From Microbacterium sp. LWH7-1.2 (lineage in GTDB: Bacteria > Actinomycetota > Actinomycetes > Actinomycetales > Microbacteriaceae), in assembly GCF_038397755.1 (NCBI RefSeq), contig NZ_CP151637.1, positions 2,046,001 through 2,110,000 on the forward strand: a stretch of 64,000 bases of DNA, written 5' to 3'. Under the pieces are notes generated by a model. The model did not search any database. It was given only the letters and a program-made list of their open reading frames with translations, and had not been told where the DNA came from. Below are positions 1 through 64,000 of the stretch, piece by piece (position 1 is the first letter of the stretch; every line of letters starts with the position of its first letter). The position numbers and the translations under genes are program-made.

Positions 1-534
1 ACGTCGCGCAAGAAGATCCGCCCGGCGCTCATCTTCGCCTACGCCGCCTTCGAGGGCCTCTTCGTCGGCGCCATCTCGGCGTTCTTCGAGTTCCTCTGGC
101 CGGGCATCGTCGTGCAGGCCACGCTCGCGACGCTCGCCGTCGTCGGTGTGACCCTCGCTCTCTTCGCCAGCGGGAAGATCCGTGCGTCGAAGCGCGCCAC
201 CAAGGTCTTCATGATCGCGATGGTCGGCTACCTCGTGTTCTCGCTCATCAACATCGGCCTCATGATCTTCAACGTGCCGCTCGCCGGCGGGGCATTCGGT
301 CTGCTCAGCGGCGTCGAGATCATGGGGATCCCGCTCGGCCTGATCATCGGCGTGCTCGTCGTCATCATGGCGGCGTACTCGCTGGTGCTCGACTTCGACC
401 AGATCCAGCAGGGCGTGCGCAACGGCGCTCCCCGTCAGTTCGGCTGGCTCGGCGCGTTCGGCATCATGGTGACGGTCGTCTGGCTGTACCTCGAGATCCT
501 GCGCATCCTCGCGATTGCGCGCGGCAACAGCTGA
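1..534 (+). CDS. Bax inhibitor-1/YccA-like membrane protein, 5' end outside the window
   Basis: The reading frame is open from base 1 to a TGA at 532-534, so the N-terminus is missing. The visible 177 residues hold about five hydrophobic helices, beginning with a segment reading PALIFAYAAFEGLFVGAISA, the pattern seen in bacterial Bax inhibitor-1/YccA proteins (polytopic inner-membrane proteins, ion-leak function proposed for some). The late acidic LVLDFDQIQ between helices also fits that family. The exact role is not known. A strong hairpin follows the stop codon. Confidence 0.75.
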   Translation, partial: TSRKKIRPALIFAYAAFEGLFVGAISAFFEFLWPGIVVQATLATLAVVGVTLALFASGKIRASKRATKVFMIAMVGYLVFSLINIGLMIFNVPLAGGAFGLLSGVEIMGIPLGLIIGVLVVIMAAYSLVLDFDQIQQGVRNGAPRQFGWLGAFGIMVTVVWLYLEILRILAIARGNS

Positions 535-551
535 CGCCGCGCTCCGCTTCG

Positions 552-581
552 AACGGCCGCCCGGTCCTCCGGGCGGCCGTT
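552..581 (+). terminator. Rho-independent-like terminator of the Bax inhibitor-like gene
   Basis: Thirteen-base arms (552-564 and 569-581) pair perfectly around a 4-base loop and are followed by a T-rich run (tctgttctgt). It lies 18 bases after the stop codon. Confidence 0.75.
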
Positions 582-602
582 CTGTTCTGTGCGCACGACG
601 CT

Positions 603-608
603 TAGGCT
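603..608 (+). promoter_or_regulatory. -10 box TAGGCT of the lipoprotein gene
   Basis: TAGGCT fits the actinobacterial TANNNT -10 pattern and lies 21 bases before the ATG at 630. A purine-rich gaggag ribosome site lies between them, so this gene is leadered. Confidence 0.45.
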
Positions 609-629
609 GAAGGCGATTCGAGGAGCGGC

Positions 630-1058
630 ATGTCTCGACGTCGTACGGCCTTCGGCGCGATGGCAGTGCTGCTCGTCTGCCTCACCGCCTGCTCAGGAGG
701 CCCCGTGACCGAGCCCACGCCGTTCCCGCCGACGCCCGCGCAGCCGACGCCGGGCCGCACTCCCTTCGAGACGACCCCGCGCGGGCCGATCCTGCCGACG
801 GGCGAACCGGTCGCCGTGCCATCCGCGCGCTGGGACGCCATCGTCGCCGACCTCGCCGAGCGCGGCGTCGCCGGCACGCCGGAGCTCGTCTCGGCTCACG
901 CCGTCACATGGAACAACGGCGCCCTCGGCTGCCCGTCCCCCGGAGTCTTCTACACGCAGGCGCTCGTCGACGGCATGCGCATCGTCGTCCAGGTAGACGG
1001 CACGACCTACGACTACCGGTTCGGCACGACGGACACCCCGAAACTCTGCACCCGCTGA
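630..1058 (+). CDS. Small putative lipoprotein, unknown function
   Basis: 142 residues. The N-terminus is a lipoprotein signal: basic MSRRR, a hydrophobic stretch, then lipobox LTAC with the acylated Cys near residue 21. A Pro/Thr-rich linker (about residues 25-60) tethers a small C-terminal domain of about 75 residues with the motif TWNNGALGCPSPGVFYTQ and two Cys residues (GCP and near the end LCTR) that could form a disulfide. This domain occurs in many uncharacterised actinobacterial lipoproteins; no function is known to me. The ATG has a good ribosome site (gaggag). Confidence 0.7.
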   Translation: MSRRRTAFGAMAVLLVCLTACSGGPVTEPTPFPPTPAQPTPGRTPFETTPRGPILPTGEPVAVPSARWDAIVADLAERGVAGTPELVSAHAVTWNNGALGCPSPGVFYTQALVDGMRIVVQVDGTTYDYRFGTTDTPKLCTR

Positions 1059-1064
1059 CCCGAG

Positions 1065-1097
1065 ACGGATGCGGCGACCCAGGGGCGCAGCATCCGT
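1065..1097 (+). terminator. Imperfect hairpin after the lipoprotein gene
   Basis: Eight-base arms acggatgc (1065-1072) and gcatccgt (1090-1097) flank a 17-base loop seven bases after the stop codon. The arms contain the GGATGC word enriched across the window. No T-run follows, so terminator function is uncertain. Confidence 0.35.
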
Positions 1098-1114
1098 TCG
1101 TGTTCATGAATACG

Positions 1115-1154
1115 ACGAGGTGGCGCCCCGCCCTGCGACGGAACGCCACCTCGT
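1115..1154 (-). terminator. Hairpin downstream of the subtilase gene
   Basis: Perfect 11-base arms acgaggtggcg (1115-1125) and cgccacctcgt (1144-1154) surround an 18-base loop just beyond the end of the leftward protease gene, between two convergent genes. Confidence 0.5.
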
Positions 1155-1164
1155 GTCGTGCGGC

Positions 1165-4100
1165 TTACTTGGCCTTGACCAGCAGCGCCTCGTCGGCGCC
1201 CGCCGCGTTGTCCTGCACGACGACCATGACGCCGAGCGGCTTCTGCGCCGAGAACGCGGCCCCGTTCACGGTGACAGGCACGTCGATCTTGCCGCCGACC
1301 GGAACCGACTCGAACTGCCCGTTGGTGAGCGCGGGCGCCCACGGGTCGTAGCTCGCCATGGCGTCGATCGCGTCCGAGCCGTCGTTGACCGACGAGAAGC
1401 TCTGCACGGTGTAGCTGAACGCACCCGACGTGATGCCCAGGTCGCTCGCGACCACCGGAAGCAGGATCGTGCTGCTGTCGGTGGGGGCGGAGGCGTTGAA
1501 GCCCGCGGCGAACACCTCGCCGGTGGCCACCTCGTACTCGAACACCTGCGAGATGCCGTTCGCATCGCCTGCGGTCACCAGACCGCCGTCGGCGGAGAAC
1601 ACGATCCAGTCGGGCTCGCCGTCGCCGTTCGTGTCGATGACCACGTCGAACTCGTTGGCGGCCGCGTTGGACCACCGGCTGTGGGTGTTGACCGCGAAGA
1701 CGAGCAGCTGGTCGCCGGCGTCGTCCCAGCCGAACGACTGCACGCCCGCGGCGCGAAGGTCGTAGCCGGTGTCCGTGAACGCCTTGGGGGTGTCCTTCTT
1801 GTCTTCCAGGCCCCACGTGTAGAAGTCCGCGTCGCCCGCGAAGGCGCCCTGGTTGTTCTTCAGCGTGACGGCGACGTCACCGTCGACCGGGGTGTTCTTC
1901 TTCGTGACCTTGAGGTCGCCCACCGCCGAGACCGCGGTCGTGGCGCGGGGCACGAGCAGGTACGGGACCCGCAGGGCTCCGCCCGCCGACGTGAGCACGA
2001 CGTCGCCGGAGAACTCGTAGAAGGCGAACCCGCCGGTGCCCGAGCTTCCCACCGCCGTGGCGGGAGCGCTGAGGTCGACCGTGACCTTCTCGGAACGGCC
2101 CGGCTTCACGGTGACCTGATTCGGGCTCGCCGTGACGGTCGCAGCCTCGGACTGGGCGGAAGCCTCGATGCCCACGCTGTAGGTCACGGGCTCGCTGCCG
2201 TAGTTCGTCACCGTCACCGTCTTCTTGCCCTGGAAGGTCTTGGCGGTTTCCTGGAAGCCGAAGCTGAGCGCCGTCTCGCGGAGCTTTCCGTCCTCGGTCT
2301 TGAACGAGTCGCCCGTCGCCGTCACCTGCTCGGCCACCGCCTGCGCGGTGTCCACGAGCCCGACGCCGCCGCGGACGAGGTTCTGGCCCACGACCTTGTC
2401 GGGGTCGGCGGTGGAGACGAGCACCGACGCGACCTCCGAGGCCGACCAGGCCGGGTGGGCCTCGACGGCGAGCGCCGCGACACCTGCCACGTGCGGGGCG
2501 GCCATCGACGTTCCCGAGATGGTCGCCGGGCCGTTGCCGGTGCCGACGCCGGTCGAGACGATCGAGACGCCGGGTGCCGCGACATCGACGCCGAGGGCGC
2601 TGTCACCGCTGCGGGGTCCGCTCGAGCTGAACGACGCGTATCCGCGGAAGGCGGGGTTCTCCAGGGGAGCGGGCTCGACCGTCGCCTCCGCGTCGTCGAC
2701 GAGCTTGGGCCCGTCGGACATGCGCACGCCGAGGAACGGGATGGTGACGGTGTAGTCGTCGCCGGTGTCGGGGTTCTCGGTGATCTCACCCTCGAACGGC
2801 GGGTAGTCGTCCGAGGTGTTGATCATCACGGCTGCCGCCGCACCCGCCTGCTGAGCGAAGATCGCCTTCGCCACGCGGGCGCAGACGCCGCGCGTCGAGA
2901 CCGCGAGCTGGTTGCCGCCGATGGTGATGCCGGCGTATTCGTACGCCGCGACCGAGCAGCCGAGCGCCTCGTTCTCCTCCGGGGTGGCGGGGTTGTCGGT
3001 GAGCCGCACGACGGTCATCGCGGGAAGCCCGGTGAGGACCGCACCGTTCGCGTTGATGGCCGGCACCGCGACACCGTCGACGGTGATGAGGGCACCGGGG
3101 AACGTGGCCGTGCTGTCGACGGCCGCCACCGAGACCACGCCGTCGCCGTTGCCGGCGAGGTAGGGGCTCGGCCCTTCGTTGCCCGCGGACTTGACGACGA
3201 CCACACCGGCGCCGACGGCGTTCGACGCCGCGACCTCGTCGGGGTCGTCACCGCGCCCGAACGGTGAACCGAGCGACATGTTGATGACGTCCATGCCGTT
3301 GTCGACGGCCCAGTCGATGGCCGGCACGACCACGTCGGTCGAACCGCCGCAGCCGAAGACGCGGAGCGCGTAGAGGTCGGCCTGCGGGGCGACGCCCGGG
3401 CCGATCGTCCATTCGGCCGAGGCCGTGGACTCGTCGTACGGGCCTGTGTAGGTGTCGCCCTCAGCGGTGACGCCGCTGCCCCCTGCGGTGCCGGCGACAT
3501 GGCTGCCGTGCCCGTTGCAGTCGAGCGGGTTCGCGTCGGGCATCGGCACGGGCTGGTAGTCCTCGGAAGCCGGATCGGCGTTGTACGAGTCGCCGACGAA
3601 GTCCCAGCCGCCCTTGATGCGCGGGGCGTCCGGGCCGAACTGCGCAGGGTCGGCCGGCTGTGTCTCGGCCGCGTTCGCCGCGGCGTAGGCCTCGGGTGTG
3701 CCGATGCCGCCGAAGTTCGCGTGGGTGTAGTCGATGCCGGTGTCGATCACCGCCACCTTGATGTTCTCACCGGTGAAGCCGGTGTTCTCCCACACCTGCG
3801 GCACCCCGAGGAAGGGCACCGACACCGCGTTGTCCAGCGTGTACGTCTTCACCGCGTGCACGGCGACGACGTTGGGCAGGGCAGCCACGGCGTCGACCTG
3901 CTCGGCGGGGATGTTCATCTGGATGCCGTTGTAGGCGGACTGCATCGTGGCTTCGATGCGGCCGTCCTTGGCTTTGATCGTGCCGGCGATGGCGTCCTGA
4001 TTCTTCTTCAGCGAGCTCTTGATGGCCTTGCGCTCGGCGGCGGTCAGCTCGCTGCCCTTCTTCGCCTGGGCAACGGCGACCGGATCGCCGGCCATCTCGA

Positions 4101-4287
4101 CGATGACGGTCACCCGGCCGTCGGCGCCGACGCTCAGCGGCCGGGCGGTCGTGCCGACCGGACCCTTGGTGTCTGACTTCTCGAATCGCGACGACGGGTC
4201 GTCGTCAGCAGTGGCGGCCATCGCCGCGGTGGGAGTGGCGATCGCGAGCGCGAGCGCGCTGACGACGGCTAGGGAACGTCGGAACAA
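1165..4287 (-). CDS. Secreted subtilisin-like serine protease (S8) with PA insert
   Basis: 1040 residues. A signal peptide (about 1-24, ending AMA) is followed by an I9-like propeptide region, then the S8 domain from about residue 155. The triad is visible: Asp182 (VIDTGID), His260 (NGHGSHVAG) and Ser594 (SGTSMAAPHVAG), with oxyanion Asn370 (SAGNEG). The long gap between Asn370 and Ser594 contains a protease-associated (PA) domain (about 400-530), as in plant-type and lactocepin-type subtilases. The C-terminal 380 residues are beta-rich Fn3-like modules. No LPXTG or final membrane helix is present, so it is probably released. The start is TTG; the purine stretch GAGAAAGCAGG about 10 bases upstream could serve as ribosome site. 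Monocistronic and divergent from the XRE gene. Confidence 0.9.
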   Translation of the reverse strand: MFRRSLAVVSALALAIATPTAAMAATADDDPSSRFEKSDTKGPVGTTARPLSVGADGRVTVIVEMAGDPVAVAQAKKGSELTAAERKAIKSSLKKNQDAIAGTIKAKDGRIEATMQSAYNGIQMNIPAEQVDAVAALPNVVAVHAVKTYTLDNAVSVPFLGVPQVWENTGFTGENIKVAVIDTGIDYTHANFGGIGTPEAYAAANAAETQPADPAQFGPDAPRIKGGWDFVGDSYNADPASEDYQPVPMPDANPLDCNGHGSHVAGTAGGSGVTAEGDTYTGPYDESTASAEWTIGPGVAPQADLYALRVFGCGGSTDVVVPAIDWAVDNGMDVINMSLGSPFGRGDDPDEVAASNAVGAGVVVVKSAGNEGPSPYLAGNGDGVVSVAAVDSTATFPGALITVDGVAVPAINANGAVLTGLPAMTVVRLTDNPATPEENEALGCSVAAYEYAGITIGGNQLAVSTRGVCARVAKAIFAQQAGAAAAVMINTSDDYPPFEGEITENPDTGDDYTVTIPFLGVRMSDGPKLVDDAEATVEPAPLENPAFRGYASFSSSGPRSGDSALGVDVAAPGVSIVSTGVGTGNGPATISGTSMAAPHVAGVAALAVEAHPAWSASEVASVLVSTADPDKVVGQNLVRGGVGLVDTAQAVAEQVTATGDSFKTEDGKLRETALSFGFQETAKTFQGKKTVTVTNYGSEPVTYSVGIEASAQSEAATVTASPNQVTVKPGRSEKVTVDLSAPATAVGSSGTGGFAFYEFSGDVVLTSAGGALRVPYLLVPRATTAVSAVGDLKVTKKNTPVDGDVAVTLKNNQGAFAGDADFYTWGLEDKKDTPKAFTDTGYDLRAAGVQSFGWDDAGDQLLVFAVNTHSRWSNAAANEFDVVIDTNGDGEPDWIVFSADGGLVTAGDANGISQVFEYEVATGEVFAAGFNASAPTDSSTILLPVVASDLGITSGAFSYTVQSFSSVNDGSDAIDAMASYDPWAPALTNGQFESVPVGGKIDVPVTVNGAAFSAQKPLGVMVVVQDNAAGADEALLVKAK

Positions 4288-4334
4288 AGGGGGAGCCTGC
4301 TTTCTCGTCCGCGAAACCGCGAGGGGTACGCCGC

Positions 4335-4363
4335 ACGCTATGCGCGAACTCTCAAAAGATCAA
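4335..4363 (-). promoter_or_regulatory. Promoter of the subtilase gene
   Basis: On the minus strand TTGATC (4358-4363), a 17-base spacer and TAGCGT (4335-4340) give a plausible -35/-10 pair with a leader of about 40 bases. A small inverted repeat tgagc-N5-gctca lies just upstream at 4380-4394. Confidence 0.5.
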
Positions 4364-4536
4364 CAGAGATCTCCCAGGTTGAGCAAACCGCTCAGCTCAT
4401 CACCCTCGCCGGTCGACGTTTCGCGCATCACGCCCATTCACCGAGGCGATCCACCCAAGTTGCCCAGTCGGCGAGCGCTGTGCGCCGCCATTCTGCTCAG
4501 AGCGGAATCGTCTCGGCTTCCGGCGTCCTCGCGTTC

Positions 4537-4542
4537 TATCGT
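4537..4542 (+). promoter_or_regulatory. Leaderless -10 box of the XRE gene
   Basis: TATCGT followed by six bases and then ATG 4549. The spacing places transcription start at or next to the start codon and decides the start choice. Confidence 0.55.
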
Positions 4543-4548
4543 GAGCGC

Positions 4549-4887
4549 ATGGCCGAGATCATCCCGCTGCCGGCGAAGGCCCCGCGTCCCTCCCGTGAGC
4601 GCGAGCCGCTGTGGCGCGACGCGCTGGGCGAGCGGCTGCGCAACCTGCGCCATGAACGGGGCGAGCGCCTCGCCGACACGGCCGACCGCGCCGGCGTCTC
4701 TCCGCAGTATCTCTCCGAGATCGAGCGAGGTCTCAAGGAGCCGTCCAGCGAGATGATCGCCGCGGTCGCCGGTGCCCTCGAGGTGACGCTGATCGAACTG
4801 ACGGCGGGTGTCGTCGACGACCTCCGCTCGCGCGCCGGCGAGCGTGCGGTGGTCGGATGCCGCGCCACTTACGCTCTCGCCGCGTGA
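4549..4887 (+). CDS. XRE-family regulator, ClgR/PopR-like
   Basis: 112 residues. After an unstructured head (MAEIIPLPAK) comes a helix-turn-helix of the Cro/C1 type (about residues 35-90) with SPQYLSEIERGLKEPSSEMI as the second and third helices. The phrase SEIERGLKEPSSE is characteristic of ClgR and PopR, the activators of clpP genes in Corynebacterium, Mycobacterium and Streptomyces. Two clpP genes lie 1.9 kb away, which supports control of that pair, although a polymerase gene intervenes. The frame is open further upstream, but the leaderless -10 box six bases before this ATG supports the shorter protein. The C-terminus ends in small residues (ALAA), a possible Clp degradation tag as seen in ClgR; that is inference. 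Confidence 0.75.
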   Translation: MAEIIPLPAKAPRPSREREPLWRDALGERLRNLRHERGERLADTADRAGVSPQYLSEIERGLKEPSSEMIAAVAGALEVTLIELTAGVVDDLRSRAGERAVVGCRATYALAA

Positions 4888-4928
4888 CCGGGCCGGCCGC
4901 GCCTCTGGCCGATGCCCGGGGCCGTCGC

Positions 4929-4934
4929 TAGCCT
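4929..4934 (+). promoter_or_regulatory. Leaderless -10 box of the LigD-polymerase gene
   Basis: TAGCCT, six bases, then GTG 4941. Same geometry as other leaderless genes in the window. Confidence 0.6.
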
Positions 4935-4940
4935 GGCCGA

Positions 4941-6200
4941 GTGACGCCCGCGAAGTCGGAAGCCGAGATCCTCGAGATCGACGGGCACGAGGTGCGCATC
5001 TCGAGCCCGAGCAAGATCGTGTTCCCCGAGCCGGGGATCACCAAGCTCGACGTCGTCCGGTACTACCTCGCCGTCGCCGACGGCGCGCTCCGCGGCGCGG
5101 GCGGCCGCCCGATGGTGCTCAAGCGCTTCCCGAAGGGCATCGACCAGGAGCCGTTCTTCCAGAAGCGCGTGCCCGAGAACCACCCCGACTTCATCGACAC
5201 GGCGACGCTGCAGTACGCGCGGGGCACGTCCGCCGAGGAGGCGGTGATCCGGGATGCTGCGGGCCTCGCGTGGGTCGTCAACCTCGGGTGTCTCGACCTG
5301 AACCCGCATCCCGTCCGCGCGGAGGACCTCGACCGTCCCGACGAACTGCGTATCGACCTCGACCCCATGCCGGGGGTCGACTGGTCGCAGATCGTCGACG
5401 TCGCGTTCGTCGCGCGCGAGGTGCTCGACGACGTCGGACTCGTGGGCTGGCCCAAGACGAGCGGCTCGCGGGGGATGCACGTCCTGGTGCGCATCGCTGC
5501 GCACTGGGACTACAAGCAGGTGCGCCTCGCCGCCGAGACGCTCGCCCGCGAGGTCGAGAACCGTGCGCCCGGACTCGCGACCGCGCGGTGGTGGAAGGAG
5601 GAGCGCGGCGAGAGCGTGTTCGTCGACTTCAACCAGAACGCGAAGGACCGCACCGTGGCGTCGGCGTACTCCATCCGCCCGCTGCCCGACGCACGCGTCT
5701 CCACCCCGCTCGACTGGGACGAGGTGCGCGCACGGCGCCCCGCCGAGTTCACCGTGCTCACGGTGCCCGGGCGTTACGCCGACGTCGGCGACCCTCACGC
5801 CGGCATCGACGACGCGGTCGGCACGCTCGACGGGCTCCTGCGCCTCGCCGAGGAACTCGGACCGGCCGAGAAGCCGCCCCGCGGGGGTGACGGGTCGGGT
5901 CGCCGCCAGTCGACGATGCCGCTCATCGAGATCGCCCGAACGAAGACCAAGCCCGAGGCGGTCCACGCCCTCGAGGCGTGGAAGAGCAGCCACGCGTCCG
6001 TGGTGGCGCAGCTGCACCCCGCCGACGTGCTCATCGACGGCATGCGCGGGTCGAGCTCGCTCTGGTATCGCGTGCGCGTCAACCTGCAGCACGTGCCCGA
6101 GGCCGAGCGCCCGCCGCAGGAGGAGCTCCTCGCCGACTACGACCCCTGGGAGGGCAAGACCTGGCCCGGCGCTCCGGGCGGGCCCGCCCCCGCTCGTTGA
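4941..6200 (+). CDS. LigD-type polymerase/primase (PolDom) protein
   Basis: 419 residues. Residues 10-300 match the archaeo-eukaryotic primase fold of the LigD polymerase domain, which adds nucleotides at double-strand breaks in non-homologous end joining. Metal ligands Asp139 and Asp141 (RIDLDP) and the conserved His123 (LNPHPV) are present, as is the KTSGSRGMHVLVR loop. No ligase or nuclease domain is attached, so this is a stand-alone PolDom like mycobacterial PolD1. About 100 extra C-terminal residues with SLWYRVRVNLQHVPEAERP are shared by many actinobacterial homologues; their role is unknown. It ends tail-to-tail with clpP. No ku or ligD gene is visible in the window. Confidence 0.85.
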   Translation: MTPAKSEAEILEIDGHEVRISSPSKIVFPEPGITKLDVVRYYLAVADGALRGAGGRPMVLKRFPKGIDQEPFFQKRVPENHPDFIDTATLQYARGTSAEEAVIRDAAGLAWVVNLGCLDLNPHPVRAEDLDRPDELRIDLDPMPGVDWSQIVDVAFVAREVLDDVGLVGWPKTSGSRGMHVLVRIAAHWDYKQVRLAAETLAREVENRAPGLATARWWKEERGESVFVDFNQNAKDRTVASAYSIRPLPDARVSTPLDWDEVRARRPAEFTVLTVPGRYADVGDPHAGIDDAVGTLDGLLRLAEELGPAEKPPRGGDGSGRRQSTMPLIEIARTKTKPEAVHALEAWKSSHASVVAQLHPADVLIDGMRGSSSLWYRVRVNLQHVPEAERPPQEELLADYDPWEGKTWPGAPGGPAPAR

Positions 6201-6236
6201 GGGACCTCGAGCACCCTCCGCTCAGCGAGCGGGGGC
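6186..6236. terminator. Bidirectional hairpin formed by two convergent gene ends
   Basis: gcccccgctcg (6186-6196) pairs with cgagcgggggc (6226-6236), and the inner ttgaggg/ccctccg adds partial pairing. The arms include the last codons of the polymerase gene and of the leftward clpP gene. Confidence 0.5.
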
Positions 6237-6824
6237 AGATGCCCGATCGAGCACGTGGTCGGCGAGGCCGTAGGCCACCGCGTCGGCGGCGGTGAAGACG
6301 CGGTCGCGGTCGGTGTCGGTCCGCAGCTTCGCCGCATCCTGTCCGGTGTGCCTCGCGAGGATCTCCTCCACCTCGCCGCGCACGCGCACCAGCTCGTCGG
6401 CCTGGAGGATCAGGTCGGGGATCGCGCCCCTCCCCTGGCCCGCCGGCTGGTGCAGCACGACGCGCGCGTGCGGCAGCACCGAGCGCTTGCCGGCCGCGCC
6501 CGCCGCGAGCATCACGGCGCCGACGCCGATCGCCTGTCCCACGACGGTCGTCGCGACGTCCGGCCGCACGTGCTGCATCGTGTCGTACACCGCGAGCATC
6601 GCCGAGGGATCGCCGCCCTCGCAGTTGATGTAGAGCTGGACGTCGCGGTCCGGGCTGTCGGCGTCGAGGTGCAGCAGCTGCGCGATCAGCGCGTTGGCGA
6701 CGCCCGCGTCGATACCCGTGCCGAGGTAGACGACCCGCTCGGCGAGCAAGTGCGAGTAGACGTCCATGATGCGGTCGCCGCGCGGATGCTGCGCCACCAC
6801 GTTGGGGATCGTGTACGAGCTCAT
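6222..6824 (-). CDS. ClpP-like protein lacking the catalytic serine
   Basis: 200 residues with the whole ClpP fold (LYINCEGGDPSAMLAVYDTM, LPHARVVLHQP, RVFTAADAVAYGLAD). Aligned with the upstream paralogue, His125 and Asp174 of the triad are kept at canonical spacing (25 and 49 residues), but the nucleophile position is Gly100 (GQAIGVGA instead of GxAxSxG). The DNA reads GGC at that codon. The protein should therefore be inactive by itself, like cyanobacterial ClpR, and probably forms mixed tetradecamers with the partner encoded immediately upstream. Its ATG overlaps the partner stop codon (ATGA), which implies translational coupling and balanced synthesis. Confidence 0.85.
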   Translation of the reverse strand: MSSYTIPNVVAQHPRGDRIMDVYSHLLAERVVYLGTGIDAGVANALIAQLLHLDADSPDRDVQLYINCEGGDPSAMLAVYDTMQHVRPDVATTVVGQAIGVGAVMLAAGAAGKRSVLPHARVVLHQPAGQGRGAIPDLILQADELVRVRGEVEEILARHTGQDAAKLRTDTDRDRVFTAADAVAYGLADHVLDRASAPAR

Positions 6825-7450
6825 GCCGCCACCTCCGCAGGTCCCAGTCCGAGCCCCGCGGGCCGTCGCCGTCGGGGAACCACCTGTGCGAACGACTCGA
6901 CGATCCCGTCGATGAATCCGTAGTCCCGGGCCTCGGCGGCCGTGTACCAGCGGTCGTGCAGCGAGTCCTCGAAGATGCGCTCGACGCTCTGCCCGGTGTC
7001 GTCGGCGATGAGGCCCAGCACGGTGTCGCGCATGTGGCGCAGGTCGTCGGCCTGCACTTCGACATCGACGGCTGAGCCGCCGATGCCCGCGGAGCCCTGG
7101 TGCATGAGGATCCGCGCGTGCGGCAGCGCGCGCCGCTTGCCTCGTGCACCCGCCGACAGCAGGAACTGCCCGGCGCTGCATGCGAGGCCGAGCGCGAGAG
7201 TCGCCACGTCGTTCGGGATGAGGTTCATGACGTCGCGGATCGCGAGCATCGATGGCACGGATCCCCCGGGAGAGTGGATCCAGAGGGCGATATCGGATGC
7301 CTCGTCCTCCGCCGCGAGCGCCAGCAGCTGCGTCGCGATCAGGGTGCCGTTGTCGTCGTCGAGCGGGCCGTCGAGCACGAGCACGCGCTGGTGGAACAGC
7401 TCGCGCCGCGCCTCGGTCCCGAAGTGGGGAATCCGGATGTCTTCAGTCAT
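6821..7450 (-). CDS. clpP: ATP-dependent Clp protease proteolytic subunit
   Basis: 209 residues with a full triad Ser92 (LACSAGQF), His117 (ILMHQG) and Asp166 (HDRWYTAAEA), spaced exactly as in E. coli ClpP. It is first in a two-gene operon with the Ser-less paralogue. No clpX or trigger factor gene is adjacent, so this is likely an accessory pair comparable to Streptomyces clpP3-clpP4, with a housekeeping pair elsewhere (inference). A degenerate CAGGCT box lies six bases before the ATG; a weak promoter of this kind would fit dependence on an activator such as the ClgR/PopR-like protein nearby. The C-terminus is basic (PRRRRPAG). Confidence 0.85.
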   Translation of the reverse strand: MTEDIRIPHFGTEARRELFHQRVLVLDGPLDDDNGTLIATQLLALAAEDEASDIALWIHSPGGSVPSMLAIRDVMNLIPNDVATLALGLACSAGQFLLSAGARGKRRALPHARILMHQGSAGIGGSAVDVEVQADDLRHMRDTVLGLIADDTGQSVERIFEDSLHDRWYTAAEARDYGFIDGIVESFAQVVPRRRRPAGLGLGPAEVAA

Positions 7451-7537
7451 GCCTTCAGCCTGCGCGCCCGCGGCGGCCGCGGCATCCGTTTCCGCTCCCG
7501 GCGGCTCTGCCGTCGGCGGATCGCGCGCTGCCGTCGA

Positions 7538-8134
7538 CTAGCGTCGCCGGGACGACGCGCGATCCGGCCCCGTCGGCTTCGCGAACGCCGCGTCGATCAG
7601 AGTCTCGGCGGCACCGCGCGCGACGGCTGCGGCGTCGGGTGAGCCGAGGATCGCCGCCGTCGTCTGCGCGCCCTCGGCGAGGATCGCCAGCTGCGGGCCG
7701 AGCGCGGGGGGCGCACCGGCGTCGGCGACGAGGTGATCGACGTAGGCCTCGAAAGAGAGCTTGTGCGCGCGCACGGCCTCGGCGACCGCAGGCGACGTCG
7801 CGCCGAGCTCGCCGAAGGCGTTGATGAAGCCGCAACCGCGGAAGTCGTCCTCCTCGAACCACGCGGCCAGATGGTCGTACACCGCGAGCAGACGATCACG
7901 GGGGGTGTCCGCCCGTGCCACCGCGCTTTCGACACCGCGTGTCCACAGGTCGTGACGATGATCCAGCACGCCGAGCACCAACTGCTCCTTCGAGGGGAAT
8001 TGACGGTAGATCGTCTTCAGCGACACACCGGCCGCGTCGCGCACCGCGTCCATTCCGACGTTGCCGATGCCCTGACCGTAGAACAGACGGTCGGCGGCCT
8101 CGACGATCTGGGCGCGCACCTCTGCGTCCGTCAT
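7538..8134 (-). CDS. TetR-family regulator controlling the adjacent hydrolase
   Basis: 198 residues. N-terminal helix-turn-helix (about 10-55) with AGVSLKTIYRQFPSKEQL, then an all-helical ligand domain. The ATG has a GAGGTGA ribosome site. The promoter overlaps a perfect inverted repeat (8164-8193) whose core is repeated upstream of the next gene, so it most likely represses itself and the hydrolase. The inducer is unknown. Confidence 0.85.
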   Translation of the reverse strand: MTDAEVRAQIVEAADRLFYGQGIGNVGMDAVRDAAGVSLKTIYRQFPSKEQLVLGVLDHRHDLWTRGVESAVARADTPRDRLLAVYDHLAAWFEEDDFRGCGFINAFGELGATSPAVAEAVRAHKLSFEAYVDHLVADAGAPPALGPQLAILAEGAQTTAAILGSPDAAAVARGAAETLIDAAFAKPTGPDRASSRRR

Positions 8135-8157
8135 GTGGTCACCTCGTTCCGAGTCTC

Positions 8158-8193
8158 ATGATACGGGGCGGAGAACCGCAGTTCTCCGCCCCG
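8158..8193 (-). promoter_or_regulatory. TetR operator and promoter; also hairpin at the hydrolase 3' end
   Basis: Perfect 13-base arms (8164-8176, 8181-8193) with a 4-base centre. The core ggagaac-N4-gttctcc is identical to the site at 9076-9093. The minus-strand -10 box TATCAT (8158-8163) abuts the palindrome. The same palindrome sits 21 bases after the hydrolase gene and can act as its terminator stem. Confidence 0.7.
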
Positions 8194-8213
8194 CATCACA
8201 CTCCGCGTCCTGC

Positions 8214-10653
<2,440 letters not shown>

Positions 10654-10685
10654 GAGCAGACCACCCGGCCCGCCGAGGCGCCCGG

Positions 10686-10724
10686 GAAAACGACGAACGC
10701 CCCGGCATCGCCGAGGCGTTCGTC
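10686..10724 (-). terminator. Terminator of guaA
   Basis: Ten-base arms gacgaacgcc (10692-10701) and ggcgttcgtc (10715-10724) are followed on the minus strand by GTTTTCCC. Confidence 0.7.
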
Positions 10725-10730
10725 ATGAGC

Positions 10731-12329
10731 TCACTCCCACTCGATGGTCCCCGGGGGCTTCGACGTCACGTCGAGCACCACGCGGTTGACCTCGCGGACC
10801 TCGTTGGTGATGCGGTTCGAGATCCTGGAGAGCACGTCGTAGGGCAGGCGCGTCCAGTCGGCGGTCATCGCGTCCTCGCTCGAGACGGGGCGCAGCACGA
10901 TCGGGTGGCCGTAGGTGCGGCCGTCGCCCTGCACGCCGACCGAGCGCACGTCGGCGAGGAGGACCACCGGGCACTGCCAGATCTCGCCGTCGAGCCCGGC
11001 CTTCGTCAGCTCCTCCCGGGCGATGGCGTCGGCATCGCGCAGAATCTCGAGACGGTCAGCGGTGACCTCACCCACGATCCGGATGCCGAGGCCGGGGCCC
11101 GGAAACGGCTGGCGGCCCACGATCACCTCGGGGAGCCCCAGTTCGCGTCCGATCGCACGCACCTCGTCCTTGAACAGGGTGCGCAGCGGCTCGACGAGCT
11201 CGAACTGCAGGTCCTCGGGGAGGCCGCCGACGTTGTGGTGCGACTTGATGTTCGCGGTGCCCGTGCCGCCACCCGACTCGACGACGTCGGGGTACAGCGT
11301 GCCCTGCACGAGGAAGCGGATGGGCTCGCCGTCGGCCTCTGCCTCCGCGACGAGCGCGGCCTCGGCCTGCTCGAACGTGCGGATGAACTCGCGGCCGATG
11401 ATCTTGCGCTTCTGCTCGGGATCGCTGACTCCGGCGAGGGCGTTCAGGAACTGCTCGCGCGCGTCGACGGTGACCAGGCGCACACCGGTCGAGGCGACGT
11501 AGTCCTGCTCGACCTGCTCGCGCTCGTGCTTACGGAGGAGCCCGTGATCGACGAAGATGCAGACGAGCTGGTCGCCGACGGCCTTGTGCACGAGGGCCGC
11601 CGCGACAGCGGAGTCGACACCGCCCGACAGACCGCAGATCACGCGGCCTGTGCCGACCTGCGCCTGGATCTTCGCGACCTGCTCGGCGATGACATTGCCG
11701 CTGTTCCAGTCGGCCGGAAGACCCGCCGCCTTGTGCAGGAAGTTCTCGATGACCCGCTGGCCGTGGTCGGAGTGCTTGACCTCGGGGTGCCACTGCACAC
11801 CGTACAGGCGCCGCTCGTCGCTGCCGAAGGCGGCGACCGGCGTGGCAGCCGTCGCCGCGAGCACCTCGAAGCCCTCCGGTGCGCGCGACACCTGGTCGCC
11901 GTGGCTCATCCAGACGTTCTGCTCGAGGGGCTGCCCAGCCAGCAGCACACCACCGTCGTTCGCGACGACGGCATCCGTCGCTCCGTACTCACGGAGTCCG
12001 GTGTTCGCGACCTCGCCGCCGAGCGCCTGCGCCATGACCTGGAAGCCGTAGCAGATGCCCAGCGTCGGCACGCCGAGGTCGAAGACCCCGGTGTCGAGCG
12101 CGGGGGCGCCCGCTTCGTACACCGACGACGGGCCGCCCGACAGGATGATGCCGACCGGGTTCTTCGCCGCGATGTCGGCGGCGCTCGCGGTGTGCGGGAC
12201 GATCTCGCTGTAGACGCCCGCCTCGCGCACACGGCGCGCGATCAGCTGCGCATACTGGGCGCCGAAATCGACGACGAGAACGGGGCGCTGGGACGTATCG
12301 GTCGCTGTTTGTGAAGGGCTCTGGGTCAA
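10731..12329 (-). CDS. guaA: GMP synthase (glutamine-hydrolysing)
   Basis: 532 residues; converts XMP to GMP with ATP and glutamine. The N-terminal class I amidotransferase has the Cys nucleophile in [10 protein letters not shown] and the His/Glu pair in [10 protein letters not shown]. The central ATP pyrophosphatase has the PP-loop [13 protein letters not shown], and the C-terminal dimerisation domain ends in the typical [10 protein letters not shown]. The likely start is a TTG overlapping the stop of the DUF3817 gene, so the two are co-transcribed from the leaderless promoter at 12834-12839. Confidence 0.95.
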
Positions 12330-12826
12330 CGCTTGTTCTCCGTCGGGATGGCGTGGGTGAGAGTGGAGTGCCCGGCCTGCGAGTGCAGCTCGGCTGCCTC
12401 ACGCTCGGCCAGGTAGGTCTTGACGTCGCGGCCGACGCGCGCCTCCATGAAGAACGAGAGGAGGGGCACGATGCCGCCCGCGGCGAGCATGCCCAGACGC
12501 AGGAGGTTCCACCGCATCAGGCTCCACACGCGGAAGCACGAGATCAGGTAGACCACGTAGAACCAGCCGTGGGCGACGAGGATGCCGAGCGACAGGTTGA
12601 ACCCGTCACCGGTCGACTCGAGGCCGGAGGCCGTCTCGACGACGGGCGCGAACCACAGGAATCCGCCGGAACCACCGAGGAACAGCTCGTAGCCGACCGC
12701 GTACTTGACGATCATCTCGGCGACGAGCAGCAGCAGCATCGTGCCCGTGATGATCGAGCAGATCTGGTAGAACTTCAGGGCTCCGCGGATCGCCGGAAAG
12801 GAAGCGAGCTTCGGGGCGCGGGGCAT
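12326..12826 (-). CDS. DUF3817 integral membrane protein
   Basis: 166 residues with three to four hydrophobic helices ([59 protein letters not shown]), the pattern of DUF3817, a family commonly encoded next to guaA in actinobacteria. Function unknown. A TAGACT box seven bases before this ATG marks a leaderless start and rules out the longer upstream frame. Confidence 0.85.
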
Positions 12827-12833
12827 GGCCCCC

Positions 12834-12839
12834 AGTCTA
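12834..12839 (-). promoter_or_regulatory. Leaderless -10 box for DUF3817-guaA
   Basis: Minus-strand TAGACT, seven bases, then ATG 12826. Confidence 0.6.
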
Positions 12840-12891
12840 CCCGCGGCGCTGTGCCCGAATCCCTGGCTCAGGGCTGCGGGGCGTTTCCCGC

Positions 12892-13779
12892 TCAGGATGC
12901 TGCGGGCTCGGGGTCGTCGCCGGACGCGCGGTCGTCCTCGAAGTCCTCGACCTCCTTCTCCCACGCGTCCTTCGCGAGGCGGTACCAGAGGTAGAACGCG
13001 AAGCCCGCGAAGACCGCCCACTCGACGGCGTAGAAGATGTTGAGCCAGTTGATGCCCGAGCCCTCGACCGGCGCCGGCGATGAGATCGCGTCGAGACCCG
13101 CGACGGCCTCGACCGAGGCGATGTAGGGCCGGTAGACGAACAGGGCGTCGACATCGTGCCACTGGCCGAGCAGTGCGGCCGGCGACATGCGCGTCAGCGT
13201 CTGCGGATCCTCGCCACGGGGCGGAAGCACCGGCCCTTCGTCGGAGATCAGGCGTCCGGTCACCTCGACGGTCTCGGAGACGGATGCTGCGCCCTCGAGC
13301 TGCTCGACGGCCGCGCGTGCGTCCTCTTCGGTGGAGGCCCACCCGAGCGCCACCGCGACCGAGGTCGGGCCGACCGTCGCGCTCACGTCGGGGTCGATGC
13401 GCAGCTGCCCGGTCACCCAGTAGCCCAGGGCACCGTCGTTGTAGCGCGACTGGACGACGATGAAGTCCTCGGGCACCCAAGTGCCGCGCGTCTGAACGCG
13501 CTGGCCCACCAGCGGCTCGGGGAGGTACTCGCCCGGCAGCGCGACGTCCGCGAGGGGCTGCACCTCCTCCGTCGCCCCCGGGGGCACCGCATTCGTCTGC
13601 ACCGCACGACCCAGCTGCCACTGCCCGAGCCACGCGAACACTCCCGCGACGACGAGGCAGAGCAGCAGCATCCCGATCCATCGCGGCCGCAGCATCACCT
13701 CGCGCAGGGTCGGCGGGAAGGCTTCGGGGGCGAGGTCGGCCGTTCCCGCCGGGTCGGGGTCGGTCATGGCATCCGTCAT
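12892..13779 (-). CDS. SURF1-family cytochrome oxidase assembly protein
   Basis: 295 residues. Two membrane helices, one at about 35-55 (IGMLLLCLVVAGVFAWLGQWQ) and one at about 235-260 (NIFYAVEWAVFAGFAFYLWYRL), enclose an extracytoplasmic domain, the SURF1 topology. SURF1 proteins help insert heme a into cytochrome aa3 oxidase. LGQWQLGRA and PRWIGMLLL are family phrases. The start overlaps the guaB3 stop codon (ATGA), so it is translated from the guaB3 transcript. A trailing acidic tail (about 20 residues) is disordered. Confidence 0.85.
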   Translation of the reverse strand: MTDAMTDPDPAGTADLAPEAFPPTLREVMLRPRWIGMLLLCLVVAGVFAWLGQWQLGRAVQTNAVPPGATEEVQPLADVALPGEYLPEPLVGQRVQTRGTWVPEDFIVVQSRYNDGALGYWVTGQLRIDPDVSATVGPTSVAVALGWASTEEDARAAVEQLEGAASVSETVEVTGRLISDEGPVLPPRGEDPQTLTRMSPAALLGQWHDVDALFVYRPYIASVEAVAGLDAISSPAPVEGSGINWLNIFYAVEWAVFAGFAFYLWYRLAKDAWEKEVEDFEDDRASGDDPEPAAS

Positions 13780-14900
13780 CCCGCGGCGTACGGCGCGACG
13801 ACGACCTCGACCCGCTGGAACTCCTTGAGGTCGGAGTATCCGGTCGTCGCCATGGACTTGCGCAGCGCCCCGATGAGGTTCGCGGTGCCGTCGGCGACCG
13901 GGGCGGGGCCGTAAAGGACCTCTTCGAGCGATGCGACCTGGTCGACCCTCACGCGGCGGCCGCGCGGCAGCTTGGCGTGGTGCGCCTCGGGTCCCCAGTG
14001 GAAGCCCTGGCCCGGAGCATCCGTCGCCCGCGCGAGCGCGACTCCGAGCATCACGGCGTCGGCGCCCATCGCGATCGCCTTGACGATGTCGCCCGACGTG
14101 CCCACGCCACCGTCGGCGATGACGTGCACATAGCGCCCGCCCGACTCGTCGAGGTAGTCGCGGCGCGCGCCCGCGACGTCGGCGACCGCGGTGGCCATCG
14201 GGGCGTGAAGGCCCAGGGTGGCGCGCGTCGTGGACGCCGCTCCCCCGCCGAAGCCGACGAGCACGCCGGCGGCACCCGTGCGCATGAGGTGCAGCGCGGC
14301 GGTGTACGTCGACGCGCCGCCGACGATGACGGGAACGTCGAGGTCGTAGATGAACTTCTTGAGGTTCAGCGGCTGGTCGACGCTCGAGACGTGCTCGGCG
14401 GAGACCGTGGTTCCGCGGATCACGAAGACGTCGACGCCGGCGGCCACGACCGTCTCGTACAGCTCCTGGGTGCGCTGCGGAGTGAGGGAGCCGGCGACCG
14501 TCACGCCCCCGGCGCGGATCTCGGCGAGGCGATCGCGCACGAGCTCGGGCTTGATGGGCTCGGCGTAGAGCTCCTGCATGCGGCGCGTCGCGGCGGCCTT
14601 CTCGAGGCCGGCGATCTCGGCGAGCAGCGGCTCGGGGTCGTCGTAGCGGGTCCAGAGGCCCTCGAGGTCGAGGACGCCGAGGCCGCCGAGCTGACCCAGC
14701 ATGATCGCGGTGCGCGGGCTCACGACCGAGTCCATCGGGGCGCCCAGCACCGGGATGTCGAAGCTGAACGCGTCGATCGTCCAGGTGGTCGAGACGTCCT
14801 CGGGGTTGCGCGTGCGCCGCGACGGCACCACGGCGATGTCGTCGAACGAGTAGGCGCGGCGCGCGCGCTTGGCCCGGCCGAGTTCGATGTCCATGCTCAC
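13776..14900 (-). CDS. guaB3: GuaB3-family IMP dehydrogenase-related protein
   Basis: 374 residues, one TIM barrel of the IMPDH/GMPR superfamily without CBS domains. LGAPMDSVVSPRTA and VIADGGVGTSGDIVKAIAMGADAVMLG are conserved substrate-binding segments. The loop that carries the catalytic Cys in IMPDH (GSICTTR, present in the guaB gene at 20645) reads GGGAASTTRATLG here, without Cys. That is common in actinobacterial GuaB3, whose reaction is not firmly settled, so dehydrogenase activity should not be assumed. The GTG start is fixed by a leaderless -10 box. Confidence 0.85.
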   Translation of the reverse strand: MSMDIELGRAKRARRAYSFDDIAVVPSRRTRNPEDVSTTWTIDAFSFDIPVLGAPMDSVVSPRTAIMLGQLGGLGVLDLEGLWTRYDDPEPLLAEIAGLEKAAATRRMQELYAEPIKPELVRDRLAEIRAGGVTVAGSLTPQRTQELYETVVAAGVDVFVIRGTTVSAEHVSSVDQPLNLKKFIYDLDVPVIVGGASTYTAALHLMRTGAAGVLVGFGGGAASTTRATLGLHAPMATAVADVAGARRDYLDESGGRYVHVIADGGVGTSGDIVKAIAMGADAVMLGVALARATDAPGQGFHWGPEAHHAKLPRGRRVRVDQVASLEEVLYGPAPVADGTANLIGALRKSMATTGYSDLKEFQRVEVVVAPYAAG

Positions 14901-14906
14901 GCGTCC

Positions 14907-14912
14907 ACCCTA
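14907..14912 (-). promoter_or_regulatory. Leaderless -10 box for guaB3-SURF1
   Basis: Minus-strand TAGGGT, six bases, then GTG 14900. Confidence 0.6.
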
Positions 14913-14941
14913 CCTTCCGGGGTTATCGCGACTCGAAAGCG

Positions 14942-16630
<1,689 letters not shown>

Positions 16631-16716
16631 GGTGCTTCCTGTCTGCTCCGCGGGACGGGTTCGTCCGCTGGGGAGCCGACCAGACTATCCCACCGCTCTG
16701 CGACCGGAGGCGGGGC

Positions 16717-17001
16717 TCAGGCGGCCGGCGCGGCGTACCGGCCGGACTTGATCGCGCGCTCGCGGGCCTTGGCGGCCTCGACTTCGCGATTCTTCGGCGG
16801 CGTCACTGCGACGAGGTCGTCGAGCAGGTGCTGCGTGATGTGCGCGATCTCGTGCACCGCGCGATCGAACGCCTCCTGGTTCGCCTTCGACGGCTTCGTG
16901 GTGCCCGCGATCTTGCGCACGTACTGGAGCGCGGCGGCGTGGACCTCTGCGGACGAGGCGGCGGGCTCGAAGTTGTGGAGCGTGTGGATGTTCCGGCACA
17001 T
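16717..17001 (-). CDS. DUF2277 family protein
   Basis: 94 residues that match the DUF2277 pattern throughout: MCRNIHTLHNFEP at the start, VRKIAGTTKPSKAN in the middle and PPKNREVEAAKARERA near the end. Small, soluble, helical. Function unknown. Transcribed alone from a leaderless start. Confidence 0.9.
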   Translation of the reverse strand: MCRNIHTLHNFEPAASSAEVHAAALQYVRKIAGTTKPSKANQEAFDRAVHEIAHITQHLLDDLVAVTPPKNREVEAAKARERAIKSGRYAAPAA

Positions 17002-17008
17002 GCCCCCG

Positions 17009-17014
17009 ACCCTA
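17009..17014 (-). promoter_or_regulatory. Leaderless -10 box of the DUF2277 gene
   Basis: Minus-strand TAGGGT, seven bases, then ATG 17001. Confidence 0.6.
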
Positions 17015-17041
17015 CGCCGCGCCCCCGACGCGGGCCAGGGC

Positions 17042-17151
17042 GCAGCATCCGTCGCCGCCCGTTCACATCGCGTGCTCTCACAGAGGCGACACGTTGTGCA
17101 CGTGAACGACGTGTGCGCTCGGCGAGATCACGTGATGCGAACGGATGCTGC
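17042..17151. repeat. Quasi-palindromic element A
   Basis: Outer arms gcagcatccgt (17042-17052) and acggatgctgc (17141-17151) are perfect. Inside, 17061-17101 and 17102-17142 are inverted copies matching at about 31 of 41 positions with no loop. The inner sequence resembles element B on the other side of the TetR/MFS pair. Confidence 0.65.
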
Positions 17152-17176
17152 GACCTGCGGCATCCGTCCCGCTCCG

Positions 17177-17851
17177 CTACCAGCGGTCGGTGCCGCGCGG
17201 GAGGACCTCGAGCACGTGAGGCAGCTCGGTCGGGAAGCAGGAGCGGAAGAGCTCGGTGATCTGCGGGTCGGAGCCGTAGTCGTCGACGATGCGCAGGCCG
17301 ATCATCGTCGAGATGAGCATGCCCTCGGCCATGAACGCGCGCGACTCGTCGGCGTCGAGCCCCATCTCGTCGCGGAAGAAGCGCCACACCTTCGCGAATC
17401 CCCGCCGCGCGGCGGCCCCGATCGCGGGGTGGCTTCCCAGCAGATAGGCGTGCGCGAGAGTCTGGTGGAGGCCTCGCACCTCGATGAGGTCGACGTAGGC
17501 CTGCCCGATGCGCTTGGCGGCGGACTTCTCGGGCGTGATGTCGGGATCGTGCGGGGTCTCGTCGGCAAGCGCCGCGCGGAAGCCCGCGAGCATGCGCGCG
17601 AGGGCGTCGTCGAGCACCGCGAGGAAGAGGTTCTCCTTCGAGCCGAACAGGCGCACGACGTACGGCTGGCTCACGCCGGCCGCCCGGGCCACCTCGTCGG
17701 TCGTCGCACCCTCGTAGCCGCGGGCGCCGAACACCGCGAGCGCGGCCACCAGGATCTGGCGGCGCCGCTCTTCGGACGACAGGCGCTTGCCCGTGTCGGC
17801 CGCCTCGTCGGCGGCGACGGTGCCGCTCGCACTCGCTGCTGGAGCTGTCAT
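17177..17851 (-). CDS. TetR-family regulator of the divergent MFS exporter
   Basis: 224 residues. After a flexible 20-residue head the helix-turn-helix reads TTDEVARAAGVSQPYVVRLFGSKENL (about 45-75), followed by a large ligand-binding domain. It is divergent from an EmrB/QacA-type transporter, the classic drug-sensing arrangement. Three matching operators lie in the 96-base gap and overlap both promoters, so it most likely represses both genes. The start is leaderless (TAACCT, six bases, ATG). Confidence 0.88.
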   Translation of the reverse strand: MTAPAASASGTVAADEAADTGKRLSSEERRRQILVAALAVFGARGYEGATTDEVARAAGVSQPYVVRLFGSKENLFLAVLDDALARMLAGFRAALADETPHDPDITPEKSAAKRIGQAYVDLIEVRGLHQTLAHAYLLGSHPAIGAAARRGFAKVWRFFRDEMGLDADESRAFMAEGMLISTMIGLRIVDDYGSDPQITELFRSCFPTELPHVLEVLPRGTDRW

Positions 17852-17857
17852 GCCGAA

Positions 17858-17863
17858 AGGTTA
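17858..17863 (-). promoter_or_regulatory. Leaderless -10 box of the TetR gene
   Basis: Minus-strand TAACCT, six bases, then ATG 17851. An upstream TTACAA 18 bases away can serve as -35. Confidence 0.55.
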
Positions 17864-17933
17864 TCAGCGAATTACTTGACTTTGTAATCAGTCGATTACT
17901 ACATTGGCGTCCAGTACGTAATCATCCAATTAC
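17860..17933. promoter_or_regulatory. Three TetR operators and the MFS promoter
   Basis: Sites GTTATC-AGCG-AATTAC (17860-17875), GTAATC-AGTC-GATTAC (17884-17899) and GTAATC-ATCC-AATTAC (17918-17933) share the form GTWATC-N4-RATTAC. The plus-strand promoter TTGACT (17876-17881), 18-base spacer, TACATT (17900-17905) has the middle operator in its spacer. The first operator overlaps the TetR -10 box. Confidence 0.75.
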
Positions 17934-17947
17934 AACCGGAGTCTCTC

Positions 17948-19411
17948 GTGACCGAATCACCCCTCACCGCGACCCCGCGGCGCGCCCGGCCGTTCGCGCT
18001 CGTGGTGGCCGCAGCATCCCTTCCGATGTTCATGGCCACGCTCGACAACCTCGTCATGACGAACGCGCTCCCGGTGCTGCACCAGGAGATGGGCGCGAGC
18101 GTCGAAGAGCTGCAGTGGTTCGTCAACGCCTACACGTTGGCGTTCGCCGGCGCGATCCTCGTCGCCTCCGCGCTCGGCGACCGGTTCGGTCGCCGCACCC
18201 TCTTCGCGATCGGCATCGCGGTGTTCGGCGTGGGTTCGGTGCTCGCCGCGCTCAGCACCGACCCGACACAGCTGATCGCCGCCCGCGCCGTGCAGGGCCT
18301 CGGCGCGGCGGGCGTGATGCCGCTGTCGCTCGCCCTGCTGAGCGGGGCGGTGCCGCCCGCGCGACGCGCCCTCGCCATCGGCATCTGGGGCGGCGTCTCG
18401 GGCCTCGGCGTCGCGGTCGGCCCGCTCGTCGGCGGGGCGATCATGGAGGGCTGGGACTGGCAGGCGATCTTCTGGATCAATGTGCCCGTGGCGATCATCG
18501 CGATCCCGCTCGCCCTCGTCGTGCTGAACAATGACTTCGGCGCCCGTGCGCGCATCGACGTCCCGGGTGCGCTGCTTGCGGCCGCCGGCGTGCTCGCCCT
18601 CGTCCATGCGATCGTCCGCGGCAACGACGACGGCTGGGACTCGGTCGGGGTCATCGCCGAGATCGTGCTCGGCGCCCTCCTCATCGCGGCGTTCCTGTGG
18701 TGGCAGACGCGGGCGCAGGCCCCGCTGATGCCGCTGCGCCTCTTCCGCGACCGCTCGTTCTCGATCACGAACCTCGTCGGCTTCGCGTTCAGCTTCGGCA
18801 CGTTCGGCGCGGTGTTCATCCTCATCCAGTACCTGCAGGTCGTGCAGGGCTCGACCCCGCTCGAGGCCGCCGTGCAGACCACTCCGTGGACGCTCGCGCC
18901 CATGATCGTCGCCCCGATCGCCGGCATCCTCGCCCCGCGTGTCGGCACACGCGTGCTCCTGGTGCTCGGCCTCGCGCTGCAGGGCCTGGCCCTCACCTGG
19001 ATCGCCGCCGTCATGTCGACCGACCTCGACTACCCCACGCTCATCGCGCCGTTCATCATGGCCGGGGTCGGCATGGCGCTCGTCTTCGCCCCGTCCGCGA
19101 CGGCACTGCTCGCGACCCTCGGACTCATCGACCACGCCAAGGCGTCGGGCGTGAACTCCACGGTCCGCGAGCTCGGCGTCGCCCTCGGCACCGCCGTGAT
19201 GACGGCGATCTTCGTCAGCGCCGGCGGCGAGCTCCTCCCCGACATGTACGTCGATGCCGCGCGCCCCGCCGTCTTCACCGGCGCGGTCGTGCTGTTCGCG
19301 GCGACGATCGCGGCGCTGTGGCTCCCGTCCGGGAAGGGCGCGACGGATGCTGCCGCCCCAGCTTCGCCCGAGACCGAGGCCGCCGAGCCCGAGCTCGCAG
19401 CCGCTGCGTAG
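17948..19411 (+). CDS. DHA2-type MFS multidrug exporter (EmrB/QacA-like)
   Basis: 487 residues, about 14 hydrophobic helices. MATLDNLVMTNALPVLHQEM in helix 1 and LGDRFGRRTLF after helix 2 (motif A) and the GPLVGGAIMEGWDWQAIFWIN segment (motif C region) are typical of drug:H+ antiporter family 2. Substrate unknown. Ala/Glu-rich cytoplasmic tail. The GTG start has a CCGGAG ribosome site. Controlled by the divergent TetR regulator. Confidence 0.88.
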   Translation: MTESPLTATPRRARPFALVVAAASLPMFMATLDNLVMTNALPVLHQEMGASVEELQWFVNAYTLAFAGAILVASALGDRFGRRTLFAIGIAVFGVGSVLAALSTDPTQLIAARAVQGLGAAGVMPLSLALLSGAVPPARRALAIGIWGGVSGLGVAVGPLVGGAIMEGWDWQAIFWINVPVAIIAIPLALVVLNNDFGARARIDVPGALLAAAGVLALVHAIVRGNDDGWDSVGVIAEIVLGALLIAAFLWWQTRAQAPLMPLRLFRDRSFSITNLVGFAFSFGTFGAVFILIQYLQVVQGSTPLEAAVQTTPWTLAPMIVAPIAGILAPRVGTRVLLVLGLALQGLALTWIAAVMSTDLDYPTLIAPFIMAGVGMALVFAPSATALLATLGLIDHAKASGVNSTVRELGVALGTAVMTAIFVSAGGELLPDMYVDAARPAVFTGAVVLFAATIAALWLPSGKGATDAAAPASPETEAAEPELAAAA

Positions 19412-19429
19412 GCCCGCGCGTTGGGAGCG

Positions 19430-19491
19430 TGTGCTCTCGCCGAGATGACATGGCGTGTACGCCGACAACGTGTCTCCTCGGCGAGAGCACA
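19430..19491. repeat. Quasi-palindromic element B
   Basis: Perfect 15-base arms tgtgctctcgccgag (19430-19444) and ctcggcgagagcaca (19477-19491) with a partly pairing centre. The arm sequence is similar to element A at 17061-17142. Confidence 0.65.
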
Positions 19492-19492
19492 T

Positions 19493-19533
19493 GATGTCGA
19501 CGGATGCCTCAGCCCGAGGCATCCGTCGACATC
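19493..19533 (+). terminator. Long hairpin after the MFS gene
   Basis: Perfect 18-base arms (19493-19510, 19516-19533) with a 5-base loop; no T-run. Contains GGATGCC. It lies between convergent genes and could stop transcription from both sides. Confidence 0.55.
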
Positions 19534-19553
19534 ACCGTCCGGGGTGCTGCGCG

Positions 19554-20177
19554 TCAGCTGTTCCGTCCGCGCAGCAGGCGCGTGAAGGGCCCGTCGAGCA
19601 CGAACAGCAGGAATGCGATCGACCCGATCCACGGTGCGAGCACCACGACGACGGCCGAGATGATGAGGGCGCTCAGCGAGCTGCGCCCGTAGGCGATGGC
19701 ATCGTCCTGGCTCATGTCGGGAAGCAGCACGTCACGCTGCCGGACAGCCCAGCCCCACTGCAGCCAGCTGAACAGGATCGCGAGGAAGAACGTCACCGGC
19801 ATCGCGAGCCGTCCGGCGAGCCACTCGGAGTACTCCGTAGTCAGGTTCGTCGCGAACGGCACGAGCACGATGAACAGCAGGCGCGCGTTGTTGAGCCACA
19901 CCGTGGTCGCGTCCACGCGGGCGACGTGCTCGAACTGCTGGACGTGCACCATCCACATCAGACAGAGCAGCACGAAGCTCAGGCCGAAGTTCAAGAACAG
20001 CTCGTACATGCCGGCGAGTGCGGCCCACATCTCTGCATTCGAGTCGACTTCGCCGAGCGAGTGCTGCGTGAGGTCGAGCACAAGCAGTGTCGCCGCGATC
20101 GCGAACACCCCGTCGGTGAACGCCTCGAGACGCGTCGTGCGCTGCGTCGCCGCCGGGTGCCGCCGCTGCCGGATCAT
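19554..20177 (-). CDS. TMEM175/DUF1211-type potassium channel-like protein
   Basis: 207 residues, six hydrophobic helices in one repeat. The first helix carries the family signature RLEAFTDGVFAIAATLLVLDL; the FSDG/FTDG motif lines the pore in bacterial TMEM175, which lack the usual K+ selectivity filter. Bacterial members assemble as tetramers and conduct K+. Start fixed by a leaderless -10 box. Confidence 0.88.
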   Translation of the reverse strand: MIRQRRHPAATQRTTRLEAFTDGVFAIAATLLVLDLTQHSLGEVDSNAEMWAALAGMYELFLNFGLSFVLLCLMWMVHVQQFEHVARVDATTVWLNNARLLFIVLVPFATNLTTEYSEWLAGRLAMPVTFFLAILFSWLQWGWAVRQRDVLLPDMSQDDAIAYGRSSLSALIISAVVVVLAPWIGSIAFLLFVLDGPFTRLLRGRNS

Positions 20178-20183
20178 GCCGCC

Positions 20184-20189
20184 AGGGTA
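20184..20189 (-). promoter_or_regulatory. Leaderless -10 box of the TMEM175-like gene
   Basis: Minus-strand TACCCT, six bases, then ATG 20177. Confidence 0.55.
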
Positions 20190-20380
20190 GCGACACCGGC
20201 GGTGGGGCGCCCACAGTCACACTCCGTCACCGCGTCCGGGACGGTGTCGCGCGCGGCGGTCGGATAAGAGACGGTCGGATGCTGCGCGCCACCGCCGGCG
20301 GACGCGCGAGGCAGTCGCGTCGGGCCGGCAACCGCGGCGGCTCCCCCGCTCCCACCCCACCCCAGCTTCCGGAGGCCCCC

Positions 20381-20440
20381 ATGACCGAGCATGTCCCGTA
20401 CGTTGCCGTCGGTGCGGGTGCGATGGGCCTGGCGACCGAC
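20381..20440 (+). pseudogene. Possible remnant of an FAD/NAD-binding oxidoreductase N-terminus
   Basis: A GGAGG site five bases before ATG 20381 is followed by codons reading MTEHVPYVAVGAGAMGLAT, close to the Rossmann start of FAD-dependent oxidoreductases (VAVIGAGAMGSAT). The similarity ends after about 20 codons and the frame runs into element C and then antisense to guaB. It looks like a deletion relic; a chance resemblance cannot be excluded. Confidence 0.3.
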
Positions 20441-20490
20441 GACTCCGCCCAGACGGCCGAGCTCCTCCGCGTCTCCTTACGTGATTCACT

Positions 20491-20560
20491 CGCTCCGCCG
20501 GAACGAGAAACCATGATCGGGTGCGCACATCACGCTCCGCGCGGTTTCTCCGGCGGATCG
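20491..20560. repeat. Quasi-palindromic element C
   Basis: cgctccgccgga and gagaaacc on the left are mirrored by ggtttctc and tccggcggatcg on the right (one mismatch and a 3-base offset). A further cggtttctcg copy follows. Confidence 0.5.
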
Positions 20561-20589
20561 CGGTTTCTCGACGAGCCTCGGCCGGAGAG

Positions 20590-20634
20590 ACGGATGCTGC
20601 GGCCCGGCGCAGCGCGCCGGGCCGCAGCATCCGT
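20590..20634 (-). terminator. Long perfect hairpin downstream of guaB
   Basis: Perfect 21-base arms (20590-20610, 20614-20634) with a 3-base loop, starting 10 bases after the guaB stop. Both arms contain GGATGCTGC. No T-tract. Confidence 0.6.
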
Positions 20635-20644
20635 TCCGAAGGGG

Positions 20645-22324
<1,680 letters not shown>

Positions 22325-22340
22325 TTATCCACAAGGGACC

Positions 22341-22370
22341 TTGGGCGAAACAGCGACGACACATTACAGT
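22341..22370 (+). promoter_or_regulatory. Promoter of the liv operon
   Basis: TTGGGC (22341-22346), 18-base spacer, TACAGT (22365-22370), about 65 bases before the first start codon. Confidence 0.5.
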
Positions 22371-22441
22371 CGTAGCGTCGTCATCACGGCCGATGCGACC
22401 CGAGCTTCGGTGTCCGCGTGGTGTGCCGAACTGGAGGTTCT

Positions 22442-23803
22442 GTGGGTCCTACGACTGCGACCACGATCAACAGCCGCCGCTGGATCCTCGCGATCTTCGG
22501 CGCGCTCTTGGCCGCGGGAATGGTATTCCTGTCCGCACCCACGGTTGCGCGCGCGGACGCCCCCGACACCCCCGGAGGGGACCAGGAGCAGACCGACTTC
22601 TACTTCGGCGGCGTGATCACGTACGACGACGAGCCCGTCGAGGGCGTGACGATGTCGATCGAAGGCAACGGCTTCGAGGCCGAGACCGTCACCGATGCCG
22701 AGGGCAAGTGGCGTCTGTACGTGCCTGAGAAAGAGGAATACGTCCTCACGGTGGATGAGGACACCCTTCCCGAAGGCGTCATCGTCGACCCGGCGCAGCT
22801 GCCGGAGGGCACTCAGCCGAAGCAGGGCACGACGGCGTCGTTCGACGTCTCGTTCGGCCTCACCGGGTCGAAGATCGTCAACCTCTTCCTCGGTGAGGGC
22901 GAGAGGGTCACGACGTCGTTCTGGGACCAGCTCATCGAGCGGCTCATGAACGGCGTCAACTTCGGCCTGCTGCTCGCGCTCGCGGCCGTCGGCGTCTCCT
23001 TGATCTTCGGCACGACCGGCCTCAGCAACTTCGCCCACGGCGAGATGCTGACGTACGGCGCCGTGATGGCGCTCATCTTCGGCGTGTGGCTCAAGGTGCC
23101 GATGTACATCACCATCCCGATCGTGATCGTGCTCGGCGCGGCCCTCGGCTGGGCGCTCGACGCGGGTCTGTGGAAGCCGCTGCGCCGGCGAGGACTCGGG
23201 CTCGTGCAGCTCATGATCGTGAGCATCGGCCTCTCGCTCGCCGGCCGCTACGTGTTCCAGTTCTTCATCGGCGGCGGCACCTACCAGCTGCCCGGAGCCG
23301 GCGCCCCTCGCGACATCGTCTTCGGCCCGATCAAGCTGTCGTGGATCGATGTCGCCTCGATGGCGATCAGCATCGTGCTCCTGATCGCCGTCGCCTACTG
23401 GCTGCTGCGCACCCGCATCGGCAAGGCGACGCGCGCCATCAGCGACAACCCGGGTCTGGCCGCCGCGTCCGGCATCAACGTCGACCGCGTGATCCGCATC
23501 GTCTGGATCCTCGCGGCAGCTCTCGCCGCCATCGCCGGTGTGCTGTGGGCGTACTTCCGCCCCGGCGTGAAGTGGGACATGGGCGTGCAGGTGCTGCTGC
23601 TGATCTTCGCGGCGGTGACGCTCGGCGGCCTCGGCACCGCCTTCGGCGCCCTCATCGGCGCGCTCATCGTCGGCATCCTCGTCGAGATCTCGACCCTGTG
23701 GATTCCGCCGGACATGAAGTACGTCGGCGCGCTGGCCGTGCTGATCCTGATTCTGCTGGTGAGACCCCAGGGCATCTTGGGCCGGAAAGAGAGGCTCGGT
23801 TAG
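22442..23803 (+). CDS. livH: LivH-type branched-chain amino acid permease with an added extracytoplasmic domain
   Basis: 453 residues. An N-terminal signal-like helix (about 12-36, ending ARA) is followed by about 90 residues predicted as a beta-sandwich of the carboxypeptidase regulatory-like type (FYFGGVITYDDEPVEGVTMSIEG, AETVTDAEGKWRLYVP). From about residue 165 a standard LivH permease follows with eight helices and the EAA-like region (GLAAASGINVDRVIRI). Standard LivH is about 300 residues, so the front is an addition. GTG 22442 has GGAGG four bases upstream. First gene of the livH-M-G-F operon. Confidence 0.85.
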   Translation: MGPTTATTINSRRWILAIFGALLAAGMVFLSAPTVARADAPDTPGGDQEQTDFYFGGVITYDDEPVEGVTMSIEGNGFEAETVTDAEGKWRLYVPEKEEYVLTVDEDTLPEGVIVDPAQLPEGTQPKQGTTASFDVSFGLTGSKIVNLFLGEGERVTTSFWDQLIERLMNGVNFGLLLALAAVGVSLIFGTTGLSNFAHGEMLTYGAVMALIFGVWLKVPMYITIPIVIVLGAALGWALDAGLWKPLRRRGLGLVQLMIVSIGLSLAGRYVFQFFIGGGTYQLPGAGAPRDIVFGPIKLSWIDVASMAISIVLLIAVAYWLLRTRIGKATRAISDNPGLAAASGINVDRVIRIVWILAAALAAIAGVLWAYFRPGVKWDMGVQVLLLIFAAVTLGGLGTAFGALIGALIVGILVEISTLWIPPDMKYVGALAVLILILLVRPQGILGRKERLG

Positions 23804-23805
23804 TC

Positions 23806-24813
23806 ATGGACTGGGGACAGATCTTCAACAACACCGCTTACTGGTTCTTCAGCCCGGAGACCATCGCGTACGCCCTCGCGGCGACCGGCCTCGCCGTGCA
23901 GTTCGGCTTCGGAGGCCTGCTGAACTTCGGTATGGCCGGGTTCATGGCCCTCGGCGCCTACGGGTACGCGATCTCGATCCTGAGCTTCGGCTGGCCCTGG
24001 TGGGTCGGCATCCTCGTCGGATGCGTCGCGGCGGTCATCTTCGCGCTCATCCTCGGTATCCCGACGCTGCGTCTGCGAGCCGACTACCTCGCCATCGTGA
24101 CGATCGCCGCAGCCGAGATCGTCCGTCTGCTGCTGACAACTCAGCTCTTCGACGAGTGGACGAACTCCGCCGACGGCCTCGGCGGCTACCACGCCGGCTT
24201 CCGCGGGGCGAATCCGTTCCCTAAGACCGGGGCTGACGGCGAGCCGATCGTCTACGGCTTCGGGCCGTGGGAGTGGACCGCCGACCAGCTGTGGGTGCGC
24301 GTCTTCGGCATCATCCTGCTGGGGATCGCGATCTACATCGTGTGGGCGATCATGCGCAGCCCGTGGGGCCGCGTGCTCAAGGGCATCCGCGAAGACGAGG
24401 ACGCCGTGCGCTCGCTCGGCAAGAACGTCTTCTCCTACAAGATGCAGGCGCTCATGATCGGTGGTGTCTTCGGCGCCCTCGGCGGCGTGGTGTTCGCGCT
24501 CCCCTCGGCCGTGATCCCGGCGACCTACACGACCAGCCTCACGTTCTTCATCTGGACGATCCTGCTGCTGGGCGGAGCCGCCACCGTGTTCGGCCCGGTC
24601 GTCGGCTCGGTGATCTTCTGGGTGATCATGGGCTTCCTCGACAACGTGCTGCCCGTCCTCGCCCAGTCCGACATCCCGGTCATCTCGCTGCTGTCGAGCC
24701 AGCAGGCCGCGACGCTGCGCTTCATCCTCGTCGGCGTCGCGCTCATGCTCATCGTCATCTTCCGCCCGCAGGGCATCTTCGGAAACAAGAGGGAGCTGAC
24801 CTTTGTCAAGTAA
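23806..24813 (+). CDS. livM: LivM-type branched-chain amino acid permease
   Basis: 335 residues, eight to ten helices; LNFGMAGFMALGAYGYA and LGIPTLRLRADYLAIVTIAAAEI are LivM phrases. The cytoplasmic loop IREDEDAVRSLGKNVFSYKMQAL contacts the ATPase. It starts two bases after livH ends and overlaps livG by 11 bases. Confidence 0.9.
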   Translation: MDWGQIFNNTAYWFFSPETIAYALAATGLAVQFGFGGLLNFGMAGFMALGAYGYAISILSFGWPWWVGILVGCVAAVIFALILGIPTLRLRADYLAIVTIAAAEIVRLLLTTQLFDEWTNSADGLGGYHAGFRGANPFPKTGADGEPIVYGFGPWEWTADQLWVRVFGIILLGIAIYIVWAIMRSPWGRVLKGIREDEDAVRSLGKNVFSYKMQALMIGGVFGALGGVVFALPSAVIPATYTTSLTFFIWTILLLGGAATVFGPVVGSVIFWVIMGFLDNVLPVLAQSDIPVISLLSSQQAATLRFILVGVALMLIVIFRPQGIFGNKRELTFVK

Positions 24814-25860
24814 CCCGCCCAGCAACCCGCCCGCCGCCGAGCCGGTGGTCCCCGCGAACTCGGCGGCACAGCCGGTGCCGTCGAGCACGGGCACGGTCAC
24901 GACCCCGACCGGCAGCATCCGTCGTCCCAAGACCGGCGGTCTCGCGAAGGGCGATGCCGTCCCCGGCGTCGCCAAGAACGACCCGATCCTCGTCATCGAC
25001 GACATCACCCGACGCTTCGGCGGTCTGACCGCCGTCGACGTCGGGCACCTCGAGATCCCGCGTCACGCGATCACCGCGCTCATCGGCCCCAACGGCGCCG
25101 GCAAGACGACGCTGTTCAATCTGCTGTGCGGCTTCGACAAGCCGAACAGCGGAACCTGGAGTTTCGACGGCAAGAACCTGTCGGGCATCCCGTCGTTCAA
25201 GGTCGCCCGCATGGGCCAGGTGCGCACCTTCCAGCTCACCAAGGCGCTCTCGCTGCTGACGGTGCTCGAGAACATGAAGCTCGGCGCCACCGCCCAGAAG
25301 GGCGAGAGCCTCTGGGCGAGCATCGTCCCGGCGATCTGGCGCAAGCAGGACAACGACATCGAAGACAAGGCGATGGAGCTGCTCGCGCGCTTCAAGCTCG
25401 ATGCCAAGTCCGACGACTACGCGGCCTCGCTCTCGGGCGGTCAGCGCAAGCTCCTCGAGATGGCGCGCGCCCTCATGAGCGACCCGACGCTCGTGATGCT
25501 CGACGAGCCCATGGCCGGTGTCAACCCGGCGCTCACGGAGTCGCTCCTCGACCACATCCTCGACCTCAAAGACCTCGGCATGACGGTGCTCTTCGTCGAG
25601 CACGACATGCACATGGTGCGGCACATCGCCGACTGGGTCGTCGTCATGGCCGAGGGCAAAGTCGTCGCCGAAGGCCCGCCCGACACCGTCATGCAGGACC
25701 CGGCGGTGGTGGACGCCTACCTCGGCAGCCACCAGGACGTCGACCTCGGCGTCGTGACCGGGCGTGTGGCCGGCGAGCTCGACGCATCCGCCGAGGAGCT
25801 GCTCGAAGAGATCAAGGAGGCCGAGGAGGCCTCGATCGCCGAAGCCGAGGAGGAGAACAA

Positions 25861-25864
<4 letters not shown>
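24803..25864 (+). CDS. livG: LivG-type ABC transporter ATPase
   Basis: 353 residues. Walker A GPNGAGKTT, signature LSGGQRKLLE, Walker B LVMLDEPMAGVNP, H-loop VEHDMHMV. The N-terminal 60 residues are a Pro/Ser/Thr-rich extension and the C-terminal 35 are acidic, both unusual for LivG (about 255 residues). The start is TTG inside the end of livM; a later in-frame start is possible because the extension is not conserved in the family. Confidence 0.88.
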
Positions 25865-26643
<779 letters not shown>

Positions 26644-26658
26644 CCCCGACACGCAGAG

Positions 26659-26698
26659 AAGGAGGGGACCGGATGCTGCAGCATCCGGTCCCCTCCTT
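26659..26698 (+). terminator. Terminator of the liv operon
   Basis: Perfect palindrome with 20-base arms and no loop, ending in tccttgttc; its centre is GGATGCTG/CAGCATCC. Confidence 0.75.
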
Positions 26699-26793
26699 GT
26701 TCGCTGCCGTCCCTCCCCTGTCGTGCGCGGGCGACCCCGGGTTCAGCCCGTGAGACCGAAAGGGCGGCTCGGGACCGCCACCGGCGAACGCGA

Positions 26794-26821
26794 CAGGGCC
26801 CCGGATCGCTCCGGGGCCCTG
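26794..26821 (-). terminator. Terminator of the binding-protein gene
   Basis: Perfect 12-base arms cagggccccgga (26794-26805) and tccggggccctg (26810-26821) with loop tcgc, 18 bases beyond the leftward gene. Confidence 0.65.
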
Positions 26822-26838
26822 TGCTGCGTCAGCCTGGT

Positions 26839-28122
26839 TTACAGGTCGATGCGCGTGTAGAGGTTGTCGGCACCGTACTGGAAGACACCGATGGTGGCCT
26901 CGGTCGGGTCGCCGTGCTCGTCGAAGGTGATCGGGCCGGAGAAGCCGTCGTAGTCGGCCGTGCCGCCTTCGAGGATGATGTCGGCGCAGTCGGCGAAGTT
27001 GTCGCACTTCTCGCCGTCACCCGAACCGCCCGAGACCTCCTGCAGGCTGCCCGCGACGTCGGCGGCGTCGGTCGAGTTGGCCGTGAGCGCCGCAAGGGCC
27101 AGCAGGATGACCGCGTCGTACGCCTCGTTGGCGTACGAGAAGTCGGTCAGCTCCGAGTTGCCGTCGGCGACCCACCAGTCGTTGAGTCGACCCTGGAACT
27201 CGGTGTCAGGAGCCGGACCCGCGGGGGTCGTGCCCTTCGCACCCTCCATGCTCACGCCGGCCGGCCACTTCTCGTCCGAACCGAAGTTCTTCAGGTTGCC
27301 GTCGACGAGGTACAGGTTCTCGGCGGGGTAGCCCGCGGCGATGAGCGCCGGGCCGATCGTGTAGATCTCGTCGAAGGTGATCAGCGCGATGGCGTCCGGG
27401 TTCGAGGCGAGGATCGCGGAGATCTGCGCGTCGAAGTTGGTGTCACCGGTGTTGTACGACTGCTCGGCGACGATCTCGCCACCGGTGCCGGTGAAGACCT
27501 CCTGGAAGACCTCGTTGAGGCCGGTGCCGTAGGAGTCGTTCTGGTAGAGCACCGCGACGTTCTTGTGGCCGTCCTCGGCGACGACGTTGCCGAGGACCTC
27601 GCCCTGGAGCGTGTCAGCGGGAGCCGTGCGCCAGTAGAGGCCGTTGTCGTCCCAGTTGGTGAAGTCGAGCGACGTGTTGGCCGGAGAGAACGTGATGATG
27701 CCGGCGGCGACCGCGTCGTCGAGGAAGAGCTTCGTCACACCCGAGGAGGCGGCGCCGATGGCGGCGGTCACGTCCTCGGAGATCAGCTTCTGGATGGTCG
27801 TCGCGTAGGCCTTGTTGTCGGTGTCGCCCGAGTCACCCCAGACGATGTCGTCGATGGTGATGCCCTTTGCGGCCTCGTTGATGTCGGCAGCGGCGAGTCC
27901 GACGCCGGCCTCCTCCGGCGGGCCGAGGAAGGCGAGGGTACCCGTCTGCGGGAGGATCGTCCCGATCTTCAGGGTGAGGTCGCGCTCCTCGGTGGGCGGG
28001 GTGGTCTCGTCGCCGCCCCCGGTGCCCCCACCGGCGCAACCGGCGAGGACGAGGGCGCTGGCGCCGATGAGCGCGATGCCACCGATGACGGTGGACGTGC
28101 GCGAGCGGGTGAAGACGCTCAT
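26839..28122 (-). CDS. livK: Branched-chain amino acid/amide-binding lipoprotein (LivK-like)
   Basis: 427 residues. Lipoprotein signal with lipobox LAGC (Cys about 29), a Gly/Thr-rich linker, then a type I periplasmic-binding fold: LKIGTILPQTGTLAFLGPPEEAGV, AAIGAASSGVT, NVAVLYQNDSYGTG. Two Cys residues in a CDNFADC loop near the C-terminus may pair. It is convergent with the livHMGF operon, so it has its own promoter and terminator, but it is the obvious partner. AAGGAG precedes the ATG. Confidence 0.88.
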   Translation of the reverse strand: MSVFTRSRTSTVIGGIALIGASALVLAGCAGGGTGGGDETTPPTEERDLTLKIGTILPQTGTLAFLGPPEEAGVGLAAADINEAAKGITIDDIVWGDSGDTDNKAYATTIQKLISEDVTAAIGAASSGVTKLFLDDAVAAGIITFSPANTSLDFTNWDDNGLYWRTAPADTLQGEVLGNVVAEDGHKNVAVLYQNDSYGTGLNEVFQEVFTGTGGEIVAEQSYNTGDTNFDAQISAILASNPDAIALITFDEIYTIGPALIAAGYPAENLYLVDGNLKNFGSDEKWPAGVSMEGAKGTTPAGPAPDTEFQGRLNDWWVADGNSELTDFSYANEAYDAVILLALAALTANSTDAADVAGSLQEVSGGSGDGEKCDNFADCADIILEGGTADYDGFSGPITFDEHGDPTEATIGVFQYGADNLYTRIDL

Positions 28123-28433
28123 GTTGCTCCTTGCTGTGCGATTACAACGGGAACGGCTCGGGCGCCGACCCAGTGCACTAAACCTAATCGCCGTCAAGCG
28201 TCGCCAATGTTGCCTTTCGTTAACGATCTGTAACAGCTTGAAAACCGTGATCGGACCGTAATTCTGGGGGCGTGTCGATGGCCCGTGCTGTGGATAACCC
28301 GTCGGCCTCGGCGGCCGAGCGGCCGCAGCAGGTGCCACATCCGACGCACGGCCCTCATACCCCTTACCCGTATACACTGGAACGACGGAGTACCCCTCAG
28401 GGGTATCCATCCCCGATCTACAGAGGAGAAGTC
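28123..28433. other. Divergent promoter region, livK and copper operon
   Basis: The left part carries AT-rich bases with TTGACG (28192-28197, minus strand) and several TA-rich hexamers; I could not fix the livK -10. The right part holds the copper promoter and CsoR site. No open gene was found. Confidence 0.5.
28358..28405 (+). promoter_or_regulatory. Copper operon promoter with CsoR operator
   Basis: The palindrome TACCCCTCAGGGGTA (28391-28405) is the C-tract/G-tract form bound by CsoR repressors. It lies just after the -10 box TACACT (28373-28378), where it would block transcription. A second half-site TACCCC is at 28358-28363. Confidence 0.75.
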
Positions 28434-28643
28434 ATGGCTGAGGCCGAGTACACGGTGACAGGGATGAGCTGCGGGCACTGCGAGGCGTCCGTGCGTGGCG
28501 AGGTGTCGAAGCTCGCGGGCGTGCAGGACGTCCAGGTGAGCGCCGCCGCCGGCACGCTCAAGGTCGTCTCCGCCGCCGAGATCGCCGATGACGCCGTCAT
28601 CGCGGCCGTCGACGAGGCCGGCTACAGCGCGGTCCGCGCATGA
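28434..28643 (+). CDS. copZ: CopZ-like copper chaperone (HMA domain)
   Basis: 69 residues, one heavy-metal-associated fold with the metal site MSCGHC (Cys13, Cys16). Delivers Cu(I) to the ATPase encoded next. Strong ribosome site agaggagaa. Its stop overlaps the copA start (ATGA). Confidence 0.9.
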
Positions 28644-30988
28644 GCGAGGCCTCGATCCCCGTCGCCCGGTTCGAGCTCGAGATCGGCGGGATGACGTGCG
28701 CGTCATGCGCCGCGCGGATCGAGAAGCGGCTGAACCGGATGGACGGGGTCGAGGCATCCGTCAACTACGCCACGGAGAAGGCGTTCGTCACCGTTCCCGC
28801 AGGACTCGACCCGCAGGCGCTCATCGAGGAGGTCGAGAAGACCGGCTACACCGCCGCCCTCCCCGCCCCGCCGGCGACCGAGGTCGCCTCCGAGGAGCCC
28901 GCCGACCCGGAGCTCACGGGCCTCCGCCACCGGCTCATCGGGTCGATCGTGCTGTCGGTGCCGGTGATCCTCCTGGCGATGATCCCGGCGCTGCAGTTCA
29001 CCTACTGGCAGTGGGCGTCACTGGCGCTCGCGGCGCCGGTGGTGGTGTGGGGCGCGTGGCCGTTCCACCGCGCCGCCTGGATCAACCTGCGCCACGGCGC
29101 CGCCACGATGGACACGCTGATCTCGCTCGGCGTCTCTGCCGCGTTCCTGTGGTCGCTGTACGCGCTGTTCTTCGGGCACGCGGGCATGCCGGGCATGACG
29201 CACACGTTCGAGTGGTCCGTCGCGCCCAGCGACGGCGCGGGCGACATCTACCTCGAGGTCGCCGCCGGCGTCACGACGTTCGTGCTCGCGGGCCGGTACT
29301 TCGAGCAGCGATCCAAGCGCCGCGCGGGCGCTGCATTGCGCGCCCTGCTGGAGATCGGAGCGAAGGACGTCGCGGTGCTCCGCCCGGCGGGCGCCCCCGC
29401 CGGTCAGGTCGCACTCGGGATGCCGGGGATCGGCTCGCCCGCCGCGCCCGCACTCGTCGAGGTGCGTGTGCCGGTCGCCGAGCTCCGCGTCGGCGAGGAA
29501 TTCGTCGTCCGCCCCGGCGAGAAGATCGCCACCGACGGCGTCGTGGCCTCCGGCACATCCGCGGTCGACGCCTCGATGGTGACGGGCGAATCGGTGCCGG
29601 TCGAGGTCGCGCCCGGTGACGCGGTCATCGGCGCCACCGTCAACGCGGGCGGGCGCCTGGTCGTGCGCGCGACACGCATCGGCGACGACACCCAGCTCGC
29701 GCAGATGGCGCGGCTCGTCGAGAACGCCCAGTCGGGCAAGGCCAAGGTGCAGCGCCTGGCCGATCGCATCTCGGGGGTCTTCGTCCCGATCGTGCTGCTG
29801 ATCTCGCTCGGCACGCTCGCGGCTTGGCTGATGGTGGGCGCCTCCGCCGCGATGGCGTTCACCGCGGCCGTCGCGGTGCTCATCATCGCGTGCCCGTGCG
29901 CGCTGGGACTCGCGACGCCGACCGCGCTGCTCGTCGGCACGGGTCGCGGCGCGCAGTTCGGCATCCTCATCAAGGGTCCGGAGGTGCTCGAGTCCACGCG
30001 CACGGTCGACACCGTCGTGCTCGACAAGACCGGCACCGTCACGAGCGGCCGCATGTCGCTCGTCGACGTCGTCGTGGCCGGGTCGCTCGATGCGCACGCG
30101 AACGAGGCGTCGGCCGCGCGTGCCGAGCTGGTGCGCCTCGCGGGGGCACTGGAGCACGCGTCCGAGCATCCGATCGCGCAGGCGATCGCCCGCGCCGCCA
30201 CGGCGGAAGCAGGGCCTCTCCCCCACGTCGAGTCGTTCCAGAACGTGCCCGGCAAGGGCGTCTCGGGCGTCGTCGAGGGGCATGCCGTGATCGTCGGGCG
30301 CGAGACGCTGCTCGCGGAGTGGGCGCTGAGGCTCCCCGAGGATCTCGCCGCTGCGAAGGCCGCGGCCGAGGCGCACGGCCGCACCCCGGTGCTCGCCGGG
30401 TGGGATGGCGCCGTGCGCGGACTCCTCGTCGTCGCCGACCAGGTCAAGCCCACGAGCCGAGAAGCCGTCGATCAGCTGAAGGCCCTCGGCCTCACGCCGG
30501 TGCTGCTCACCGGCGACAACGCCGCCGCGGCGGGGGCGATCGCCGACGAGGTCGGGATCGAGCGTGTGATCGCCGAGGTGCTCCCGCACGACAAGGTCGC
30601 CGTCGTCACCGAGCTCCAGGGCGAGGGCCGCGTCGTCGCGATGGTGGGCGACGGCGTCAACGACGCCGCCGCTCTCGCGCAGGCCGACCTGGGTCTCGCG
30701 ATGGGAACGGGAACGGATGCGGCGATCGAGGCCTCCGACATCACCCTGGTCCGCGGCGACCTGCGCAGCGCTGCCGACGCGATCCGCCTCTCGCGCGCGA
30801 CCCTCGGCACGATCAAGGTCAACCTCTTCTGGGCCTTCGCCTACAACGTCGCGGCGATCCCCCTCGCCGCGCTGGGCCTCTTGAACCCTATGATCGCCGG
30901 AGCGGCGATGGCGTTCTCGAGCGTCTTCGTGGTGGGCAACAGCCTGCGCCTGCGGCGGTTCCGCAGCCTCTCGACCACTCACCGTTGA
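28640..30988 (+). CDS. copA: Copper-exporting P1B-type ATPase
   Basis: 782 residues. N-terminal HMA domain with MTCASC (Cys20, Cys23), eight expected helices, actuator TGES, ion-binding CPC at residues 418-420, phosphorylation site DKTGT (Asp462), and hinge [10 protein letters not shown]. The CPC motif and the chaperone/CsoR neighbours point to Cu(I). The loop after helix 2 is rich in Gly, His and Met ([11 protein letters not shown]), a plausible metal-entry or release patch. The actuator contains an Ala/Pro-rich insertion (about 240-270). Confidence 0.93.
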
Positions 30989-30999
30989 AGGAGTCCGAC

Positions 31000-31329
31000 A
31001 TGACCGACACCGCTCTCGAGCACTCCCCTTCGCACGCCGACGAGCACTCCCACCACGGCTACATCACCGACAAGGACAAGTACCTCAACCGCCTCAAGCG
31101 GATCGAGGGTCAGGCCCGCGGGATCCACAAGATGGTCGAGGACGAGAAGTACTGCATCGACATCCTCACGCAGATCAGCGCGCTGACCTCCGCCCTCGAG
31201 GCGGTCGCCGTGGGCCTGCTCGACGACCACCTGCGACACTGCGTCGTGGATGCTGCGCGCCTGGGCGGCGCCGAGGCCGACGCCAAGATCAGCGAGGCCA
31301 CCCAGGCCATCGCGCGACTGGTGCGCTGA
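31000..31329 (+). CDS. csoR: CsoR-family copper-sensing repressor
   Basis: 109 residues, all-helical. The Cu(I) ligands occur at canonical spacing: Cys52 (EKYC), His77 and Cys81 (DDHLRHC), with the second-sphere Tyr51. The first 20 residues are His-rich (HADEHSHHG), an extra metal-binding head. Last gene of copZ-copA-csoR; closes a feedback loop through the operator at 28391. GAAGGAG ribosome site. Confidence 0.92.
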   Translation: MTDTALEHSPSHADEHSHHGYITDKDKYLNRLKRIEGQARGIHKMVEDEKYCIDILTQISALTSALEAVAVGLLDDHLRHCVVDAARLGGAEADAKISEATQAIARLVR

Positions 31330-31332
31330 CCC

Positions 31333-32349
31333 CTACGACGCGACGCGCGTACGGCGCGCGTGGATGAGGGAGTCCACGGTCAGCACGATGAGCGACACCC
31401 ACACCAGCCCGAAGCCGATCCAGCGTTCGACGGGCATCGGCTCGCCGAGCACCAGCCAGCCCACCAGGAACTGCAGCACCGGCGCGACGAACTGCATGAG
31501 CCCGATCGTGGTGAGCGACACGCGGCGCGCACCCGCCGCGAACAGCAGCAGCGGCACGGCCGTGATCACGCCGGTCAGGCTGAGGAGCACGGTGTGCTGC
31601 CATCCGTACGCACCCATCGTCAGGCCTTCGGTCGCACCGACGATGACGAGCACGACCACGGCGATCGGCGAGAGCCACAGCGTCTCGAGCGTGAGGCCGC
31701 TGACGGCGTCGACCGACGGGCCGACCTTCTTCTTCACGAGGCCATAGAGGCCGAAGGATGCGGCGAGCGTGAGCGCGATCCAGGGGAAGGCGCCGTAACC
31801 GATCACGATGACGAGCACCGCGGCCGCGGCGATGCCGATGGCGACCCACTGCGTCGTGCGCAGGCGCTCGCGGAGCACGAGCACCGCCAGGAGCACGGTG
31901 GCGATCGGGTTGATGAAGTAGCCCAGGCTGGTCTCGATGACGTGGCCGCTGAGCGCCCCGTAGATGAAGACCTGCCAGTTGACGTAGATCAGTAGACCCG
32001 CGATGACGGTGAGCCCGAGCACCTTCGGCTGCCGGAAGATCGCGGCGAGCCGCGGCCACGAGCGGGTCACGGTGAGCAGCAGGGCGCAGAAGACGAGCGA
32101 CAGCAGGATGCGCCACGCCACGATCTCCCACGGCCCGGTGGGCGCGAGGAGCAGGAAGTACAGCGGCAGGAAGCCCCACAGCAGGTACGCCGAGAACGTG
32201 AAGATCCCGCCGAGCCGGCGCTCCCGGGCCGCGGCGACGTCGGACACGACCCGGCGGGTCCCTGTGGTGACGCCGAGGTCGAGCGCCGTCGCGTCATCGA
32301 GTCCGTCCACCACGTCGCGATCGGGAAGGGAAGACTGCTCGTGACTCAC
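31333..32349 (-). CDS. rarD: RarD/EamA-type transporter
   Basis: 338 residues; ten helices of the drug/metabolite transporter superfamily after a 45-residue cytoplasmic head. SAYLLWGFLPLYF, LLIYVNWQVFIYG and SLGYFINPI are RarD phrases. Substrate unknown. Stop codons of csoR and rarD are separated by only three bases. GTG start fixed by a leaderless box. Confidence 0.85.
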   Translation of the reverse strand: MSHEQSSLPDRDVVDGLDDATALDLGVTTGTRRVVSDVAAARERRLGGIFTFSAYLLWGFLPLYFLLLAPTGPWEIVAWRILLSLVFCALLLTVTRSWPRLAAIFRQPKVLGLTVIAGLLIYVNWQVFIYGALSGHVIETSLGYFINPIATVLLAVLVLRERLRTTQWVAIGIAAAAVLVIVIGYGAFPWIALTLAASFGLYGLVKKKVGPSVDAVSGLTLETLWLSPIAVVVLVIVGATEGLTMGAYGWQHTVLLSLTGVITAVPLLLFAAGARRVSLTTIGLMQFVAPVLQFLVGWLVLGEPMPVERWIGFGLVWVSLIVLTVDSLIHARRTRVAS

Positions 32350-32355
32350 CGAGTC

Positions 32356-32361
32356 AGCCTA
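32356..32361 (-). promoter_or_regulatory. Leaderless -10 box of rarD
   Basis: Minus-strand TAGGCT, six bases, then GTG 32349. Confidence 0.6.
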
Positions 32362-32486
32362 CGCCCGCCCTACCCTGGGCACGGTGGCATCTTCGGGCTC
32401 GCAGCATCCGTTCCCTGACGTCCTCGGCCGCAATCCTGCCACCCGTGACGCCCCGCCTCCCTGGCCGCCGATCCGGGCATGACGAA

Positions 32487-32514
32487 AGGGCCGGATGCCG
32501 AAGCATCCGACCCT
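32487..32514 (-). terminator. Terminator of groES
   Basis: Twelve-base arms agggccggatgc and gcatccgaccct around loop cgaa, one G-T pair; GGATGC in both arms. Confidence 0.6.
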
Positions 32515-32538
32515 CTCGGTACGCGCTGTGCGCGGGAC

Positions 32539-32835
32539 TCAGCGAACGACGACCGCGAGGACGTCGCGAGCCGACAGGACGAGAAGCTCGTCGCCGCCGA
32601 ACTTGACCTCGGTCCCGCCGTACTTGCTGTAGATCACGCGGTCGCCGACGGCGACGTCGAGCGGGATGCGGTTGCCGTTGTCGTCGATACGACCCGGGCC
32701 CACCGCCACGACCTCGCCCTCCTGGGGCTTCTCCTTGGCGGTGTCGGGGATGACCAGACCGCTGGACGTGGTCTGCTCGGCCTCGACCTGCTTGATGACG
32801 ATGCGGTCCTCGAGCGGCTTGATGGAAACCGACAC
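32539..32835 (-). CDS. groES: Co-chaperonin GroES
   Basis: 98 residues, complete Cpn10: [19 protein letters not shown], mobile loop [17 protein letters not shown], and ending [10 protein letters not shown]. groEL is not downstream, where rarD lies in its own transcription unit, so groES is monocistronic here, as in several actinobacteria with unlinked groEL genes. Two CIRCE elements indicate HrcA control. Confidence 0.95.
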
Positions 32836-32868
32836 GGTCTACCTCTTCCTTCTTGAGACTAAGACTCG

Positions 32869-32941
32869 TTAGCACTCTGACATTGAGAGTGCTTACGTCA
32901 GTCTAGGCAACCGGCTGGCACTCATGCAACGTGAGTGCCAA
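32869..32941 (-). promoter_or_regulatory. groES promoter with two CIRCE elements
   Basis: CIRCE 1: TTAGCACTC-N9-GAGTGCTTA (32869-32895). CIRCE 2: CTGGCACTC-N9-GAGTGCCAA (32915-32941). Between them the minus-strand -10 TAGACT (32900-32905) pairs with TTGCAT, 18 bases upstream, inside CIRCE 2. HrcA bound here would block RNA polymerase. Confidence 0.85.
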
Positions 32942-33007
32942 TGAGTCGTCACGCTCGAACCGGGTTTCGCCTCATGACCTCGGCGCTTCGCAAAATGAGC
33001 CAACCCC

Positions 33008-33037
33008 TTGAGTGCCATTTCGAAGCGGATGTATCAT
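33008..33037 (+). promoter_or_regulatory. Promoter of the Hsp70-like/LuxR operon
   Basis: TTGAGT (33008-33013), 18-base spacer, TATCAT (33032-33037). AACCCC sits directly upstream (33002-33007). The leader is about 90 bases. Confidence 0.5.
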
Positions 33038-33132
33038 CGCAGACGTCGGCCGCTCTTTCGTGGGGAACGAACTAGGGCGGTCGATGCGAGGTCGGGGGAG
33101 CTCGCACGCAAACGATGTGGGGGCGTTTCAGC

Positions 33133-35049
33133 GTGGAATCCTATTTCCTCTCGGTTGATGTCGGGACCAGCCGAGTAGGGGCGGCAACAGCCAGGCTTGC
33201 TCCCGACGGCAGTATCGTCACCTCCTCTTTCCCGCTCGGCCGCCGCGCCGACAGCGTGGCAACCGTGGTCTTCGTCGCCGAAGACGGCGAGATGCTCTTC
33301 GGCGATGCGGCAGAGCGCCGCGGTGTGACGCAGCCAGAGCGATTGATCCGCGAGTTCAAGCGAAGCATCGGCGACGAGGTCCCGATCGTCGTCGGCGGCC
33401 ACTCGATCCGGGCTGAACAGCTGTACGCACGGACCGTCGCCGATGTGATCGACACGGTCGCGGAGCGCGAGGGCGCACGCCCGGAAGGCGTGATCCTGAC
33501 GCACCCCGCGATGTGGGGTCCGCACCGCATCGGCCTGGTGCGGTCGGCGCTCGAGGCGATCGGCGTAGGCGCCGTCGCCTTCATCACCGAGCCCGAGGCG
33601 GCCGCGCGCCACTACGACGCGTCCCGCAACATCGACGACGGCCACATGCTGGCCGTGTACGACCTCGGCGGAGGCACATTCGACTGCGTGGTCCTGCGCA
33701 AGGAGCACGCCGCCTTCGACCTCGTGGGCGAGCCGGTGGGCATCGACAATCTCGGTGGCGCGGACTTCGATGACGCCGTCCTGCGCCACGTGCTGCGCAC
33801 AGCCGAAGTGCCCGCCGAAGCTCTCCAGGACACCTCCCCCGACTCCCGCATCGCGCTCTCCCAGCTGCGTCGCGAGTGCGTCGACGCCAAGGAGGCGCTC
33901 TCCTTCGACTCCGACGCCGTGATCCCGGTGCTCCTGCCGGGTGGGCGCTCGAGCGTGCGGCTGACTCGCGCGGAGTTCGAGGGCATGATCGACGAGTCGC
34001 TGGCCAAGACGATCGACGCTCTCGAGGATGCCCTCGAGGACGCGGGCATCGACCCCGACCAGGTCGAGTCCATCCTCCTGATCGGGGGCTCGTCGCGGAT
34101 CCCGCTGGTCACCCAAGGTCTCTCCGAGCGGTTCGGTCGACCGACCGCGATCGATGCCGACCCGAAGTCCTCGATCGCGCTCGGCGCCGCCCACACCGCA
34201 CTCATCCGCGCGAGCGACGTGCAGCTGGGGGTGTCCGGCGAACTTGCCATCTTCGATGCCACCCGGGCCGCGGCCGCCGAGATCGAGCTCGCGGGATCCC
34301 CGGTCGAGCGCGGCATCCCGGCTCCGGTCGGGCCGGCAGCGGCGGCATCGTCCGCGCCCAGCGCCCGGCACATCGTCGCGATCGCGGGCGGCGCGGTCAT
34401 CGTCGCGGCCGCGATCGTCTTCGGAAGCACGCTCACGGCCGGCACGGGCGCGCTGAACGGGTTCTTCACCGTCTCGAGCGACCCGACGCCCGAGCCCACG
34501 ACCGAGGAGGTCGTGCCCGAGACGACCGCTCCCCAGGCGCAGCAGCCGGCTCCCGAGGGCGCCGCCCCGGTCGCACAGCAGCCGGCCCCGCGTGCGGCCA
34601 ACCCGCAGCGCAAGGGCGCGACCCCGCAGAAGAAGACGACCACCACGACCACCACGACCGAAGCGGCACCGGCGCCCCGCCCGACGAAGGGCGCGTCACC
34701 CGCTCCCAGCACCGGCACGCAGACCGCAGGCACCGGCGACAGCGGCGGCACGGGCACCGGCGACACGGGCACCGGCGACACAGGCGGGACCGGAAGCACC
34801 GGGGGAACCGGTGGCACGGGCACCACCGGCACCGACCCCGAACCCACGCCGGAACCGACGCCGGATCCCACCCAGGAACCGACGCCTGAGCCGACGCCGG
34901 AGCCGACGCCTGAGCCGACGCCGGAGCCGACCCAGGAACCGGCACCCGAACCCACCCAGGAACCGGCACCCGAACCCACCCAGCCGGTGGACCCGCCCCC
35001 CGCGGATCCGGCGCCGGAGCCCACGCCCACCACGGACCCTGCGCCCTGA
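33133..35049 (+). CDS. Membrane-anchored Hsp70-like ATPase with a repeat tail
   Basis: 638 residues from GTG 33133 (an ATG at 33115 would add six). Residues 1-385 form an actin-fold ATPase of the DnaK type: phosphate loop 1 VDVGTSRVG, phosphate loop 2 VYDLGGGTFD, adenosine loop LIGGSSRIPLV. There is no DnaK substrate-binding domain. Instead a linker leads to one membrane helix (about 413-435, HIVAIAGGAVIVAAAIVFGS) and about 200 residues of low complexity: Gln/Pro, a run of nine Thr, Gly-Thr-Asp repeats and PTPE repeats. With the ATPase inside, the tail would be outside, a stalk or wall-spanning sensor (inference). Followed after 22 bases by the LuxR regulator, so probably a signalling partner for it. 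Confidence 0.85.
   Translation: MESYFLSVDVGTSRVGAATARLAPDGSIVTSSFPLGRRADSVATVVFVAEDGEMLFGDAAERRGVTQPERLIREFKRSIGDEVPIVVGGHSIRAEQLYARTVADVIDTVAEREGARPEGVILTHPAMWGPHRIGLVRSALEAIGVGAVAFITEPEAAARHYDASRNIDDGHMLAVYDLGGGTFDCVVLRKEHAAFDLVGEPVGIDNLGGADFDDAVLRHVLRTAEVPAEALQDTSPDSRIALSQLRRECVDAKEALSFDSDAVIPVLLPGGRSSVRLTRAEFEGMIDESLAKTIDALEDALEDAGIDPDQVESILLIGGSSRIPLVTQGLSERFGRPTAIDADPKSSIALGAAHTALIRASDVQLGVSGELAIFDATRAAAAEIELAGSPVERGIPAPVGPAAAASSAPSARHIVAIAGGAVIVAAAIVFGSTLTAGTGALNGFFTVSSDPTPEPTTEEVVPETTAPQAQQPAPEGAAPVAQQPAPRAANPQRKGATPQKKTTTTTTTTEAAPAPRPTKGASPAPSTGTQTAGTGDSGGTGTGDTGTGDTGGTGSTGGTGGTGTTGTDPEPTPEPTPDPTQEPTPEPTPEPTPEPTPEPTQEPAPEPTQEPAPEPTQPVDPPPADPAPEPTPTTDPAP
34840..34983 (+). repeat. Twelve tandem 12-bp units coding PTPE-type repeats
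   Basis: Consecutive 12-base units of the form GARCCSACSCMG encode Glu-Pro-Thr-Pro and Glu-Pro-Ala-Pro variants at the tail of the Hsp70-like protein. Copy number is likely variable between strains. Confidence 0.85.
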
Positions 35050-35071
35050 CGTCGGGGAACGACGATTCATC

Positions 35072-37621
35072 ATGGCTTCACCCACAATGACCGTGGCGGC
35101 GTTCTTCGACGCGACGACCTTCACCGGTTCGCGCCACGCACGTCCTCTCATCGACGCGCTCACAGCTCAGGACATGCCGCCGCGCGTGCTGATCTCGGGG
35201 AACGCAGGCTCCGGCAAGACCACGATGCTGCGCGGCGCCCAGCGCTTCCTCACGCAGAACAGCGCAACGGTCACCGTCCTCGGTCCTGAGACCGATGTCC
35301 TCGACGTTCCCGCCTCGAGCATCCTGCTCGTCGACGACCTGCATCTGCTGCCCGCCGCACAGATGGAGGGGCTGCGAGTGCGCGCGAGCGACCCCGACGC
35401 GGCTCTGGTCGCGACGAGCCGGCCCTGGCCGCACTCTCACGCCCTGTCGTCGATCGCGCGGCACCTCGAGCGCAGCCGGCCCGCCGTGGTGCTGGGCCAC
35501 CTCACGCGCGCGGACGTGCTGGACTACCTCGAGGCGAACGAGCGCACACTGCAGCCGGCGTGTCTGGATCACCTGCTCGAGGTGACGGGCGGGGTGGCGT
35601 GGCTCGTGTCGGCCGCGCTCGCCGCCCACGACGATCGCGACTGCGCGGACGACAGCAGCCACGCCGCGCTCGGCCACGTGCTCGAGCAGAGCGTCGCCCA
35701 CCGGATGGGCGTCGTCGAGGAGGAGGTACGGCGCACCATCGAAGCCATGAGCGTATGGTCGGACGACGCGCCGGCGATCACCGACGCTCTCGACGATGTC
35801 GAAAGCGTCATCGCACAGGGCTATGCGGAGGGGCTGCTGCTGCGCAACGGGCGCCCGGTGCCGGTGGTGCGCTCCGCAGTACGCGCGAACCTGTCAGCTC
35901 GGCGGCTGGTCGACCTCATCGCGGTCATGCCCGGCGGCATGGACCCGCTCGCCTCCCGCACCGGCGACTGGCTCGCGGACATCCGCGACCCGCGCCTGTC
36001 ATCGGCCCTCGTCGAACACGGCGACCAGCTCCTCGATTCCGATCCCGTTCGTGCGGGCGAACTGTACTGCGCTGCGGCGGAAGCGGGAGTGAACTCGGCT
36101 GACCTCGCCGCGAAGCGCGCACAGGCGGCGTGGTCATGCGGCGACATCGACTCGGCCGCCCAGCTCCTCGACGAAGCGATGGCGTTCGCCGACCGCTCCG
36201 AGAGCGTCACGGCGCGCATCGCCGATGTCGCGGCCGCCACCTGGTCGATGCGGGGAATGCTCCACACCGGGTCGGGGTTCTACGATGTCTTTCCGCCGAC
36301 CACGGCCGAGGCATCCGTCCGCCGCCTGATCGCCCGCATCGGGATCGGCGAGGCGGGCTCGGCCGAGACCGAAGACGCATCCGCGCCCGGAGTGCAGCGC
36401 GCGGCGCCCTCGACGCTGGGCGTAGCGATGAACCTCCTGCAGCGAGGTCTTCAGACGTCGCTGCGCACCGATCACGCCGATGCAGCGGTAGCCGATCTCG
36501 TGCGCGCGTCGCACCTGTACACGGCGTCGCGCTCGTCGACGCCGATGCCGGAGCACCCCGCGGTGATCGCCGCCGTCGCCGCCATCAGCGCCGGCGACCT
36601 CGCGACAGCGCGGGCGGTCATCGACGCGGCGATCGAGGGACATCAGGGGACCCCGTGGGTGATGTCGCGGCTCCTGCTGTGGAAGTCGTGGATCGCCCTG
36701 CAGCAGGCGAGGGGCGCGCGGTCCCGCGAAGCGCTCGAGGCCGCGGTCGCGCTGACGCCCAAGGCTGCCGCGCGCGATGAGCTGCTCCTTCAGGCGATCC
36801 GCGTCGGACTGGCGCGGCGTTATGAGGACGCCGCGGGCCTGGAGGCGGCGTGGGAGCGCGGCCGCGACGGCCTCCTCGACGCGGACGTCGATCTCTACAC
36901 GCTGCTTCCGCTGGTCGAGTTCGTCAGCGCCGGTGCGCGGGTGGGCGACGAGACGGTCACCGAGCCGCTCTTCACGCGTGCGCTCGCGCTCGTCGACGCG
37001 CTGGGTCGGCCGGCGCTCTGGTCGGCGCATCTGCGGTGGGCCGGCATCCAGCGCGGCATCCTCCGCAACCTCCCCGAGTCGCTGAGCCCTCACGCCCACG
37101 CGCTGGTGGACGCCGCCCCGCACAGTGGTGTCGCCGAGACCATGGCGAAGGCCGGGCGACTGTGGACGTCCGTCCTCGCGGGCTCGGTCGACGTCGACGA
37201 GGTCGACAGGGCGGCCCAGTCCCTCGCCGCGATAGGACTGAGATGGGATGCCGCGCGGCTGGCCGGTCAGGGAGCCGGACGCTCCGACGACCGCAAGGTG
37301 TCGGCACGTCTGCTCGCGCGGGCGCGGGAGGTGTACCCGCAGGAGAAGCCCGCGGTCGCCGAGACGCCCGGCGAGAACGCCGAAACGCCTTCGGACGCCA
37401 CGGAATCAGTGCTGAGCGAGCGCGAGACGGATGTCGCGCGTCTCGTCGTGGAGGGCAAGACGTACGCCGAGATCGGCGAGACGATCTTCATCTCCCCGCG
37501 CACCGCGGAGCACCACATCGCCAGCATTCGTCGGCGGCTCGGCGCGACCTCGCGCTCCGATCTGATCGCCAAGCTGCGCGTCGCCCTCTCGCAGACCCGG
37601 CCCTTCGCGGAGGACGGCTGA
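35072..37621 (+). CDS. Large ATPase/LuxR-type regulator, IniR/MalT-like
   Basis: 849 residues. N-terminal P-loop ATPase: Walker A GNAGSGKT (43-50), Walker B SILLVDDLHLL (Asp88-Asp89) and ATSRPWP as sensor. The middle 500 residues are helical repeats of TPR type (pairs such as AGELYCAAAEAG, ALEAAVALTPKAAA). The C-terminal GerE/LuxR helix-turn-helix (about 785-845) reads LSERETDVARLVVEGKTYAEIGETIFISPRTAEHHIASI. This is the MalT/STAND architecture, also that of mycobacterial IniR, the regulator of iniBAC. It precedes an IniB-like gene, supporting that role. Repeated GAACCCCC boxes between its stop and the IniB-like start are candidate binding sites. Start chosen at ATG 35072, which has only a weak ribosome site. 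Confidence 0.85.
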   Translation: MASPTMTVAAFFDATTFTGSRHARPLIDALTAQDMPPRVLISGNAGSGKTTMLRGAQRFLTQNSATVTVLGPETDVLDVPASSILLVDDLHLLPAAQMEGLRVRASDPDAALVATSRPWPHSHALSSIARHLERSRPAVVLGHLTRADVLDYLEANERTLQPACLDHLLEVTGGVAWLVSAALAAHDDRDCADDSSHAALGHVLEQSVAHRMGVVEEEVRRTIEAMSVWSDDAPAITDALDDVESVIAQGYAEGLLLRNGRPVPVVRSAVRANLSARRLVDLIAVMPGGMDPLASRTGDWLADIRDPRLSSALVEHGDQLLDSDPVRAGELYCAAAEAGVNSADLAAKRAQAAWSCGDIDSAAQLLDEAMAFADRSESVTARIADVAAATWSMRGMLHTGSGFYDVFPPTTAEASVRRLIARIGIGEAGSAETEDASAPGVQRAAPSTLGVAMNLLQRGLQTSLRTDHADAAVADLVRASHLYTASRSSTPMPEHPAVIAAVAAISAGDLATARAVIDAAIEGHQGTPWVMSRLLLWKSWIALQQARGARSREALEAAVALTPKAAARDELLLQAIRVGLARRYEDAAGLEAAWERGRDGLLDADVDLYTLLPLVEFVSAGARVGDETVTEPLFTRALALVDALGRPALWSAHLRWAGIQRGILRNLPESLSPHAHALVDAAPHSGVAETMAKAGRLWTSVLAGSVDVDEVDRAAQSLAAIGLRWDAARLAGQGAGRSDDRKVSARLLARAREVYPQEKPAVAETPGENAETPSDATESVLSERETDVARLVVEGKTYAEIGETIFISPRTAEHHIASIRRRLGATSRSDLIAKLRVALSQTRPFAEDG

Positions 37622-37634
37622 GGACACGGGTGCG

Positions 37635-37715
37635 GAACGCCCCCAGAACCCCCAAGAACCCCCCTACCGATTCGGGAAAACCCCCGATTCGCCGATTGTG
37701 AGAAACACCTAATGT
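37635..37715 (+). promoter_or_regulatory. IniB-like promoter with GAACCCCC direct repeats
   Basis: AACCCCC occurs at 37647-37653, 37657-37663 and 37679-37685, with a degenerate AACGCCCCC at 37636. The first two are spaced 10 bases, one helix turn. A -10 box TAATGT (37710-37715) lies 24 bases after the last repeat and has no good -35, as expected for an activated promoter. AACCCCC also occurs twice upstream of the second IniB-like gene. Confidence 0.5.
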
Positions 37716-37749
37716 CGAAAGTGATTCTCGAAGTGACAGGAGCCGAGTC

Positions 37750-38493
37750 ATGACAACACCTTTGGCAACGATTGCCGACGCATTGATCGAGTTCATACTC
37801 AGTCTCCTGGGCGACCCGGCCGCCGCCGCGGAGTTCGAGGAGGACCCGCAGGGAACGCTGGCCCGCAACGGTCTCAGCGACGCGTGCGTCGAAGACGTCC
37901 GTGCCGTCGCCCCCGTCATCGTGGACCACCCCCACGTCAGCCCCAAGCCGCCGATGCCTCCGGCACCGCCGAAGCCGCCGTCGGTCGAGAACGAGATCTA
38001 CACCATCACGAACAGCTTCGCGATCGACAACCGCGCGACGATCGTGGACCAGTCGGTGAACCAGAACATCTGGGCGGACGGCGACGTCAACCAGATCTTC
38101 GATCAGGAGGCCGTCGTCAACAGCGGCGACAACGGTGCTGCTGCCGGCGATGACGCCGAGGTCGACAACTCCGAAGACACCACCACGGTGGGTGACGTGG
38201 CCATCGGGAACGAAGACACGACGACCACCATCGACGGTTCGTTCAACGACAACTCGACGAACACCGACACCGACGTGGATGCCGAGGCCGACGACTCGTT
38301 CAACAACTCGCCCGATGCTGCGCCCGTCGTGGCTGTCGATGCTGCGCCCGCCGAGGCCGCGCCCGTCGAAGAGGTCGCGCCGCCGGTCGAGATCCAGACG
38401 GTGGCCGACGACGCCTACGATTACGCCGTTGACGCGGCGACGTTCGTCGCGGAGGAACCTCCGCTCGAGCCGGAGCCCGAGGACCAGTACTAA
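37750..38493 (+). CDS. IniB-like protein with Asn/Asp-rich repeat module
   Basis: 247 residues. Residues 1-60 match the IniB N-terminal domain (LIEFILSLLGDPAAAAEFEEDPQGTL, then DVRAVAPVIVDH). A Pro-rich linker leads to about 115 residues of Asn/Asp/Thr/Ser repeats (VDQSVNQNIWADGDVNQ, NSGDNGAAAGDDAEVDNS, GSFNDNSTN) strikingly like the protein encoded at 42769. The rest is acidic and Ala/Pro-rich. No signal peptide or membrane helix. Mycobacterial IniB is Gly/Ala-rich and of unknown function; the family link rests on the N-terminus and the neighbouring dynamins. CAGGAG ribosome site. Confidence 0.75.
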   Translation: MTTPLATIADALIEFILSLLGDPAAAAEFEEDPQGTLARNGLSDACVEDVRAVAPVIVDHPHVSPKPPMPPAPPKPPSVENEIYTITNSFAIDNRATIVDQSVNQNIWADGDVNQIFDQEAVVNSGDNGAAAGDDAEVDNSEDTTTVGDVAIGNEDTTTTIDGSFNDNSTNTDTDVDAEADDSFNNSPDAAPVVAVDAAPAEAAPVEEVAPPVEIQTVADDAYDYAVDAATFVAEEPPLEPEPEDQY

Positions 38494-38502
38494 GGATCCG
38501 AC

Positions 38503-39282
38503 GTGCCCGAACGGGAAGACGACGACCGCTCGCGCGCCCTGGCAGGTCCAGGGCGCGCGAGCGCGCGTCCCAAGCCGCCCCCGCCCACGTTCGAGGAGGC
38601 CCCGCCCCCGGGCGACGCCATCGGCCGTGTGCCGGTGCGCAAGGTTCCGGCCTCGAGTGTGCAGCGCCCGCCCGCGCCGACGGTCGCGCCCAGACAAGGG
38701 ACGCCTCAGCCTCCGCCACCGCGGCGAGAAGCTCCGGAGCGGCCGCCGACCGCCAGCGCGAACGCGGCTCCTGTGCTCACCAAGCGTCCCCCGCCGTTCT
38801 CGGTCAGGCTCAGCCAGTTCCTGTGGGTATTGAGCCTGCTCACCGGCGGCGTGGCGGTGGTCTATCTGTTCGTCATCCGCGAGGACCAGCTCCCCATCAT
38901 CGCGGACGTCGCCCGCGCCGTCGAAGAAGGCCGGAGCGAAGAGACCTACACCGCGGCGGCCGACATCATCTTCTGGCTGGTGTTCGGCACGGCGCTCGCG
39001 CTGCTGCTGGTGCAGATCGTGCTTCTCGTGTCGTTCACCAACCGCAAGCCGCACGTCCGGTGGTGGCAGCTGGCCACCGTGGCGGGGCAGATCCTGCTGT
39101 TCCTGCTCTCAGCGGAGATCTTCACCACGGGCGAGCACGCCCCCGTGCTGCGGCAGGTGCTCCTCGCTCAGTGGGCTCTCGCCCTCCTCGCGCTCCTCTT
39201 CAGCACCTTCCACGGCGCCCTCCAGTGGACCGCCCGCAAGTACGACGTCCGCCGCGCCGGTTCCGACGACGGCGAGTTCTGA
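38503..39282 (+). CDS. Four-helix membrane protein with Pro-rich head, unknown function
   Basis: 259 residues. Residues 1-95 are Pro/Arg-rich and disordered. Four hydrophobic helices follow at about 105-127, 150-175, 187-208 and 215-237. It starts nine bases after the IniB-like gene with AAGGA before the GTG, so they form one operon. No family recognised. Its last 174 bases overlap the end of the convergent IniC-like gene. Position suggests a membrane partner of the IniB-like protein or of the dynamins (inference). Confidence 0.7.
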   Translation: MPEREDDDRSRALAGPGRASARPKPPPPTFEEAPPPGDAIGRVPVRKVPASSVQRPPAPTVAPRQGTPQPPPPRREAPERPPTASANAAPVLTKRPPPFSVRLSQFLWVLSLLTGGVAVVYLFVIREDQLPIIADVARAVEEGRSEETYTAAADIIFWLVFGTALALLLVQIVLLVSFTNRKPHVRWWQLATVAGQILLFLLSAEIFTTGEHAPVLRQVLLAQWALALLALLFSTFHGALQWTARKYDVRRAGSDDGEF

Positions 39283-40734
39283 CGCGACCTCCTCGAGACT
39301 GCGGATCACCGAGCGGGCCACCTCCACGGTGGCCCGCTCGGCGAGCGGGGACTCGCTGAGCGTGCGCCATCGCGCCAGCAGTTCGTCGACGCGCTCCCGG
39401 CTCTCGGCGGTGGTGGCGGTCTCCGCCAGTCCCAGACGGGCGCCGGCAGAGGGCCCGGTTCCGCCGATGATGCGCTCCGCCTCCTCCGCATCCAGTCGGC
39501 TCAGCGGCAGTCCCGAGGAGCGCGCCCGCGACAGGAGCGAGAGCTCGCGCAACGTGTGCGCCGACGCGTAGATGCGCTCGACGCCACCCAGGACCGCATC
39601 AGCACCGTCGCGCGGCTTCTCACGCAGGAGCGTCTGCAGCGCATCGAGGACGCCGCGCACCTTCAGCGCCCCGGCGCGGGTGCGGAACTGCAGCTGGATG
39701 AACTGCTGCAGTTCGTTCAGTCCGCTCTGCTGAACGAGTTGTTCCGAGAGCTGCGAGGAGTCGGCCGCACCGCCGCGGATCAGCGCGCTCGCGAGGCGCA
39801 CGCCGAAGATGCCGAATCGGTTGAGCAGCGCGCGGCGGACGTCCTCGCTCAACGATGTCGCCTCCGTCGGGCGCACGAATCGGTCGGCCGACACCATCAG
39901 AGCCTCACGGGAGGTGCGGTCCATTCCCGCCAGGTCGCGGAAGGCGGCGAACTCGTCCTCGCGCAGCGTCCGCGCGCTCTCGGCGAGGAGCCCCGCGACG
40001 GGCACCACCCCGAGCGACAGCGACGCGAGGTCCCCGTCCTTCTCATAGCGGCGCGCCACTTTGCCCGCCGACAGCAGCGAATCGATGCGACCGGATCCGA
40101 TCTCGTCGGCGCGCGACAGCACGGCGACGGCGTTCACGGTCTGCGACGCACCGGCAGCCGTGTCGCGGAACGACTCCAGGAACTTCAGGTCCGATGCGTG
40201 CAGGTGGCGCATCAGGTAGACGATCGCGTCGGCCGACGAGGGCTCGGTGTCGGGCACGAGGAAGTCCGTGGAGCGCGCGGACACATCGCGCGAGAGCGAA
40301 GCGATTCCCGGGGTGTCGATCAGGATGAGCGAGCGCAGCCCGGTCGACGGCCAGCCGACGTCGATCCAGGCGACGTCTTCCGGCGCGACGCCGTCGAGAT
40401 CGAGCACGAGCCGCCCGGCGTCGCGCCGGATGGGCATCGAGCGGGATTCCCCGTCATAGGGATGCATGGTGATCGTCGGAGTCGCCGAGTAGCGGTACCA
40501 CGTCACCACCCGCGTGCATTCGCCCGCGTCCGTGGGGGCCAGGCGTTCGCCGAGCATCGCGTTCAGCAGCGTGGACTTGCCGGCCTTGACCATGCCCGCG
40601 ATGGCGAGACGGATCGGCTCGCTGAGGCGCCGTTCCAGGTCGGCGAGCAGGTCGCCGGCTTCCGGATCGTCGGCGTACAGCTCGCGCGCAGCGCGGACCA
40701 GAGCACTCGCGTCGTCGAGGATCGACACCCTCAC
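39109..40734 (-). CDS. Dynamin-like GTPase, IniC-type
   Basis: 541 residues. G1 GMVKAGKST (about 47-55), G3 DTPGIAS, G4 SRAD. The remainder is helical, the stalk of bacterial dynamins, but without an obvious hydrophobic hairpin. Bacterial dynamins remodel or seal the inner membrane, often as unequal pairs. The last 58 codons are antisense to the four-helix membrane gene and give an acidic tail (EGAEEEREEGESPLSEEH) that is unlikely to be part of the GTPase fold. GTG start overlaps the IniA-like stop (GTGA). Confidence 0.82.
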   Translation of the reverse strand: MRVSILDDASALVRAARELYADDPEAGDLLADLERRLSEPIRLAIAGMVKAGKSTLLNAMLGERLAPTDAGECTRVVTWYRYSATPTITMHPYDGESRSMPIRRDAGRLVLDLDGVAPEDVAWIDVGWPSTGLRSLILIDTPGIASLSRDVSARSTDFLVPDTEPSSADAIVYLMRHLHASDLKFLESFRDTAAGASQTVNAVAVLSRADEIGSGRIDSLLSAGKVARRYEKDGDLASLSLGVVPVAGLLAESARTLREDEFAAFRDLAGMDRTSREALMVSADRFVRPTEATSLSEDVRRALLNRFGIFGVRLASALIRGGAADSSQLSEQLVQQSGLNELQQFIQLQFRTRAGALKVRGVLDALQTLLREKPRDGADAVLGGVERIYASAHTLRELSLLSRARSSGLPLSRLDAEEAERIIGGTGPSAGARLGLAETATTAESRERVDELLARWRTLSESPLAERATVEVARSVIRSLEEVASELAVVGTGAADVVLAGGPLEGAVEGAEEEREEGESPLSEEHLPQHGGVLARGEDLR

Positions 40735-42623
40735 CGCTTCGCTGCCTCCACGGCTCGCAGTGCCGGAAGGGCAGGGATCTTGGCCTTCAGCGCCTCGAGC
40801 TGCTGCACTCGCAGCTGAAGCTCCTTCACTCGCTGGTCCTGCTGCCCCGCGTACGTGCCGGCGGCCTGCTTGGCGGCGAGCACCGCGTCCGAGAGCGAGC
40901 GGTGCAGCTCGTCGGCGATGCTGCCGAAGTGGTCGCGCGCGGCGCGCTGCACGATGCGCAGTCGGTCCTTCAGCTGCTTGCCGACCTGGAACTGCACCTC
41001 GTCGAGATAGCGACGCACGAGGGTCTTGGCCTCGAAGCGCCGGCGCGACAGCCGCGAGTTCATGTCCTCACGATAGGCCCTGCGCCCCACCAGCACGCCG
41101 GCCAGGAGCGACAGCGGGTTGATGAGCGACAGGCCGATCAAGCCGGTGGCGAGGCCGACCATGAGCACGCCGCCGTACGAGCCGCGGACGCCGATGAAGA
41201 TCTTCTCGCCGGCCCCCATCTGACGATGGTCGAGCGTGGCGATGTTCTCCACGTCGTCGAGGATGCCCTCGGTGTCGCCGACGTAGATCACCGGAAGGTC
41301 GGTCTCGCCCTGGATGAACAGTTCGGCGACCTCCTCCGAGAGCCATCGCGACCGCTCGTCGGTCCACACGAACGTCTCCGAGACGGCCGCGGAGACGCGC
41401 TGATCGAGCCACTCGGTGAGTTGATCCCAGATCGGCCCGGGGTCGCCCTCGTCGATGGCGTTCTCCGCCTCGCGCTGCACCTTGCGAAGGCGGTCGCGCA
41501 GGTCGTGCTCCATGTCCGAGATGAGGTCGGCGACGCCGTCGTTCAGCTGCACCTGCCATTTGGACGACCGTCCGCGGAACTCGTCGGCGCGCGCTTTCGC
41601 GTCCTCGAGCTGCGCGATGAGCTTGGGGGTGTCCTCGGGGTGGAGGATCGCCTCGAGCTCGGAAGTCAGCGACATCTTGAGCTGGTCGACGACCGAGATG
41701 AGGTCGTGCACCGCGCTGCGCGCTTGGATGACCTCGGCGCGTCCGAGGACTTCCTGACGCAGGTGGCTCACGAGCGCGGGGAAGCCCGACTCCTCGTTCA
41801 GCCCGCGGTCGCGCTCCTCCGCCGCGATCAGCCGCAGGTCGCTCGAGACGGCGAAGATCGGCACGTCCCCGATATCACCGAGATGCGAGCGGTCGATGCG
41901 CTCGATGTCGCGCCATTGCGGGTACAGGTCCGTCTTGGCGAGCACGGCCGCGACATTGGGGGATACGCGCATCGCGTGCTTGAGGAACTGCACCTCGGGC
42001 TCGGTGTACTCCTGTGACGCGTCCGAGACGAGCAGGACCGCGTGCGCCGATGACAGCGCGGCGAGTGTCGCCAGGGCGTTCGTCGAGTCGAGGCCGCCGA
42101 CGCCCGGCGAGTCCACCAGTCTCAGGCCGCCCTTGAGCAGCTCGCGGGGAAGCACCACCTCGGCGGTGATGACCTTGCGCTCGTTGGCGGGGTTCCCGCT
42201 CTCCGAGACGTACTGGGCCAGGTTCTCGAGGGGGATGCGCTGGCGAACGGGAGGCGCCTCGTCGTCGCCCTGGATCGTCACCCAGGCATCGGGCTCCGCC
42301 GCGTAGCCGACGGACGTCGGCACACTCGTGGCCACGTCGTCGTCGACCGGGCAGACGGGCGCGTTGACGAGGGCGTTGATGAGCTTGCTCTTGCCCTGCT
42401 TGAACTCGCCGACCACGATGACCCGCACATTGGGGTCCTGCAGACGGGCGTGCGTGTTCTCGAGGCGTTTGGCCAGGTCGCCGCGGCCCGTCGTGGTGGC
42501 GAGCTGACCGACGTTGTCGACGATGGAGACGAGCGCCTTGCTCGCCGCCGGCGCGACCGGCGGCGCTGTCGGGTTGTCGGCGTCCCCTGCGACCGCCTTC
42601 TGGACGGCTGTGCTTTCAGCCAC
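40731..42623 (-). CDS. Dynamin-like GTPase, IniA-type
   Basis: 630 residues. G1 GEFKQGKSK (72-80; the usual final T is K), G3 DSPGVGGLD (from Asp171), G4 AKTD (to Asp232). A hydrophobic hairpin near residues 480-520 (GVLMVGLATGLIGLSLINPLSLLAGVLVG) is the expected membrane paddle. The N-terminal 30 residues are Ala/Pro-rich. First gene of the iniA-iniC pair, GTG start with AAGGGGGAG ribosome site. In mycobacteria IniA binds membranes and is induced by cell-wall inhibitors; a comparable envelope-stress role is likely here. Confidence 0.85.
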   Translation of the reverse strand: MAESTAVQKAVAGDADNPTAPPVAPAASKALVSIVDNVGQLATTTGRGDLAKRLENTHARLQDPNVRVIVVGEFKQGKSKLINALVNAPVCPVDDDVATSVPTSVGYAAEPDAWVTIQGDDEAPPVRQRIPLENLAQYVSESGNPANERKVITAEVVLPRELLKGGLRLVDSPGVGGLDSTNALATLAALSSAHAVLLVSDASQEYTEPEVQFLKHAMRVSPNVAAVLAKTDLYPQWRDIERIDRSHLGDIGDVPIFAVSSDLRLIAAEERDRGLNEESGFPALVSHLRQEVLGRAEVIQARSAVHDLISVVDQLKMSLTSELEAILHPEDTPKLIAQLEDAKARADEFRGRSSKWQVQLNDGVADLISDMEHDLRDRLRKVQREAENAIDEGDPGPIWDQLTEWLDQRVSAAVSETFVWTDERSRWLSEEVAELFIQGETDLPVIYVGDTEGILDDVENIATLDHRQMGAGEKIFIGVRGSYGGVLMVGLATGLIGLSLINPLSLLAGVLVGRRAYREDMNSRLSRRRFEAKTLVRRYLDEVQFQVGKQLKDRLRIVQRAARDHFGSIADELHRSLSDAVLAAKQAAGTYAGQQDQRVKELQLRVQQLEALKAKIPALPALRAVEAAKR

Positions 42624-42716
42624 GAATGCTCCCCCTTGTATGCACTCCCCCGCACCACGCTAGTCGAAGGTCAGGAAGCGCGGGCGGTACCGGAAAATAC
42701 ATGTCCATAACGTGGT

Positions 42717-42753
42717 CTTGCCCGGCCACCCTCGCGGAGGGCGGCCGGGCAAG
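42717..42753 (-). terminator. Terminator of the second IniB-like gene
   Basis: cttgcccggcc (42717-42727) pairs with ggccgggcaag (42743-42753), and the inner ccctc/gaggg extends the stem. Confidence 0.7.
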
Positions 42754-42768
42754 GTCTGTGTGAGCGGA

Positions 42769-43821
42769 TCAGAAGTCGACGATGTCGTCGCCCGCGACGT
42801 CGCCGCCAGGGCTGAAGAAGTTGCCGCTGTTCTCCCACTCGAGCTCGTTCTCCACCGAGTTGTCGACCTCGCTCGTGAACGAGTCCTCGATGTCGACGTC
42901 GACGTCCGTCGAGTTGTCGGTCTCGTTGAAGGAGTCGTCGATCTCGACCTCGAACTCGTTCCACTCGTTGGTCGAGTTGTCCTGGAACGAGTCCTGGATG
43001 TGGGTGTCGATCCACGTGTTGCCGATCGACACGTCGCCGACGCTGATCGTCGTCTGCGAGTTGTCGACGTCGGCGTCGTCGCCGGCAGCCGCACCCCAGT
43101 CACCCGAGTTCGCCACGGCCTCCTGCTCGAACTCCTGGTCGACGTCGCCGTTCACGAAGCCGAACGACTGCGCGACCGACTGGTCGACGACCTGTGCACG
43201 GTTGTCGATGTCGAGGTTCAGCGAACCCGACGCGGCAGCAGCCGCAGCAGCAGCGCCGCCGGCACCGCCGAGGGCGAGGTTCAGGTCGCCGCCGACACCG
43301 GTGTTGTACTGGCGGACGCCGACCGTCACCGAGTCGTCGTTGAGCGTGGTCTCGTTGAAGGAGTCCGTGTAGTTGTCCGAGTTGTCGTTGTACGAGTCGT
43401 CGGTCTCCGAGTTGTCGTCGGTGGAGTTGTCCGAGTTGTCGTTGAACGAGTCCTCGATCTCGACCTCGACGTCGGTCTCGACGGAGTTGTCCGAGTTGTC
43501 CGAGTTGTCCGAGTTGTCCGAGTTGTCGGTGTTGCCGCTGAAGTTGCCGTTGCCGGAATCCTCGATGTCGGTGTTGCCGATCTCGTTGTCGGAGGCGATG
43601 TCGTTGCCGACGGCGCTGTTGACGTTGTTGTCGTCGTTGTCGACGGCGCTGTTGACGTTGTTGTCCTCGACCTCGACGTCGGTGTCGTTGCCGACGACGT
43701 TGCCGTCGTTGCCGACGACGTTGTCCTCGACCTCTACGTCGGTGTTGCCGATGTCGTTGTTGGAGAGGACGTCTTCGATGTTGGTCTGAACACCGAGGAC
43801 ATTCACATTCTCGTCAGCCAT
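42769..43821 (-). CDS. Asn/Asp-rich repeat protein, IniB-related
   Basis: 350 residues, extremely rich in Asn, Asp, Ser, Val and Thr, very acidic, no signal or membrane helix. The first 170 residues are short repeats (NDTDVEVEDNNVNSAV, TDNSDNSDNSDNS, DSFNDNSDNS). A Gly/Ala stretch (GGAGGAAAAAAAS) precedes about 120 residues homologous to the repeat module of the IniB-like protein at 37750: DNRAQVVDQSV, GDVDQEFEQEAVANSGD, GAAAGDDADVDNS, GDVSIGNTW, DSFQDNSTN. The IniB N-terminal domain is absent. Alternating Asn/Asp-Ser patterns suggest a beta-solenoid or amyloid-like filament (inference). Start set at the third possible Met, with AAAGGA six bases upstream. Confidence 0.7.
   Translation of the reverse strand: MADENVNVLGVQTNIEDVLSNNDIGNTDVEVEDNVVGNDGNVVGNDTDVEVEDNNVNSAVDNDDNNVNSAVGNDIASDNEIGNTDIEDSGNGNFSGNTDNSDNSDNSDNSDNSVETDVEVEIEDSFNDNSDNSTDDNSETDDSYNDNSDNYTDSFNETTLNDDSVTVGVRQYNTGVGGDLNLALGGAGGAAAAAAAASGSLNLDIDNRAQVVDQSVAQSFGFVNGDVDQEFEQEAVANSGDWGAAAGDDADVDNSQTTISVGDVSIGNTWIDTHIQDSFQDNSTNEWNEFEVEIDDSFNETDNSTDVDVDIEDSFTSEVDNSVENELEWENSGNFFSPGGDVAGDDIVDF
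43484..43528 (-). repeat. Five tandem 9-bp units coding Asp-Asn-Ser
   Basis: Plus-strand gagttgtcc is repeated five times (last unit gagttgtcg), encoding DNS triplets in the second IniB-like protein. Confidence 0.8.
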
Positions 43822-43908
43822 GATCATTCCTTTGTTCGCGGAGCCTGGTGGCGTACGTGTAAGAGTCTGTTCTCAGGGCCGCCCGGTCACATCCGGGGTG
43901 ATCCCGCA

Positions 43909-43945
43909 ACCTCCCCAGGGGAGGTGGGGGTTCCGGTTGGGGGTT
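43909..43945. promoter_or_regulatory. Candidate regulator sites upstream of the second IniB-like gene
   Basis: A palindrome acctcccc-a-ggggaggt (43909-43925) lies next to two minus-strand AACCCCC boxes (43926-43932, 43939-43945), the word repeated before the first IniB-like gene. They lie about 65-80 bases from a weak -10 (TACACG, 43856-43861). Confidence 0.35.
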
Positions 43946-43985
43946 TCGGGATGCGGTCCGGGCTATCCCCGGGGCGGCGGCGCCG

Positions 43986-43991
43986 TAGGCT
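43986..43991 (+). promoter_or_regulatory. Leaderless -10 box of the methyltransferase gene
   Basis: TAGGCT, six bases, then GTG 43998. Confidence 0.6.
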
Positions 43992-43997
43992 CGGCGG

Positions 43998-45185
43998 GTG
44001 GAACTCTCCGAACTCGAAGCGCTCCTGACGCCCGAGGGCCTGCGTCTGCTCGACGCGATGCCGCCTGTGGACTCCTCCGACGACGTCGCGCGCACCGTGA
44101 CCCGACTGCGCCGCGACGGCCACTCCCCCGACCTCGTCTCCGCGGTCGTCGGCCAGGCGCGGCTGCGCACACGCGGGCGCGCGAAGTTCGGCGATCTGGC
44201 GGAACGGATGCTGTTCACCCGCGCCGGCCTCGAACAGGCGACGCGTCTGCCGATCGCGGCCCGTCACGCGGCACGGTTCCGCGACGCCGGGTTCACGCGC
44301 GTCGCCGACCTCGGCTGCGGCATCGGCGGTGACGCCCTCGGTCTCGCCGGGCTCGGCCTGCGCGTGACGGCCGTCGATGCCGACGCGGTGACCGCCGGCA
44401 TCGCGGCCTACAACCTCGCGCCGTTCGGCACCGACGCCGAGGTGCGTCTGGGCACCGCGGAAGACACCGACCTCGACGGCATCGACGCCGTGTGGCTCGA
44501 CCCGGCCCGCCGCACCGCCGGGCACTCCGAGACCGCCCGCACGCGCCCCGAGGACTGGTCGCCGTCGCTCGACTGGGTCTTCGACCTCGCCCGGCGCCTG
44601 CCCATCGGCGTGAAGCTCGGTCCCGGGCTCGACCGCGATCTCATCCCCGACGACGTCGAGGCGCAGTGGGTCAGCGCCGACGGGTCGACCGTCGAGCTCG
44701 TGCTGTGGTCAGGAGCTCTGGCGCGCAGGGGTGTCCGCCGCGCCGCGCTGGTCATCCGCGGCGATCAGGCGCACGAGCTGACGGCCGAGACGGATGCTGC
44801 GGACCAGCCCACCCGCGAGCTCGGCGCCTTCCTGCACGAGCCCGACGGCGCCGTCATCCGCGCGCGCCTCATCGGCGACGTCGCCCGTACGCTCGAGGCG
44901 GGGATGCTCGACGAGCACATCGCCTACCTCACGTCGGACGCCGCCCTCACCTCGCCGTTCGTCTCGACCTTCCGCGTGCGCGAGGTGCTGCCCGCCGACG
45001 AGAAGGCCCTCGCGCGGGCGCTGCGCGAACGCGACATCGGCCGCCTCGAGATCAAGAAGCGGGGCGTGGACGTCGACCCCGCGGCCCTGCGCCCGCGTCT
45101 GAAGCTGCGTGGCTCGGCCTCGGCGACGCTCCTCCTCACCCGCATCGGCAGCCGCCGCACCGCCATCCTCGCCGACCGCGTCTAG
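43998..45185 (+). CDS. SAM-dependent methyltransferase with THUMP-like C-terminus
   Basis: 395 residues. The Rossmann core has motif I VADLGCGIGGDALGLAG (about 100-117) and an acidic post-I VDADAV. The DPAR motif (WLDPARRT) resembles the catalytic loop of RNA/DNA base methyltransferases. The last 75 residues (REVLPADEKALARALRERDIGRLEIKKRG) match the THUMP-like domain found C-terminal in this family, suggesting an RNA substrate. Function not established. Confidence 0.8.
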   Translation: MELSELEALLTPEGLRLLDAMPPVDSSDDVARTVTRLRRDGHSPDLVSAVVGQARLRTRGRAKFGDLAERMLFTRAGLEQATRLPIAARHAARFRDAGFTRVADLGCGIGGDALGLAGLGLRVTAVDADAVTAGIAAYNLAPFGTDAEVRLGTAEDTDLDGIDAVWLDPARRTAGHSETARTRPEDWSPSLDWVFDLARRLPIGVKLGPGLDRDLIPDDVEAQWVSADGSTVELVLWSGALARRGVRRAALVIRGDQAHELTAETDAADQPTRELGAFLHEPDGAVIRARLIGDVARTLEAGMLDEHIAYLTSDAALTSPFVSTFRVREVLPADEKALARALRERDIGRLEIKKRGVDVDPAALRPRLKLRGSASATLLLTRIGSRRTAILADRV

Positions 45186-45211
45186 CCCCGCCCGCCGCCC
45201 CGCTTCATGCT

Positions 45212-45270
45212 GTTCACTTGCGCTATGTGCGCCCGAACGCGACTTTGACGTACGTGTAGCGCAAGTGAAC
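45212..45270. repeat. Quasi-palindromic element E
   Basis: Perfect 14-base arms gttcacttgcgcta (45212-45225) and tagcgcaagtgaac (45257-45270) around a 31-base centre, between convergent genes. It can serve as a terminator for both. Confidence 0.65.
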
Positions 45271-45313
45271 CGATAAAGGGACCGCCGACACGGGTGCATG
45301 CGGCCGCCGCCGG

Positions 45314-45895
45314 TCAGCCGATGATGTGGGCCTGCGCCGCCGCGTAGAGGAGCCAGCCGGCGCTGTACAGGATCGACAGCGTTCCGAGCACGATCGCCCA
45401 CACGGCGACGGAGCGGTTCTCGAGCGGGCGTCGGAGGGCGATGATGGCCGACACGACTGCGACCAGGCCGATCGGGAACCCCCAGCCGACGAACATCGAC
45501 ACGATGAGCCCGACGATCGCGAACGCGAGCGCCCAGCCCGCGAGCCCGCGGTGGAACCCCGAGTCCGTCGCCGTCCACGACGTGTCGTCGGCAGTGAAAT
45601 CGCCGCCCGGCTCGGCCGGTGCGGTCTCCACGGTGACGGCGACCGGTGCCGTCGGCAGCCGCAGGAACCCGCCGCGATGCGCCCCCGGCAGCGGTGAGGC
45701 GTCCTGCGCGGGCTCGACGTCCGGCGACACCGGCGTCACGGTCGGTCCCCCGGGATCCTCTGGTCGCCCCGCGGAGGGCACGCCCGCGCCCGCGGTCGAG
45801 GCGCCCGGCGCATCCGCAGACGCCGGATCGACATCGGCCGGATCAGTGTCGGGCGTCCCGTCCTCGCCGGGGCGCGGCATCCGTTCGTCCGTCAT
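45314..45895 (-). CDS. Small membrane protein with long acidic head (DUF4190-like)
   Basis: 193 residues. Residues 1-115 are acidic, Pro/Ala/Thr-rich and disordered. Two or three hydrophobic helices follow ([54 protein letters not shown]) in the DUF4190 pattern. Its start overlaps the tsaD stop (ATGA), so it ends the tsaB-rimI-tsaD operon. Function unknown. Confidence 0.65.
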
Positions 45896-46959
45896 GCCGA
45901 CTCCGCGACCTGGATCTCGGTGACGGGCAGTGTCGAGTCGGCGCCGAACTCGAGGGTCGACGGCTCGCGGCCCGACATGATGAGCTCGGACGTCAGCGCC
46001 GCGATCATCGCGCCGTTGTCGGTGCAGAGCGACAGCGGCGGGATGCGCACGGTGACGCCCTCCTCCGCGGCACGTTCGAGGGCCACCTCCCGCAGCCGGC
46101 GGTTCGCGATCACACCGCCGCCGAGCAGCAGGCGGGGCACGCCGTGGTCCCGGCAGGCGGCGAGTGCCTTGGTGACGAGCACGTCGACGACGGCCTCGCG
46201 GAAGCTCGCGGCGACGTCGGCCACGGGCACCGCCTCCCCGAGAACCTCGCGCTGCTCGACCCAGCGGGCGACCGCGGTCTTCAGTCCCGAGAACGAGAAG
46301 TCGTAGCGGTGCTTCGCCATGTCGCTCGCGCGCGACAGCCCGCGCGGGAACGGGATCGCCTTCGGATCACCGGATGCTGCCGCCCGGTCGATCTCCGGAC
46401 CCCCGGGGTAGGGCAGCCCCAGCAGCCGAGCCACCTTGTCGAAGGCCTCGCCGGCGGCGTCGTCCATCGTCTCGCCGAGGAGCTCGACGTCGGTGGTGAG
46501 GTCCCGGACGAGGAGCAGCGACGTGTGCCCACCCGAGACGAGCAGCGCGACCGTCGGGTATTCGAGGGGCGGTGCCTCGGCGTCGAGGATGTCGGCCGCG
46601 ATGTGGCCGACGAGGTGGTTCACGGCGTACAGGGGCTTCTCGAGCGACACCGAGAGCGCCTTCGCCGCACCGACGCCGACCATGAGGGCGCCCGCCAGCC
46701 CGGGCCCCGAAGTCACTGCCACGGCGTCGAGGTCTGCCAGTGCGACCCCCGACTCGGCGAGCGCCGCCTCGATCGACGGCTGCAGCGCCTCGAGGTGCGC
46801 GCGGGCCGCGACCTCGGGCACGACGCCGCCGTAGCGGGCGTGCTCGTCCATCGAGCTCGCGATCGTGTTCGACAGCAGCGTGCGGCCGCGCACGATCCCG
46901 ATCCCGGTCTCGTCGCAGCTCGTCTCGATGCCGAGCACCAGCGGTTCGGCGCGGTTCAT
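45892..46959 (-). CDS. tsaD: tRNA N6-threonylcarbamoyladenosine transferase
   Basis: 355 residues; ASKHA-fold enzyme that transfers the threonylcarbamoyl group to A37 of t[14 protein letters not shown] at the start, metal-binding [16 protein letters not shown] and [14 protein letters not shown] are diagnostic. ATG 46959 overlaps the rimI stop codon and has GGAGG upstream. Confidence 0.95.
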
Positions 46960-47570
46960 GTGCACACCCCTCCGTCCCAGGCGGCCGTGTCCCCGATCCG
47001 GAATCCGGACTTCGTGCCGGTTTCCGGGGCATCGGGGGCAGCCGCTCCGGAAACCGTGCGGTCCTCCGAATTCCGGATCCGGGATTCGACGGAAGGCGAG
47101 GACGGATGCTGCGCCCCGTGCCACCCGCGCAGGTCGAGCTTCATCACCACGGCGTCGACGTCGTCGGGCTGGTAGTACCGGGGCTTGCGCCCGATCTCGG
47201 CGAAGCCCTCCGAGACGTACAGCGTCTGGGCGACCGGGTTGTCGGCGCGCACCTCGAGGAACACGTCGGTGACTCCGCGCCGGGCGGCCTCCTCGAGAAG
47301 CGCCCGCAGGATCGCGCGACCACGACCGCGGCCCCGCGACACCTCGGCGATCGCGATCGTCTGGATGTCGGCATCCTTCGCGCCGGCGACAGCCCGCAGT
47401 CCCGCGTACCCGACGAGTCGGCCGGCCTCGTCGTCGACGACGTACCAGCCGTGCGGCGACGCGAGCTCTTCGCGCATCATCGCCTCGGACCAGGCGTCGG
47501 TCGGAAACGACGTCCGCTCGAGCATCATGATCGCCGCGAGGTCGTCGGCGGTCGCGCGGCGGAGCGTCAC
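46956..47570 (-). CDS. rimI: RimI-like N-acetyltransferase with a palindrome-encoded tail
   Basis: 204 residues. Residues 1-149 are a complete GNAT domain: acetyl-CoA loop [13 protein letters not shown], then [13 protein letters not shown] and a C-terminal [14 protein letters not shown]. RimI homologues usually end there at about 150 residues. Residues 150-204 are low-complexity and coincide with quasi-palindrome F, which seems to have inserted before the original stop and moved it onto the tsaD start. RimI acetylates ribosomal protein S18 in E. coli; substrates here may be wider. Start overlaps the tsaB stop. Confidence 0.88.
46991..47083. repeat. Quasi-palindromic element F inside rimI
   Basis: Left and right halves are inverted copies sharing gatccggaat and cggtttccgg blocks. 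The word CCGGAA/TTCCGG recurs at least six times in alternating orientation. ggacggatgctgcgcc follows at 47100. Confidence 0.65.
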
Positions 47571-48226
47571 AGATTCACCCGCTTCGGCGCGCGCGGAACC
47601 GTCACGTCGGGCGAGCGGAGGTAGAGCGCGTCGGCGGGCCCGATCGTGCGCCCGGCGGCGAGTGCGCGAGCCGCGGCGAGCGCGAGCATGCCCGCGGGGA
47701 TGCGGTCGGCGTCACGGCGTGCGGCCACGGCGCTCGCGAGCACGCCGTCGAGGTCGTCGCGGGGTGCGAGCGCGGGTTCCGTGACCCGCACGGGGAGGCC
47801 GTCATCGTCGAGCCCGCGGTAGAGCGTGTACGCGAACTCGCGTCGGCGCGCATCGGTCACGACGGCGAACGTCTCGTCGCCGGCATCCTCGTATCCGCCG
47901 GTGAGGGCGTCGTGGATGAGCAGCTCGAGGGCGACGGCGTCATGGCTCGGGACCGGCACGACCGGCACGCCTCGCCCGAGGGCGAAGGTGCGCGCCGCGG
48001 CGATGCCGACGCGCAGCCCGGTGAACGGGCCGGGCCCCATTCCCGCAGCGACATGCGTGATCTCCGAGGGAGAGACGGATGCCTCGGCCAGCGCCCGCCC
48101 GATCAGCGTGCCGATCACCTCGGCGTGGCCGCGGGGGTCTGCGCTCTCGACCTGCGAGCGGATCACGCCGTCCGGTTCGACCACCGCCACCGCGGAGCCG
48201 AGCGACGTGTCGATGCCGAGGATCAC
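47567..48226 (-). CDS. tsaB: t6A biosynthesis dimerisation protein
   Basis: 219 residues; inactive ASKHA paralogue that scaffolds TsaD and Tsa[35 protein letters not shown] and YTLYRG are typical. The frame is open nine codons further upstream, but a TACCCT box six bases before GTG 48226 supports this leaderless start. First gene of tsaB-rimI-tsaD-DUF4190. Confidence 0.92.
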
Positions 48227-48232
48227 CCTTCC

Positions 48233-48238
48233 AGGGTA
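48233..48238 (-). promoter_or_regulatory. Leaderless -10 box of the tsaB operon
   Basis: Minus-strand TACCCT, six bases, then GTG 48226. Confidence 0.6.
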
Positions 48239-48281
48239 GTCGGCGCCCCGCACCCGGAGATCCGAGCGGCTCGGGCGCCTC

Positions 48282-48380
48282 CGCTCCTCATTTGGGACCA
48301 GGGCCGAGGTGAGGAGCTTCCCGCCGGGTCTCCGTCTGGATCTCGGGCGGGACCCTCGATTGAGGACGCGGGACCAGGAG
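48282..48380. repeat. Quasi-palindromic element G
   Basis: cgctcct (48282-48288) is mirrored by aggagcg (48374-48380). Inside are ctcctca/tgaggag and cccgcc/ggcggg stems and repeated GGGACC words in both orientations. Lies between tsaE and tsaB. Confidence 0.45.
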
Positions 48381-48416
48381 CGCAGACGGACGATGGATGC
48401 CGCGGCCGCCGCCCGC

Positions 48417-48977
48417 TCAGGGGTGCCGGGTGATCTTCACCAGGCGCGGGGTGTCGGCGTCGAGGTCGGCCTCGTGGGCGAGGGTGCCGCAGGCGTTGTC
48501 GACGCCGTGGCCGTGCCACTCGCGCTCGAGCTCGACCTCCCACCACTGCTCTCGGAGACCGTCGACGAGTCCGCGGCCCCACTCCACGATGACGACGGAG
48601 CCGTCGAAGTCGATGTCGAGGTCGTCGAGCTCGGCGGCCGAGCCGAGGCGGTATGCGTCCACGTGCACGAGCGGCGCCCCACCGGAGAGCGACGGGTGCG
48701 TGCGGGCGAGCACGAACGTCGGGCTCTGGATGGGTCCGCGCACGTCGAGCCCCCGGCCGATGCCGCGGGTGAGGGTGGTCTTCCCCGCGCCGAGCGGACC
48801 GGTGAGCACCACCATGTCGCCGGGGTGCAGCATCCGTCCCATGTCCTCGCCGAGCGCCTCCATGGCCTCGGGCGAGGTGACCTCGCGCGTGCCGACCAGT
48901 GCGTCGAGTCCCTGGGGCTGCGTGTTCACGCCCGGTGCAACGCGCGGGACCTCGTCGTCGTTCCCGCTCGCGCTCAC
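48417..48977 (-). CDS. tsaE: tRNA t6A biosynthesis ATPase
   Basis: 186 residues from GTG 48977 (GGGGGAGG ribosome site). Walker A TGPLGAGKTTLTRG, YRLG in the family HxDxYR segment (HVDAYRLG) and VVIVEWGRG Walker B-like strand identify TsaE, which powers TsaB-TsaD turnover. A short disordered head and a C-terminal 20-residue extension are present. Confidence 0.92.
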   Translation of the reverse strand: MSASGNDDEVPRVAPGVNTQPQGLDALVGTREVTSPEAMEALGEDMGRMLHPGDMVVLTGPLGAGKTTLTRGIGRGLDVRGPIQSPTFVLARTHPSLSGGAPLVHVDAYRLGSAAELDDLDIDFDGSVVIVEWGRGLVDGLREQWWEVELEREWHGHGVDNACGTLAHEADLDADTPRLVKITRHP

Positions 48978-48996
48978 TTCGCCTCCCCCGTCCGCT

Positions 48997-49092
48997 GACC
49001 GTTTGCAGGATCGTCGAGGCGCGCGGGGCACAGCTCGCCCGGGAGTCTGCGAACGCGTTGCCCAGCCCCGCCGGACGGTCCTGCAAACGGTC
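48997..49092. repeat. Quasi-palindromic element H
   Basis: Perfect outer arms gaccgtttgcagga (48997-49010) and tcctgcaaacggtc (49079-49092), with further weaker inverted matches inward. Lies between alr and tsaE. Confidence 0.7.
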
Positions 49093-49104
49093 GCACGAGG
49101 CGGC

Positions 49105-50229
49105 TCACTCCGACACCTGCCGGCGGGGCACGCGAGGTCCGACGCGCGTGACGATCTCGTAGTTGATGGTGCCGGCGGCGTCCGCCCAGTCGGTGGCCGA
49201 CGGCACGCCCAGGGTCGGGTCGCCGAACAGCACCGCCGTCTCGCCCACGGCGACGGGCGCGTCGCCCACGTCGACGACGAACTGGTCCATCGCGATGCGG
49301 CCGGCGACGGTGAAGCGGCGTCCGCCGATCACCACGGGCCCGGCACCCGAGGCCTGGCGCGGCACGCCGTCGGCGTAGCCGAGGGGTACGAGCGCGAGCG
49401 TCGTGTCACGCTCGGCGCGGTAGTCGTAGCCGTACGACACGCCCTTGCCCGCGGGCACGCGGCGCACCGCGGCCACCGCGCCGCGCAGCGTCATCGCGGG
49501 ACGCAGGCCGAGGTCGGCCGAGGTGCGGTCGTCGAACGGCGAGAGTCCATAGATGCCGATGCCGATGCGCACGCAGCCCAGGCGCGCCTCCGGCAGGTCG
49601 ATCGCGGCGTGGGTCGCCGCAATGTGCCGCAGCGGCGGCGCGAGGCCGAGCGAGGCGGCGACGGCCACGCCGTCCTCGAACGCGCGCAGTGCGGCGCGGT
49701 CGTCCTCCGTCGAGGCGTTCGAGAGGTGGCTGAACAGCGCGATGACGCGCACCCGGCCGATCCGTTCGAGGCGCGCGGCCTCGGCGAAGACGACGCGGTA
49801 GTCCGCGGGTGCGATCCCGTTGCGCGAGAGCCCGGTCTCCAGCTTCAGGTGTACACCGACGGGACGATCGGCGGATGCTGCGGCCGCCGCCTTCTGCAGC
49901 TGCTCGAGGCTCGAGACGCCGAGCTCGATGCCGAGTGCGGCCGCCTCGGCGAAGTCCGCGCCCGGGGCGTGCAGCCACGCGACGATCGGGGCATCGATGC
50001 CTGCCCGGCGCAGGGCCAGCGCCTCGGTGATGTCGGACACGCCGAGCCGCGACGCCCCGCCCGCGAGCGCGGCGAGCGCCGAGCGCACCGCGCCGTGCCC
50101 GTACCCGTCGGCCTTGACGACCGCGATGATCTCCGACTCGGTGAGCCGGCGGAGGTGCCGCACGTTGTCCTCGATCGCGCCGACGTCGACTGTTGCCTCG
50201 CGCAGGGCCCCGGTGGGCAGGCGGCTCAC
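49105..50229 (-). CDS. alr: Alanine racemase
   Basis: 374 residues; makes D-Ala for peptidoglycan. PLP Lys39 in AVVKADGYGHG, the catalytic Tyr region KGVSYGYDYRAE and the MDQFVVDVGD segment are present. Start overlaps the acpS stop (ATGA/GTGA type), so acpS-alr are coupled, with tsaE probably on the same transcript. Confidence 0.95.
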   Translation of the reverse strand: MSRLPTGALREATVDVGAIEDNVRHLRRLTESEIIAVVKADGYGHGAVRSALAALAGGASRLGVSDITEALALRRAGIDAPIVAWLHAPGADFAEAAALGIELGVSSLEQLQKAAAAASADRPVGVHLKLETGLSRNGIAPADYRVVFAEAARLERIGRVRVIALFSHLSNASTEDDRAALRAFEDGVAVAASLGLAPPLRHIAATHAAIDLPEARLGCVRIGIGIYGLSPFDDRTSADLGLRPAMTLRGAVAAVRRVPAGKGVSYGYDYRAERDTTLALVPLGYADGVPRQASGAGPVVIGGRRFTVAGRIAMDQFVVDVGDAPVAVGETAVLFGDPTLGVPSATDWADAAGTINYEIVTRVGPRVPRRQVSE

Positions 50230-50705
50230 GCGTCGGCTCCTTCGGCGCCGCCGGTGCCGCGGGACTCGCGGGTCTCGCGGGGCAGGGGATTCGCACCGGG
50301 ACCGGGGACATCACCCTCGGTCTCGCGGAGAATCCCCTGGTTCGCGGGCCCCGGCACGGCCTCCGCGATGACGTACGCCGTCGCGAGGCCCGCGTCGTGC
50401 GAGAGCGACAGGTGCAGCGCGGTGATGCCCCGCTCGGCGACGACGGCCGCCGTCGAGCCGCGCAGCGAGAACACGGGACGACCGGAGGCCTCGGACGCGA
50501 TCTCGATCTCGGTCCAGTGCACGCCGTCCGAGCCGCCCAGCGCCTTGATGAGCGCCTCCTTCGCGGCGTACCTCGCCGCCTGCGAGTGCGGCTTGAGCTG
50601 CTGCTCGGCCTCCGAGAAGAGTCGCGGCAGCAGCTGCGGGGTGCGTTCGATCGTCCGCTCGAACCGAGGGATGTCGACGATGTCGACGCCGATACCGACG
50701 ATCAT
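50226..50705 (-). CDS. acpS: Holo-ACP synthase with a palindrome-encoded tail
   Basis: 159 residues. Residues 1-117 are complete AcpS: metal-binding Asp8 (IGVDIVD) and Glu50 (AAKEALIKAL), and HLSLSHDAGLATAYVI. It transfers 4'-phosphopantetheine from CoA to acyl carrier protein. AcpS is normally about 120 residues; residues 118-159 are a Gly/Pro/Arg-rich tail encoded by quasi-palindrome I, extending the frame to the alr start. Promoter box TAGGGT at 50742-50747 and an AGGAGG ribosome site. Confidence 0.9.
   Translation of the reverse strand: MIVGIGVDIVDIPRFERTIERTPQLLPRLFSEAEQQLKPHSQAARYAAKEALIKALGGSDGVHWTEIEIASEASGRPVFSLRGSTAAVVAERGITALHLSLSHDAGLATAYVIAEAVPGPANQGILRETEGDVPGPGANPLPRETRESRGTGGAEGADA
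50283..50339. repeat. Quasi-palindromic element I inside acpS
   Basis: Perfect arms caggggattc (50283-50292) and gaatcccctg (50330-50339), flanked by repeated tctcgcgg words and looser inverted matches out to about 50250 and 50370. Confidence 0.6.
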
Positions 50706-50766
50706 GTGGTCCTCCTGCGCGCTGCGGCCGCAGCATCCGCCACCCTATCGCGCGGCCCCGCAACCG

Positions 50767-50788
50767 CCGCCTGCCGCCCGGCAGGCGG
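50767..50788 (-). terminator. Hairpin downstream of glmS
   Basis: Perfect 9-base arms ccgcctgcc and ggcaggcgg around gccc; no T-run. Confidence 0.45.
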
Positions 50789-50811
50789 GACGGATGCTGC
50801 CGCCCCGGCGC

Positions 50812-52662
50812 TTACTCGACCGTGACGGACTTCGCGAGGTTGCGGGGCTGGTCGACGTCGAGGCCCTTCGCCGTGGCGAGACCCATCGCGAAGATGTGCA
50901 GCGGAACCACCGCGAGGAGCGGCTCGAAGAACGGGCCGGCCAGGGGGATGCGGAGCACCTCGTCGGCCTTGGGCAGCACCGCGGCGTCCCCCTCTTCGGC
51001 GATCGCGATGACGCGGGCGCCCCGCGCCCGGATCTCCTCGATCGAGGAGATGACCTTCTTGTGCATCTCCGACGACTTGCGCGGGGACGGCACGACGACG
51101 AACACCGGCTGGCCGGGCTCGATCAGCGCGATCGGGCCGTGCTTGAGTTCGCCGGCCGCGAAGCCCTCTGCGTGGATGTACGCGAGCTCCTTGAGCTTGA
51201 GCGCACCCTCGAGCGCGATCGGGAAGCCGACGTGACGCCCGAGGAAGAGCACCGAGCGGGTGTCGGCCATCCAGTGGGCGAACTGCTCGATGCGCGGCTG
51301 CTCGCGCTCGAGGATCTGCGCGATCTTGGCGGGGATGGCCTCGAGCTCGCGCACGTGGTCGGCGGCGTCCGCCGCGGTGATCGCGCCGCGGACGCGACCG
51401 ATGTGCAGGGCCATCAGGTACAGCGCCGTGATCTGCGCGACGAAGGCCTTCGTCGAGGCGACCGCGACCTCGGGGCCCGCGTGGGTGTAGACGATCGCGT
51501 CGGACTCGCGCGGGATCGTGGCGCCCTGTGTGTTGCACACCGACAGCGTCTTCGCGCCGTGCTCGCGGGCGTACTTGACGGCCATGAGCGTGTCCATGGT
51601 CTCGCCCGACTGGCTGATCGAGACGACGAGGGTGTCGGGGCCGATCACCGGGTCGCGGTAGCGGAATTCGTGGGCGAGCTCGACGTCGACGGGGATGCGG
51701 GTCCACTGCTCGATCGCGTACTTGCCCACCTGGCCGGCGTAGGCCGCGGTGCCGCAGGCGATCACGATGATGCGCGAGACGCCGGCGAACAGCTTGTCGA
51801 GTCCGTCGAGCTCGGGGATCACGACCTCGCCGTCGCGGACGCGGCCGCGCAGCGTGTTGGCGACCGCCTCGGGCTCCTCCGAGATCTCCTTCGCCATGAA
51901 CGACGACCAGCCGCCCTTCTCGGCGGCCGAGGCGTCCCACGTGACCTCGAACGGCTCGACCTCCACCGTGTTGCCGGCGAAATCGGTGACGGTCACGGCG
52001 TCGGGGGTGATCGCGACGATCTGGTCCTGGCCGATCGCGAGGGCGTTGCGGGTGTGCTCGACGAACGCGGCGACGTCCGAGCCGAGGAAGTTCTCCCCCT
52101 CGCCCAGGCCGATGACGAGCGGCGAGTTGCGGCGCGCGCCGACGACGAGGCCGGGCTGGTCCTCGTGCATCGCGAGGAGGGTGAAAGCGCCCTCGAGACG
52201 GGAGACGACGGCACGGAAGGCCTGCTCGAGGTCACCGGCGCGGCGGTACTCGCGACCGAGGAGCACGGCGGCGACCTCGGTGTCGGTCTCGCTGCGGAAG
52301 GTGTACCCGTCCGCGATCAGCTCGTCCTTGAGCTCGGAGAAGTTCTCGATGATGCCGTTGTGGATCACGGCGAGCTTGTCGTCGTCGGCGAGGTGCGGGT
52401 GCGCGTTGCCGTCGGTCGGCCCGCCGTGCGTTGCCCAGCGGGTGTGTCCGATGCCGGTGGTGCCGTCGGCGAGCGGGTGGGCCGCGAGGTCGTCGCGCAG
52501 CACCTTGAGCTTGCCCGCGCGCTTGCGCATGCCCAGTCCGCCGTCGCCGTCGATCACGGCGATGCCCGCGGAGTCGTACCCGCGGTACTCGAGGCGCGAA
52601 AGCCCCGAGATCAGGACGGCCTGGCTCTGGCGCGGGCCCACGTATCCGACGATTCCACACAT
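50812..52662 (-). CDS. glmS: Glutamine-fructose-6-phosphate aminotransferase
   Basis: 616 residues; first step to UDP-GlcNAc. The N-terminal class II amidotransferase begins MCGIVGYVG with Cys2 as nucleophile after Met removal; two SIS isomerase domains follow (SGETMDTLMAVKYARE, RSVLFLGRHVGFPIALEGALKLKE) and the protein ends RNLAKSVTVE. Start fixed by a leaderless box. The minus frame stays open upstream, but that is only high-GC read-through. Confidence 0.96.
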   Translation of the reverse strand: MCGIVGYVGPRQSQAVLISGLSRLEYRGYDSAGIAVIDGDGGLGMRKRAGKLKVLRDDLAAHPLADGTTGIGHTRWATHGGPTDGNAHPHLADDDKLAVIHNGIIENFSELKDELIADGYTFRSETDTEVAAVLLGREYRRAGDLEQAFRAVVSRLEGAFTLLAMHEDQPGLVVGARRNSPLVIGLGEGENFLGSDVAAFVEHTRNALAIGQDQIVAITPDAVTVTDFAGNTVEVEPFEVTWDASAAEKGGWSSFMAKEISEEPEAVANTLRGRVRDGEVVIPELDGLDKLFAGVSRIIVIACGTAAYAGQVGKYAIEQWTRIPVDVELAHEFRYRDPVIGPDTLVVSISQSGETMDTLMAVKYAREHGAKTLSVCNTQGATIPRESDAIVYTHAGPEVAVASTKAFVAQITALYLMALHIGRVRGAITAADAADHVRELEAIPAKIAQILEREQPRIEQFAHWMADTRSVLFLGRHVGFPIALEGALKLKELAYIHAEGFAAGELKHGPIALIEPGQPVFVVVPSPRKSSEMHKKVISSIEEIRARGARVIAIAEEGDAAVLPKADEVLRIPLAGPFFEPLLAVVPLHIFAMGLATAKGLDVDQPRNLAKSVTVE

Positions 52663-52669
52663 GCGGTCA

Positions 52670-52675
52670 ATGGTA
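52670..52675 (-). promoter_or_regulatory. Leaderless -10 box of glmS
   Basis: Minus-strand TACCAT, seven bases, then ATG 52662. Confidence 0.6.
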
Positions 52676-52761
52676 GGCGGGCGGTTTCGCAAGGAACCCT
52701 TACGAATAGAGATGCCCTGTTCACGGGCGAGAACGGATGCTGCGCCCCCGCCACCGCTCGG

Positions 52762-52901
52762 GCGTTTTGGCGACTCGCCAAGAAGGGCACCCACCGCGCC
52801 GCGTTCTTGGCGACCCGCCAAATGCCGCCGAGGGTCCTGTATTGGCGATTCGCCAAGAAGTGCGGCTGAACGCGCGGAATTCGGCGACTCGCCAAAAGGC
52901 C
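52762..52901. repeat. Quasi-palindromic element J with four TTGGCGA-type mini-palindromes
   Basis: The self-complementary word TTGGCGANTCGCCAA (with small variations) occurs four times, near 52767, 52804, 52843 and 52881, and the two halves of the element are inverted copies of each other. Confidence 0.7.
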
Positions 52902-52910
52902 GCTGACGGC

Positions 52911-52946
52911 CGCGCCGACACGGACGGGCGCGCCGACACGGACGGG
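52911..52946. repeat. Exact tandem duplication of 18 bp
   Basis: cgcgccgacacggacggg at 52911-52928 is repeated at once at 52929-52946. Confidence 0.85.
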
Positions 52947-53012
52947 CGAGTTGGCGAGCGAAACGCCCGGACGCGGTCGCAACCCCTCGCCGCGGGGCAC
53001 GCAGGCCGGGGG

Positions 53013-53966
53013 TCAGAGCTTGCGGAGGAGGACCGTCTCCACGGTGTGGTCGGCCGCCTTCTGCAGCACGAGGTTCGCGCGGTGGCGGGTGGGGAGCACG
53101 TTCTCCTCGAGGTTCGGCAGGTTGATCGTGTTCCAGAAGCCGAGCGCGCGCTCCACGGCCTCCTCGTCGGACAGCTTCGCGAAGACGTTGAAGAAGGAGC
53201 TCGGGTTGCTGAACGCGGCCCGGCGCAGGGCGAGGAAGCGCTCGACGTACCACTGCGCGATGTGCGCAGCATCCGCGTCGACGTAGATGGAGAAGTCGAA
53301 CAGGTCGCTGACGGCGACATCGTTCGGGGTGGGCGGCGGCTGCAGCACGTTGAGGCCCTCGACGATGACGATGTCCGGGCGGCGCACGGTGACGACCGCG
53401 TCGGGCACGATGTCGTACCGCATGTGGGAGTAGAACGGCGCCTTCACCTCGGGAGCCCCGCTCTTCACCTCGGTGAGGAACGACACGAGCGCGCGGCGGT
53501 CGTACGACTCGGGGAAGCCCTTGCGATCCATGAGACCGCGGCGCTCGAGCTCGGCGTTCGGGTACAGGAAGCCGTCGGTCGTGACGAGCTCGACGCGAGG
53601 CGTTCCGGGCCAGCGCGAGGTGAGCTCGCGCAGCAGGCGCGCGATGGTCGACTTGCCCACGGCGACCGAGCCGGCGACGCCGACGATGAACGGGGTGGTC
53701 GAGTCCGCCTCGCCGAGGAACGCGGACTCCTCTCCGCCGAGACGCTTCGTCGACTCCGCGTACAGCGACAGAAGTCGCGACAGCGGCACATACACCTGCG
53801 CGACCTCGGCCATGTCGAGGCGGTCGCCGAGTCCGCGGATCTGCACGATCTCGGTCTCGGTGAGCGGCTGCGTCATGCCCGACGCAAGGCGGGCCCAGTC
53901 GGCGCGGTCGATCTCGCGGTACAGCGAGAGTGCGGGGGCGACAGCGGTCGCTTCGTCGGCGGACAT
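53013..53966 (-). CDS. coaA: Pantothenate kinase (type I, CoaA)
   Basis: 317 residues; first step of CoA synthesis. P-loop [36 protein letters not shown] and [11 protein letters not shown] are family motifs. ATG 53966 (MSADEAT) is preceded at seven bases by TACGAT, a leaderless geometry; earlier in-frame starts would add unconserved sequence containing a nine-G run. Confidence 0.95.
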
Positions 53967-53973
53967 CGCGCCC

Positions 53974-53979
53974 ATCGTA
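53974..53979 (-). promoter_or_regulatory. Leaderless -10 box of coaA
   Basis: Minus-strand TACGAT, seven bases, then ATG 53966. Confidence 0.5.
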
Positions 53980-54110
53980 GTCGGTGCCGCGAGGGCGGTG
54001 GATTCCGCCGGCCGCGGCGAGTCGACGCCCCGACCCGTCGGGGGGGGGAACGGATCGGGGCATCGCCGTCGGCGTCGCGGCATCGGAACAGATCCGCGCC
54101 GCGCGCCGAG

Positions 54111-55739
54111 TCATCCTCGCGTCGGACCGTCCGCCTCATCTCGGTGGTCGAGTTCGTGCGCGGCGGCGCTCCCGGGCACGAGTCCTGCCGTCTCCGCCGC
54201 GGCCTGCACCGCGATCTCGGACGTGAGCGCCTGCTCCATGGCCGCTTCGTACCGGCGGCGGCGCCGCTTGAGCCACAGGCCGCCGACGATCAGCACCGCC
54301 AGCACCCCGTACGCCACTGCGGCGAAGGGGTGCAGGAACAGCGACACGACATCGCCCTGGCTCTGCTGCAGCGCCTTGCGGAGGTACTCCTCCCCCATCG
54401 GGCCGAGGATCATGCCGACCACGAGCGGCGCGACCGGGTACCCGTAGCGGCGCATGAAGAAGCCGAGCACGCCGATCACCAGGAGGATGAACACGTCCAC
54501 CGGCTGGAAGCTCACCGCGTACGCGCCGAGCGCCGCGAACGTCATGATGCCCGCATACAGGTACGGGCGCGGGATGCGCAGCACCTTCGCCCACATGCCG
54601 ACGAGCGGCAGGTTGAGCACGATGAGCATGACATTGCCGATGTAGAGGCTCGCGATGAGCGCCCACACGAGCTCAGGCTGGTTCTCGAAGAGCCTCGGAC
54701 CGGGCTGGATGCCGTACGACTGGAACGCGGTCAGGATGATCGCTGCGGTCGCCGTGGTCGGCAGGCCGAGCGTCAGCAGGGGCACCAGCACGCCCGCGGC
54801 GGCGGCGTTGTTCGCCGACTCCGGACCGGCGACGCCTTCGATCGCGCCGTGGCCGAATTCGCTCTTGTGCTTGGAGAGCTTCTTCTCGGCCGCGTACGAG
54901 AGGAAGGTCGCGACGTCGGCGCCGCCGGCGGGGATCGTGCCGATCGGGAAGCCGATGGCGGTGCCCCGGAGCCACGGTGCCCACGACCGGCGCCAGTCGT
55001 CGCGCTTCATGGAGTGCCGCCACGAGCCGCCGACCGGCGTCACCGGGATGGAGCCGTGGCGCAGCCGCGCCGCGACGTAGAACGTCTCGCCGACGGCGAA
55101 GAGTCCGACCGCGACGAGCACCACGTCGATGCCGTCGGCGAGGGGCAGGAGACCGAGGGTGTAGCGTGCCTGGCCCGACAGCAGATCGGTGCCGATGAGG
55201 CCGATGAACAGCCCGATGCCGAGCGACGACATGCCCCGCGCGACGGACGACCCGAGGAGGGCGCCGACGGTGATGAAGGCGACCACGATGAGCGCGACGT
55301 AGTCGGCCGGCCCGAGGCTCACGGCGAACTGCGCGAGCACCGGCGCAAGGAGCGTGAGCCCGACGGTCGCGATCGTCCCGGCGATGAACGAGCCGATCGC
55401 GGCGGTCGCGAGGGCGGTGGCGGCTCGTCCGAGCCGCGCCATCTTGTTGCCCTCGATGGCCGTGATGATGGATGCCGACTCGCCTGGCGTGTTGAGCAGG
55501 ATCGACGTGGTCGAGCCGCCGTACATGCCGCCGTAGTAGATGCCCGCGAAGGTGATGAGGGCGGCCGTCGGATCGAGCGTGTAGGTGAGCGGCAGCAGCA
55601 GGGCGACCGTCATGGCCGGCCCGATGCCGGGCAGAACGCCGACGGCGGTGCCGACGAGCACGCCGAGGAACGCGAAGAGGAGGTACTGCGGCTGGAGCGC
55701 CGTCGCGAATCCCTCCAGAAGGAGCGAGATGTTGTCCAT
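54111..55739 (-). CDS. tctA: Tripartite tricarboxylate transporter, large membrane subunit
   Basis: 542 residues, about 12 helices. [20 protein letters not shown] and the second half [20 protein letters not shown] are the paired TctA signature repeats. Works with TctB and the binding protein TctC to import citrate or related carboxylates using an ion gradient. Third gene of tctCBA; charged cytoplasmic tail. Confidence 0.93.
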
Positions 55740-55755
55740 GTCCGTATCCGTCGCC

Positions 55756-56343
55756 TCAGACGAGGGGGCCGAGCCAGCTCAGCAGGGGACCGAGCGGCAG
55801 AGAGAGTCCGAGCAGCTCGCCGAAGAGGATCTGCACAGCGAGGCCGATGATGAACCCGATCACGAATCCGAGCCACCACCGCTTGGTGCCGAGCGCCCAC
55901 GCGACGCCGCCGAAGAGGAGCGTCGCCGACAGCGTCCAGCCGATGTACTCGATCAGCAGCAGCTGCGCGAGCACGAGGGCCGCGATGATCGCCAGGGTCC
56001 GCCAGTCGGTGCGGGCGTTCGGGTCGGTGTCCTCCGACTCCTCGGGCGTGCCGAGGTGTCCGCGGATCACTCCGATGAGCACAGCCGTGCCGGCTACCAG
56101 CAGGATCAGCGACACGAAGATCGGGAAGACGGTCGGCCCGACCCGGGAGCCCGCGGGCACACGGATCGTGAACGCGCCGATCAGCGCGAACACGCCGAGC
56201 CCGATGACGAGGAGCGCGAAGACCAGCTCGCCCACGCGTCGCGACGAGCGCGACGGCGTCGCCACCGCGAGCGACGGCTTGGTGATCGGGGGCGGACCCC
56301 CTTCCGATCCGGAAGGGAGCCCGCTCGAGGCCGGGGTGCTCAT
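55756..56343 (-). CDS. tctB: Tripartite tricarboxylate transporter, small membrane subunit
   Basis: 195 residues, four helices after a 40-residue head; [27 protein letters not shown] is the TctB C-terminal pattern. ATG overlaps the tctC stop (ATGA); tctA follows after 16 bases. Confidence 0.88.
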
Positions 56344-57356
56344 CCCACGAGCCCGATGCTCTTCAGCGTGTCGGAGACCGAGGTGACGTTCTCCTCGATG
56401 AAGTCGTCGAACTCCTCCCCGACCAGGAAGGCGTCGGTCCAGCCGTTCTCCTCCAGGACCGCGGCCCACTCGCCGCTGTCGTGCATCTCGGTCATGAGAT
56501 CGGTGAGCGCCTGAGCCTCGGCATCCGTGATGCCTCCCGGTGCGAGCACGCCGCGCCAGTTGGTCAGCACGACGTCGTACCCCTCGTCGACGAGCGTGGG
56601 GGTGTCAGGCAGCAGCGCGGCGGGCTCCTCCGAGCTCACGCCGAGGGCGCGCATGGAGCCGTCCTCGACGAACTCGGCGAACTCCGCGACGCCGGAGATC
56701 CCGGCATCCGCGTTTCCGCCGAGGAGCATCGTCACGGCCTCGCCGCCACCGGCGTTGGGGACGTAGTTGAGCTTCTCGATGATCTCGTCGGAGTCGAGGC
56801 CCGCCTCGGTGAGGAGCAGGCCCGCGAGGATGTGGTCCGCACCGCCCGCGGAGCCTCCGGTGACCACGACGTCCTGTCCGTTCTCGGCGATGTCGTCGAC
56901 CAGGTCTTCGAGCGAGTCGTAGGGCGACTCGGCCGGCACGACCACGACGAGCGGCTCGTCGGTGAGCCGCGCGATGGGCGTCGTGTCCTCGATGCGGGTC
57001 GCCGACGCGTTGGTCTCGACGGCGCCGACCATCACGAGACCGGTCACCATGAGCGAGTACGGGTCCCGCTCGTTGGCGAACGACGCGAGGCCGACCGTTC
57101 CGCCGGCGCCGCCCTCGTTGGTGACGGGCGCGGCCGAGACGAGCTCCTCGCCCACGAGAACGTTGCTCATGGCCCGGCCGGTCTGGTCCCAGCCTCCGCC
57201 GGGGTCGGCCGGCACCAGGATGCCGACCTCTTCGACCGCGGCGGCCTCCTCTTCGCCCCCGCCGCCGCCGTCGCCGCCCCCGCCGGTGCCGGCCGTGCAG
57301 CCGGCGAGCGCCAGGGCGCCTGCGGCGATCATCGTGGGGATCGCGTATCTGCGCAT
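56340..57356 (-). CDS. tctC: Tripartite tricarboxylate transporter binding lipoprotein
   Basis: 338 residues. Lipobox LAGC (Cys20), Gly/Glu-rich linker, then the TctC fold: VEEVGILVPADPGGGWDQTGRAM with the conserved PGGG..D ligand loop, and NEGGAGGTVGLASFA. GAGGAGG precedes the ATG. First gene of tctCBA, divergent from a CitA/DcuS-type sensor. Confidence 0.92.
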   Translation of the reverse strand: MRRYAIPTMIAAGALALAGCTAGTGGGGDGGGGGEEEAAAVEEVGILVPADPGGGWDQTGRAMSNVLVGEELVSAAPVTNEGGAGGTVGLASFANERDPYSLMVTGLVMVGAVETNASATRIEDTTPIARLTDEPLVVVVPAESPYDSLEDLVDDIAENGQDVVVTGGSAGGADHILAGLLLTEAGLDSDEIIEKLNYVPNAGGGEAVTMLLGGNADAGISGVAEFAEFVEDGSMRALGVSSEEPAALLPDTPTLVDEGYDVVLTNWRGVLAPGGITDAEAQALTDLMTEMHDSGEWAAVLEENGWTDAFLVGEEFDDFIEENVTSVSDTLKSIGLVG

Positions 57357-57378
57357 TCCACTCCTCCTCGAGTGCGTA

Positions 57379-57396
57379 CGGGGCGACGTCGCCCCG
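57379..57396. promoter_or_regulatory. Perfect 18-bp palindrome in the tctC leader
   Basis: cggggcgacgtcgccccg lies 23 bases before the tctC ATG. It may be a regulator site or an mRNA hairpin. An AT-rich stretch (57440-57475) further up may bind the response regulator; no clear repeat was defined. Confidence 0.35.
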
Positions 57397-57525
57397 CGCT
57401 GTGTGGACCCGACGGTAGGGGCGCATGGCCCCGCGATCGAGATTGCGTAAGTAATACGGAGCTTCGGAAACTATTGGTCACGGTCGACGGATGCCGCGAC
57501 CCTGCCCCCGCGGGGATGACCGACC

Positions 57526-57531
57526 TACACT
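57526..57531 (+). promoter_or_regulatory. Leaderless -10 box of the sensor kinase gene
   Basis: TACACT, six bases, then GTG 57538. Confidence 0.65.
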
Positions 57532-57537
57532 GGCCCC

Positions 57538-59166
57538 GTGACGCCGATGTCGCTCAAGGTGCAGCTCCTGGTTCTACAGGCGGTCATCGTGTGCCTGGCC
57601 ACCCTCATCACCGGCGTCATCGCGGTGACGCTCCAAGAGCGCGCCATCCGCACCTCGTATCAGGACCGCATGATCGCGGTCGCGCAGTCGGTCGCCCGGC
57701 AGCAGGTGATCCTCGACGCGCTCGACGACGCCGACCCCGCGAAGGTCATCCAGCCGGTCGCCGAGCTCATCCGTCAGGCATCGGATGTCACCTACGTGGT
57801 GGTGACGGATGCCGACGGCATCCGTCTCTCGCACCCGGATCCGGATCGCATCGGGGAACCGGTGTCGACCGATCCCTCGGTTCCGCTGTCGGGCGAGACG
57901 TTCGTGGGCACGCAGGAGGGCACGCTCGGGGTCTCGTGGCGGGTGAAGGTGCCGATCTTCGCGGAGGTCGACGGCGGCGAGGTCGTGGGAACCGTGTCGG
58001 TCGGCATCCTGGAGTCCGAGATCAGCGCCCAGTTCCTCTCGCAGGTGCCGTGGCTGCTCGTGGCGATGGGCGCCTCGGCGGTGATCGGCGTGTTCGGGGC
58101 GGCGTGGGTGACCTCGGTGGTGCGCAAGCGCATCTTCCGGCTGGAGCCGGGCGAGATCGCGTCGCTGGTGGAGCAGCGCGAGACGGTGCTGCACCGCATC
58201 GGCGAGGGCATCATCACGGTGGACCAGCACGGTGTCATCACCACCGCCAATGACGCGGCCGCGCGACTGCTCGGGGACGACGACCTCGTCGGCCGTACCG
58301 CTGAGGAGGCGCTCGAGCCCGCGGTCGCCGACGTGCTGCGGCGGGGAGAGCCCGACGGCGCCCTCGTCCTCGTGGGCGAGCGGGTGCTCATCGCGCGCAG
58401 TACCGGCACCGACGTCGACGGCGAGGCGACGGCCGCGACGCTGCTGCTGCGCGACCACACCGAGCTGCACCAGGCGCTGCGCGAGATGGACGGCGCACAG
58501 TCGCTGACGGACGGGCTCCGGGCGCAGGCGCACGAGTTCGCCAACACGATGCACGTGCTGTCGGGCCTGCTCGAGCTCGGACTCGTCGACGACGCCCGCG
58601 AATTCATCGCCGGGTCCACGCCCGGCGGCGCCATGGGCGACGGAGAGACCCGGCCCGTCCTCGGCCAGTTCGAACTGTCGGCGCTGCTCGCGGTGAAGAC
58701 CGCCCAGGCACGCGAGGTCGGCATCACGCTCGACGTGCGGCGGCGCCCGGGCGACGCCGACGATGTGCCGCGCCTGTCGGAGGACGTCGGCCACGACCTC
58801 GTCACGATCGTCGGCAACCTCGTCGACAACGCCGTCGAGGCCTGCGGTCTGGGCGACCGGGTCGAGGTGTGCGCTCGGGTGGACGACGACATGATCGTGG
58901 TCACCGTCGACGACAGCGGCCCCGGAGTGCCCGAGGAGGAGCGCGCACGCATCTTCGTGGAGGGCGTGAGCTCGAAGGCGCCGGCCGGCGCGCGCGGTCC
59001 GCATCGCCGCGGAATCGGGCTCGCTCTCGTCCGCCGCGTGGTGCGGCGCCGGCGCGGCGACGTCTCCGTCGCGGACTCGCCGCTCGGCGGGGCACGCTTC
59101 GTCGTGCGCCTCCCCATCGACACGCCGTCCCCCACGGCGAGCACACACGAGGCGGTGCCCGCGTGA
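57538..59166 (+). CDS. CitA/DcuS-type sensor histidine kinase
   Basis: 542 residues. Helix 1 (about 9-30), extracytoplasmic PAS-like sensor domain (about 31-165; VTYVVVTDADGIRLSHPDPDRIGEP is the CitA/DcuS signature), helix 2 (about 168-190), cytoplasmic PAS (about 215-300), then the kinase with phospho-His332 (RAQAHEFANTMH), N box NLVDNAVEA and G box GIGLALV. These kinases sense C4-dicarboxylates or citrate outside the cell. The divergent tctCBA genes are the likely target. Confidence 0.9.
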   Translation: MTPMSLKVQLLVLQAVIVCLATLITGVIAVTLQERAIRTSYQDRMIAVAQSVARQQVILDALDDADPAKVIQPVAELIRQASDVTYVVVTDADGIRLSHPDPDRIGEPVSTDPSVPLSGETFVGTQEGTLGVSWRVKVPIFAEVDGGEVVGTVSVGILESEISAQFLSQVPWLLVAMGASAVIGVFGAAWVTSVVRKRIFRLEPGEIASLVEQRETVLHRIGEGIITVDQHGVITTANDAAARLLGDDDLVGRTAEEALEPAVADVLRRGEPDGALVLVGERVLIARSTGTDVDGEATAATLLLRDHTELHQALREMDGAQSLTDGLRAQAHEFANTMHVLSGLLELGLVDDAREFIAGSTPGGAMGDGETRPVLGQFELSALLAVKTAQAREVGITLDVRRRPGDADDVPRLSEDVGHDLVTIVGNLVDNAVEACGLGDRVEVCARVDDDMIVVTVDDSGPGVPEEERARIFVEGVSSKAPAGARGPHRRGIGLALVRRVVRRRRGDVSVADSPLGGARFVVRLPIDTPSPTASTHEAVPA

Positions 59167-59837
59167 GCCGTCCGGTCAGGGTCGTCGTCGTCGACGACGA
59201 GCCGGCGGTCGCCCGGCTCCACACGCGGTTCGTGTCGGCCTACGACGGGTGCGAGGTGGTCGCCGTCGCCAGCACCGGCCCCGAGGCGATCGCCACCGTG
59301 CACGAACTGGAGCCCGACCTCGTGCTCCTCGACCTGCACCTGCCCGGCTGCTCAGGGCTGGATGTCCTGCGGGCCGTGCGCGCCGGAAGCGGTCATCAGC
59401 CGGAGTTCATCGCCGTGACCGCCGCGAGGGACTTCGACAGCGTGCGGGTCGCGCGCCTCGCCGGCGTTCGTCACTACCTTGTGAAGCCGTTCTCCGCACA
59501 AGACCTCTACACACGCATCGACGACGTCGTGAGGGAGATCGCCGCAGCGACCGCGCCGGCCGCCGCCCTGGACCAGGACGATATCGACTCGCTCATCGGC
59601 GGGGCGCCGGCCGCGACGGTTCTCCCCAAGGGCTTGAGTTCCGAGACCCTCGCAGCCGTGCGCGACGCGCTCGCGTCCGCGCCGTGGTCGTCGGCTGCCG
59701 ACATCGCCGGGGCTGTCGGCATCTCCCGCGTCACCAGTCGCCGGTACCTCGAGCACCTCGCGCAGACGGGCGCCGCCGCGCGGCGGCTCGACTATGCGAC
59801 GGCGGGCCGCCCGAGCACGCTCTACGCGCCCCGCTAA
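59163..59837 (+). CDS. CitB/DcuR-type response regulator
   Basis: 224 residues. Receiver domain with acidic pocket DDEP, phospho-acceptor Asp57 (LLDLHLPG) and Lys108 (YLVKPF). The C-terminal helix-turn-helix (SSAADIAGAVGISRVTSRRYLEHL) is the CitB/DctR type. GTG start overlaps the kinase stop. Confidence 0.9.
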   Translation: MSRPVRVVVVDDEPAVARLHTRFVSAYDGCEVVAVASTGPEAIATVHELEPDLVLLDLHLPGCSGLDVLRAVRAGSGHQPEFIAVTAARDFDSVRVARLAGVRHYLVKPFSAQDLYTRIDDVVREIAAATAPAAALDQDDIDSLIGGAPAATVLPKGLSSETLAAVRDALASAPWSSAADIAGAVGISRVTSRRYLEHLAQTGAAARRLDYATAGRPSTLYAPR

Positions 59838-59840
59838 CCT
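59835..59840 (+). promoter_or_regulatory. Leaderless -10 box of ppx
   Basis: TAACCT, six bases, then GTG 59847. It overlaps the stop codon of the response regulator. Confidence 0.6.
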
Positions 59841-59846
59841 GAACGC

Positions 59847-60791
59847 GTGCGCCTCGGAGTTCTCGACATCGGCTCGAACACCGTCCACCTGCTCGTCGCC
59901 GACGTCCGCCCCGGCGGCCGGCCTCTCGCCACGACGAGTCAGCGCACGGTGCTGCGGCTCATGCGTTACCTCGCACCCGACGGCTCGATCACCGAAGAGG
60001 GCGTCACGGCGCTCGTCGCCGCGGTGACCGAGGCGCGCAGGATCGCGGCGTCCGAGCGGGTCGACGAGCTTCTCGCCACCGCCACGAGCGCCGTGCGTGA
60101 GGCGAAGAACGGCCCCGAGGTCATCGCGCTGATCGAAGAGGCGCTCGGCCAGCCCTTGCAGGTGCTCGGCGGCGAGACGGAGGCACGGTACACGTTCCTC
60201 GCGGTCCGTCGCTGGTTCGGATGGGCAGCCGGGCAGATCCTGCTGTTCGACATCGGCGGCGGCTCGCTCGAGATCGCGGCCGGAGCCGACGAGCTGCCCG
60301 AGCGGGCAGCATCCGTCCCCCTCGGCGCGGGGCGCATGACGGTGCAGTTCCTTCCCGACGACCCGCCGGGTGAGGCGGCGGTCGAGAAGCTGCGCGACCA
60401 CGCACGCAAGACGCTCGCGCCTGTGGCGAAGTCGTTCAGCAAGCTGCCGTCGCCCGACCACGTGGTGGGCTCGTCGAAGGCGATCCGGTCGCTCGCGAAG
60501 CTCGTGGGCTATCCGGTTCCCGGTTGGTCGGGAATCGAACGGATGCTGCTCCCCCGCGCCTCCCTCGGCTCGTGGATCCCGCGCCTGGCTCGCATTCCCG
60601 CGTCCGCCCGCCAGGAGCTTCCCGGCATCACGCCGGACCGGACGTTCCAGATCGTCGCCGGCGCCGTCGTGCTGCACGAGGCGATGCGCGCGATGGACGT
60701 CGACGAGCTCGAGGTCTCGCCGTGGGCGCTGCGCGAGGGCGTGCTGCTGCGCTACATCGAGTCGCTCAGCTGGAGCGCGCCGAGCGCCTGA
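59847..60791 (+). CDS. Ppx/GppA-family phosphatase
   Basis: 314 residues, ASKHA fold. VLDIGSNTVHLLV and FDIGGGSLEIA are the two phosphate loops; GETEARYTF is conserved. Family members hydrolyse inorganic polyphosphate or pppGpp; short actinobacterial forms of this length correspond to mycobacterial Ppx1/Ppx2-like proteins, and the exact substrate cannot be read from sequence. Confidence 0.88.
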   Translation: MRLGVLDIGSNTVHLLVADVRPGGRPLATTSQRTVLRLMRYLAPDGSITEEGVTALVAAVTEARRIAASERVDELLATATSAVREAKNGPEVIALIEEALGQPLQVLGGETEARYTFLAVRRWFGWAAGQILLFDIGGGSLEIAAGADELPERAASVPLGAGRMTVQFLPDDPPGEAAVEKLRDHARKTLAPVAKSFSKLPSPDHVVGSSKAIRSLAKLVGYPVPGWSGIERMLLPRASLGSWIPRLARIPASARQELPGITPDRTFQIVAGAVVLHEAMRAMDVDELEVSPWALREGVLLRYIESLSWSAPSA

Positions 60792-60821
60792 CCGCCTGAC
60801 CGGCTGCGCGGCGGGTGCGCG

Positions 60822-61583
60822 CTACGCCTCGATCGCCTCGGTGTACGCGGTGTAGATGCCGTAGACGGCGATCCCGGCGAGATGCCACTCGCGAGGACCC
60901 TCGGGACCGAGCGCGGCGACACGCGGCGCGTCGACCATCGCCGGGTTGATGCGGCGGTGGTCGCTCATGCCGTCGACCATCGCCATGATCGCGACGGCCA
61001 GATCGCGTTCGTCGACGCCCTCGCGCATGCGGAGCCCGAAGGCAGCGTTGAGCGCCCGGTACGTCTCGGCCATCCGGGTCAGGTACCGGTCCTCGATCTC
61101 CGACAGCAGCGCGCGAATCTCCTCACCGCCGGGAACGGCGTCGCCACTGGAGAGCGCAGCAGACATCGCCCGGTATGCGCGGAACGCCACGATGTGCTCC
61201 ACCGCGGTCATGTTGTGCGACACGGTGACCCGCAACGCCTCGCGGAGCGCCATCTGCCGGCCCTCGGGCGTGCTCATCGTCGCCGCGTCCCCGTTGACCG
61301 CCTGCTCGAGGTGCTGAAGCGTCTCGCTGTCGAAGCCGGTGTCGAAGCCCGGGTCGGCTTCGAACAGAGCGCGCACGAGGTCCGCGACGAAGGCCACACG
61401 GTCGGGCCAGATGCGGAAGACGGTCGATCGCGGCACCCCCGCGGTGCGGATCAGATCCTCGAGCTCGATGTTGGCGTAGTCCAGCAGCAGGCCCTCATCT
61501 CTGACGCGGTCCACGGCGACCGCGAGCATGAGTGCGCGCGTTTCGCCCGCGGGCCTCCGCGACCGGGATTCGGGTTGCTCCAC
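60822..61583 (-). CDS. TetR-family regulator
   Basis: 253 residues from GTG 61583. The helix-turn-helix reads IELEDLIRTAGVPRSTVFRIWPDRVAF (about 35-65), atypical but recognisable; the large C-terminal domain has unknown ligand. A GATAAT box six bases before GTG supports a leaderless start. No adjacent gene is an obvious target. Confidence 0.78.
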   Translation of the reverse strand: MEQPESRSRRPAGETRALMLAVAVDRVRDEGLLLDYANIELEDLIRTAGVPRSTVFRIWPDRVAFVADLVRALFEADPGFDTGFDSETLQHLEQAVNGDAATMSTPEGRQMALREALRVTVSHNMTAVEHIVAFRAYRAMSAALSSGDAVPGGEEIRALLSEIEDRYLTRMAETYRALNAAFGLRMREGVDERDLAVAIMAMVDGMSDHRRINPAMVDAPRVAALGPEGPREWHLAGIAVYGIYTAYTEAIEA

Positions 61584-61917
61584 CCCTTGATTATCGCCCT
61601 CAGCGCGCTGTCCGGTAGGCCACCTCGCCTCCGCAGAAACTCGCGGTGCCGGGTCCCCACAACCCGGCACCGACCAGATCGAACGCGACGACATGGGGCC
61701 GCCGGCAAGATCGTTGTGCGCGAGCCCCCCGACTCGTGCACCTCTCCAGACTAGAGACTGGAAGTCTCATATCTCAAGTCCATTTCCGAAGACCGTCGCG
61801 CTGCCTCCGTCAGTCCCTGCAGAAGGACCTGGCCGACCGTGAGGTGTCCCACTGTCCGGTCGCGTCGTCCACGATCTGGAGCTGCCGGCGCTCGTCTGCG
61901 AATCCCGGCCCCGAGCG
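61584..61917. other. 334-base gap between TetR and glycosidase genes
   Basis: Contains the TetR -10 box (61590-61595), a hairpin gtgccggg...cccggcac near 61650, and an inverted repeat GAGACT-GGA-AGTCTC (61754-61768) in a locally AT-rich patch. No credible gene seen. Confidence 0.5.
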
Positions 61918-62883
61918 TCAGGCGGAGGCGCCCACCGCCTCACGACGGACGAGCCGCCCGTCGTTCCACTGCACCGGCATCGGATCGGTGACGCCGCCCA
62001 CGAACCACCCGTCCTCGCCGATGTTGCGGAAGGCGAACAGCAGCCACTCGCCGTCGGACCGGCGCTGCAGCAGGCGCCCGACGTACAGGCGCTCGTCGGT
62101 CAGCGGGTACGCGGCGTCGATGTCGAACGGTCCGAGGAGGCTCTCGGCCGGAGCCGCCCACGTGCCTGCGGCCGCGGCACGACGCGACTCGGTGCTCTGC
62201 TCCTTCAGGCAGGAGAAGATCACCACCGGCCGCCCGTCGACGATCTCGACCTGCAGGACCTCGAGCTGCCCGAACCCGTCGACGGAGGGCGCGCTGAGCG
62301 GTTCGCGCAGCTCCCACGTGCGCAGGTCCGCCGACCAGGCGTGCCCGATGACGCCTCGCCCGTCGACCGGCCCCTCCGGCGCACGGGCGGTGATGAGCAT
62401 GTGCCAGCCGTTCCCGTCCGGGTCGGCGAACACCCACGGGTCGCGGAACGCCTCGTCGTGCCACGCGCCGCTGGAGAGCTTCTCGTACCAGGGGCCCGTC
62501 GCTTCGAGCACGGGTCCGCCCGCCTTCGTCCACGTGAAGAGGTCGGACGACGTTGCGTAGCCGATCCGCTGGACGTTCTGCGCGCCGGGAGCGAGCGTCG
62601 AGCCCGTGTAGAACATGAACCACGTCCCATCCGGGTGTCGCACGACCGACCCGGTCCACGTGGCGAGCTCGTCGAAGGCCGGAGCATCGCCGCGCACCAG
62701 CGCATCGGCGACCCGCGTCCACTCGACGAGGTCCGTCGAGACCGCGTGCCCGACGGACGCGCGGTAGTGGCGGGCTTCGGGGTCGTGGAGCGCGCGCGAG
62801 GCGTAGAGGAAGAACAGGTGATAGCGCTCGCCGTCGTCGGCGAACCAGTAATCCCATACCCAGGAATCAGGGAGATCGAACAC
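61918..62883 (-). CDS. Five-bladed beta-propeller glycosidase (GH32/GH43/GH68-like)
   Basis: 321 residues, no signal peptide. DYWFADDGERYHLFFLYASRAL near the start supplies the likely nucleophile Asp11; FRDPWVFADPDG carries the RDP stabilising motif, and GQLEVLQVE a candidate acid Glu. This pattern is typical of fructan-active or related furanosidases. Located next to a sugar ABC permease, so it probably degrades an imported oligosaccharide. GTG start with AAGGAAC ribosome site. Confidence 0.78.
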   Translation of the reverse strand: MFDLPDSWVWDYWFADDGERYHLFFLYASRALHDPEARHYRASVGHAVSTDLVEWTRVADALVRGDAPAFDELATWTGSVVRHPDGTWFMFYTGSTLAPGAQNVQRIGYATSSDLFTWTKAGGPVLEATGPWYEKLSSGAWHDEAFRDPWVFADPDGNGWHMLITARAPEGPVDGRGVIGHAWSADLRTWELREPLSAPSVDGFGQLEVLQVEIVDGRPVVIFSCLKEQSTESRRAAAAGTWAAPAESLLGPFDIDAAYPLTDERLYVGRLLQRRSDGEWLLFAFRNIGEDGWFVGGVTDPMPVQWNDGRLVRREAVGASA

Positions 62884-63074
62884 GAGAGTTCCTTCAAGAG
62901 TCGTGCGCGGTGGATCGCGCGATGGTGTGCCCTCCGCCCGGCGGGCGGGAGTGCGGGTCGGAGATGCGGCGGGTTACCGCGTCGCGGCGGGCCACGCCGG
63001 CGCGACGCGCTCGGCGCGACGGGGTGGATCGACCAGGGCTTCGCCGACGACCACGAGGCGCAGCATCCGTTCGC

Positions 63075-64000
63075 TCATCCCTTCACCCCGCTCGCGGCGA
63101 TGCTGCTGACGAACGCCCGTTGGAAGACCAGGAAGACGATGAGCACCGGGATCGTGATGAGCGAGGTGTAGGCCATCACCTCACCCCACGCCGTGTTGAG
63201 CTGGAAGAAGTACTGCACACCGACCATGACCGGCCGCAGCTCCTCCTTCTGCACGACCATGAGCGGCCAGAGGTACTGGTTCCACGCGGGCAGGAAGGTG
63301 AGGATCGCCACGGTCGCGAACGCCGGTCCCGACAGGGGCACGAGGATGCGGCGGTAGATCGTGAACCAGCTCGCGCCGTCGATGCGCGCTGCCTCGTCGA
63401 GCGAGGTGGGGATGGTCGAGAAGTACTGCGTGAACAGGAAGATCGAGAACGCATTCGCGATGAAGGGCACGATCTGCACCTGGTAGGTGTTCAGCCAGCC
63501 GAAGTCGTACTTCAGCACGCCGCCCTCGATCACCAGCGTCGGCAGCTGCGCGACCCAGTAGACCATGGGCACCGCGATCGTCTCGAAGGGCACGATGAGC
63601 GTGGCGATGATGACCGCGAGGACGACGAGCCGGCCCTTCCACGCGAGACGGGAGAGGGCGAAGCCGGCCATCGAGTTCACGATCAGCCCGAGCCCGACGG
63701 TGAGCACCGTCACGAGCACGGAGTTGAACATGAATTGCGCGACCGGCACCCGGTCGAAGACCCCGAAGTAGTTATCGAGGCTGATGTCGCCGACCGGCAG
63801 GAATGCCGCGGCGGAGTCGATGTCCTGCAGGATCTGGCTGTCGGGCTTGAGGCTCGACACGAACATGAACACCAGCGGGAACAGGAAGATGATCCCGAAC
63901 AGCGACAGGGCGATGTAGAGGAACACCTTCCCCCATCGTCGCTGGGCCTTCGCGCTCCGGTCCGCAGGAAGCGGCCGCGCGATGCGGCGGGATTCGGCGG
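63075..64000 (-). CDS. Carbohydrate ABC transporter permease (MalG-like), 5' end outside the window
   Basis: The frame is open to base 64000, so the N-terminus is cut. Six helices; the EAA loop EAARIDGASWFTIYRRILVPLSGPA is diagnostic of sugar-uptake permeases of the MalG type. It probably follows a MalF-like partner and binding protein beyond the window, and is co-oriented with the glycosidase gene 191 bases downstream. Confidence 0.9.
   Translation of the reverse strand, partial: AESRRIARPLPADRSAKAQRRWGKVFLYIALSLFGIIFLFPLVFMFVSSLKPDSQILQDIDSAAAFLPVGDISLDNYFGVFDRVPVAQFMFNSVLVTVLTVGLGLIVNSMAGFALSRLAWKGRLVVLAVIIATLIVPFETIAVPMVYWVAQLPTLVIEGGVLKYDFGWLNTYQVQIVPFIANAFSIFLFTQYFSTIPTSLDEAARIDGASWFTIYRRILVPLSGPAFATVAILTFLPAWNQYLWPLMVVQKEELRPVMVGVQYFFQLNTAWGEVMAYTSLITIPVLIVFLVFQRAFVSSIAASGVKG

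Follow-up and report, generated by a model that had tools for sequence, protein, structure and literature searches.

An iniBAC-type locus of Microbacterium with an Hsp70-like ATPase gene beside an iniR-like gene and a predicted operator before two of its transcription units

The window analyzed here is a stretch of 64,000 nucleotides from the genome of Microbacterium sp. LWH7-1.2, a soil bacterium. All seven genes that an earlier note had placed in this locus were found, between positions 33115 and 43827. On the forward strand, the gene for an Hsp70-type ATPase (Hsp70L, 33115 to 35049, with an alternative GTG start possible at 33133) is followed after 22 nt by that for an IniR-like STAND/LuxR regulator (35072 to 37621), and the genes for IniB1 (37750 to 38493) and for a four-helix membrane protein, TM4 (38503 to 39282), lie 9 nt apart. 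On the reverse strand, the gene for an N/D-rich protein, AsnB2 (42769 to 43827), precedes by 145 nt that for an IniA-like dynamin GTPase (40731 to 42623), which overlaps by 4 nt the gene for an IniC-like dynamin GTPase (39109 to 40734). These genes probably form three transcription units, Hsp70L-IniR, IniB1-TM4, and AsnB2-IniA-IniC. The single-operon order iniB, iniA, iniC, which is present in Arthrobacter-group loci, is thus absent from the window, where iniB1 lies on the forward strand and iniA-iniC on the reverse strand behind AsnB2. The flanking genes are of housekeeping type by Pfam and NCBIfam (GroES, RarD, and a methyltransferase with a THUMP-like domain).

Hsp70L matches PF00012 with 148.6 bits over residues 63 to 369 (profile positions 47 to 379 of 599); the match stops there, and no substrate-binding domain was matched. 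The equivalents of DnaK D8, T11, K70, E171, D194, and T199 are all present, and hydropathy predicts a transmembrane segment at residues 420 to 438, followed by a P/T/G/E-rich tail. The regulator matches NF038181 over profile positions 4 to 825 of 827 with 361.5 bits (E value of 1e-107), under the curated equivalog cut-off of 750 bits, and is therefore called IniR-like rather than IniR. It carries a P-loop (GNAGSGKT), a Walker B motif (ILLVDD), and a GerE/LuxR domain (PF00196, 49.5 bits), so both the P-loop NTPase and the C-terminal LuxR helix-turn-helix (HTH) of MalT-type STAND regulators are present; no Pfam match was obtained for its middle part.

IniB1 is the sole IniB_NTERM match in the genome (NF038175, 68.7 bits; cut-off, 40) and continues into a D/N/S-rich low-complexity region; in its AF2 model the N-terminal helices reach a pLDDT of about 80, and the remainder is mostly low. 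TM4 has a Pro-rich N-terminus and four predicted transmembrane helices, and no match to it was found in Pfam or NCBIfam at an E value of 0.1, nor in PADLOC. AsnB2, which is 33% N+D, has the segment DQSV.Q...GDV.Q.F.QEA..GD..AAGDDA..DNS in common with IniB1; no IniB N-terminal domain was detected in it with NCBIfam, and its AF2 model is unreliable (pLDDT, 40.6). Both dynamins match Dynamin_N (PF00350), IniC with 41.9 bits and IniA with 71.9 bits, and the latter can be aligned along M. smegmatis IniA (structure 6j72; residues 31 to 607, 430.7 bits). That match explains IniA far better than do the PADLOC models LeoBC (65.6 bits, residues 49 to 580) and LeoA (46.9 bits; 27.2 bits for IniC), which give no cut-offs and which we take to be dynamin models. 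A defence function of the locus against phages or pores, as these Leo matches might suggest, is highly improbable: Hsp70L, IniB1, and AsnB2, like TM4, have no PADLOC match, IniR has one, through its HTH end, and the neighbors are of housekeeping type. Phage or pore protection, which had been offered as one role of the locus, thus finds barely any support beyond the two dynamins.

The arrangement is conserved. In the window and in 66 of the 80 nearest named IniA loci, Hsp70L immediately precedes IniR on the same strand; another 13 have no detected Hsp70L, and the contig ends first in 12 of these. An IniC HMM matched in 80/80 of the named loci and a TM4 HMM in 72/80. Since the genome holds two PF00012 matches (full-length DnaK and Hsp70L) and one IniB_NTERM match, and further genera and families show the same arrangement, the locus is more than a chance grouping. 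In the Mycobacterium group (g66), Hsp70L was present in all 15 fetched loci, adjacent to IniR in 13 of them and following IniC in the other 2, and a dnaK-like gene adjoins iniR in M. smegmatis (PMC5760070). The gene-neighborhood comparison proposed in the earlier note therefore revealed conserved co-localization across families, whereas its statement that the Hsp70 part is not in the mycobacterial operon proved wrong. In L118, a single open frame (3844 to 7983) seems to fuse Hsp70L to IniR, but this was not accepted as evidence: shortly ahead of the IniR start the P/T-rich tail turns R/H-rich, the change expected from a frameshift within a repeat. The sequence was left as read.

Forty loci were fetched on IniA alone (L025 to L064; contig ends truncate L033 and L049, and a single genome contributed both L049 and L054). 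Hsp70L and IniR were both present in 26 of them, neither in 10, only Hsp70L in 4, and only IniR in none. Matches of the Hsp70L model in f22 loci (L028, L033, L044, L045, L046, and L049) were true DnaK, with at least 1118 bits to L044:33-1931, and were dropped before counting. Among loci L015 to L064, 10 of 50 hold both genes in non-adjacent positions, and genome G073 has a strong IniR relative yet no IniA match. Both observations count against the main explanation given below. In a rival reading, Hsp70L is an effector and not a sensor, an often membrane-tethered ATPase working with IniA/IniC or the IniB proteins in polymer assembly or disassembly, while IniR alone senses stress. Hsp70L accompanies the dynamins where full-length IniR is missing (G160 and G199 of f32, and G238), stands away from IniR, beside IniB or after IniC, in f31 and f16, and occurs as a second copy directly after IniC in three Mycobacterium-group loci (L039 to L041). 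Adjacency to IniR is nevertheless by far its commonest arrangement, and loci with more distant IniA/IniC (L057 to L060, L062, and L063) have neither full-length IniR nor Hsp70L; we regard the effector role as rather doubtful.

A predicted operator of the form GGG..aaCCCCCGATGC lies before iniB1 and before AsnB2. The iniB1 site (37668 to 37691, forward strand) is 58 nt before the IniB1 start, and a -10-like TAATGT begins 18 nt past it; its score of 26.2 bits comes from a position weight matrix (PWM) built from Microbacterium-type iniB upstream regions, the iniB1 site itself among them. The AsnB2 site (43888 to 43911, reverse strand) is 60 nt before the AsnB2 start, with a -10-like CAGACT again beginning 18 nt past it, and receives 13.9 bits (2.1e-5 per position) from a PWM whose training set contained no AsnB2 upstream regions. 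A scan of 4.45 Mb, allowing at most two mismatches to a consensus drawn from these same two sites, returned only 37671 to 37691 and 43888 to 43911. PWMs were learned separately in two groups (LL of 288 versus 88 to 100 for shuffled sequences and 220 versus 84 to 93), the search regions having been shortened after early motif runs picked up the end of the iniR coding region and the AsnB2 repeats. A site of at least 14 bits was found in 52 of the 58 extracted iniB upstream regions, and TAnnnT follows it 18 or 19 nt downstream in 50 of these 52 (background, 0.10% per position). At the same threshold, the Microbacterium PWM matched within 1.69 Mb before iniB, at AsnB2 in 17 loci, and in 7 other places; no such site was found upstream of hsp70L in the window. 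The predicted IniR-type operator with fixed -10 spacing before iniB is new here. Mycobacterium-group iniB upstream regions carry a tandem CCCCTAATCCCCTAA (LL of 149 versus 45 to 47 shuffled), and ChIP-seq in M. tuberculosis placed IniR directly upstream of iniBAC (PMC5760070).

AsnB2 upstream regions, which lay outside the training set, were represented by 2.6-kb stretches before IniA because AsnB2 start calls are unreliable in some loci; ten loci were too short. At least 14 bits was reached in 12 of 27 loci, whereas of 368 control stretches from which the iniB site had been removed, 2 did so (P = 6e-14, a value that is optimistic, like the other operator P values, because the loci are related to each other); the remaining 15, including the window with its 13.9 bits, score lower. 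A first count with an uncleared control (13/28 versus 14/348, P = 1e-9) was flawed: the L079 match falls within the AsnB2 frame (368 nt before IniA), L106 does not belong to the Microbacterium type to which it had been assigned, and iniB sites had been left in the control, where their near-palindromic sequence can produce a score on the other strand. The hexamer [CT]AnnnT stands at offset 18 or 19 in 21 of 29 AsnB2 upstream regions and at any other offset in at most 2. Because the predicted operator recurs before AsnB2, the two arms, iniB1-TM4 and AsnB2-IniA-IniC, are probably co-regulated. Gene content, Hsp70L-IniR adjacency, and the predicted operator with its fixed -10 spacing and its recurrence can all be read from the sequences, and they suggest that the Hsp70-like ATPase and the common operator are regular, largely overlooked parts of the iniBAC-type system. 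The interpretation in the earlier note thus stands in its iniBAC-like core, borne out by domain matches, synteny in the 80 named loci, and the conserved predicted operator, and gains indirect support for one regulator controlling both repeat proteins and the dynamins; its statement that Hsp70 is absent from mycobacteria does not stand, and its part on phages or pores has hardly any support.

Hsp70L and IniR differ between lineages in their nucleotide-binding parts. Mycobacterium-group Hsp70L copies are altered at the equivalents of D8, K70, E171, and T199, and most Arthrobacter-group IniR proteins are without the ATPase domain. Script counts over 95 loci, leaving out split or truncated loci (L024, L030, L072, L083, L105, and L130) and duplicates (L116 and L117), gave an intact Hsp70L without an IniR P-loop in 37, both in 29, a degenerate Hsp70L with a P-loop in 25, and neither in 4, where degenerate means that the best copy has at most two of the K70, E171, D194, and T199 equivalents. 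L070 and L076 had been misfiled by the Walker B pattern and have P-loops, so both features are lost in 2 of the 95 loci (L028 and L035). A tree-aware test (5 and 8 independent pairs on supported branches; median P value, 1) lacks power, and the trade-off is therefore only suggestive. It is possible, though we hold this tentatively, that an Hsp70-type ATPase and a STAND transcription activator are coupled here into a two-part switch that works as long as either Hsp70L or IniR retains a functional nucleotide switch; this would be a new kind of unit for envelope-stress signaling. In the Mycobacterium group, Hsp70L would then have decayed and the IniR P-loop persisted; in most of the Arthrobacter group, Hsp70L would have persisted and the IniR ATPase domain disappeared; Microbacterium strains such as that of the window would keep both. 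If true, this switch, with Hsp70L membrane-anchored in many lineages, would control the whole locus via one conserved operator.

The 29 loci in which Hsp70L differs at two or more of the four ATPase residues while the dynamins are retained also speak against an effector role. Another alternative is that IniR acts as proposed in mycobacteria, sensing trehalose and/or ATP itself, with Hsp70L only a neighbor or minor modulator. Trehalose activates iniBAC (PMC5760070), a rise in ATP is tied to its induction in mycobacteria (PMC6104191), and the window IniR retains its P-loop. However, Hsp70L is kept beside IniR across several families, and Arthrobacter-group IniR proteins that have lost the ATPase domain should not sense ATP in that way, which makes this account unlikely.

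The best explanation, to which we assign a probability of about 0.5, is an iniBAC-type envelope-stress locus outside mycobacteria, with Hsp70L as the membrane input to IniR and IniR switching on the IniB proteins and dynamins. Hsp70L, at the membrane with its tail outside, would keep the IniR-like activator inactive or prime it, by analogy with the restraint of MalT by MalY in E. coli (PMC10427625), until envelope damage, or a resulting change in ATP or sugar, frees IniR. IniR would then bind the operator just upstream of the two promoters and switch on IniB1-TM4 and AsnB2-IniA-IniC together; IniA and IniC would remodel or cut membrane, with the IniB proteins and TM4 as accessory proteins of this step. 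In mycobacteria, IniR activates iniBAC (PMC5760070), IniA carries out membrane fission in vitro (PMC6715688), and normal vesicle output depends on IniA/IniC (PMC11077946); the literature yielded no expression, induction, binding, or phenotype data for non-mycobacterial members. For the window, we infer the input role of Hsp70L, operator binding by IniR, and the nature of the stress. Points against this explanation are that the IniR match falls under its curated cut-off, that more than half of the AsnB2 upstream regions score under 14 bits, and that no site of that strength was found before hsp70L in the window. The earlier proposal that Hsp70L might sense wall state by way of its tail and pass a signal to IniR would fit topology and adjacency. 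As a general rule it is opposed by G160, G199, and G238 and by copies in which hydropathy finds no transmembrane-like stretch (11 of the 13 Mycobacterium-group copies beside IniR, and L021 and L070 of Microbacterium), and the membrane anchor is accordingly not universal.

Hsp70L resembles DnaK/Hsp70 chaperones in its nucleotide-binding domain with catalytic residues and differs in its transmembrane segment, P/T-rich tail, and lack of a matched substrate-binding domain. Unlike mycobacteria, the window host is expected to be without mycolic acids. With E. coli MalT and inhibitors such as MalY, the locus has in common a STAND activator and the model of a partner holding it inactive (PMC10427625), the partner role of Hsp70L being an analogy. 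With mycobacterial iniBAC/IniR (PMC5760070), it has in common an IniR-type regulator, a protein with the IniB N-terminal domain, IniA and IniC dynamins, a GC-rich repeat upstream of iniB, and an Hsp70-like gene near iniR (15 g66 loci); Boot 2017 mentions a dnaK-like gene for M. smegmatis only (PMC5760070). It differs in that its second half is inverted, as a unit headed by AsnB2, in that TM4 is added (no TM4 match in g66 loci), and in that Hsp70L has a predicted transmembrane segment and all ATPase residues read, whereas Mycobacterium-group copies are altered. For mycobacteria, both trehalose and ATP have been put forward as the signal by which iniBAC detects wall damage, and the comparison supplies an exact predicted operator and harmless soil bacteria in which to address this question. 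Collectively, it suggests that iniBAC-type systems are not confined to mycobacteria, that they include an Hsp70-like partner, and that in some lineages they operate with an IniR devoid of the ATPase domain.

The locus spans 33115-43827 of the window and opens with Hsp70L (33115-35049, plus strand), whose Hsp70 nucleotide-binding domain matched at 148.6 bits and in which the DnaK-equivalent catalytic residues are present in the nine alignment columns read. Hydropathy predicts a transmembrane segment at residues 420-438, followed by a P/T/G/E-rich tail; a domain search of this protein matched no substrate-binding domain. The neighboring IniR-like STAND/LuxR regulator (35072-37621, plus strand) has a P-loop, a Walker B motif, and a LuxR helix-turn-helix and aligns end to end with NF038181 at 361.5 bits, under that model's curated cut-off of 750 bits. 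IniB1 has the IniB N-terminal domain and shares one conserved segment with the second asparagine/aspartate-rich protein, AsnB2 (N+D, 33%). TM4 is predicted to have four transmembrane helices and matched no family in Pfam, NCBIfam, or PADLOC. IniC and IniA are dynamins, and residues 31-607 of IniA align with Mycobacterium smegmatis IniA (6j72). The best named protein matches are from Microbacterium, and the nearest locus among the named matches is that of M. ureisolvens (IniA, 97%). The TM4 and IniC open frames are convergent, overlapping by 174 bases at 39109-39282. The groES/hsp70L gap holds two sequences (32869-32895 and 32915-32941), each one mismatch from consensus, which we take to be CIRCE-type heat-shock elements. 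Judged from sequence, the locus is of the iniBAC type; Hsp70L and TM4 are conserved partners in it, and its operator can be predicted.

Named genomes were scanned with a 14-sequence IniA alignment, and the best 80 of at least 514 relatives were kept, a biased sample consisting of the nearest relatives of the window. Partner genes were sought in these loci with HMMs built from the window and its relatives. Co-localization recurs in this neighborhood comparison, which an earlier note had proposed: IniC was matched in 80/80 loci, IniR and TM4 in 72 each, and Hsp70L in 67. Hsp70L lies immediately 5' of IniR, in the same direction, in 66 of the 80. The combined Hsp70/IniR/IniB/dynamin locus described in that note is real and more general than it supposed. 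Hsp70L went undetected in 13 loci; in 12 of these the contig stops on the side where the gene would lie, and in the other, L118, it was recovered by tblastn. The single open frame joining Hsp70L and IniR in L118 (3844-7983) was rejected as a real fusion and probably reflects a frameshifted tail; the two genes of L130 are broken over several frames. In L104 (6869 and 8544) and L105 (7528 and 14709), the iniB-type gene is duplicated, and every copy has a predicted operator.

In a wider draw of genomes, IniA was present in 47/345 class genomes and IniR matches in 11/149 order genomes. A further 50 loci were centered on IniR (10) or IniA (40) matches, weaker or second matches in G217, G243, G299, G229, G281, and G378 being left out; at least two of the 50 repeat named loci (L017 = L117; L019 = L116). 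Both Hsp70L and IniR occur in 26 of the 40 IniA-anchored loci (18 adjacent, 8 apart), neither in 10, Hsp70L alone in 4, and IniR alone in 0, where contig ends cut L033 (counted as neither) and L049 (counted as Hsp70L alone). Genomes G160, G199, and G238 have Hsp70L and dynamins without a full-length IniR, Hsp70L of G238 being fused to WD40 repeats. Genome G073 has an IniR relative (L015, 5724-10331; 487 bits) in a long open frame with an altered P-loop, GPDGHGRS, and no IniA match. These four genomes count against the Hsp70L-IniR model discussed below. In L064 (11298-13361), the Hsp70 domain-WD40 fusion lies immediately 3' of two dynamin-type genes.

The Mycobacterium group comprises 15 fetched loci sharing the genus code (g66) of L045, which was identified as Mycobacterium by a 1039-bit match to M. 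smegmatis IniA. Hsp70L adjoins IniR in each of L036-L048, while L050 and L061 have a weak Hsp70L (96 and 112 bits) after IniC. Boot 2017 (PMC5760070) likewise places a dnaK-like gene beside iniR in M. smegmatis; it was the only paper found joining iniA with "dnaK-like", most subscription papers being beyond the search's reach. Given Hsp70L in all 15 loci and this published account, the note's claim that the mycobacterial operon lacks the Hsp70 part does not hold as a rule. Second Hsp70L copies occur in L039-L041 (at about 12400-14400) and, on the far side of IniR, in L042 and L045-L048. Of the 13 Mycobacterium-group copies adjoining IniR, those of L040 and L043 show a transmembrane-like stretch; it is missing from the other 11 and from some Microbacterium copies. 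Copies lacking this predicted feature count against the model.

Two separate motif searches upstream of iniB each gave a strong motif, one from the Arthrobacter group (27 regions, 17 of them non-redundant; LL, 220 versus 84-93 for shuffled sets) and one from loci of the Microbacterium type (24 of 28 regions; LL, 288 versus 88-100 for shuffled sets), and a G-run plus CCCCGATGC half is common to both. At ≥14 bits over 1.69 Mb of loci, the Microbacterium weight matrix (PWM) matched between IniR and IniB, at AsnB2 for 17 loci (within the gene in L079), and in seven other places. One of the seven is in the window outside the locus (51997-52020, minus strand, 14.6 bits). Among the 58 iniB-type genes with extractable upstreams (others failed the start pattern), 52 have a predicted site of ≥14 bits, followed by TAnnnT at offset 18 in 16 and offset 19 in 34; the background rate of this word is 0.10% per position. 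When the two window sites were used to draw a consensus, no other place in the 4.45-Mb genome fell within two mismatches of it, and ten have three mismatches.

AsnB2 upstreams, which were kept out of PWM training, reached ≥14 bits in 12/27 testable loci versus 2/368 control stretches; a first count, with iniB sites left in the control, gave 13/28 versus 14/348. The predicted AsnB2 operator of the window scores 13.9 bits. A looser -10, [CT]AnnnT, picked after the data were seen, lies at offset 18 or 19 in 21/29 AsnB2 stretches scoring ≥5, and the stricter TAnnnT in 6/26 scoring ≥8.5. By eye, the AsnB2-IniA gap (42624-42768) contains an inverted repeat that is rich in GC but lacks a T-run, then the TAnnnT word TAGCGT; this repeat may reduce expression of the dynamins below that of AsnB2.

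The 13 Mycobacterium-group iniB upstreams (10 non-redundant) yielded a tandem CCCCTAATCCCCTAA (LL, 149 versus 45-47). ChIP-seq in M. tuberculosis places IniR in the region directly upstream of iniBAC (PMC5760070). The word CCCCTA[AG][CT]G occurs in 18/24 Arthrobacter-group, 6/13 Mycobacterium-group, and 7/34 other (mixed) regions. Because the Microbacterium PWM scores only 4.0 to 12.7 bits on three Mycobacterium-group upstreams, what links the Microbacterium and Mycobacterium sites is their layout and the shared word rather than a single motif.

In most Arthrobacter-group loci, the P-loop domain is gone from IniR and the Hsp70L residues are intact, whereas the Mycobacterium group shows the reverse, with the IniR P-loop kept and the Hsp70L residues altered. 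Outside the Arthrobacter group, L023, L032, and L127 have a P-loop K-to-R change. Both the P-loop and intact Hsp70L residues are missing in 2/95 loci. The pattern is suggestive of a trade-off; an independent-pairs test on the tree, which holds few events, was not significant.

IniA cuts membranes in vitro (PMC6715688), IniA/IniC inactivation lowers M. tuberculosis vesicle output (PMC11077946), and IniR activates iniBAC with trehalose as a cue (PMC5760070), ATP having also been proposed (PMC6104191; PMC13413693). Nothing on induction outside mycobacteria was found in the literature searched. We propose that Hsp70L could control IniR, for which the direct evidence consists of adjacency and co-occurrence. 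The model for such a partner is MalT, a STAND activator kept inactive by MalY (PMC10427625), and by analogy Hsp70L would be to IniR what this inhibitory partner is to MalT.
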